Source: Candidatus Omnitrophica bacterium 4484_213
GTDB taxonomy: Bacteria; Omnitrophota; 4484-213
DNA length: 33,320 bases
NCBI GenBank assembly: GCA_002085025.1
Contig: MZGK01000019.1
Span: forward strand, 1 to 33,320
Direction: 5' to 3'
The notes beneath the pieces were generated by a model, which searched no databases, was not told where the DNA came from, and saw only the letters and a program-made list of their open reading frames with translations. Positions 1 through 33,320 of this stretch are shown in pieces (position 1 is the stretch's first letter; every line of letters starts with the position of its first letter). The translations under genes were made by a program, and so were the position numbers.

Positions 1-146
1 AATACCTTTAACTTCTCAAAATTTATTTTATTATCCTCAAAAACTTCAGGATAAATTGTCTTTAATCCTTCCTTAATATCTATCTTCACCCCGTTAGATA
101 GTGAACATCTAACGGGGTTCACCGATTTATTAATCTTTTCACTCAT
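1..146 (-). CDS. N-terminal part of a possible DNA methyltransferase, runs off window
   Basis: An ATG at 146-144 opens a frame of 48 codons that stays open to the window edge. Its start overlaps the stop of the upstream TPR/parvulin gene in an ATGAGTGA arrangement, which supports translational coupling. After a short leader the peptide contains NPVRCSLSNGV, encoded by a palindromic repeat at 88-118. It then continues with TIYPEVFEDNKINFEKLK, which resembles the start of type III or adenine-specific DNA methyltransferases. That resemblance is recalled from family appearance and no catalytic motif lies inside the window, so the function is uncertain. The palindrome sits in frame and does not interrupt the gene. 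Confidence 0.45.
   Translation of the reverse strand, partial: MSEKINKSVNPVRCSLSNGVKIDIKEGLKTIYPEVFEDNKINFEKLKV
88..118. repeat. In-frame palindromic repeat (NPVR type), copy 1
   Basis: Two perfect 12-base arms, ACCCCGTTAGAT at 88-99 and ATCTAACGGGGT at 107-118, enclose a 7-base loop. Read on the minus strand the element encodes the peptide NPVRCSLSNGV without a stop. Related arms occur at 12996-13058, 13729-13781 and, degenerate, at 22420-22457. Confidence 0.85.
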
Positions 147-1347
147 CTTTTATCTCCGTTTTCTTAGATGGCTTATAAAAAATCTCTACTTCCTGTTTTT
201 CCAAAGCGTCTTTTAACAATGAATCGGCAATACTGCGTTCTTTTTTCATCCTGTATTCATACTTTACCTGATTTTTCACCTCATTAAAGCTTCTTATCTT
301 TTCTGGTCGTTTATCCTCTATGGAGAATATATAAAATTTGTCTTTGATTTTTAAAGGATCGGTGCGCTCGCCCTTTTCCCCGAGAAAAAGACTTTCAATA
401 ACATTCTTTGCCTCTCCGATACCGCTAATATAACTTGAGCCGCGGTTAATCCATCCTTCTACTTCTCTGCCCTTACCTTCATCTAACTCTTTTAGTGCTT
501 TTTCTTTCTCTGAATCCTCACTAAATTCAACATAACTTATTTTTATCTTCGCTGGTTCAGTATATTTATCCTTATTTGCTTTATAATAGTTCTCCACATC
601 TTGGGGGTCTATCTTGAGCTTCTCTTCAATCTCTTTGCTTATGTAATCCTGAACTACGAGCTCCTTCTTTGTCCTTTCTAAAGTCTGGCGTATCTCGGCC
701 TTCTTATCTATACCCAATCTCTTTGCTTTCTCATACAACACCTCAGTTGCCACATAATTACGGATAAATTCGAGGCGCTTGTCCTCTTTGGTCATCTCTT
801 TACGCATCCATTCAGGAAGGCCTGCTAATACCTTATCTATTTCACTCTGGGTAATCTCACGTTTACCTATCCGTGCCACAACCTCTCCTTTCTTTGTTGA
901 TGTATCTCCTAAAGAAACTCTTTCAGCCAGTTCATATTGAGCCTGTGAGCTCAATCCTAAGTTTTCTAAAGCCTCAACAATCTTCTGATTCATCTCTTGC
1001 ATAAACTCTGCATCTTTATCCAGCATCTCTGCGCGGTAAAATAAAGCAAGGGCTTTTTCATACTGGTATAAATCCATATAAATATTGCCGAGGCGATAGC
1101 ATACTTTGGCAATCTCTTTATTGCTTGCTTTTGCGCTCTCAATGTATTTCTCGAAAACCGAAGCTGCCTCCTGCTGTAAGCCTTTAGCAAGAAGTGTATT
1201 GGCATAGTCAAGCTGGTCTTTAACACTCCAGACTTTTTGTTGAGGCACGGGCTTAGTTATCCTCTCGGGTAGTTGCACCACCAAAACTGTTAATGTCCCC
1301 AGAATTAAAATGATTATACTTAACATCAATATATTAAATTTTGTCAT
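139..1347 (-). CDS. Membrane-anchored TPR protein with parvulin-type peptidyl-prolyl isomerase region
   Basis: This 402-residue protein starts with a single hydrophobic segment (about residues 7-26) that should act as a signal anchor, placing the rest outside the cytoplasm. Residues about 40-135 look like tetratricopeptide repeats (LAKGLQQEAASVFEKYIESA, YRLGNIYMDLYQYEKALALF). A SurA/PpiC-like chaperone segment follows (VARIGKREITQSEIDKVL), then a parvulin-like domain at about 250-350 (IKISYVEF, KFYIFSIEDKRPEKIRSFNE). Family knowledge suggests a periplasmic folding factor. The parvulin core is divergent and isomerase activity is not assured. The start is supported by AGGAGG just upstream. The gene lies downstream of MoxR and DUF58 genes and its stop overlaps the next start. 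Confidence 0.75.
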   Translation of the reverse strand: MTKFNILMLSIIILILGTLTVLVVQLPERITKPVPQQKVWSVKDQLDYANTLLAKGLQQEAASVFEKYIESAKASNKEIAKVCYRLGNIYMDLYQYEKALALFYRAEMLDKDAEFMQEMNQKIVEALENLGLSSQAQYELAERVSLGDTSTKKGEVVARIGKREITQSEIDKVLAGLPEWMRKEMTKEDKRLEFIRNYVATEVLYEKAKRLGIDKKAEIRQTLERTKKELVVQDYISKEIEEKLKIDPQDVENYYKANKDKYTEPAKIKISYVEFSEDSEKEKALKELDEGKGREVEGWINRGSSYISGIGEAKNVIESLFLGEKGERTDPLKIKDKFYIFSIEDKRPEKIRSFNEVKNQVKYEYRMKKERSIADSLLKDALEKQEVEIFYKPSKKTEIKDE

Positions 1348-1368
1348 CTTGGCCTCCTGTACAAAATG

Positions 1369-1411
1369 CCTAAAGTTGAAGAAAAAACTTCCCTAATTTT
1401 AGGCACTTTCT
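1369..1411. repeat. Intergenic direct repeat flanking the DUF58 gene, copy 1
   Basis: This 43-base segment begins CCTAAAGTTGAAGAAAAAAC and ends TAGGCACTTTCT. It recurs in the same orientation at 2368-2410 with one base different. The two copies bracket the DUF58 gene. The CCTAAAGT and AACTTTAGG words also recur in both orientations through 2300-2450. Confidence 0.85.
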
Positions 1412-2291
1412 ATGTCCTTGCTCTCCTTTCCCGCATTCGAAAGAATGAAAATAAAGTTTTACTGTAAGGCACATCCGTACGGATATCAATACTGTCAACT
1501 TTTATGCGCTTAAAACATCTTGAGCGCTCCTCGAATATTCTTATTGCATTTTCATTAAATTGCTTGCGTATCTCAGGATTTGAACTATCCACTAAAGTTT
1601 CATTTTCCGTTTCAGGGTCGCATAATGCGATAAGTCCTACGTCAGGTAAATTTATCTCTTTAGGGTCGGTGATAGTTATTGCAGTAATATCATGCCGTTT
1701 GGTAGCAATACTCAATAGTTTTTCAAACCCATCATCATAGAAATCAGATATAATAAAACTCACTGTCCTGCGCCTTGAAACCCTGTTTAAGTACTCCAAG
1801 GCTTCTGATATATTCGTCTTCTTACTCTGTGGTTTGTGATATAACGCTTCGCGCACAATACGCAGTGCATGACGCAGTCCCTTGCGGGGCGGAACAAACT
1901 TCTCTATTCTATCAGTAAAAGCAATCAGTCCCACTTTATCATTATTCTGCATTGCAGCAAAGGTAAGAAGCGAACAAATCTCAGCCGCCAGTTGACGTTT
2001 CAACTTATTCACTGTTCCAAAATAACCTGAGCGCGATAAATCCAGAAGGAGCATTACTGTAAGTTCTCTTTCTTCCACAAAATTTTTAACGTATGGTTCA
2101 CCTGTACGAGCAGTAACATTCCAGTCAATTGAGCGCACATCGTCTCCCGGAAAATACTGGCGCACCTCATCAAACTCCATACCTCTGCCTTTAAACACAC
2201 TCTGATACTGCCCGGCAAAGACATCGGTAACCATACGAGATGTAATTATCTGAATACGCCTGATTTGTTTAAGAATCTCTTTTGGTATCAT
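1410..2291 (-). CDS. DUF58 family protein with von Willebrand A-like fold
   Basis: The 293-residue protein shows the DUF58 core: a basic N-terminus, GRGMEFDEVRQYFPGDDVRS, then SIDWNVTARTGEPYVKNF, followed by a vWA-like domain opening LLLDLSRSG. The DxSxS part of the metal-ion-dependent adhesion site is present. DUF58 proteins usually pair with MoxR AAA+ ATPases, and a moxR gene lies directly upstream here, so a chaperone-like pair acting on envelope or redox proteins is the standard inference. The substrate is unknown. No clear ribosome-binding site precedes the ATG at 2291, where the upstream sequence is repeat-derived (AAACTTTAGGCAATTTTTACT). Expression may rely on coupling to moxR or on a weak site. 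Confidence 0.85.
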   Translation of the reverse strand: MIPKEILKQIRRIQIITSRMVTDVFAGQYQSVFKGRGMEFDEVRQYFPGDDVRSIDWNVTARTGEPYVKNFVEERELTVMLLLDLSRSGYFGTVNKLKRQLAAEICSLLTFAAMQNNDKVGLIAFTDRIEKFVPPRKGLRHALRIVREALYHKPQSKKTNISEALEYLNRVSRRRTVSFIISDFYDDGFEKLLSIATKRHDITAITITDPKEINLPDVGLIALCDPETENETLVDSSNPEIRKQFNENAIRIFEERSRCFKRIKVDSIDIRTDVPYSKTLFSFFRMRERRART

Positions 2292-2367
2292 AGTAAAAAT
2301 TGCCTAAAGTTTCAAAATACTTAAAGTGCCCAAAAGAAATACCTAAAGTTGCAAAGTACTTAAAATA

Positions 2368-2410
2368 CCTAAAGTTGAAGAAAAAATTTCCCTAATTTTA
2401 GGCACTTTCT
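2368..2410. repeat. Intergenic direct repeat flanking the DUF58 gene, copy 2
   Basis: Second copy of the 43-base repeat seen at 1369-1411, one mismatch. It sits in a 160-base spacer (2292-2451) made almost entirely of CCTAAAGT/ACTTTAGG words in both orientations, which could fold into several alternative hairpins between moxR and the DUF58 gene. Confidence 0.85.
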
Positions 2411-2451
2411 AACTTTAGGCATTTTAGGCCACTTTGAAATTTTAGGCACTT

Positions 2452-3444
2452 CTACGGAACTTCTATCTCATCAAATATCTTCTTTATGATATCTTCAGAG
2501 GTCTTCTCTTCTGCTTCTGCTTCATAACTTACAATAACCCTGTGCCTTAATACATCAGGTCCGATAGACTTAACATCCTGCGGAGTAACATAGCCTCTAC
2601 CCTGAATAAAAGCGTAAGCTTTAGAAGCAAGAGTTAGATAGATACTGGCACGAGGAGAGGCACCATATTGGATAAGGCTCTCTAAATCACCTAATTTATA
2701 TTTAGATGGGTCCCTCGTGGCAAAGACAATATCAATGATGTATCTCTCAATCTTCTCATCGATGTATACCTCATTGACAACCTTTCGTGCCCTTAAGATA
2801 TCATCAGGGTTAATAACAGAATTGACTTTTATCTCCTTGTCAGTAAAACTCATCTCTTTTAAGATTTTGTGTTCTTCTTCTTTGCTGGGATAGGTTATAT
2901 TGATTTTAAGCATAAACCGGTCAATCTGAGCTTCTGGTAAAGGATAAGTTCCTTCTTGTTCAATAGGATTCTGGGTTGCCATAACTAAAAATGGCTCATC
3001 TAATTTAAATGTATTCTCACCAATAGTAACCTGACGCTCCTGCATTGCTTCCAAAAGCGCACTCTGAACCTTTGCTGGCGCACGGTTTATTTCATCTGCC
3101 AGAATGACATTAGCAAATATAGGACCTTTTTTAGTGGTAAATGTTCCTTCCTTGGGGTTATAAACGAGGGTGCCGATAAGATCTGCTGGAAGTAAATCTG
3201 GCGTAAATTGAATCCTCTGAAATTTGGTATTAATTGCCTGAGACAATGTTTTTATTGATAAAGTCTTGGCTAAACCCGGAACTCCCTCAACAAGTACATG
3301 ACCATTAGCGAGTAAACCAACCAGGAGTCGGTCAATCAAATACCTCTGCCCGATAATTACCTTTCTTATCTCGGAAACCAGGCCGCTTACAAACGCACTC
3401 TCCTCTCTTACCTTTTCATTGATTGCACTTATTCCGGTTACCAT
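2452..3444 (-). CDS. MoxR-family AAA+ ATPase
   Basis: This AAA+ ATPase carries a Walker A motif GVPGLAKT, a Walker B ILADEINRAPAKVQSALLEA, sensor ATQNPIEQEGTYPLPEAQ and DRFML, all characteristic of MoxR proteins. A longer frame opens at 3495, but the ATG at 3444 is preceded by AAAGGAGGGAAG at ideal spacing. That start gives 330 residues (MVTGISAINEK) and is preferred. MoxR proteins act as chaperone-like ATPases together with vWA partners; the DUF58 gene downstream is the likely partner. The gene is the first of a minus-strand group (moxR, DUF58, TPR/parvulin, possible methyltransferase). Confidence 0.92.
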   Translation of the reverse strand: MVTGISAINEKVREESAFVSGLVSEIRKVIIGQRYLIDRLLVGLLANGHVLVEGVPGLAKTLSIKTLSQAINTKFQRIQFTPDLLPADLIGTLVYNPKEGTFTTKKGPIFANVILADEINRAPAKVQSALLEAMQERQVTIGENTFKLDEPFLVMATQNPIEQEGTYPLPEAQIDRFMLKINITYPSKEEEHKILKEMSFTDKEIKVNSVINPDDILRARKVVNEVYIDEKIERYIIDIVFATRDPSKYKLGDLESLIQYGASPRASIYLTLASKAYAFIQGRGYVTPQDVKSIGPDVLRHRVIVSYEAEAEEKTSEDIIKKIFDEIEVP

Positions 3445-3608
3445 CTTCCTCCCTCCTTTTTTGATTATTATTTTTTTCTGCTTTCTAATTTCCAAAAATG
3501 TACTTTATTTTACTAAAAAAATGCTTTCCTCGCAAGACCCTCAACTTCGGTCCGCCGCCGAAGCCTTGACAGAACCAACTTGAATAAGAAGGTCCCTCTC
3601 TTTATCCT

Positions 3609-4802
3609 CTATTCGCTGTTCTTATTAGGAATTATAGACTTCTTTCTTAATAACCGGTGGTAGGTAATGGCAAAGCGGTGGGCTTCGTCGCGAAGGCGGA
3701 ACAAGCTCTTTTTCTCTTGAGGGCTAAGGGCTAAATCCGTATAAAATCTATCAGGCATTCTCCTTTGCCTTTTTTGCGGTTTGGCAATAGCCACGAGGGG
3801 AATTTTTAAATCTCGACTCTCTAAAACCTTTTTAGCCGCATTCAATTGCGCCCTTCCTCCATCAACTAAAATAAGACACGGATATGGCCACTCTCGGTGA
3901 GCAAATCGTCTCTCAAGCACTTCCTTCATCATCCCTACATCTCCTCCCCTAAGCTTTTCTATCCTAAATTTGCGATACTGGCTTCTGGCAAGTTCGCCGT
4001 CTTCAAACACAGTCATACTGCCTGTAGCCAATTTCTCTTTAATGTTTGAGATATCATAGGCTTCGATTCTACCCTGAAGAATTGAGGGAGACTCTCTCGT
4101 TAGAAGGCCGATATCTCTAAGATGAGAAAAGGCAAAGATTTTATTTCTAATTTGAGAGGCCTTTTCAAAGTTCTCTTTATCGGCGGCCTCTTTCATCTCT
4201 TTTTTTAATTTAGCGATGAGAGTCTTTGCTTTCCCTTTTAAAATCAGTTTTAAATGATTGATATTCCTTTTATAATCTCTCGGGCTAATTTTCCCCAGGC
4301 AGGGTGCCGGGCATCTTCCTAAATGATATTCAAGGCAGGCTTTTTGGGGAATGTTTTTACACACCCGACAGGGAAAAATCTTCCGCAGAATTTCCAGGGC
4401 ACGTCTTGCTAATTTTGCGTTGGTATAGGGACCAAAAAATTCTCCGGGAGCGCTTACCTTGGAGAGTCGGGTCACCCAGACGCGGGGAAATTCATCTTTG
4501 CTTATAACAATAACCACAAAACTCTTATCATCCTTTAATTTAACATTGTATTTTGGCTGATGGGCCTTGATTAGTTTTGCCTCGAGAATTACCGCCTCTA
4601 AAACTGAATTTGTCTTTCTATATCTAATCCTTACGGCCTCCTCCAGCATCCTTCTTATTTTAGAATCTCGGCTCTGCAAATGAGAAGCAATCCTCGTTCT
4701 AATTGAACCGGAAGAACCGATGTATAAAATCTTATCGTTTTTTGCGCAGAAAAAATAAACGCCAGGGGCTTTGGGAAGATTGTTTATCTCTTGAGATAAC
4801 AT
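3609..4802 (-). CDS. uvrC: UvrC excinuclease subunit, unusually short
   Basis: UvrC is the dual-incision nuclease of nucleotide excision repair. The 397-residue protein has a GIY-YIG domain (GVYFF at 14-18, YIGS at 27-30), the cysteine cluster CRVCKNIPQKAC...GRCPAPC near 145-168, a UVR motif near 205-225 and an RNase H-like nuclease domain. The expected catalytic residues are present: D250 in YDISN, D314 in LVDGG and H375 in DEAHRFA. It is about 200 residues shorter than usual. Roughly 100 residues between UVR and nuclease domains and the C-terminal helix-hairpin-helix domain are absent. There is no internal stop or frameshift. It follows uvrA after 10 bases, with AAGGTG at the uvrA end as a possible ribosome-binding site. 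Confidence 0.9.
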   Translation of the reverse strand: MLSQEINNLPKAPGVYFFCAKNDKILYIGSSGSIRTRIASHLQSRDSKIRRMLEEAVRIRYRKTNSVLEAVILEAKLIKAHQPKYNVKLKDDKSFVVIVISKDEFPRVWVTRLSKVSAPGEFFGPYTNAKLARRALEILRKIFPCRVCKNIPQKACLEYHLGRCPAPCLGKISPRDYKRNINHLKLILKGKAKTLIAKLKKEMKEAADKENFEKASQIRNKIFAFSHLRDIGLLTRESPSILQGRIEAYDISNIKEKLATGSMTVFEDGELARSQYRKFRIEKLRGGDVGMMKEVLERRFAHREWPYPCLILVDGGRAQLNAAKKVLESRDLKIPLVAIAKPQKRQRRMPDRFYTDLALSPQEKKSLFRLRDEAHRFAITYHRLLRKKSIIPNKNSE

Positions 4803-4812
4803 GGCAATAATA

Positions 4813-7467
4813 TTATAACACCTTCCTTAGAAATTGGCCTGTATAAGAGCCAGAGGTCCGGGCTATTTCTTCTGGAGAGCCTTTGGCAATCACCCTTCCT
4901 CCGGCCTCGCCTCCTTCCGGTCCGAGGTCAATAACCCAATCTGCGCTCTTTATAACCTCGATATTATGTTCTATTGCTACTACTGAGTTTCCTCTCTCTA
5001 CCAATTTTTGGAGCACCCCTATTAATTTTTTGACATCTTCAAAGTGTAGACCTGTAGTTGGTTCATCTAAAATATAAAGGGTTTTTCCTCCCGGAGGCCG
5101 AGAAAGCTCACGGGAGAGCTTTATCCTTTGGGCCTCTCCCCCCGAGAGAGTGGTAGCTGGCTGGCCAAGCTTCAAATAACCCAAACCTACCTCTTCCATT
5201 AATTTTAGTTTATCTTTTATCTCGGGAATAGGGTGGAAGAATTTTAAAGCCTCGGTAGTTGTCATTTCTAATATTTCGCTAATATCTTTATCTCCATATT
5301 TCACCTCGAGGGTTTCTTTGTTAAATCTTTTACCCCGGCAGACCTCGCAGGGAACATAGACATCGGGCAGAAATTGCATCTCAATTTTTATTTGCCCCCC
5401 GCCCCGGCAAGCCTCGCACCTTCCCCCGGAAACATTAAAAGAAAATCTACCCGCGTGGTATCCTCGCTGGCGAGCCAAGGGAGTAGCCGCAAAAAGTTTG
5501 CGAATGGGAGTAAAAACATCAGTATAGGTAGCCGGATTTGAGCGGGGAGTTCGCCCAATAGGGCTCTGGTCCACCAGAATCACCCGGTCTATAAATTCCT
5601 GGCCTTCCAATTTAGAAAATTCCCCGGGTTTTTCTTTGGCTCCCTGCAGGCTCCGAGCAAGAGCCTTATAAATAGTATCAACAATCAAACTTGATTTTCC
5701 GCTGCCAGAGACGCCGGTAATGCAGGTAAATAAATTAAGAGGAATATCAACTCTTATATTTTTCAAATTATGGCATCTTACACCCCTTATGGTTAAGAAA
5801 TTCTTTCCTGGTTTTCGCCGGGCGGGAATCTCAATAAATTTCTCCCCTTTTAAATACTGGCTGGTTAAGGAAGTGGTTTTGAGGAATTGAGTAAGGGGCC
5901 CTTGGGCAACTACTCTTCCCCCGAATTCTCCTCCCCCCGGACCAAGGTCGCAGAGCCAATCTGCTGCCTCAATGGTTGCTCGGTCATGCTCAATTATTAA
6001 GAGAGTGTTTCTTAGATCTCGCAAATGGATGAGCGTTTCCAGGAGTCTGTTCACATCTCGGAGGTGGAGCCCTATAGTCGGTTCGTCTAAGATGTAAAGA
6101 ACGCCGGTGAGCCCTGAACCCACCTGAGAAGCCAGGCGAATTCTCTGGACCTCTCCCACCGCCAGAGTCTCTCCTTCTCGAAAAAGGGTAAGATAACTAA
6201 GCCCGACTTTTACGAGAAACTTTAATCTCTTTTTTACTTCCTCTAAAATCCTTTCACTGATTCTTTTTTCCTGAGATGTTAATCTTAACTTTTGAAAAAA
6301 TTCGTAAGCCTGCTTAATATCAAGCTGACAGATTTCCGCAATACTCATTCCTCCTATCTTTATGCCTAAACTCTCTTTTTTTAAGCGCTGACCTTGACAC
6401 TCAGGGCACGGTTTCCGCGACATATACCTTCTAATTTCTTTTTGCACCGATTCCGACTGGGTCTTCTCATATCTCTCTTCAAGGTGAGGAATAAGGCCAT
6501 TAAAGTAGGTATAAAATACCCGCGGCTGACCGTGAAAATAGTACCGAATCCTGATTTTTTCTTCATAGTCCGGGCCATAGAGAAGAAGATTCATTTTATG
6601 AGAAGGAATGTCTTCGATTCGCATATCAATGGGGATGTTGTATTCTTCGCAAACGGCGTTAATGAGAGCGCCGTAATAATTTTTGGGAGTCCAGCTCCAA
6701 GGTAAAACTGCTCCTTCGGCAATGGTTCTTGTCCTATCAGGAATGACCAGAGAGGGGTCAATCTGAATTTCTCTTCCCAGCCCCTGACATTTTGGGCAGG
6801 CTCCATAAGGGCTGTTAAAAGAGAAAAGCCTCGGTTCAATTTTGGGAAAAGAGAAACCGCACCTATGACAGGCCAGGCGGCTATTAAAGATCACCTCTCC
6901 TTTTTGCCTCTCAATCTTCACTAAACCGCTTCCTCCTTCCAAAGCCAACTCCACCGCTTCGGAAATGCGGGGAATGCTGTCGGCATCTACCTTAAGGGTG
7001 TCTACTAAAATATCAATATTATGAAGTTTGTATCGTGAAAGAGAGATCCTTCGGGATAAATCACGCATTTTCCCGTCAATCTTCGCTTTGCTAAAACCCT
7101 GGAGACAATAGGGTTTGCCAATTTTAGCAAAAAGCAGACGGAGATAATCGTAAATCTCAGTAATAGTGCCCACTACCGAGCGAGGATTGTGGGGAAGGGT
7201 TTTTTGGGAAATCGCAATGGCTGGCGAGAGTCCTGAAATTTCTTCGACTTCTGCCTTTCTCATCTGGGATAAAAATTGACGGGCATAGGAAGAAAGGCTT
7301 TCCAAATACCTGCGCTGGGCTTCATTAAAGATAGTATCAAAAACGAGACTTGATTTTCCCGAACCAGATACCCCGGTAAGAACAATTATCTTATTCTTGG
7401 GTATTTCAAGGTTGATATTCTTCAAATTGTGCTCTCGTGCTCCTTTTATAATAATTTTATTCTCCAT
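4813..7467 (-). CDS. uvrA: UvrA excinuclease ATPase subunit
   Basis: UvrA is the damage-sensing ABC ATPase of nucleotide excision repair. The 884-residue protein has a first Walker A GVSGSGKS (32-39), zinc-binding cysteines CHRCG...CPKCQ near 200-227, CPECQ near 354, and a first ABC Walker [13 protein letters not shown] (457-468). The second half has GVSGSGKSS, the zinc module CEACRGG...[19 protein letters not shown] and [12 protein letters not shown]. The first-half signature, normally [12 protein letters not shown], reads [12 protein letters not shown] (435 onward), an unusual change at an ATP-contacting motif, while the second copy is canonical. The start overlaps the uvrB stop as TAATG, so translation is coupled in the order uvrB-uvrA-uvrC. 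Confidence 0.97.
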
Positions 7468-9422
7468 TATCTTAAAACAAGTTTTTTGAGTTCTCTAATT
7501 TCGTCCCTGAGAAGGGCTGCTTTTTCAAACTCTAAATTTTTGGCAAGCTTATGCATCTCGGCAGTTTTTCCCTCAATAACCTTGGGAATATCCTTTATTT
7601 CCAAAGTTTCTTCATATTCTTTTACCGGTTCAGGTCTTTCAATCTCTTCAAAAAACTTAGCAATCTTTTTGGAAATACTCTTAGGGGTAATTTTATGTTT
7701 TTTATTATGAGCCCGCTGGAGTCGGCGACGGCGCCTCGTTTCTTTAATCGCTCTTTTCATAGAATCTGTTATCTCATCAGCATAAAGAATAACCCTACCT
7801 TTCACATTTCTGGCCGCTCGGCCCATGGTTTGAATAAGAGAGGTTTCAGAACGAAGAAAGCCCTCTTTGTCGGCGTCCAAAATTGCTACCAGTTCCACTT
7901 CGGGAAGGTCTAGGCCTTCGCGCAAAAGATTAACCCCGACTAAAACATCAATCTTCCCTTTTCTTAAATCCTCAAGCACTCCTGCCCTCTCCAAGGTATC
8001 CACTTCTGAGTGGAGATAATTCGTCTTAAATCCTCTTTCGGCTAAATATTCGCTTAAATCTTCAGATGTTTTTTTTCGCAAAGTAGTAATGAGGGCTCTA
8101 TTGCCTCTCCTAATCACTTTTTTGAGTTTGTTTGCTAAATCGTCAATCTGGTCTTCCGCTGGCTTCACTACTATTTCTGGGTCAATGAGCCCGGTTGGGC
8201 GAATAATCTGCTTAACAATCTGAGCGGATTTTTTTCTTTCATAGCCTGCTGGAGTAGCAGAAGTAAAAATTACCTGATTTATTCTCTCTTCAAATTCATT
8301 AAATTTCAGAGGTCGATTATCGAGAGCCGAAGGGAGCCGAAAGCCATGTTCTACGAGAGTCTCCTTGCGCGAGCGGTCTCCCTCATACATCCCCCGAAGT
8401 TGAGGCAGAGTTATATGGGATTCGTCAATAACTAAAAGATAATCTTTGGGGAAGTAATCAATGAGGGTATGGGGGGGCTGCCCCGGAGCCCGACCAGAAA
8501 GATACCTGGAGTAATTTTCAATGCCCGCGCAATATCCCAGCTCCTTGAGCATCTCTAAATCATATAAGGTTCTTCGCTCTAATCTTTCGGCTTCTAAGAA
8601 TAAATTTTTCTTTTTAAAGAATCTTAATCGCTCGCTGAGTTCTTTCTTTATCTCGCTGATTGCCTCTCTAAGCACCGGTTCGGGAGTAACAAAATGCTTG
8701 GTTGGAAAAATATCAAGCCTATCAACCTTTTTTCTTTTTTTAGTAAGAGGCTCAATCATAAAAATTTCGCTGATTTTATCTCCGTTCATTTCGATTCTAT
8801 AAATTACATCCTCGCCCGGGAGCATAATTTCAATTACCTCGCCTCTAACTAAAAATCTACCTCTCGTGAGAATCTTGGTTCGGGTATATTTAAGCCGGCT
8901 AAGCGCCCTGATAAGGGTCTCACGGGTAATAATCCTTCCTGGCTCAAGATGCATGGATATCTCCTGGTAATAAGAAGGATTACCCAACCCGTATATAGAG
9001 GAGACAGAAGCGCAAATTATTACATCGCGCCGGCTTGAAAGAGCACTGGTAGCCAGATGACGAAGTCTATCAATCTCTTCATTAATCTCTGCCTCTTTTT
9101 CAATATAAGTATCACTTTGGGGTAAATAAGCCTCGGGCTGGTAATAATCATAATAGGAGACAAAATAGCAGACTTCATTTGAGGGAAAAAGGCGACGGAA
9201 TTCAGCAGTAAGTTGGGCGGCCAATGTTTTATTCGGGGCTATTACAAGGGTGGGTTTTTGGATTTTTTCAATTACACAGCCAATAGTGAATGTCTTGCCT
9301 GAGCCAGTTACTCCTAAAAGGGTCTGAAACTTGTGTCCCTTTTTAAGGCCATCTACTAACTCTTTTATCGCTTTCGGCTGATCTCCAGATGGCTTGATTT
9401 TTACTTTAAGTTTGAATTCCAT
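7467..9422 (-). CDS. uvrB: UvrB excinuclease helicase-like subunit
   Basis: UvrB is the DNA-loading helicase-like component of UvrABC. The 651-residue protein has Walker A GVTGSGKT near 37-44, the [20 protein letters not shown] beta-hairpin region, DESH, and C-terminal helicase motifs ([35 protein letters not shown]). A C-terminal UVR motif contacts UvrC ([20 protein letters not shown]). Length and motifs match the family. The ATG at 9422 is taken as the start; a TTG one codon upstream would add one residue. No strong Shine-Dalgarno sequence is seen (AGAAG at short spacing). Its TAA shares a base with the uvrA ATG. Confidence 0.97.
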
Positions 9423-9456
9423 CAACTTCTATGTTTAAACTTTATTCTACCAAAAA

Positions 9457-9477
9457 TCGCCTCTTCGGCGACTTTTC
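9457..9477 (-). terminator. Weak hairpin terminator upstream of uvrB
   Basis: Read on the minus strand, TCGCC-GAAGA-GGCGA forms a 5-bp stem followed by TTTTT. It would end transcription coming from the decayed restriction-endonuclease gene before uvrB. The stem is short, so this is tentative. Confidence 0.4.
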
Positions 9478-9600
9478 AATCCGCTCTAAATTGCGGCTAA
9501 ATAACCCTTTTTTGTTTTTTAAATCTCCTCCCTGTGGATGGAACCTTTCTAAGAGAGTTTACTAAGCCCACCGTTTCGTCCAACGTTTTGCAGGCAAAAG

Positions 9601-9639
9601 AAATTGCCGAAGGCAATTTGGGGAAATCTTTGATTTCCC
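9601..9639. repeat. Two back-to-back perfect hairpins
   Basis: AAATTGCC-GAA-GGCAATTT (9601-9619) is followed one base later by GGGAAATC-TTT-GATTTCCC (9621-9639). Each has a perfect 8-bp stem and a 3-base loop. They lie just beyond the conserved end of the broken endonuclease, between GTCCAAC at 9578-9584 and GTTATAC at 9651-9657. Confidence 0.8.
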
Positions 9640-9650
9640 TTTTATCCGCT

Positions 9651-9669
9651 GTTATACGCTGTTTCGGAC
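9651..9669 (-). repeat. Inverted repeat flanking the broken endonuclease, left copy
   Basis: The reverse complement, GTCCGAAACAGCGTATAAC, matches 10965-10983 on the plus strand at 17 of 19 positions. The two copies therefore face each other about 1.3 kb apart around the Mrr-type pseudogene, as expected for ends of a mobile unit or recombination sites. Confidence 0.7.
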
Positions 9670-9709
9670 GTTCTTTCCTACTATAATAATATACAAACTT
9701 CTGGATCTT

Positions 9710-10920
9710 GACCTCTCCATCCCAAGCACGACGAAAGCCAAGAGCTTCTGCCTCTTCAACTGTTTTCTACATAATATTCGTTTCTCTCTGTTTCTATAAG
9801 AGTTTTGTCATACTGTTGGTCAAATGGAAGGTGATAAATTTTCCCACCAGTTCTTCGAGAAACATTACATTTAATTGAAGGGTATTTCTGGAACGGAAAC
9901 TCTTCAGCAACTCCTATTGAAAGATAATTAGCAAATTCTTTTGCTCTGTCTGAAAGTTTTGTCGTTGTATATAAAATAGCTCCTACTCTCTCGGTAGGAT
10001 AATCAATAATGTATTTTATAACGGTACCATAAAGTTGGTTAACATGTTTTTCATGAATTATTTTATACTGAGACCATCGTTTACGCTGAATGATGATCGC
10101 CCCTTCATCCTTCTTGCAAATCAAATCTCTCCCAAGATCATCAAATTATTCAAGAATACCTTGATAATATACATTATAACCATCTGCTTCGTAAATATAA
10201 TCGATATAACGTTCATAGTCCCGACCCAGTTGCCAATTACTTTTGGGCCTAGTCCAATATCTATTCAATGCAAGTTGATTTCTTTCTGCCGATGAAAGTT
10301 TTTGATATTCCTCTTCTGGCAAGGATGATAAATATATCCTTACAGGATCAATACCAATTTTATCAATTCCCTGATTGGTTATTCTATGTCTCGCGAAAGG
10401 ACTTTCTTTAGTGTTTCTTCATCTACATCACCTAAAAATTCCTCTAAGAAGGGAAATAATTCTTGATAATAATTTATGATTCCTTGAGCAATACGTAACT
10501 TTTCCTCAATAACCCTTCGTCCTCGGCCTATTTCGCGAACTCTTTCGGATGAGACGGGAGCAGGATGAGATTTAGTTCTAAGTAATTGGCTTCTTTTAAT
10601 TTTGGGAAATAATGGCAGTCTGCAAATGCCTTGGCAAGCCAAGGAACCCCACTCGATCTCTCTTTAATTAATTGATTTATATTATCTATTTGCTCTTTTT
10701 TGTAAGTCTCAAAATCTTTTTTTTCTTTCTCGAACTTTTCTTTGGAACTTTGCAGCGATATTATTTCAGAATAATGTTCATCATATTCCCTTGCTTTATG
10801 TCTTAACTCAGAAAATTTATGAATTGTTACCGTTATAAACTTTAATGCTAAGTAAGAGCAGATTACAGTTATTGTAGTTGGCCAAAAATAATCCTCAAAT
10901 AGCGCAATCAATATACCCAT
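9710..10920 (-). pseudogene. Broken Mrr-type restriction endonuclease with N-terminal membrane segment
   Basis: Three frames and a nonsense codon must be joined to read one protein. It starts MGILIALFEDYFWP with a transmembrane stretch and a coiled coil. It shifts frame near 10575 (NYLEL to KSHPAPVSSERVREI) and again near 10385 (KKVLSRDIE to TNQGIDKIGIDPVRIY). It then meets an in-frame TAA at 10146-10148, just before FDDLGRDLICKK. The catalytic region reads GRDLICKKDEG and IIIQRKRWSQYK, an Mrr-like D...QxK site, followed by IYHLPFDQQYD. A last shift near 9765 leads to TVEEAEALGFRRAW. Mrr enzymes cut modified or foreign DNA. Four lesions make activity very unlikely. Reading frames at 10528-10920, 10379-10642 and 9756-10124 are pieces of this one gene. 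Confidence 0.8.
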
Positions 10921-10964
10921 AATAGAAAAAATATTCTTTCCATATCCTTTTTGTTCCTAAATTA

Positions 10965-10983
10965 GTCCGAAATGGCGTATAAC
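10965..10983 (+). repeat. Inverted repeat flanking the broken endonuclease, right copy
   Basis: GTCCGAAATGGCGTATAAC on the plus strand is the partner of 9651-9669. It lies between the stop of the nuclease-like pseudogene (11012) and the start of the Mrr-type pseudogene (10920). Confidence 0.7.
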
Positions 10984-11011
10984 GTCGTTTTATCGGAAGT
11001 CGCCAAAGAAC

Positions 11012-11842
11012 TTATCCTATTTCTTCTTTTATCCATAATTTTTCACCTTTTACCCAGTCAATAACTATTTGCTTGTAGTCGTCCTTTATTTTATATATGT
11101 AATCTCTCTCGTTAGAACTCCATGAACTTTCAATAATATCTTCCTTATTTAACTGTTTCCTTCTCAATTTCAATCCCCCACGAGCACCGGCTATTTGTCT
11201 TCCCGTTATCTTTTTATCAATTCCTTCGGAAGGTCTTCTTTTCGCGATTTCGTTCATCAAGAAGATTACCTGTTTGCTTGTTGCTGGCTCTTTGCCAACC
11301 TGTGCTAAGGCTGCCAAGAGTATCCGTTGATAAGGTATCGCATCCTTTAAATATGAAAGAAGCTCAACTTTTGTCCATGGCTCTTCTTCCCCTTCAGCGA
11401 CTTTTTTCCTCCTTTTCTTCAACTTGTTTCTTAACAGCTCTTGATTTGGTAGTAGCTATTTCCACTATTAGCCTCACTATATTTCCAATGTTTATACTTT
11501 CAATGGTAGGCCAAGTGCTGGTTTTTACTTCCAGAACTATCATATCCCCATTCTCTCTCTTCCAAATCCCGTCATAATTTTCTTCTTTTGGCTTTTTCAT
11601 ATATCTTCCGTACTGTATTCAAATCCTAATCTTCTCCCTAAAAAAATGATCAAATCTTGAAATGCCCTATTATACGGATCATGCGCGCCTTTACTCTCAC
11701 TTACGCATTCATTAAGCTATTTTTTTATTTGTTCAATAGGCCATTTTTCCATTTCAATGAATTCTCTAAATCTATTCACTTGTTCTGCTCCATCCTTTAG
11801 TTCATTCCCTAGCAGATGCAATATATCTTTTATTTCGATCAT
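11012..11842 (-). pseudogene. Broken nuclease-like gene (possible PD-(D/E)xK fold)
   Basis: An ATG at 11842 preceded by AGAGGTGAT starts MIEIKDILHLLGNELKDGAE. A TAG at 11717-11719 interrupts it, after which LNECVSESKGAHDPYNRAFQ and FLGRRLGFEYSTEDI follow in the same frame. A frameshift near 11590 leads to NYDGIWKRENGDMIVLEVKT, whose D...LEVK pattern resembles a PD-(D/E)xK nuclease site. Another shift near 11400 leads to PWTKVELLSYLKDAIPYQRI, a C-terminal domain of about 130 residues of winged-helix appearance that ends IKEEIG. The nuclease assignment rests on the motif alone. The gene sits between a second broken nuclease and a broken AlbA_2 gene, which suggests a defence-type island. Confidence 0.6.
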
Positions 11843-12075
11843 TTTATCACCTCTTTTTTATGTCTCATGGCGATTTCCGATAATGCTCTGAGGATAAAAG
11901 AAGTCCTACCCTCTAGCACTATAATCCTAATCTTTTCTTCAATCCTCGTCAAGCACTACCATATAGCTTTAATCTTCTCTCTCTTAATCGATCCTGTTTT
12001 TTCTTTATTACAATGTTTCAGACCCTCTAAAGAAAAAATCCCTTTAAGAGATGCGTAGACTTGGGACTGTGAAGT
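11839..12075 (-). pseudogene. Small unrecognised gene remnant coupled to the nuclease-like gene
   Basis: Reading minus from about 12075 gives IPYTSQSQVYASLKGIFSLE, then REKIKAIW, a TAG at 11956-11958, and LTRIEEKIRIIVLEGRTSFI up to VIK and TGA at 11839-11841. The stop overlaps the next start as ATGA, a typical operon arrangement, so this was probably a real small gene of about 75 residues. No family is recognised and no start codon is clear. It abuts the out-of-frame end of the AlbA_2 pseudogene. Confidence 0.35.
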
Positions 12076-12906
12076 ATACGGAATTTTATAACTGCTTCCC
12101 CTATAGCTTCAAGAGGGTATTCATAAACATTTTCTTTCTGAGGCTTGCCTGTAATTCTATAAGCGACTTTCGCATACAATCTTACAAAGTCCACAACCTG
12201 TTCAACCATTTCAAAGAGTCCACCGTTTATTTCTTTCCTGTCAATTATATCTACGCCTTCTTTATCTTTGAAAAGAGCTACGGTAAAAACCGAGCAAGGG
12301 ATTAACTTCTGCGGATTTTTGGCAAAGAAAAACCCCGGCATTATTAAAATAAATCTTTATCTCTTGGGTCTCGGTTATCCCTAAACTCGCAAAAATCTTT
12401 TGACAGGTAAGACTTTAGAAAGGTCTGCCAGTTCTAAAAATTTATTTAATTTTTCTCGGCTAAATCTTTTGCATAGTCAAATTTTGTATTTATTACCTCA
12501 TCAAATCTTACCTTGCCTTCTGATTTAAAGAAGTCTAAAATTTCATTCCTTGTCATCTCCTGAGAATTTGAGCCAATTCTTTTATAAAATCCAGATGAAC
12601 ACCTGTAAGGCTTATCTTCTCCCTCCTTTACTTTTACAATTATAGTATTTCCTAAAGACTCAACGATAATCTTTATAGGCGGATCGCAATTTCTAGCGAT
12701 ATCCTGAATGTCTAACTTTAATCTGTTTATTATTTTTAGACCTTTAACTTTGCCTTCATCAGCGACTCCTAAAAATACCTTTCCTCCTGAAGAATTAGCA
12801 AAAGCAACAAAATCTTTCTCAATGCCTGATAAATTCTCTCTAAACTCTATAAAATATCCTTCGCCCTCTTTAGAATTAAAACAAATTCTCTTTCATTCAT
12901 CTGCAT
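12027..12906 (-). pseudogene. Broken AlbA_2/Schlafen-type ATP-binding regulator (COG2865-like)
   Basis: An ATG at 12906 with GAGGT upstream starts MQMNERE. After a frameshift near 12880 the AlbA_2 domain is clear: EGYFIEFRENLSGIEKDFVA, FANSSGGKVFLGVADEGKVK and DDP-type core RNCDPPIKI, KPYRCSSGFYKRIGSNSQ. Further shifts near 12465, 12400 and 12340 are needed to reach YFNNAGV and then FFAKNPQKLIPCSVFTVALF and YEYPLEAIGEAVIK. That last segment matches the usual YPLEAIREAVINAV motif of these proteins, but the downstream sequence is lost. The family comprises predicted transcriptional regulators or helicase-related ATP-binding proteins, common in genomic islands. With at least four lesions it is not functional. 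A possible promoter lies at 12915-12943. Confidence 0.75.
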
Positions 12907-12914
12907 GCTTACCT

Positions 12915-12943
12915 CAAGTATTTCATAAATATTTCAATGTCAA
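12915..12943 (-). promoter_or_regulatory. Candidate promoter of the AlbA_2 gene
   Basis: On the minus strand TTGACA (12943-12938) and TACTTG (12920-12915) are separated by 17 bases. The -10 box is poor. A 7-bp inverted repeat GTTGACA/TGTCAAC (12959-12965 and 12979-12985, 13-base loop) lies just upstream and could be an operator, or only a hairpin. Confidence 0.4.
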
Positions 12944-12995
12944 TATTAAAGCTTTAAAGTTGACATCTGTTAGATAGTTGTCAACTTTTCTTTAT

Positions 12996-13058
12996 CCCGT
13001 TAGAAATCTTTATTATTTAATCTTGACGGATGCCTTCGGCATCTTATTTCTAACGGGG
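12996..13058. repeat. NPVR-type palindromic repeat, copy 2
   Basis: Arms CCCGTTAGAAAT (12996-13007) and ATTTCTAACGGG (13046-13057) enclose a second hairpin GATGCC-TTC-GGCATC. On the minus strand it supplies the last residues of RadC, beginning NPVRNKMPKAS, and the stop codon TAA. Confidence 0.85.
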
Positions 13059-13652
13059 TTTATTAATCCTTTATCCTTAAAACTGAAGAAGCTCCCTTTT
13101 GTAACAATTATATGGTCAATTACTTCTATGCCCAAAATCTTACCAGCCTCAGTTAACCTCTTGGTAATCTCTAAATCATCCTCTGAAAGCTCAGGATCGC
13201 CTGTTGGGTGATTATGAGTTACAATAATTTGTGCTGCATGGCGGCGAATAGCAACATCAAATGTTTCACGTGGATGGATGAGATTTGCATTTAATATGCC
13301 GGCCGAGACTGTATCCATTCCCAAAAATTTATTGCGAGAATCAAAGGAAAGAACGATTAGATGCTCTTTTGCATAATGGGTGATTTTTTATTTAACAAGA
13401 TTATAGATTTCTTTTGCAAAGGTTATCTCTTTCTGTTTGACTTCCTCAGACTAATGAGCCAAAATGTGAAAGTAGCTTTTGAGCCATCGTTGATACAGAT
13501 TCACCTCTTACACCTTTACCTAAAATTACTGCCAAGAGCTCTTGGGCTGAGAGTGATTCTGGACCCAATTTTCTTATCCGTTCTCTGGGACATTCCAACT
13601 TTGGTAAGTCGTGAATGGTAAATAATTTTAAGGTCCCTGATTTTGTACTCAT
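13013..13652 (-). pseudogene. radC: Broken RadC-like (JAMM/MPN) protein gene
   Basis: RadC-family proteins share a helix-hairpin-helix region and a JAMM metalloprotease-like domain; their role is unsettled. The N-terminal part reads LPKLECPRERIRKLGPESLS and AQELLAVILGKG. It ends at LLSHFGSLV with TGA at 13446-13448. About 50 residues of the usual helix-hairpin-helix region are missing. In another frame EEVKQKEITFAKEIYNLVK runs into an in-frame TAA, and then HYAKEHLIVLSFDSRNKFLG continues to the JAMM core IVTHNHPTGDPELSEDDLE. The JAMM ligands H-x-H...D are intact, but deletion, frameshift and nonsense codon make the full protein unlikely. The C-terminus is replaced by the palindromic repeat at 12996-13058. 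Confidence 0.85.
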
Positions 13653-13655
13653 CGC

Positions 13656-13728
13656 TTAGGGATTTATTAAATCATCAACTTTGGCATCCAAGGCATTAGC
13701 GATTTTAGGCAAAGTTTCATAGGCTCGT
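13656..13728 (-). pseudogene. C-terminal remnant of an Xre-type HTH regulator
   Basis: The minus strand reads RAYETLPKIANALDAKVDDL and INP before TAA at 13656-13658. This is the typical end of Xre-family helix-turn-helix proteins (ETLPKIAKALGVKVDDL). Upstream the frame runs into the palindromic repeat at 13729-13781 and a stop. The stop lies 3 bases before the radC ATG, so it was probably the first gene of that pair. Confidence 0.6.
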
Positions 13729-13781
13729 CCCGTTAGAAATTTTTGCCATCTCTGTTAGTCATGATGATATTTCTAAGGGGG
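13729..13781. repeat. NPVR-type palindromic repeat, copy 3
   Basis: CCCGTTAGAAAT at 13729-13740 faces ATTTCTAAGGGGG at 13769-13781, one mismatch from the copy at 12996-13058. It interrupts the HTH remnant and lies 20 bases from the tRNA-Pro 3' end. Confidence 0.75.
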
Positions 13782-13800
13782 TTCGCACTGCGTTAATAAC

Positions 13801-13879
13801 TGGTCGGGGTGGGCGGATTCGAACCGCCGACCTCCACGTCCCGAACGTGGCGCGCTAAACCAAACTGCGCTACACCCCG
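13801..13879 (-). tRNA. tRNA-Pro(CGG)
   Basis: The minus strand folds as a cloverleaf. The acceptor stem is CGGGGTG/CACCCCG and the anticodon stem-loop is CCACG-TTCGGGA-CGTGG with anticodon CGG. The T arm is GGCGG-TTCGAAT-CCGCC. The discriminator A is followed by an encoded CCA (13803-13801). The 3' end faces the accessory island at 9426-13800. Confidence 0.95.
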
Positions 13880-13886
13880 TAATTAA

Positions 13887-13924
13887 TGCAAATTTTAAAA
13901 TTATCAATTAACAATTAAAAATGA
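13887..13924 (+). repeat. AT-rich inverted repeat flanking mscS-recG, left copy
   Basis: This 38-base segment (TGCAAATTTTAAAATTATCA then ATTAACAATTAAAAATGA) matches the reverse complement of 17110-17147 at 34 of 38 positions. The pair brackets the mscS-recG block. Confidence 0.75.
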
Positions 13925-13979
13925 AAAACAGTTCTTGAGTGATTTTATTTTACATTGCTAATTTTTCAATGCTAATTTT

Positions 13980-14945
13980 TCATTTTGCATTGGTCAGTGC
14001 TATCTCTCCAGTCACTTCTTGTATCGGGAAAGGAATGCTGATGTTCTGCTCGATAAATTTCTGGTTGATTGCCATATTTATCTTGTCGGTAATGGCAAAC
14101 TTATTGGTATAACTATCAATCCAGCGAACCTCGGGAAGCTGATGAGCAATATCCAATAGGCAATTCCTCACTTTTTTTAAGTCACTGCCATAAGCCACGC
14201 CAATAGGAACCTTCAGTTTTAATTTTGGGTCGGGATAAGAGAGATTAATAATTCGATTTTTCCCGATGTCGGCGTTGGGAACTACAACCATTGTATGGTC
14301 TAAGGTTAACACCTTCACGCTGCGCAAGCCAATTTCATAAACATCGCCGATTTCTCCAGAAGGTAGCTGAACCCTATCGCCAATCTGGAAGGGACGGTCA
14401 ATAATAATCCCCAAACCGGCAATCACATTTCCCAATGTCTCCTGTACAGCCAAAGCAATAGCTAAAGAAGCCACTCCTAAGGTTGTTACCAAGGCCTTGA
14501 TATCATAATGAAAGTGCTCCATCACAATCAAAGCGGCGATAACAATTACTACTACTTTGGAGAGCTTTCGGAGAAGTGGAATGAATTGGTCATCAAACTT
14601 ACTCTTGGTCTTGGGAGCAACTTCCCGGGCATACCAGTTAAGAACTGCCTGCAATAGAGAAAGAACCAAATAGATCCCGACTAAAACAGTGAATATAAAG
14701 AACACTTCCCTAAAAAAGGTGTTCAATTTCTCCGGCAAAGATAATTGGCTGAGAGCAATATAAATACCACTACCGAAGATAATCAGAAACAGCGGTTTCT
14801 TTAAGGAAACAATAATCAAGTCATCCAACTCTGTCTTTGTCTTCTTTGCCAACTTAGCTATCTTCCTTGCTAAAATATAAACCACCAACTTAGCTAAAAA
14901 TAAGGAAATGATAATGACAACTGAAAAAGTAATAATTTTAATCAT
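13980..14945 (-). CDS. MscS-family mechanosensitive ion channel
   Basis: This 321-residue inner-membrane protein has about four hydrophobic segments (near residues 5-25, 50-75, 80-105 and 128-150), followed by the MscS pore helix region VTTLGVASLAIALAVQETLG. The beta domain follows (IDRPFQIGDRVQLPSGEIGD, VVVPNADIGKNRIINLSYPD). Small MscS channels release solutes on osmotic downshock. The C-terminal alpha/beta domain is present. AGGAGGTG directly precedes the ATG at 14945. The gene lies 13 bases after recG and is probably in the same transcript. Confidence 0.92.
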   Translation of the reverse strand: MIKIITFSVVIIISLFLAKLVVYILARKIAKLAKKTKTELDDLIIVSLKKPLFLIIFGSGIYIALSQLSLPEKLNTFFREVFFIFTVLVGIYLVLSLLQAVLNWYAREVAPKTKSKFDDQFIPLLRKLSKVVVIVIAALIVMEHFHYDIKALVTTLGVASLAIALAVQETLGNVIAGLGIIIDRPFQIGDRVQLPSGEIGDVYEIGLRSVKVLTLDHTMVVVPNADIGKNRIINLSYPDPKLKLKVPIGVAYGSDLKKVRNCLLDIAHQLPEVRWIDSYTNKFAITDKINMAINQKFIEQNISIPFPIQEVTGEIALTNAK

Positions 14946-14958
14946 AGCACCTCCTCGT

Positions 14959-17028
14959 TCATCCCACTGACACCAACTCCCATCTCTCGCCTAATCTCTT
15001 TCTCAATTCGCGCTTTATCAGTTGATGCTCAGGCAATAAAAGGCGATAATCCCTTTTAACCAGCTCATCTGCCTCATTCTTTGCCCTCTCCATTATTCGA
15101 ACATCCTTCAAGATATCGCCAATTTTTAACTCTGGCAGACCATGCTGGCGCTCGCCGAAAAACTCTCCTGTCCCCCGCAGTCGGAGGTCGTCCTCGGCAA
15201 TCTGAAAGCCGTCTTGCGAGCTTACAATGGAATTGAGCCGCTTTATTCCCTCCTCTGTTTTTGGTTCTCCTAATAAAAAACAATAGGATTTAAAGGGCCC
15301 ACGACCAATCCTTCCCCTTAATTGATGCAACTGGCTCAAGCCAAAATGCTCGGCATTTTCAATTACCATTATTCCGGCATTAGGTATATCGATACCTACT
15401 TCAATAACAGTAGTAGAAACAAGGATGTCTATCTTTTTTTGAGCTAAGCAATGCATCACTTCATCCTTCTGAGCCTTGCTCATCCTTCCGTGCAAGAGCC
15501 CTAAATTAAAATCGAAGAAAATCTTCTTTAATTTTTGGAAATTTTCCTGGACGTCCTTCAGATCCATCTTCTCTGATTTCTCAATCAGGGGATAAACGAC
15601 ATAAGCCTGTCTTCCCTTTTGGATTTCTTCGCGGATAAAATTATACAATTTCACCCTCTTTTCTTCCTCAATCCAATAAGTAAAGATGTTTCCTCTTCCC
15701 TCGGGAAGTTCATCGATTACCGAAATATCCAAATCGCTGTAGACAGTAAGGGCTAAGGTGCGCGGAATAGGGGTAGCAGTCATAATCAAACAATGGGGGG
15801 TCATTCCTTTCTTTCTCAGCTGGCGTCGCTGTTCTACTCCGAACTTGTGTTGTTCATCAATAATCACTATCCCTAAATCTTTATACTCCACATCCTTTTG
15901 AATCAAAGAATGCGTGCCGACAACTATATCTATCTCCCCCTCCCTGATTTTCCTCAATGTCTCTTTCTTTATTTTCGCCGATAACTCCGAGATAAGCAAA
16001 CCAATATTGATGTTTAAAGGTAAAAGGAGTTTCTGCAATGTCCAGTAGTGCTGCTCGGCGAGAATCTCGGTAGGAGCCATAAACGCCCCTTGGGAGCCCC
16101 TTTCCAAAACCAAAAGCAAACTATAAATGGCAATGATTGTCTTGCCCGAGCCAACATCCCCTTGAATTAACCTGTTCATCTGCCGGTGGCTTTTTATATC
16201 CTTCTCAATCTCCTTGATTACCTTTTGCTGAGCAGGAGTGAGTTTAAAAGGAAGAACTTTTTTAAGCTGAGCTACTAAATTTCTTTTGTTAATTTCTTCT
16301 TTTTTCTTTGCAGGGGAAATCTTTTTTAGATATTGGCGGCGCAAGGCAATCCCAACTTGCAGAATAAAAAATTCATCAAATACCAATCGCTCTCTCGCCT
16401 TTTCCTGCTCTAAAAAATTCTGGGGAAAATGAATATTTTTTATTGCCTCTTTTATATCTATCAAATTCTCTTTTCTCTTAATCTCGGGCGGCAGAATATC
16501 TTTTACCAGATAAAAATACTTATCTACTGCCTGTTTGGCTACCTTGCGAAAAAAGCGCTGATTCAGGTTCTCGGTCAGCGGATAGATAGGCACAATCCGC
16601 CCGCTATGAATCTTCTCTTTCTCATCAGAAATAAGTTCATAATCCGGAGAATTCATCTGCAGGGTCTTAAATAAACTCACCTTCCCGCTGAGGATTACTT
16701 CATCGCCCACCTTAAAGAAGCGCTTTAGATAATTCTGGTTAAAATAGGTTGCGTAGATAATCCCTGTGCCGTCGCTCACTGCTAATTGGAAGATTTTGAG
16801 TTTGCTCTTAGTAGGGCGAACTCCCAGGGTCAAAATCTTTCCCCGCACAGTTTCAAAATCTCCAACTTTGAGTTTGGAAATCAGTTTTATATGGCTCCGG
16901 TCTTCATAGCGGCGGGGAAAATAATAGAGGAGGTCCTCAATGGTAAAGATACCACAGCGATGAAAGAGCCTTAGCCGCTGAGGACCCACTCCTTTTACAA
17001 ACTGGACTGAATCAGATAACTGTTGCAT
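14959..17028 (-). CDS. recG: ATP-dependent DNA helicase RecG
   Basis: RecG is a branched-DNA helicase that remodels stalled forks and recombination intermediates. The 689-residue protein has the N-terminal wedge/OB region (FVKGVGPQRLRLFHRCGI, YYFPRRYEDRS), Walker A GDVGSGKT, DEQH box, TATPIPRTLALTVYSDLDIS, and C-terminal motifs STTVIEVGIDIPNAGIMVIE and QLHQLRGRIGRG. Length and motifs match the family. It is divergent from rpmB across 141 bases. No strong ribosome-binding site is seen before the ATG. It is intact, in contrast to the island beyond the tRNA. Confidence 0.97.
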   Translation of the reverse strand: MQQLSDSVQFVKGVGPQRLRLFHRCGIFTIEDLLYYFPRRYEDRSHIKLISKLKVGDFETVRGKILTLGVRPTKSKLKIFQLAVSDGTGIIYATYFNQNYLKRFFKVGDEVILSGKVSLFKTLQMNSPDYELISDEKEKIHSGRIVPIYPLTENLNQRFFRKVAKQAVDKYFYLVKDILPPEIKRKENLIDIKEAIKNIHFPQNFLEQEKARERLVFDEFFILQVGIALRRQYLKKISPAKKKEEINKRNLVAQLKKVLPFKLTPAQQKVIKEIEKDIKSHRQMNRLIQGDVGSGKTIIAIYSLLLVLERGSQGAFMAPTEILAEQHYWTLQKLLLPLNINIGLLISELSAKIKKETLRKIREGEIDIVVGTHSLIQKDVEYKDLGIVIIDEQHKFGVEQRRQLRKKGMTPHCLIMTATPIPRTLALTVYSDLDISVIDELPEGRGNIFTYWIEEEKRVKLYNFIREEIQKGRQAYVVYPLIEKSEKMDLKDVQENFQKLKKIFFDFNLGLLHGRMSKAQKDEVMHCLAQKKIDILVSTTVIEVGIDIPNAGIMVIENAEHFGLSQLHQLRGRIGRGPFKSYCFLLGEPKTEEGIKRLNSIVSSQDGFQIAEDDLRLRGTGEFFGERQHGLPELKIGDILKDVRIMERAKNEADELVKRDYRLLLPEHQLIKRELRKRLGERWELVSVG

Positions 17029-17109
17029 TTCGTAGAGAAATATGTTATCATATTTCTCTAAATTTAAAATGCAAAATTAGCAATTATTGCAAAATAAAAA
17101 AGTTATATT

Positions 17110-17147
17110 TCATTTTAAATTGATAATTGTTAATTTTAAAATTTACA
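17110..17147 (-). repeat. AT-rich inverted repeat flanking mscS-recG, right copy
   Basis: Inverted partner of 13887-13924, in the recG-rpmB divergent spacer. The spacer should carry promoters for both genes. No convincing -35/-10 pair was picked out against the AT-rich repeat background. Confidence 0.75.
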
Positions 17148-17169
17148 TTAGCAAAGTAAGGAGGATATT

Positions 17170-17367
17170 GTGTCTAAAATATGTGCAATCTGCGGAAAAG
17201 GACCAACAGTGGGTAACAGGATTGCCCGCCGAGGATTAGCCAAAAGTAAAGGAGGGGTGGGTAAAAAGATTACCGGTCAAAATGTTCGAACCGTTATTAA
17301 CGGCGTCCCGCGGACTATAAAGGTCTGCACTAAATGCATAAAAGCAGGAAAAGTAAAGAAAATATAA
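17170..17367 (+). CDS. rpmB: 50S ribosomal protein L28
   Basis: L28 is a small basic protein of the large ribosomal subunit. The 65-residue sequence begins SKICAICGKGPTVGNRIA and ends with VCTKCIKAGKVKK. It carries two CxxC pairs, the zinc-binding form of L28. The start is a GTG, fixed by AAGGAGGATATT just upstream. It is the only intact plus-strand housekeeping gene in the window and stands alone between two minus-strand blocks. Confidence 0.95.
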   Translation: MSKICAICGKGPTVGNRIARRGLAKSKGGVGKKITGQNVRTVINGVPRTIKVCTKCIKAGKVKKI

Positions 17368-17396
17368 ATGTCTAATTAACCTAATGTCTAATATAA

Positions 17397-17474
17397 TCAG
17401 CGAATTATGAATATCTTACGAATTTGCGAATAAAAACATTCGTATATTCGTATAGATTAGTAAATTCGTTGATG
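17397..17474 (+). repeat. Inverted repeat flanking rnfC and NIL-ferredoxin, left copy
   Basis: This roughly 78-base AT-rich repeat contains several CGAAT/ATTCG words and the core TAGATTAGTAAATTCGT. It matches the reverse complement of 19244-19324 at about 85-90% by eye. It lies between the ends of rpmB and rnfC, which converge. Confidence 0.8.
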
Positions 17475-17496
17475 TCTCAATTAGAAATTAGAGCAA

Positions 17497-18810
17497 TTAG
17501 AAATTGGACATTTTTTTCTTCCCTTCCTTAATCATCTGCACCAACCTTCTCTCGGCCGGACAGATATATTCGCAAGCCCCACACTCAATACAATCCTCTA
17601 TATTTAACTGCTTCACTACATCCCATTTTTTTTTCTCGATAGCCAAACTGAGCAAAGAAGGATTTAAGTTTACTGGACAAGCCTCAACACATCTTCCACA
17701 ATGAAGGCAAGGGTTTTCTCTTTTTAGTCGGCTTTTTCTTTTTGCCCAGCGAGCATCCTTTAAAAACAAAACCCCTCCTGTCCCTTTGATTACAGGAACT
17801 TCCAAACTCTCCTGAGCCAAACCCATCATTGGCCCCCCGAGAATCACTTGCTCTGGTTCCTGTTTAAACCCTTTGCATTCTTTTAGTAAATCCTTTATTA
17901 ATGTGCCTATTCTAACTCTCAGATTTTCTGCCTGGTGGAGAGCATCGCCGCTGAAAGTAATCATCCGCTCATAAAGTGGCTTTCTTAAATAAACTGCTTC
18001 ATAGATAGCAAATACAGTAGCCACATTATTCACCACTACTCCTACCTCATAAGGCAATCCTCCCGAAGGCACTTTTCTGTGGACAACTGTCTCAATAAGC
18101 TCCTTTTCTCCGCCCTGAGGATATTTTGTCTTTAAAATCTTTATTTCTATCCCCAAGGGGCAGAAATGACTTAATCTCCTGGCGGCATCCTCTTTATTAT
18201 CCTCAATACCGATATAGCCTTTTTTGACCCCCAGGACCTTCATTATTAATCTCACCCCTTTGATAACCTCCTCTGGTTTTTCCAACATCAGCCGATGGTC
18301 AGCGGTTAGATAGGGTTCGCATTCGGCGGCATTCAGGATAAAGCAATCTACACTCTTGGGTGGGGAAAGTTTCACTGCTGTGGGAAAAGCCGCTCCTCCC
18401 AAACCAACAATTCCGGCCTCAGCAATAATCTCTTTGATCTCTTCGGAAGAAAGGTCGTTGATCTCTTGCACATCGTTCAAGAACTCCTTTTCGTCTCTGC
18501 CGTTGGACTCAATAATTACTGCCGAATTCTTAATTTTCTTTACCTCTCCGGAAATGGACGAATGAACAGAGGCGCTGATTTTCCCTTTTGCTTCGCCAAT
18601 CTTGGTGCCAACTTTTACTCTATCACCTACTTGGACAACCGCCTCGGCAGGGGTTCCAATGTGTTGACTCAAGGGAATAATAACACGCGAAGGCAAAGAA
18701 GCAGTCTTGATAGGTTTGTTCTGAGTGAGATGTTTAAAGGTAGGGGGGTGAATACCACCACGAAAGGTCCTCATAAAATATCGATTACCGCGATAAAAGT
18801 AATCAAGCAT
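17497..18810 (-). CDS. RnfC-like electron-transfer protein (not part of a full Rnf complex)
   Basis: RnfC is the NADH- and FMN-binding subunit of Rnf/Rsx complexes with two [4Fe-4S] clusters. The 437-residue protein has the N-terminal FRGGIHPPTFKHLT signature, the nucleotide-binding region GIVGLGGAAFPTAVKL and PKSVDCFILNAAECEPYLTA, then a SLBB-like region. Two ferredoxin motifs follow, CLHCGRCVEACP and CIECGACEYICP. No rnfA, B, D, E or G lies in the window. Its neighbour is a NIL-ferredoxin 6 bases away, followed upstream by DUF39, so it may feed electrons to sulfur assimilation. The ATG at 18810 lies in a stem-loop; ATG at 18774 (MRTFRGG) is an alternative start closer to usual RnfC N-termini. 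Confidence 0.85.
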   Translation of the reverse strand: MLDYFYRGNRYFMRTFRGGIHPPTFKHLTQNKPIKTASLPSRVIIPLSQHIGTPAEAVVQVGDRVKVGTKIGEAKGKISASVHSSISGEVKKIKNSAVIIESNGRDEKEFLNDVQEINDLSSEEIKEIIAEAGIVGLGGAAFPTAVKLSPPKSVDCFILNAAECEPYLTADHRLMLEKPEEVIKGVRLIMKVLGVKKGYIGIEDNKEDAARRLSHFCPLGIEIKILKTKYPQGGEKELIETVVHRKVPSGGLPYEVGVVVNNVATVFAIYEAVYLRKPLYERMITFSGDALHQAENLRVRIGTLIKDLLKECKGFKQEPEQVILGGPMMGLAQESLEVPVIKGTGGVLFLKDARWAKRKSRLKRENPCLHCGRCVEACPVNLNPSLLSLAIEKKKWDVVKQLNIEDCIECGACEYICPAERRLVQMIKEGKKKMSNF

Positions 18811-18830
18811 CTGCTTTTAAACAGATGCTT
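18805..18830 (-). promoter_or_regulatory. Stem-loop over the NIL-ferredoxin stop and rnfC start
   Basis: AAGCATCTG (minus, from 18830) pairs with CAGATGCTT (to 18805) in a perfect 9-bp stem with an 8-base loop. The stop codon of the NIL-ferredoxin falls in the loop and arm, and the rnfC ATG (18810-18808) is in the closing arm. Ribosomes finishing the first gene would melt it. Confidence 0.6.
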
Positions 18831-19227
18831 TCTCAATTGCTTTTACCGGACAGGTTCTTAGACATAACTCGCAGGCAATACATTTACGCTTGTCAAACTC
18901 TATCTTCATCTCTGGTCTCTTAAAACTCAATGCCTGTATGGGGCAGATATCCACGCATAAACCACAATGGGTGCATTTCTCTTCATTCCAGATAATCTTC
19001 TGGTCTAAAGGCTTGATATCTACCCCTAAATTCTTTAGATAACTAATCCCGGCATTGTAATCTCGGCTGGCTCCTTTTATCTCCAGAATCATTATCCCTT
19101 CTTCATCAGGGGTAATCTTTGCCTGCAGGATATTAAAAATGAGATTATAATCCTTGATTAGTTTATAGACAATCGGTTTGTCTAATAACGCCTGCGGAAA
19201 TGTAAGAATAATTTTTCGAGAAGGCAT
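18817..19227 (-). CDS. NIL domain plus 2[4Fe-4S] ferredoxin
   Basis: The 136-residue protein has an N-terminal NIL domain (about 1-75: IILTFPQALLDKPIVYKLIK and similar beta/alpha pattern), also found in methionine ABC transporters. Two ferredoxin motifs follow, CTHCGLCVDICP and CIACELCLRTCP. Proteins of this architecture were linked genetically with DUF39 proteins to homocysteine synthesis in Methanosarcina acetivorans, where they are thought to supply electrons. Here the DUF39 gene is the next gene upstream, matching that pairing. AAGGAAG precedes the ATG at good spacing. Confidence 0.88.
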   Translation of the reverse strand: MPSRKIILTFPQALLDKPIVYKLIKDYNLIFNILQAKITPDEEGIMILEIKGASRDYNAGISYLKNLGVDIKPLDQKIIWNEEKCTHCGLCVDICPIQALSFKRPEMKIEFDKRKCIACELCLRTCPVKAIEKASV

Positions 19228-19243
19228 TTTTCAAGCTTCCTTA

Positions 19244-19324
19244 TCTACGAATTTACTAATCTATACAAATAATACGAATGTTTTTATTTGTATATCCGTA
19301 AGAGATTCGTAATTCGTTGATGGT
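19244..19324 (-). repeat. Inverted repeat flanking rnfC and NIL-ferredoxin, right copy
   Basis: Inverted partner of 17397-17474, in the 141-base spacer between the NIL-ferredoxin gene and the DUF39 gene. The shared core TAGATTAGTAAATTCGT is identical. A further word AGCGTGCAGCGC at 19353-19364 resembles AGCGTGTAGCGC at 22405-22416. Confidence 0.8.
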
Positions 19325-19368
19325 TACCATCTAATGCTATTTATGTGTGACCTATAGCGTGCAGCGCA

Positions 19369-20508
19369 TTAAATTTTTTCCACCGCTTCAGCGAGGAAAA
19401 ACTTTCCATCTTCTATCCAGCTCTTCAAAATATTAGCAATCTCCTTTGCCTTGTAATAACTGGAAAGAGAAACACTGGGCACCTTTTTATCTCCTATAAC
19501 AACCGAGCCACTTTTTAACTCCTCATAATTTACTTCTCCTAAACTCTTCTCCTCGCCATAAGGATAATCTCGACTGTAGTCAATAACCTGAGTGCAGATA
19601 TCTCTGTCCTTTATCGCTGTCGATTTTATCACCTTCTCGTCAAGAATAGGAATGGGGAGACCAATGCCTACTATCAGCGTTGCTCCATAGCCGCAAAAAG
19701 AAGCGCCGCGCAGCCATTCTTTATTCATCTGCTTTAAATCTCCGCTAACTCTCAGGGTTATTGCCTGAGAGAGAGGTACACCTTTTCTTCTTTTTACATT
19801 TTGCTTGCTCTGGGTGCCCGCTCCAGAGATATAACCAACGCCGCCACCTAAAAATATGCGCGTGCCGATGCCGATTGTGCGGCAAAAGGGATCATTTAAT
19901 AAGGGCGAGAGTTGCCCGGCACTGCAATAAGCAATGTTTCCCAGATTTGGTTTGAGTATTCCCATATAGGTATAGAGTGTCCGGGAAGACAGGTTTACTG
20001 CCGCATTATAATTCTGAGAGCAATTGCGGGGACTCACTAAAATTGCATCATTGAAATCTTTTAGTTTGACCTTTTGATTTAATTCCCGACGGGGATAGCA
20101 ATCCGTGCCATAGCCGATTGCCCGGAGAGTAACTTCTTTGCCGGCCACCAAATCCTCAATAAGATGCCCGCCGCCGTATCGGAATTCGCCGGGATAGATT
20201 TTATTTAGGGGATCTCCTTCAGGGAGTTGGGCTGCTCCTAAATAAAGGTCAGCGGCGGCTAAGCCGGCATAGAGTTCAATATCATTGAACCATGCCTTTT
20301 GAATCTTTATCTTGGGCTTTGGCTGTTTTAGATTCAGAAAGGCGCCCGAAGAACACATCGGGGCAAAGGTGGCCGTAGTAACTACATCAATCTCCTCAGC
20401 CGCTTTTTTGCTGCCTTTCTGCTCAACGATGTCAATAATCTCCTCGGCATTTACCACCACCGCTTTTCCCTGTTTGATTTTTTTATTAATCTCAGCGATT
20501 GTTTTCAT
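19369..20508 (-). CDS. DUF39 (HcyBio) homocysteine-biosynthesis protein
   Basis: The 379-residue protein belongs to DUF39/COG1900, implicated in converting aspartate semialdehyde plus sulfide to homocysteine in anaerobes that lack the usual pathway. It shows TATFAPMCSSGAFLNL (Cys52), WFNDIELYAGLAAADLYLGA, FRYGGGHLIEDL, GYGTDCYPRRELN (Cys137) and NIAYCSAGQLSPLLNDP. From memory, two cysteines at comparable positions are needed in the methanogen protein. The usual C-terminal CBS pair of some members is absent. The gene starts 3 bases after vapC ends, so it is probably co-transcribed with galT-vapBC, with the NIL-ferredoxin and rnfC genes downstream. Confidence 0.88.
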   Translation of the reverse strand: MKTIAEINKKIKQGKAVVVNAEEIIDIVEQKGSKKAAEEIDVVTTATFAPMCSSGAFLNLKQPKPKIKIQKAWFNDIELYAGLAAADLYLGAAQLPEGDPLNKIYPGEFRYGGGHLIEDLVAGKEVTLRAIGYGTDCYPRRELNQKVKLKDFNDAILVSPRNCSQNYNAAVNLSSRTLYTYMGILKPNLGNIAYCSAGQLSPLLNDPFCRTIGIGTRIFLGGGVGYISGAGTQSKQNVKRRKGVPLSQAITLRVSGDLKQMNKEWLRGASFCGYGATLIVGIGLPIPILDEKVIKSTAIKDRDICTQVIDYSRDYPYGEEKSLGEVNYEELKSGSVVIGDKKVPSVSLSSYYKAKEIANILKSWIEDGKFFLAEAVEKI

Positions 20509-20511
20509 AGA

Positions 20512-20895
20512 TTATCCCCATACGCACTCTACACCGCTTGCTCGTTCAATTTCCTCATCTTTGGTTAAGATTTTTGCATTTAATAATTTCGCTGTAGCGA
20601 CAATAGCGCAATCGTGTATTTCTGATATTTCTACATCTAACATCATTTTTAAAATCTGAAAATCAAAAGGCACTTCTACCAAATTTCTGCTTACCTCTAT
20701 CCTTTGCAATAACTCTGCATAATCAAGCTCTATCTTTCTGCGCTTCACTAAATACATTATTTCCGCCAAGACAATTGTAGGCACAAAAATAATTACATTT
20801 CCTTTCTCAGATTCTTTAAAGATCATGTCGACCTTCGGAGGAATCTTTCCTGCTATATACCACACTAAAGCATGGGTATCAGCCAGATAAAACAT
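20512..20895 (-). CDS. PIN-domain ribonuclease toxin, VapC-like
   Basis: The 127-residue protein is a PIN domain: LADTHALVWYI (Asp6 or so), TIVLAEIMYLV (acidic Glu), EISEIHDCAIVATAKLLNAK and LTKDEEIE supply the acidic metal-binding residues of VapC ribonucleases. These toxins cleave RNA and are neutralised by a small partner. The start overlaps the upstream small gene by 17 bases, the usual toxin-antitoxin arrangement. AAGGAGA precedes the ATG. The DUF39 gene follows after 3 bases. Confidence 0.88.
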   Translation of the reverse strand: MFYLADTHALVWYIAGKIPPKVDMIFKESEKGNVIIFVPTIVLAEIMYLVKRRKIELDYAELLQRIEVSRNLVEVPFDFQILKMMLDVEISEIHDCAIVATAKLLNAKILTKDEEIERASGVECVWG

Positions 20896-21094
20896 CTTTG
20901 TCTCCTTTAAATAGAGATTTCTTTGCCTTTTTTATTGAATATTCTAATTCATTTTCACTGACTAACACTTTACCCATACCCCGCAGAGATATCCATTGCT
21001 TGGGAACTTGATAGCGCTCTAAAATCAATATCTTTAAACTTTCTATTTCGCTTTTTATCTCGTTCAACTTTGGATAAATCTTATCTATTTTCAA
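20879..21094 (-). CDS. Probable VapB-type antitoxin
   Basis: This 71-residue protein overlaps the start of the PIN toxin, which is the main evidence for its role. The N-terminal 30 residues look like a short coiled coil (KLNEIKSEIESLKILILERY) and the C-terminal part ends ELEYSIKKAKKSLFKGD, a typical toxin-binding tail. No clear DNA-binding fold is recognised. The start is a TTG directly after the galT stop (TAATTG), with GGGAGGCG upstream inside galT. Confidence 0.65.
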   Translation of the reverse strand: MKIDKIYPKLNEIKSEIESLKILILERYQVPKQWISLRGMGKVLVSENELEYSIKKAKKSLFKGDKDVLSG

Positions 21095-22090
21095 TTAAAT
21101 CGCCTCCCTGAGAAACTCCGCTGCTTCTTCCGGTTTAACAATATTTATAAAAATCCCCGAACCTAATTCATAACCGCCAATCGGAGTAAGACGCGGCAGA
21201 ATCTGAAAAAACCAGTGCTTTGCCTGGCTATGAGAAGTGCTGGAGAGATAACTCTGGATAACATAATTATAATCAGGATTACCTAATTGAGAATAAAATT
21301 TGAACAAAATTTTTGGTAAAATCTCGCTCAAATCCTTGATTTCCTCTCCCGAAATATTTGCAAAACAGGGCTGATGTCTTTTAGAAAAAATCCAAACTTC
21401 AAAGGGTGTCTGAGAGGCATAAGGGGCAAAGAGGACAAAATTTTCAGTCTCGGAAATAATTCTCTCTTTTTTTTCCAATTCTTCCTTTAATAGAGAGCAA
21501 TAGAGGCATTTCTTTTCTTTTTGCCAATAATCTACGGCAATCCTCTCCTGATTTCTGAATTTCTGGGAGAACACCGGGGTAGCAATCAGCTGGGTATGGG
21601 GATGAAGTTTAGAAGCGCCGGTTGTTTGCCCCTGATTGCGAAAAATAGTAATCTGCTTGATTTTTTCATTCCTTTCGGCGGCTAAATATCTCTGCTGATA
21701 AGTAAGAATTACCTCTTCCATCTCAGAGGGAGATAAAGTAGCAATACTCTTTTGATGAGAAGGGGTCTCAATGATTACCTCGTGAATCTCTTGAGCGGGG
21801 AATTTGTTCGGCACTACCCTCACCCGCCAACCGGGTTTGTCGCGAGATGTCCCTTCCTCACGAAAGGCAAATACTTCGGGGGGGGTCATTGCCTCATTGC
21901 CTGGGCAAAATGGGCAATTTCCTGCGCCAACGGCTTCGCCGGGAGGCGATGCGGGACGGCCCCCTACTCGCTCTTGTTTTTCAGGGATGGTTCCTGCTGT
22001 TTTCTTCTGAAAATCTTGGGGCCGCTTTGCCCTTTCGGTAGCAATAATCACCCACTCATCCGTCAAAATATTCTTTCTTAACTCTGGCAT
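21095..22090 (-). CDS. galT: Galactose-1-phosphate uridylyltransferase
   Basis: GalT exchanges UDP between UDP-glucose and galactose 1-phosphate in the Leloir pathway. The 331-residue protein has the N-terminal LRKNILTDEWVIIATERAKR, zinc-binding CPFCPGNE, the active-site stretch GASKLHPHTQLIA (HPH with the nucleophilic histidine), and C-terminal SSTSHSQAKHWFFQILPR. Length and motifs match the family. The start is 2 bases from the stop of a small broken gene. The stop abuts the antitoxin start, so galT heads a tight run galT-vapB-vapC-DUF39. The mixture suggests the toxin pair inserted into an existing operon. Confidence 0.94.
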   Translation of the reverse strand: MPELRKNILTDEWVIIATERAKRPQDFQKKTAGTIPEKQERVGGRPASPPGEAVGAGNCPFCPGNEAMTPPEVFAFREEGTSRDKPGWRVRVVPNKFPAQEIHEVIIETPSHQKSIATLSPSEMEEVILTYQQRYLAAERNEKIKQITIFRNQGQTTGASKLHPHTQLIATPVFSQKFRNQERIAVDYWQKEKKCLYCSLLKEELEKKERIISETENFVLFAPYASQTPFEVWIFSKRHQPCFANISGEEIKDLSEILPKILFKFYSQLGNPDYNYVIQSYLSSTSHSQAKHWFFQILPRLTPIGGYELGSGIFINIVKPEEAAEFLREAI

Positions 22091-22092
22091 TT

Positions 22093-22292
22093 TTAACTTA
22101 AGGAATTAAAAATCTTGGCTATATTTATCTTACTTTCTATTCCTTCTAATAGCTTCTGAGAAAGGAGAATATGCAGAGTATTTGCTTCTTTCCGCATACC
22201 CTCAAACAATTCTAAATTTTCTTTAAAGGAAAGCTTCTCCTTTCTAAATAGTTCTTTTCCCATTGCTCTAATAAATCTGCATTCTTAATCAT
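22093..22292 (-). pseudogene. Small conserved-looking gene broken by one frameshift
   Basis: An ATG at 22292 with GGAAGG upstream starts MIKNADLLEQWEKNY, which soon stops. A frame starting at 22263 reads MGKELFRKEKLSFKENLELF, then EGMRKEANTLHILLSQKLLE and GIESKINIAKIFNSLS to TAA at 22093-22095. Joining them at about 22262 gives one protein of about 65 residues. The pattern (ENLxxFExxxKEA...LEGIE.xIxIAK.xN) resembles small proteins found upstream of nucleotidyltransferase-like genes, recalled without a name. Alternatively the 56-residue frame alone is translated. Confidence 0.45.
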
Positions 22293-22350
22293 TTATAAAC
22301 CTTCCCATTTAGATGAAATTATATCTCTAATCCCAATTTTTGTCAAATAT

Positions 22351-22379
22351 AAACAGGGCGGTCAAAGACCGCCCTGTTT
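22351..22379. terminator. Strong bidirectional hairpin terminator
   Basis: AAACAGGGCGGTC and GACCGCCCTGTTT form a perfect 13-bp stem with an AAA loop. A T-rich tail (TTTTATAATTTT) follows on the plus strand and a weaker TTTATATTTG on the minus strand. Its likely job is to end transcription of the PGK-cPGI gene, which finishes about 100 bases upstream on the minus strand. Confidence 0.85.
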
Positions 22380-22419
22380 TATAATTTTCCTCTCTTGGCC
22401 TTGGAGCGTGTAGCGCTTG

Positions 22420-22457
22420 CCCCGTTAAATTCCACCTACGGCGGACTATTTAACAGG
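22420..22457. repeat. Degenerate NPVR-type palindromic repeat, copy 4
   Basis: CCCCGTTAAAT (22420-22430) faces ATTTAACAGG (22448-22457) across a GC-rich middle CACCTACGGCGGAC. It resembles the other copies but with TTAAAT in place of TTAGAAAT and a decayed right arm. It lies between the PGK-cPGI stop and the terminator. Confidence 0.5.
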
Positions 22458-22477
22458 ATAAATATGCAGCCTATCGC

Positions 22478-25400
22478 TTACCCTGCCTGCCTGAGCAGTT
22501 CCTCTCTCTTTAGAAGAAGCTGATAATCTTCTAAGAACGCTGTAGTTGGTTCAACTGGCTCAAAGGCTAAATTCATACTTAAGTGATAAAGCAATCTACT
22601 TATTTGTTCTGATTTAATCTTGCCTTTATAATTTTCCTCTAACCAATTTCTCAATTGGAGAAGGGAAATTTGGCTATCAACTAAAATATCAAATCCAGAA
22701 ATAATGGCTACTAAGACAAGAGAGATTTGCTCTTTGGTTGGTTTGGCTATTTTTATTACCATAGAATCGAGAACCTTATGCCACCAGTCTGTTTGAGTTT
22801 CCTCTTTAACTACAGCAGCAATATTTCGCAGCTCGGCCAACCTTTCACTTTTACCTTCAATTTCCCTCTTGGCATCTGCTTCGGTAACAATCTCAAGAGA
22901 CCTATATTCCTCTCCGAATTTCACCAGCATCGGAAGCATTCTTTTAAGATCATCAGGTATTTTTCCGTCATGAGGGAAATCGGGTATTACTATCTTAACA
23001 CATGTGCTTTCTGATTTACTCAACAAACTATCTAATTTTTTAAAGAATTTTTCAATCCCCACCGTCTCGAGAAGAATCTCCCAGCTGACATAAAGGGCCT
23101 TGTTTTTTAATTGACTTGGCTGGGTGCCAACCCCAATTAGCTCGGCCAATTCTTTCTCAGTAGCTGCTAAAATCGGCTCAACATCAGTGGTTTTAACTTC
23201 TATTAGTGCCTTAGCAAAGGCTTCTTCATACTTCCCGGGATTATTAAGGAAATCAAGCTTTTCGGGTGCTTCACTTATTAGCGAATACATCGGCACATTT
23301 CTCTCTAAACCAAACCGGTCAATCAAATCTGCGGGTCTCATCACTTGAATACCTGGCACATCTTCATAATTAGGATTGCGAGTGATCTTTAACTCGCCAT
23401 TCTCACCTTCTTCTAAATAATACATCGCTCCGCGCTTTTTCTTTATTTCGCCGTATTCAGATTTGAATCTATTACTCACCCAATTTGCCATTACTAAGGT
23501 CTTTTTGCCGGCATTTACGGTTATATGGCCGTAGTTCGGCGGGATTACCACCTTATCGCCCTTTCGGGCATGTACGATAATAAAATCGCTGCCATCTTTC
23601 TTCTGCAAGAGATAGTATGCCTCGCCGTTGAGGACTTCATAGACCTCGGGATATAGGCCGGGATGAAAATGCCCGGTTGTTTTCACATACTCAGTTCCCA
23701 ACATTGCCGGCGGAATAACCGTAATATCATATCTTAAATCTTCATCTTCATATATCGCCCGATACATATCATATAAGATTGTATCTTTATTTTCCTCAGT
23801 AATTATGGTCGGGTCTTTAACTACCTTTTTTAAACCCTCCTTATCTTTAATTCCATCTGCCTTGAGTATCCTAACTGCCGGAACAACCTTTGTCAGTCCT
23901 TCACCAAAAATAAGCTTATTATCCGCTCCTAATTTTATCGGCAAACCGCTAATTTGCTGTAAATCAACCTTAGAGAAAGACTCAGCTAATTGCTGAATTT
24001 TTGTTTTATCCCAGGCGGAAGTGAGAATTGCTGGTTCTTTACCTATCCATGTTTCCAAAGAAGACCCGCCGCCTGTTGAACGGTCAATTTTATACTCTTG
24101 TGCCCAAATATCAGTATCGCCACCAAACAGAAAAACATCCTTACCTCTCTTTACGGCATTTGCTTCCAAGTTCCCTAATAATCTACGGTTGAATTGATGT
24201 TCGGCTATAGCTTCATTCTCAAATACACCGGGCGCACCAAATACATATACATTATCATAGCTTTTTATTAATCTCACAATATCATTAAAGGTTCTCTCGC
24301 CAAAAAAGAGAGCCCTTTCACTGTCTGTTAACATCCCCCTAGATTCCTCTTCAACTTCACCCTTGTTTAGATTTGCATCTGTGGTTACCAGATGGTCCTG
24401 AACCCATTTTATATCTATTCCTTTTCTTTGTGCCAAAAGCCATCCTTGAGCAACAGATTCAATAATTTTAAATCCTTGCTCCAATTTCTTCTTTTTATCT
24501 TTAAGTTCCTTTTTATCGCTAATCCCCCCTAAAATGCTCTCTCTTATTTTATCTTTTATTGCCTCATCAATAACTGCTTTATTCTTCAACATAGGCTTAT
24601 CACTGTAGGTCTCGCCCAACATATCCAAAACTTCTTGGCTGATTACTAACTTGGATTTGCCTAATTGAGGTTTTTCACCAAGAATAAATTTTTTCACTAT
24701 TGTCTCTACGGTATAACCCGTTGGGCCTAAAACATAAATGGTGCTCCCTGTTTTATGCCTCTCTACCAGGGGCAAAAATTGCTCGGCCTTCTCTGGTTTG
24801 GTGCCTGCAAGAATGGTAAGTATAGGTTTATCACTGTTCATCAAGCTAATCATTGTTTCTAATTCTCGATAAGCAATACTATCCAAAACAGTAGGGACAA
24901 AAGAGCTGATACCTCGCAAGTCTCCTTTTCCACTGCGTCCCCAATCACCAAGTATTAAGGCATCAAAACAAGAGGCGAATTTGGCTAATTCCTCAGGGTC
25001 GTCTTCTTTTTTAGTAATTAAAGGATTAAGGCGAGTATTCTGAAGAAAATAAAATTCTCCGTTAGCTTCTTTTATAGCCTGAGATAGAATCTCCGGTTCA
25101 GGCTCTGGTATTACTCTTATTTCTTCTCCAACGCCGCCTTGACTAGGAACCTCCCTGTAGTAATCTCGGGATAGCCACTTGGCAATCACCTCAATTCTAA
25201 ACTTATCTTTCTTTACATCATCAGGATTTTCTTTCACATTGGGGCGACCGCGGTGAGAGATAATTACCACTGCTTTTGGTTTAATTCCTAAATGAGTCAA
25301 CCTGCGGCGCAGTTCTCTAAGTGCCCGCACCGCTTCAATATAGCGAATATCTGTAGGATTCTTTATATTAAGGTCTAATTCATAGCCTACAACTTTATTA

Positions 25401-25885
25401 TCTAATGTTTTTAAAAATTCATCATTCAAAACTGCTTTTTGAGAAAGGAGGGCCTCAATGTCCTTGCCAGTACAGACCTTCTTCTTTTTCGCCATCTCAA
25501 CCGGCACAAATCCAAGCATAGAGTGAATCTGGTAAGCCAAACCTCTTCTTTCATCAGCATCCAAAGTTCCCAGCCTCTCTTCCCTTAACAATTCCTTAAT
25601 ACTTTCCGGAGTAAATTTACCCGCTACAAATAAAGAAGCCAATGCCTTTGCTAGATATCTAATCTGCTCTTCAGTAAAGTTTTCCTTTATTATCCTGCTT
25701 GCTTCTAAATTAGTAAACCACAGCACTTGTAAAACCTGCCTCTTATGTTCCTCGTCTTCTTTACCTCTACCATCATATCTACTTGCTGGCGCTAAACTCT
25801 TCACTCCATAAACCGGATAAGGAACCCCGCTCAATAAGAAAGCGATGGCTATTGCTAGCGAACAGAGTTTTTTTTGTTTTTTCAT
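22478..25885 (-). CDS. Exported phosphoglycerate kinase-like / cupin phosphoglucose isomerase fusion
   Basis: The ATG at 25885 has GGGAGGAG upstream and is preferred to the longer frame from 25954, giving 1135 residues. A signal peptide (about 1-27, AIAIAFLLSGVPYPVYG) is followed by KSLAPASRYDG and a helical region. Residues about 170-625 resemble phosphoglycerate kinase: YELDLNIK, SHRGRP, LQNTRLNP, FGAPGVFE, GGDTD and STGGGSSLE. Residues about 645-830 are a cupin-type phosphoglucose isomerase with metal ligands in TTGHFHPGLYPEVYE (His739, His741, Glu747) and PPNYGH (His787). About 300 further helical residues follow. The PGK part has altered active-site motifs, so catalysis is doubtful; the cupin site looks intact. 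An exported fusion of two glycolytic folds is unexpected. Confidence 0.85.
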   Translation of the reverse strand: MKKQKKLCSLAIAIAFLLSGVPYPVYGVKSLAPASRYDGRGKEDEEHKRQVLQVLWFTNLEASRIIKENFTEEQIRYLAKALASLFVAGKFTPESIKELLREERLGTLDADERRGLAYQIHSMLGFVPVEMAKKKKVCTGKDIEALLSQKAVLNDEFLKTLDNKVVGYELDLNIKNPTDIRYIEAVRALRELRRRLTHLGIKPKAVVIISHRGRPNVKENPDDVKKDKFRIEVIAKWLSRDYYREVPSQGGVGEEIRVIPEPEPEILSQAIKEANGEFYFLQNTRLNPLITKKEDDPEELAKFASCFDALILGDWGRSGKGDLRGISSFVPTVLDSIAYRELETMISLMNSDKPILTILAGTKPEKAEQFLPLVERHKTGSTIYVLGPTGYTVETIVKKFILGEKPQLGKSKLVISQEVLDMLGETYSDKPMLKNKAVIDEAIKDKIRESILGGISDKKELKDKKKKLEQGFKIIESVAQGWLLAQRKGIDIKWVQDHLVTTDANLNKGEVEEESRGMLTDSERALFFGERTFNDIVRLIKSYDNVYVFGAPGVFENEAIAEHQFNRRLLGNLEANAVKRGKDVFLFGGDTDIWAQEYKIDRSTGGGSSLETWIGKEPAILTSAWDKTKIQQLAESFSKVDLQQISGLPIKLGADNKLIFGEGLTKVVPAVRILKADGIKDKEGLKKVVKDPTIITEENKDTILYDMYRAIYEDEDLRYDITVIPPAMLGTEYVKTTGHFHPGLYPEVYEVLNGEAYYLLQKKDGSDFIIVHARKGDKVVIPPNYGHITVNAGKKTLVMANWVSNRFKSEYGEIKKKRGAMYYLEEGENGELKITRNPNYEDVPGIQVMRPADLIDRFGLERNVPMYSLISEAPEKLDFLNNPGKYEEAFAKALIEVKTTDVEPILAATEKELAELIGVGTQPSQLKNKALYVSWEILLETVGIEKFFKKLDSLLSKSESTCVKIVIPDFPHDGKIPDDLKRMLPMLVKFGEEYRSLEIVTEADAKREIEGKSERLAELRNIAAVVKEETQTDWWHKVLDSMVIKIAKPTKEQISLVLVAIISGFDILVDSQISLLQLRNWLEENYKGKIKSEQISRLLYHLSMNLAFEPVEPTTAFLEDYQLLLKREELLRQAG

Positions 25886-25992
25886 TTTTTCTCCTCCCAT
25901 AATTTTTACCTTGACAGAAGAAGTAAATAGCGATATTATTTTTTTGAAATGCAAATCATAAAACGTCAGAAAGAATTTGTAGCATGAAACCT

Positions 25993-26259
25993 CTATTCTT
26001 TTTTCTTTTTTGATAGTTCTTCCTCCAGTTCCTCCATTTCCTCATCCGAAACCATCTCGCCGCGTAAAACTGAGAAGTATAATTCGGTGTCTATCTTGCT
26101 GCTAACCCTTGGAGTAATCACAATATAAGAAATGTCTTTTTGTTTAAGAAGTTGAGTTACCCCTTTTGTATGGAATCCTCCGCAGATGAGTACCGCCGCC
26201 TTCTCACCCTTTGCTTGCATTGCTTTCAACAGACTTATGGGTATGATAGTATTGAACAT
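25993..26259 (-). pseudogene. Out-of-frame C-terminal piece of the exported protein upstream
   Basis: This frame reads AMQAKGEKAAVLICGGFHTK and GVTQLLKQKDISYIVITPRV, then a highly charged tail SDEEMEELEEELSKKKKE. In proteins of the upstream gene's family the sequence VAVLITGGFHT appears near the C-terminus, so this is probably its displaced end. The two overlap by 56 bases in different frames, and an expected stretch of about 50 residues between them is missing. A separately translated small protein cannot be excluded, but no ribosome-binding site is seen before the ATG at 26259. Confidence 0.55.
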
Positions 26260-27367
26260 CCTCGTTGGTGAGTTTGATATTGATAAAGCCCTCTAAGATA
26301 TCAATATTCTTGAAAAGACGGTCCAGGCGGGCTTGGTCATCATTAGTGTAAAGTGTTTTTCTGGCAAGTTCTTCCAAGCTTTTAATATCGTTAAATAATC
26401 TGCGGTGATTTATCTGCTCGGAAATAATTATGTAATAGATATACCGCTCGAGATTGGGATAGAAATGCAGAGAAAAATTCTTTTTCGCAGCAAGTCTCCT
26501 CAGATGGCCATAGTATTTGCCGGCAGAAATTTTTTCGGCTTTGAAGTCAACGCCCTTGACAATCAAATCGGCTAATTCTTCCTCGGATAAACTTTGACTC
26601 AACTCCTTTATCGCCTCCAAATGCTCCTTTTCTACCTTTTTAAAATCTATCTTTTCTTCTAATTCAATAATCCCGTTTAATCGCTCAAAATTGGGAAAAC
26701 GGTCGAGGTCTATGGAATGCTCGGTAAATATCTCACTGAGATAACTAACATAATCATTCAAAGAAATTTTTCTCTCGTCATAAGCCGAAATTTTTCTGTC
26801 CAATTCTCTTAATTCTGGAGTATAGATATTTCTCTTTATCTCATTTAGCGCCTGTTTAACCTGCCAACAGTATTGGAGAACATCGTCTTTATAAGAAAGA
26901 GAGTCCTTAAAAGAATCTAAGTGTTTTTTATAGAGATCAGCATCTTCAGCTCCGTAAATAATAAAAGGGATTTTTTTGAGTATGTGCAAATACTCGGCAC
27001 CGTTAATCTGCCCTTTGCTCATAAAGAAACGGGCAACCTCTTCTTTTGTAGCCGCATCGTGAAAGAGTTCAAAGATAGATATATCCACCTCTCCTTCTGC
27101 TCCTTCAGTCGCCACCAGCCGCCATCCCTCATTTTTTAATAGATAATAGATGAGTTTTGCTTCGTTTGCCTGTGCCTCGTAATTGGTATGTAAATCCTGA
27201 ATTTGAACAATGAGGCGGTTGTCTTTACCCTGATAGGACTCAATTACCCGACCATATTTCTCCGGGATATCTAACTTTAAATTGCCTTCTTCGGCACTTA
27301 ATAAGTCAATGTTGGTTAAAGTCAATACTAAAGTTAAGGTTAATGCTATTTTAAGAATCTTCCTCAT
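26204..27367 (-). CDS. Exported conserved protein, probably truncated by frameshift
   Basis: The ATG at 27367 follows TTAGGAGAAAG and is preferred to the frame from 27409. The 387-residue protein starts with a signal peptide (MRKILKIALTLTLVLTLTNI, cleavage near SAEEG). It then carries RLIVQIQDLHTNYEAQANEA and WRLVATEGAEGEVDIS, a recurring pattern in Omnitrophota proteins. The layout of a histidine-rich strand followed by an E-G-A motif recalls the TraB/ChaN/erythromycin-esterase superfamily, but this is only a fold-level guess. The protein ends in an unlikely tail (HKSVESNASKG), while the expected C-terminus lies in another frame at 25993-26259. It lies upstream of the PGK-cPGI gene, also exported. 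Confidence 0.65.
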   Translation of the reverse strand: MRKILKIALTLTLVLTLTNIDLLSAEEGNLKLDIPEKYGRVIESYQGKDNRLIVQIQDLHTNYEAQANEAKLIYYLLKNEGWRLVATEGAEGEVDISIFELFHDAATKEEVARFFMSKGQINGAEYLHILKKIPFIIYGAEDADLYKKHLDSFKDSLSYKDDVLQYCWQVKQALNEIKRNIYTPELRELDRKISAYDERKISLNDYVSYLSEIFTEHSIDLDRFPNFERLNGIIELEEKIDFKKVEKEHLEAIKELSQSLSEEELADLIVKGVDFKAEKISAGKYYGHLRRLAAKKNFSLHFYPNLERYIYYIIISEQINHRRLFNDIKSLEELARKTLYTNDDQARLDRLFKNIDILEGFINIKLTNEDVQYYHTHKSVESNASKG

Positions 27368-27513
27368 CCGTCTTTCTCCTAACATAGAGCAGTCGTTGAA
27401 TTTTACCATATCCCTTTTTCTTTGTCAAGTCCTTTTTAAAGAATTTCATAAACCCTACACTACCTACTTTTTCACTTCTTCTGCTTTCAGAAATCCCTGC
27501 CTCTATTTATCCC

Positions 27514-27542
27514 TTGACTTTAGTAAATAATGTGGCTATTTT
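27514..27542 (+). promoter_or_regulatory. Sigma70-type promoter of the toxin-antitoxin remnant
   Basis: TTGACT at 27514-27519 and TATTTT at 27537-27542 are 17 bases apart, followed at 27551 by GGGGTGA as a ribosome-binding site for the ATG at 27561. Confidence 0.6.
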
Positions 27543-27560
27543 ATTCAAAAGGGGTGAAAA

Positions 27561-27709
27561 ATGGCTAATACAACTATCACGTTTGATTTAGATATTAAGC
27601 AAGCTGATTTTATCGTTACCTCTGATAAAGATTTATTAGCTCTCAATCCCTTCCGAAAATATCTATTGTTTCTCCTAAAGAATTTCTCAAAATTCTCTCT
27701 AAATCTTAA
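27561..27709 (+). pseudogene. Toxin-antitoxin remnant: antitoxin start joined to PIN toxin end
   Basis: The ORF begins MANTTITFDLDIK, like the first residues of RelB-type antitoxins. It continues directly with QADFIVTSDKDLLALNPFR, the usual C-terminal part of PIN toxins, so the middle of a two-gene module has been deleted. A frameshift near 27655 then separates it from ISIVSPKEFLKILSKS, the expected toxin end, which stops at 27707-27709. Promoter and ribosome-binding site are still in place. The stop overlaps the convergent end of the minus-strand glycoside-hydrolase remnant. Confidence 0.6.
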
Positions 27710-27828
27710 TTATAAATCCTTATAAAAACCAAATCTCCATATCTTTTTTTATCTTTCTCGCATACACTTCCAGCCGAAAATATGATATAACCCCTATTAG
27801 CAAAAGGCGGATGAGTAATTACTAACTC

Positions 27829-28672
27829 TCATTTCTCATTTGTCCTTCCTGAACTTACTTCTTCTCTCCAGCCAATAGGCACAAAAAATCTATAATCTAC
27901 TCTTTGAGTGGATACAGGTTTGCCTTTCTTGTCTTTTAATTTAATTTTAATTTTTACAAACTCATCCATGCTATAACTATCTTTTCCCTGTATTAAAGAA
28001 ATAAAAAGTTCTGGTGGACATCTTTTGTTTTGGCCCGCTGAATGTAGTTCTTTGAGCACTTCAGTGCGATTAAACTTCGCAAGTCATAATAAACCTTGCG
28101 CGGCGGGCCTTTTAAATCCGTATCATCTTTTATCGCTAAAATTCCATTCCACTCCCAAGGATAATTATTGTGAATATTAGGGTTGGAGGGACAATGCCAA
28201 GTGTCAATCCAAGAGACCGTGCAAACACCGACAGCACCAGCAGCAATTGTCTTCTGGATACTCTCTATATTACCTTTAGACTGCTCCTCTTCGCTGTTTC
28301 CCCCAAAGCCTAAATCATTTAACTTCTTCTTAGATACAGAAAATCCACCTGTTTCCCCAATAAATAAGGGTTTGTCTTTTGCTAAATTCTTTTTGACCCA
28401 ACGGACATAATTCTCAAATCCTATTGTGCGGTTAATTGATTCTGGCGTGAACATAAAAACATTAAATGTTATCACATCCCAAAAAGAATGGTATAAAAAT
28501 CCAAGCGGAATCCAGCTATCCATAGAAACAGGTTTGTTATCAATGGACTGAATAACCTGTTTTGCCTTTCTAAAAAATTCTAATGTTTTATCTTCGCCAG
28601 CGGATAAAACTACTTCTTGCGAAGGCTCAGTCATTACCAAATACATTACCGCGTCTTCCCACAGATTTCAGA
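27829..28672 (-). pseudogene. Fragment of a glycoside hydrolase (TIM-barrel C-terminal half)
   Basis: The frame starts mid-protein (LWEDAVMYLVMTEPSQEVVL) without a true start. It continues through WIPLGFLYHSFWDVITFNVF to KPLFIGETGGFSVSKKKLND, where the glutamate in GETGG sits like the catalytic nucleophile of clan-A glycoside hydrolases. EWNGILAIKDDTDLKGPPRK and VYYDLRSLIA follow. A frameshift near 28045 leads to ELFISLIQGKDSYSMDEFVK and a beta-rich segment ending SSGRTNEK at TGA 27829-27831. The same frame stays open past that stop to TAA at 27706-27708. The N-terminal half, with the acid/base residue, is absent. The family (GH2-like) is a guess from motif layout. Confidence 0.55.
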
Positions 28673-28687
28673 ATTCTGCCGGCACTG

Positions 28688-29591
28688 CTATTTTCCCAGA
28701 TATACTCCTCTATTTTCTCCGGATGGAATTTCTATTATCAATCTCTTTCCTTCTTTCCACTCCGTCTTTGTTATACCCCCTTCCTCCACGTCATCTATGA
28801 TTCGTCTAATGTCAGAAAAGGATACCTTAATGTCCGCCCATCTCTTGGTTATATCAGAACCAGAGTATTCTTGTTCTTCCAGATACCTTATTACCTTCCC
28901 CTCGGGTGTATTCTCTTTGAGATACTCCTCTGCTTCAAATACCCACACAACATTCTCGACATTTATGTCTCTATTTCCTCCTGCCAATATCTTTTCTGCT
29001 CTAAATATCTCTCAGATTAACATCCAAGCTAAATCTCTCCCTTATTTTCTCTCGTATTCTTGTGTGGGTGGAAATCCCACCGAGTTCTCTTGGTGGTTTT
29101 CCAGCTATCCCCAACTCCCTCTGCATATCTCGTATATTTCTCTCTATAGAAGATAACTCTAGCCTCCCTCCACTTCCCGGATATATCCTCTCGCTAGTAG
29201 ATGTCTCAACAATGGTCGTACTTTGATGCTACCGATTTGTTCGCGTGAGATTAAAGAACCAGGTTGCATCATACGCAGCTCTATCATCCTGAAAAATACT
29301 TGCTCTTCCTTCATCAATCCCAGGCTAACATCTTTTTTAATTCTCTTTTTAATTTTCTCGGGTAGCAGATGATAACTAAATGGAGGCTTTGCTAGAGAGT
29401 AGAGCAGTTTTTCGAATTTATAGGTTAATTCCCACTTACCCCCTTCTACCTTCCTTTATGTAACTCAACTCTTTAAATTTACTCAGGGTATCCCTGACAA
29501 AACTTGGTATGAGAGATTTCCTGATATCTGCAAGACCCTTGCCCTCATATATGCTGATTAATATCCTCTTCTCATCGTTCTTCAGATCGAG
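28688..29591 (-). pseudogene. Decayed, unrecognised HTH-rich coding sequence (distal part)
   Basis: Reading the minus strand from 29591, LDLKNDEKRILISIYEGKGL and SFVRDTLSKFKELSYIKEGR run to a stop. KWELTYKFEKLLYSLAKPPF, MQPGSLISREQIGSIKVRPL and LRHLLARGYIREVEGG then follow in another frame. Next comes LELSSIERNIRDMQRELGIA in a third, and finally RDINVENVVWVFEAEEYLKE to GVYLGK with TAA at 28688-28690. Several stretches look like winged-helix elements (SREQIGSIKVRPLLRHLLAR). No family is recognised. At least four lesions are needed to join the pieces, and they may belong to the same gene as 29592-30817. Confidence 0.45.
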
Positions 29592-30817
29592 TTATCCTAT
29601 AACTTTAAGCATATCCTTTTCTATCCCCTTTATCTCACTCAGGTATTTTTCATATTCTTCAATAAGCTCAATTGCATTTCTGTTTATGCTATAAAAGACC
29701 ACCCTCCTTAATGCGGATAGAAAATGAACACCACTCCGCGTTTCAATTAGATTAGTATCCACGAGTTTATTCACTATCTGTCTGGCAAGATTAGGGGTAT
29801 GGAATACCTTTGCCAGATCATGAAAAGCAACCTCTCGAAATACCCTGTTCTGATAATGGGCAATCTCACCCTTTCCGGATCTCTCACATAATCTCTTTCT
29901 CTTTGTTTCTTTGATAGATTTTCAAATTCTTTTTCAAGCACCTCCGACTTTATTGCTATCTCTTTCCTGTGTAATTCTTTCTTCTGTAATTCTTTCTTCT
30001 CCCTTAATTTTTTAATCCCTTCCTTGATCTCTTTAACTGTCCTCATGACCTCCGGGATTCCCCTTATAATCCCTCTCAGCTCTTCCGGCTCAACGCCTAA
30101 TAGAAGTTCTTTATCCCTGATCGGATCTGCAGGGAAATACTTATATACTCTTCTTTGGCTGATATCTGGCTATAGCATCTTTTACTTTCTCTTTTACCTC
30201 TTTACCCTGATTTTCTATCCATCCCTCGAAATCATCTTTAAGATATTTATTTTTTCTTCTAATGCAATCTTTGAGATGATATATAGTATGGCCCCTTCGG
30301 TAACCTTAAACTCCTCTGCCAATTTCCCTGGGGAAAACTTTGGATTCAGGTAGATTTTATCAACAATAAACATCTTTTGTTGAGGGTCCTGACAGAATCT
30401 CCACAAATCCAGTATCTTTTTTACGCTTCCATCAGTTTTTGCTTGTCCATCGATTGCTGAGAGCAGTTTATTTAAACGAGCCGAACCAATCCCTAATCTC
30501 TCAGCAAGTTCCTTTTCAGAAAGCCAGAATTCCTTCTTAATGGTCTCGATTAAATTCTCCAGAGCAAGGAGTTTTGCCTTTCTTTCAGATTTTCTCTCTC
30601 TTATAGTGCCTAACTGCACCTCTCTTCTAATCTCATCCCACAACCTCTTAACCTCCTCCCTATCTTCCTCTTTCATCTCAGAAATAACATCCTCAACCCT
30701 CCTTTCACATTCCTTCTGGAATTCTCTGCAATATTTCATTAATACCTCGATCATCCACCTTTTCCATTCCGTCTTTACTTCCTGACTTCTTTCCCCTACA
30801 AGGTTTGGGAATACTCA
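29592..30817 (-). pseudogene. Decayed, unrecognised HTH protein (proximal part)
   Basis: Start overlap with the upstream gene is ATGA near 30817. The frame then shifts into MIEVLMKYCREFQKECERRV, the longest intact piece (30215-30754). This holds a helix-turn-helix, ELAERLGIGSARLNKLLSAI, and a second HTH-like segment, LAEEFKVTEGAILYIISKIA. Shifts near 30225 and 30150 lead to WIENQGKEVKEKVKDAIARY and YKYFPADPIRDKELLLGVEP. The latter continues in frame to MRTVKEIKEGIKKLREKKEL, a coiled coil. A shift near 29890 leads to FHDLAKVFHTPNLARQIVNK, a winged helix, ending MLKVIG. The product was probably a DNA-binding protein of a mobile or regulatory system. Its identity is unknown. Confidence 0.5.
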
Positions 30818-31519
30818 TCTCCAGAGAAATTTAGGTGTGATTTCCTTTCTCAATTCTTCTACTGATAATTTCACTTGTCTCTTCCTTAGATTTCTTATCT
30901 GTTCTGGAGTCTGCATTCGGATTCCTCCGGGTTGTGGTTTTTTTTGGCGGTTTAGCCAGATACTCCTCATGGATCTTCCGAATTTCCTCAAGATAGCGTC
31001 TTTCAATTCGTGTTACTTTAACTCCGGGATGTAGGATTATGTGAGGCGAACTATTTATCTCATCCATAAGTTTTTCTCTAAGCGATTCTGGAAGTTTATT
31101 AAAATCTACTGCAAATAGCTTGATCATTTCCTCTGCGGCAGCAATCTCAAATTCTACTATTCCATCCTAGGTGATTCTACAAGACAAGATCGGTTCTAGA
31201 ATTCTATCACGTAAATCCCTAATACGATTGCGGAAGTCTTTTAAGATGAGTTCTTCCTCTGTGATCTTCCCTAAAAGAACATCATAATTCCCCTTCACCC
31301 TTTCCGGCTCTTCCCTCCAGGTCTCGGGATATTGGATGGCTAATTTTCCAGCATCACCAATCGATATCTCTTTACCCCATACATCTTTAATCTTCTTCTT
31401 GATCTCCTTGGCCTCTTTCCCTCCATGACATTTATCTGATATTTTACGTAAGAAACAATTCCAGCAATCACCTCTTTGATTAAATCTTCCTTGTGCCCTT
31501 CACGAAACTCGTAGCTCAT
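30815..31519 (-). pseudogene. Decayed, unrecognised gene at the head of the HTH cluster
   Basis: An ATG at 31519 starts MSYEFREGHKEDLIKEVIAG. A shift near 31410 leads to IKDVWGKEISIGDAGKLAIQ and EEELILKDFRNRIRDLRDRI. TAG near 31170 interrupts, and the same frame resumes EMIKLFAVDFNKLPESLREK and HIILHPGVKVTRIERRYLEE. A final shift in an A-rich run near 30945 leads to TPEQIRNLRKRQVKLSVEEL and TPKFLWR, whose TGA overlaps the next ATG. The restored overlap supports one original gene of about 230 residues, first in an operon. No family is recognised. Confidence 0.5.
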
Positions 31520-31680
31520 TCAATTACAATAAGTTGCGAGCATACCTAATCTTTATTTCACCTCCACTTATGTAATCGCTTATAATGCTTAAACTTACAA
31601 TCGTACTTCTTGTCTAAAATTCACTAAAATCAGCCTATTTTTAAGGGGTGGAGGTGATTTTTCTCCCTCCTTCCCGCCCT
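31520..31680. other. Spacer between the decayed cluster and the insertion sequence
   Basis: No gene is seen. The segment holds plausible upstream sequence for the minus-strand cluster, but no clear promoter was picked out. GGGGTGGAGGTGA at 31645-31657 looks like a ribosome-binding site without a gene after it. Confidence 0.4.
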
Positions 31681-33145
31681 TTGCTTTCGTGAAACTCTAT
31701 TATTTTTAGAATCTTGAACCTTGCTATTTTTTATCTTAAAATAAATTACAAGTTCCCCAGCTTCACCTCACCCTATGCTGAGTATATGTTATAATTTCAA
31801 ATAGCGATTTAAATTTTCTATACCTTTCACAAAACCGGAGGTCTTCAAAATGAAACAACAAAAGTTACTTTATGCGCTTGAGCATCTTTTTGATATTAAC
31901 CCACTTAAAAATTATGAGATGTTGTTTGATAATTTAAATCCTTGCAGCCTTGTTTCTAAACCGCGTCCTAAAGGAGGACGTTTACCTTATCATCCAGCTT
32001 GTTTATTAAGAGCGTTAATCTATAAAAAATCTTCGTGGTTTAAATAACCTCTCTGACTTAGCGATAATATCTCTAATAATCCCAGCATAGCCATAAAGTG
32101 TGGTTTTGATACCTTAAGGCCTCTTCCTTCTATTGAAAGTTTTTCTCGCTTCTTAAAACAAACACCTAATGAGTTGCTTCAGAATATTCGCCTGAATCTG
32201 GTTGATAAACTTATCAAAGCAAAACAAATCGAAGGTACATGCTTATCTTTAGATTCTTGTCCCATGCCTGCTGCTATTCGAGAGAATAGCCTAAGGACAA
32301 ACATCAAAGACAGATTCTTAAAAGGCAAACTTACTAAAGGCGATCCTGATGCAGGTCTTGGTGTTATTATCCATTATCTTCAGCACAACAAGAAGGAGAT
32401 TCAATACTTCTGGGGGATATCGTAATCACGTTGTCAGTGACGCTAAGAGTGAGTTGCCTATTTGGGAAGCAACCAAGCCTGCTAATGTTCATGAAGCGAA
32501 TCTTTTTATACCGATGTTTAACGGCATAAAACAAAGATTCAATTTTGACATTGCCGGAGTAATTGGCGATTCTGCCTTTGATTCAGAATCTATTCTTAAT
32601 TATATTTTCAAAGAACTGAAAACTAAACCTTATATTGCTCGAAATCCTAGAAGAAAAACTAATCCAGAATAAAGGTATCCAGCAAAGGTCTCCGTATTTG
32701 TATAGCTGGTTTTGAGATGCGGTATTGGGGCAGGTTTAAAGACCGTGGTAAGTTACGTCTTAAATTTATCTATCCCATTACTCACTCTAAAAGCTTTCGA
32801 AAGAGCAATCCTTATTGCCCGATGTGGCATCCTAAGTTCCTTAACGGCAAGGGTTGCACTGCTTATCTTCGGGTAGATGAAGATATCAGAGAACGTATCA
32901 ATTATGGCTCCGAAGAGTTTAAAAAGATCTATAATCTTCGTACTGGCTCTGAATGAGTCTTCAGCCGTCTTTTATCAGTATGTATGCAGCGACCATCTAT
33001 TAAGGGAATCAAGGCTATTGCCAACTACTGCACTATCGCCCATATTACTGTGTTATTGGTTGCTTTAACCGCTGTAAAAACTGGTAATAAGGATAAAATC
33101 CGCTTTATTAAAACCTTTCTTCCAAATCTTTAGTTTCGTGAAGGC
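31681..33145 (+). mobile_element. Dead DDE insertion sequence, about 1.47 kb
   Basis: The transposase remnant at 31850-33133 is flanked by candidate terminal inverted repeats, GCTTTCGTGAAAC at the left (about 31681) and, reverse-complemented, GCCTTCACGAAAC at the right (to about 33145), 10 of 13 matching. Outside the right end the minus-strand reading frame at 33130-33320 ends inside the element, consistent with insertion into a gene. No target-site duplication was identified. The exact ends are tentative. Confidence 0.55.
31850..33133 (+). pseudogene. Broken DDE transposase (IS1182/IS5-like)
   Basis: Joined pieces give one transposase of about 425 residues. It runs MKQQKLLYALEHLFDINPLK and GGRLPYHPACLLRALIYK, then NLRGLNNLSDLA after a lost A near 32025. 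Next come CGFDTLRPLPSIESFSRFLK, TCLSLDSCPMPAA with the first catalytic Asp, VIGDSAFDSESI with the second, and RTGSE with the Glu. Shifts lie near 32025, 32080, 32385-32410 and 32670. A TGA at 32954-32956 directly follows the catalytic Glu codon, and the frame then continues VFSRLLSVCMQRPSIKGIKA to TAG at 33131-33133. Family placement is by general appearance (a GGRPPYHPxxLLRAL-type N-terminus). Confidence 0.8.
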
Positions 33146-33320
33146 CTATTAGATAATTCTTTAAGCAAATCTTTAAAAATCTTTAATTCTTTAAGCAAAT
33201 CTTTAAAAATCTTTTTTCCTTCCTCTATCTGTGGCTCTATTTCTTTAATAATCTCAGGAAAATCCACAAACTCACCTATCTCCTCATACTCCTTTTTGAC
33301 CTTTCTTACTTCTCTTGTCA
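33130..33320 (-). CDS. C-terminal end of a truncated gene, runs off window
   Basis: The minus strand is open from the window edge to TAA at 33132-33130, reading TREVRKVKKEYEEIGEFVDF and PEIIKEIEPQIEEGKKIFKD, then a duplicated KIFKDLLKEL and SNRPSRN. The last residues come from the terminal repeat of the insertion sequence, so the natural C-terminus is probably lost. The charged helical character gives no family. The duplication of ten residues stems from the 30-base tandem repeat at 33154-33213. Confidence 0.5.
   Translation of the reverse strand, partial: TREVRKVKKEYEEIGEFVDFPEIIKEIEPQIEEGKKIFKDLLKELKIFKDLLKELSNRPSRN
33154..33213. repeat. Perfect 30-base tandem duplication
   Basis: TAATTCTTTAAGCAAATCTT plus the next ten bases is repeated exactly at 33184-33213. 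The period is a multiple of three, so the minus-strand frame gains ten residues without a shift. Confidence 0.9.

What the first reader, a model, noticed from the sequence alone, without database searches (positions are those of the whole stretch)
22478..25885. Exported fusion of a PGK-like domain and a cupin phosphoglucose isomerase
A strong signal peptide precedes two glycolytic folds that normally work in the cytosol, plus helical regions at both ends. The cupin metal site looks intact but the kinase motifs are altered. The protein may act on extracellular sugars, or reuse the folds for binding or scaffolding. This is the strongest candidate for undescribed biology in the window.
Basis: partly seen in the sequence, partly recalled or inferred. 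Interest (0 to 1): 0.62.

Follow-up and report, generated by a model that had tools for sequence, protein, structure and literature searches.

The report
Exported glycolysis enzymes in Omnitrophota
This bacterial protein carries two sugar-metabolism enzymes behind an export signal, and related genomes carry almost the whole sugar-building pathway the same way, so a pathway normally confined to the cell interior may run outside the inner membrane.

Summary
On the minus strand, 25885-22478 encodes 1135 aa: a textbook Sec signal peptide behind a strong ribosome site, a helical region, a PGK domain, an archaeal-type cupin phosphoglucose isomerase (metal ligands intact), and a C-terminal domain with no PDB fold match. 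The genome is an Omnitrophota MAG with a separate ordinary pgk and no other detectable PGI.

It is not alone. Related Omnitrophota export other glycolytic enzymes: one same-genus genome has PEP synthase-PGK-iPGM-enolase, FBPase-aldolase-TIM and archaeal-type GAPDH behind the same leader; a distant family has an operon of signal-peptide genes (PEP synthase; PGI-TIM-GAPDH-PGK; enolase; iPGM); giant signal-peptide ORFs (8,448 and 13,402 aa) hold PGK, PGI, FBPase and TIM in series. Cytosolic copies coexist. The window protein's domains are under purifying selection and exported enzymes keep most catalytic residues; iPGM is circularly permuted in both lineages that export it. PEP synthase and FBPase occur; pyruvate kinase and phosphofructokinase were not seen.

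Most likely this is one piece of an exported gluconeogenic enzyme set. Export and pathway coverage rest on sequence; catalysis outside the cell is inferred. Here PGI is probably active, PGK probably not a full kinase.

The parts
22478..25885 (-). exported PGK-cupin PGI fusion gene, 1135 aa
   Evidence: ORF; start with Shine-Dalgarno, next Met at residue 123; ortholog in G001 under purifying selection
25891..25898 (-). Shine-Dalgarno GGGAGGAG
   Evidence: sequence read; identical in G001
25805..25885 (-). Sec signal peptide, residues 1-27, MKKQKKLCSLAIAIAFLLSGVPYPVYG
   Evidence: leader profile finds it in 1 to 8 proteins per genome in the family, E down to 1e-24; AxA-type cleavage in the family's leaders
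25493..25804 (-). helical N-terminal region, residues 28-131
   Evidence: shared with G001 (95% identity over leader plus this region) and G004
24038..25405 (-). divergent PGK domain
   Evidence: Pfam PF00162; residue table
23393..23842 (-). cupin-type phosphoglucose isomerase domain, metal ligands H739 H741 E747 H787
   Evidence: PF06560; P. furiosus PGI structures; ligands invariant
22481..23248 (-). C-terminal domain, residues 880-1135, shared by at least 11 exported proteins of the family
   Evidence: iterated profile; AF2 pLDDT 88, pTM 0.88; no PDB fold match at E<=0.001
26001..27424 (-). upstream exported gene with the 'IQDxH..EAQ' domain (TraB/TIKI-like by motif); broken in this genome by an internal deletion and frame change near 26.2 kb
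   Evidence: intact 528-aa ortholog in G001; domain leads many giant ORFs, found in 143 of 285 Omnitrophota genomes

Best explanation
The gene encodes a Sec-exported two-enzyme piece of an extracytoplasmic gluconeogenic enzyme set found in scattered Omnitrophota lineages. Shown by sequence: signal peptide, two enzyme domains, and sibling exported proteins that together cover PEP synthase, enolase, iPGM, PGK, GAPDH, TIM, aldolase, FBPase, PGI and phosphoglucomutase (a UDP-glucose pyrophosphorylase is in a related ORF whose N-terminus is missing, so its export is not seen). Inferred: the proteins fold outside the inner membrane and are held in the envelope or at the contact with a prey or host cell by the shared C-terminal domain; the PGI domain interconverts fructose-6-P and glucose-6-P; the set as a whole turns leaked three-carbon phosphates into hexose phosphate for uptake or envelope glycans. 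In the window protein the PGK domain has probably lost full kinase activity and keeps phosphoglycerate or nucleotide binding.
For: Start site and signal peptide. Same leader on other glycolytic enzymes in G002 and G003. Signal peptides, different in sequence, on the G222 operon PEPS / PGI-TIM-GAPDH-PGK / enolase / iPGM and on giant ORFs with PGK-GAPDH-PGI-FBPase-TIM. Exported PEPS and iPGM pass NCBIfam equivalog cut-offs (857 vs 598; 363 vs 331 bits). Catalytic residues: TIM 6/6 in two exported copies, PGK 13/13 in G039; GAPDH Cys, aldolase and iPGM residues seen in alignments. dN/dS 0.15-0.19 in the window protein's domains. Circularly permuted iPGM in both G002 and G222. Ordinary cytosolic PGK, TIM and enolase copies coexist. 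PEPS and FBPase present; pyruvate kinase and PFK absent from every exported ORF scanned.
Against: PEPS, PGK and GAPDH need ATP or NAD(P)H, which the periplasm is not known to supply. In this genome only PGK-PGI was found; exported TIM, enolase and other leader proteins are absent from its 86%-complete assembly. The window PGK lost three catalytic residues. Distant giant copies are very divergent (long branches), some with catalytic residues missing. The ten other 'IQDxH' giants sampled carry no detected glycolytic domain. No expression or localisation data.
Confidence: 0.55

Rival explanations
1. Non-catalytic reuse: giant surface proteins picked up enzyme folds as building blocks, and in this protein PGK and PGI serve as ligand-binding or structural modules.
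For: Window PGK lost R38, R170 and N336 equivalents; exported PGK copies sit on very long branches; giants are proposed as coats or adhesins (PMC10066038); no ATP source outside.
Against: The captured folds are not a random sample but nearly every step of one pathway, in several lineages; active sites are retained better than other invariant positions (window PGK 10/13 vs 36/105, p=0.004; G039 13/13); TIM and PEPS copies look fully functional.
Confidence: 0.25
2. Effector-like delivery: the enzymes cross the envelope and work inside a prey or host cell, where ATP and NAD(P)H exist, diverting its metabolism.
For: Omnitrophota are predicted or observed predators/epibionts (PMC10066038, PMC12583861); PGI and GAPDH of this family are of archaeal type; solves the cofactor problem.
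Against: Signal peptides are Sec type only; no injection module seen in the window; no host known for this family; archaeal-type PGI is also found in other bacteria and as standalone Omnitrophota genes.
Confidence: 0.12
3. Cytosolic enzyme: the hydrophobic leader is not cleaved or not used, and this is simply the organism's PGI.
For: None of the five genomes of this family has a PF00342 PGI, so the cupin PGI may be the only one.
Against: Strong Shine-Dalgarno before the leader, next Met at residue 123, leader conserved across many paralogs, and signal peptides also on the G222 operon.
Confidence: 0.06
4. Assembly artefact: the fusion or the PGK segment is a MAG chimera.
For: Between G000 and G001 the flanks are 95-96% identical in DNA but the PGK segments share only 26% of residues.
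Against: PGK-PGI order occurs in G000 and G001, and in G004 across two overlapping contigs, with conserved neighbours; the G000 type PGK has a 69% identical relative in G003 and the G001 type one in G004, so both types are real.
Confidence: 0.02

Closest known systems
Archaeal cupin-type phosphoglucose isomerase (PF06560, Pyrococcus furiosus PGI)
   Same: Fold, metal ligands HxH..E..H, 43-49% identity to many archaeal relatives
   Different: Known ones are small cytosolic enzymes; here fused between PGK and another domain and exported
Phosphoglycerate kinase (PF00162) and the PGK-TIM fusion (NF010569)
   Same: PGK fold and most ligand residues
   Different: Three catalytic residues lost in the window copy; no TIM fused here; 37 bits against a cut-off of 883
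Giant ORFs of Omnitrophota (PMC10066038)
   Same: Same phylum; signal peptide; the IQDxH domain that leads many giants is encoded by the next gene upstream
   Different: Published accounts read here report few annotated domains and propose adhesion or coat roles; no glycolytic content was found in the passages read
Mitochondrial glycolysis of stramenopiles (PMC6198282, PMC11115451; listed, details from general knowledge)
   Same: Glycolytic enzymes carry targeting peptides, including a fused TPI-GAPDH
   Different: Eukaryotic organelle with its own ATP and NADH; here a bacterial export signal
Surface moonlighting glycolytic enzymes of bacteria (PMC4009768; listed, details from general knowledge)
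   Same: Glycolytic proteins outside the cell
   Different: Those are the ordinary cytosolic proteins, as a rule without signal peptides; here dedicated copies with signal peptides beside the ordinary ones

Membership tests
Cupin-type PGI (PF06560) | Profile match above curated cut-off | tested here: met
   128 bits vs 20.7
Cupin-type PGI (PF06560) | Metal ligands HxH, E, H and active-site Tyr | tested here: met
   H739 H741 E747 Y749 H787
Cupin-type PGI (PF06560) | Isomerase activity | not testable with these tools
   needs assay
Cupin-type PGI (PF06560) | Standalone cytosolic enzyme of about 190-290 aa | tested here: not met
   fused, with signal peptide
PGK (PF00162) | Profile match above curated cut-off | tested here: met
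   61 bits vs 27
PGK (PF00162) | Complete catalytic residue set | tested here: not met
   10 of 13; R38, R170, N336 equivalents lost
PGK-TIM bifunctional enzyme (NF010569) | Equivalog score, TIM domain C-terminal to PGK | tested here: not met
   36.8 vs 883 bits, PGI instead of TIM
Omnitrophota giant exported proteins | Signal peptide | tested here: met
   by sequence features, no predictor available
Omnitrophota giant exported proteins | ORF longer than 20 kb | tested here: not met
   3.4 kb; the IQDxH domain is a separate upstream gene
Exported gluconeogenic set (proposed here) | Dedicated signal-peptide copies of two or more glycolytic enzymes in a genome that also has cytosolic copies of pathway enzymes | tested here: met
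   this genome: PGK and PGI in one protein, cytosolic pgk, TIM, enolase elsewhere; G002, G222, G029, G039: several proteins or giant ORFs

The most novel reading that the evidence does not exclude
Some Omnitrophota run a catalytically competent gluconeogenic pathway outside their inner membrane, built from dedicated signal-peptide enzymes fused into large polypeptides, drawing on prey- or host-derived metabolites and cofactors; the window protein supplies its last step, PGI.
Probability: 0.35. Interest if true: 0.95.

Novelty: categorically new. Interest (0 to 1): 0.8.

Why it matters
Central carbon metabolism is taken to be cytosolic in bacteria. Here nearly the whole gluconeogenic route recurs as dedicated, signal-peptide-bearing, fused enzymes beside ordinary cytosolic ones, in several families of an uncultured, partly predatory phylum. 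It also gives part of the unexplained giant Omnitrophota ORFs a readable content, and makes the question of what those giants do directly testable with single recombinant domains. If the domains prove inert, it is still an unusual case of a whole pathway being reused as structure, and the novelty would drop to a new variant of giant exported proteins.

Tried and rejected
Viral collection: 37 pattern stretches, none a relative. Full-length AF2 model failed (pLDDT 56), so domain packing is unknown; only the C-terminal domain model is usable. Fold search of that domain gave nothing (best E 0.07). The PGK phylum table is cut before the weak matches; some 30 of 209 genomes have two or more PGK stretches, but some of those are two stretches of one gene, so the number of exported PGKs across the phylum is not known. 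I first thought G003 has PGK without PGI; its protein is cut by a contig end (L036), so that is undecided. The expectation that all IQDxH giants carry glycolysis was tested on ten and rejected. The FBPase (GlpX) domain finds no PDB relative by sequence, although its D-x-IEGT motif is kept. PGK tree: exported copies too divergent to place. Kizina et al. 2022 is not held and no preprints are held, so prior mention of glycolytic content there is not excluded.

Full report
OBSERVATION. The gene lies at 25885-22478 on the minus strand and encodes 1135 aa. ATG 25885 follows GGGAGGAG by five bases and the next methionine is residue 123, so the hydrophobic leader MKKQKKLCSLAIAIAFLLSGVPYPVYG|V is translated. 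Pfam finds PGK (61 bits) and cupin GPI (128 bits); phmmer finds P. furiosus PGI structures. The cupin ligands H739, H741, E747 and H787 are present.

GENOME. The window is contig 43 of a 0.93-Mb, 86%-complete assembly. It holds a separate canonical pgk (538 bits), TIM and enolase, no second cupin GPI and no PF00342 PGI; none of the five genomes of the family has PF00342. Two relatives are named in public records as Ca. Omnitrophota (JAGGUG010000099.1 = G001; QNCL01000039.1 = G004). Neighbours (galT-like, HcyBio, RnfC-like, RecG, MscS-like) are conserved in relatives.

THE LEADER IS SHARED. Searching relatives and then a leader profile found 1 to 8 proteins per genome with nearly the same leader and different cargo. 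Read out and scanned: G002 L039, at least 2,723 aa: PEP synthase - PGK - iPGM - enolase; G002 L044: GlpX FBPase - class II aldolase - TIM; G002 L054: archaeal-type GAPDH; G003 L046: GlpX; G003 L047: PEP synthase-like; G003 L036: PGK of the same divergent type as the window; G002 L043: ARMT1-like phosphatase and PHP; several with no Pfam domain. A G002 ORF of 4,846 aa, whose N-terminus is missing, has UDPGP, NUDIX, GPI, HEAT and DnaJ, next to a 1,3-beta-glucan synthase ORF.

GIANT AND OPERON VERSIONS. G029 (8,448 aa, SP): IQDxH domain - PGK - GAPDH - two aldolase-like - GPI - GlpX - TIM. G039 (13,402 aa, SP): IQDxH - PGK - aldolase - GPI - KDPG aldolase-like - GlpX - TIM - IMPase - PGM/PMM. G063 (14,650 aa, own SP not seen): TIM, PGK, GAPDH, GPI, aldolase, PMM; and a 2,354-aa protein with SP (by eye), IQDxH and TIM. 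G222, another family: neighbouring signal-peptide genes for PEP synthase; GPI-TIM-GAPDH-PGK; enolase; an unknown; iPGM (the iPGM signal peptide is read by eye). The same genome has a contig that is one open frame of 27,888 aa with phosphoglucomutase, two PGIs (826 and 698 bits), 6-phosphogluconate dehydrogenase, 6-phosphogluconolactonase/glucosamine isomerase, hexokinase and more; its ends, and so its export, are not seen.

COMMON ORIGIN. In both exported iPGMs (G002, G222) the C-terminal phosphatase half precedes the N-terminal half, a circular permutation relative to solved iPGMs. That shared derived order argues for common descent rather than separate capture. The IQDxH gene is directly upstream of the exported PGK gene in this family and fused at the N-terminus in the giants. 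It occurs in 143 of 285 Omnitrophota genomes, mostly at the head of longer ORFs, up to about 13,000 aa. Ten such giants sampled elsewhere had no detected glycolytic domain, so the glycolytic set is a subset.

SELECTION AND ACTIVE SITES. G000 against G001: dN/dS 0.19 (GPI), 0.15 (C-terminal domain); window PGK against G003, 0.145. Window PGK keeps 10 of 13 catalytic positions but only 36 of 105 other invariant positions (Fisher p 0.004); G039 keeps 13 of 13. The losses in the window are R38, R170 and N336 equivalents, so I expect little kinase activity. TIM in G002 and G063 keeps 6 of 6. Catalytic positions were chosen from general knowledge of the enzymes.

DOMAIN EXCHANGE. G000 and G001 are about 95-96% identical in DNA on both sides, but their PGK segments share 26% of residues; G000's type resembles G003 (69%), G001's type resembles G004. 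This looks like replacement of one cassette inside the gene; long reads are needed.

C-TERMINAL DOMAIN. An iterated profile finds it in 11 proteins of the family, at the C-terminus. AF2 gives pLDDT 88, pTM 0.88; Foldseek finds no PDB match at E<=0.001. A role in retention or assembly is a guess.

GPI DISTRIBUTION. 36 of 384 Omnitrophota genomes have cupin GPI: roughly half standalone (about 260-300 aa), roughly a dozen inside frames of 600-15,308 aa. The standalone ones form one clade; the embedded ones form others.

MECHANISM AND LIMITS. Enzyme choice at the irreversible steps (PEP synthase, FBPase; no pyruvate kinase or PFK seen) points to gluconeogenesis. The cofactor supply outside the membrane is the main objection; prey-derived metabolites would answer it but are not shown. 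TIM, aldolase, iPGM, enolase, FBPase and PGI need no nucleotide (general knowledge).

LITERATURE. Passages read here describe Omnitrophota giants as poorly annotated, perhaps adhesive or wall-degrading (PMC10066038, PMC12057145, PMC11573180); full-text searches for glycolysis terms with such giants found nothing to the point. Nearest analogue: targeted glycolysis in stramenopile mitochondria (PMC6198282).

Noticed in passing
window 26001-27424 (-): The IQDxH (TraB/TIKI-like by motif) exported gene upstream is broken in this genome by an internal deletion and frame change; it is intact in G001, G002, G003 and G004.
   Followed up: partly
L266-L270 (G222 contig 35, 83,666 bases): The whole contig is a single open frame of 27,888 aa, open at both ends, with two full PGI domains, hexokinase, 6-phosphogluconate dehydrogenase and other sugar enzymes.
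   Followed up: partly
L039:896-2734 and L263:5186-7885: Exported iPGM is circularly permuted in two distant Omnitrophota families, with catalytic residues kept.
   Followed up: partly
window 25760-25804 and paralogs: A short motif [KR].[LI]...[SP] follows the cleavage site in most leader proteins (for example SLAPASR, KLIPASR, and KLRPP in G222); it may be a sorting or anchoring signal.
   Followed up: partly
window 23996-25490: The PGK segment differs wholly between two otherwise 95-96% identical orthologs (G000, G001), suggesting cassette exchange inside the gene.
   Followed up: partly
window 27993-33320: Low coding density, a 217-aa fragment that resembles a glycoside hydrolase by eye and a DDE transposase fragment (32349-32672): looks like a decaying region.
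   Followed up: no
window 9430-13980: Another stretch without long genes, low G+C, with a weak Mrr-like restriction fragment (9756-10124).
   Followed up: no
L038 (G002 contig 7): 1,3-beta-glucan synthase domain beside a frame with UDP-glucose pyrophosphorylase and PGI, suggesting glucan synthesis from the same pathway.
   Followed up: no
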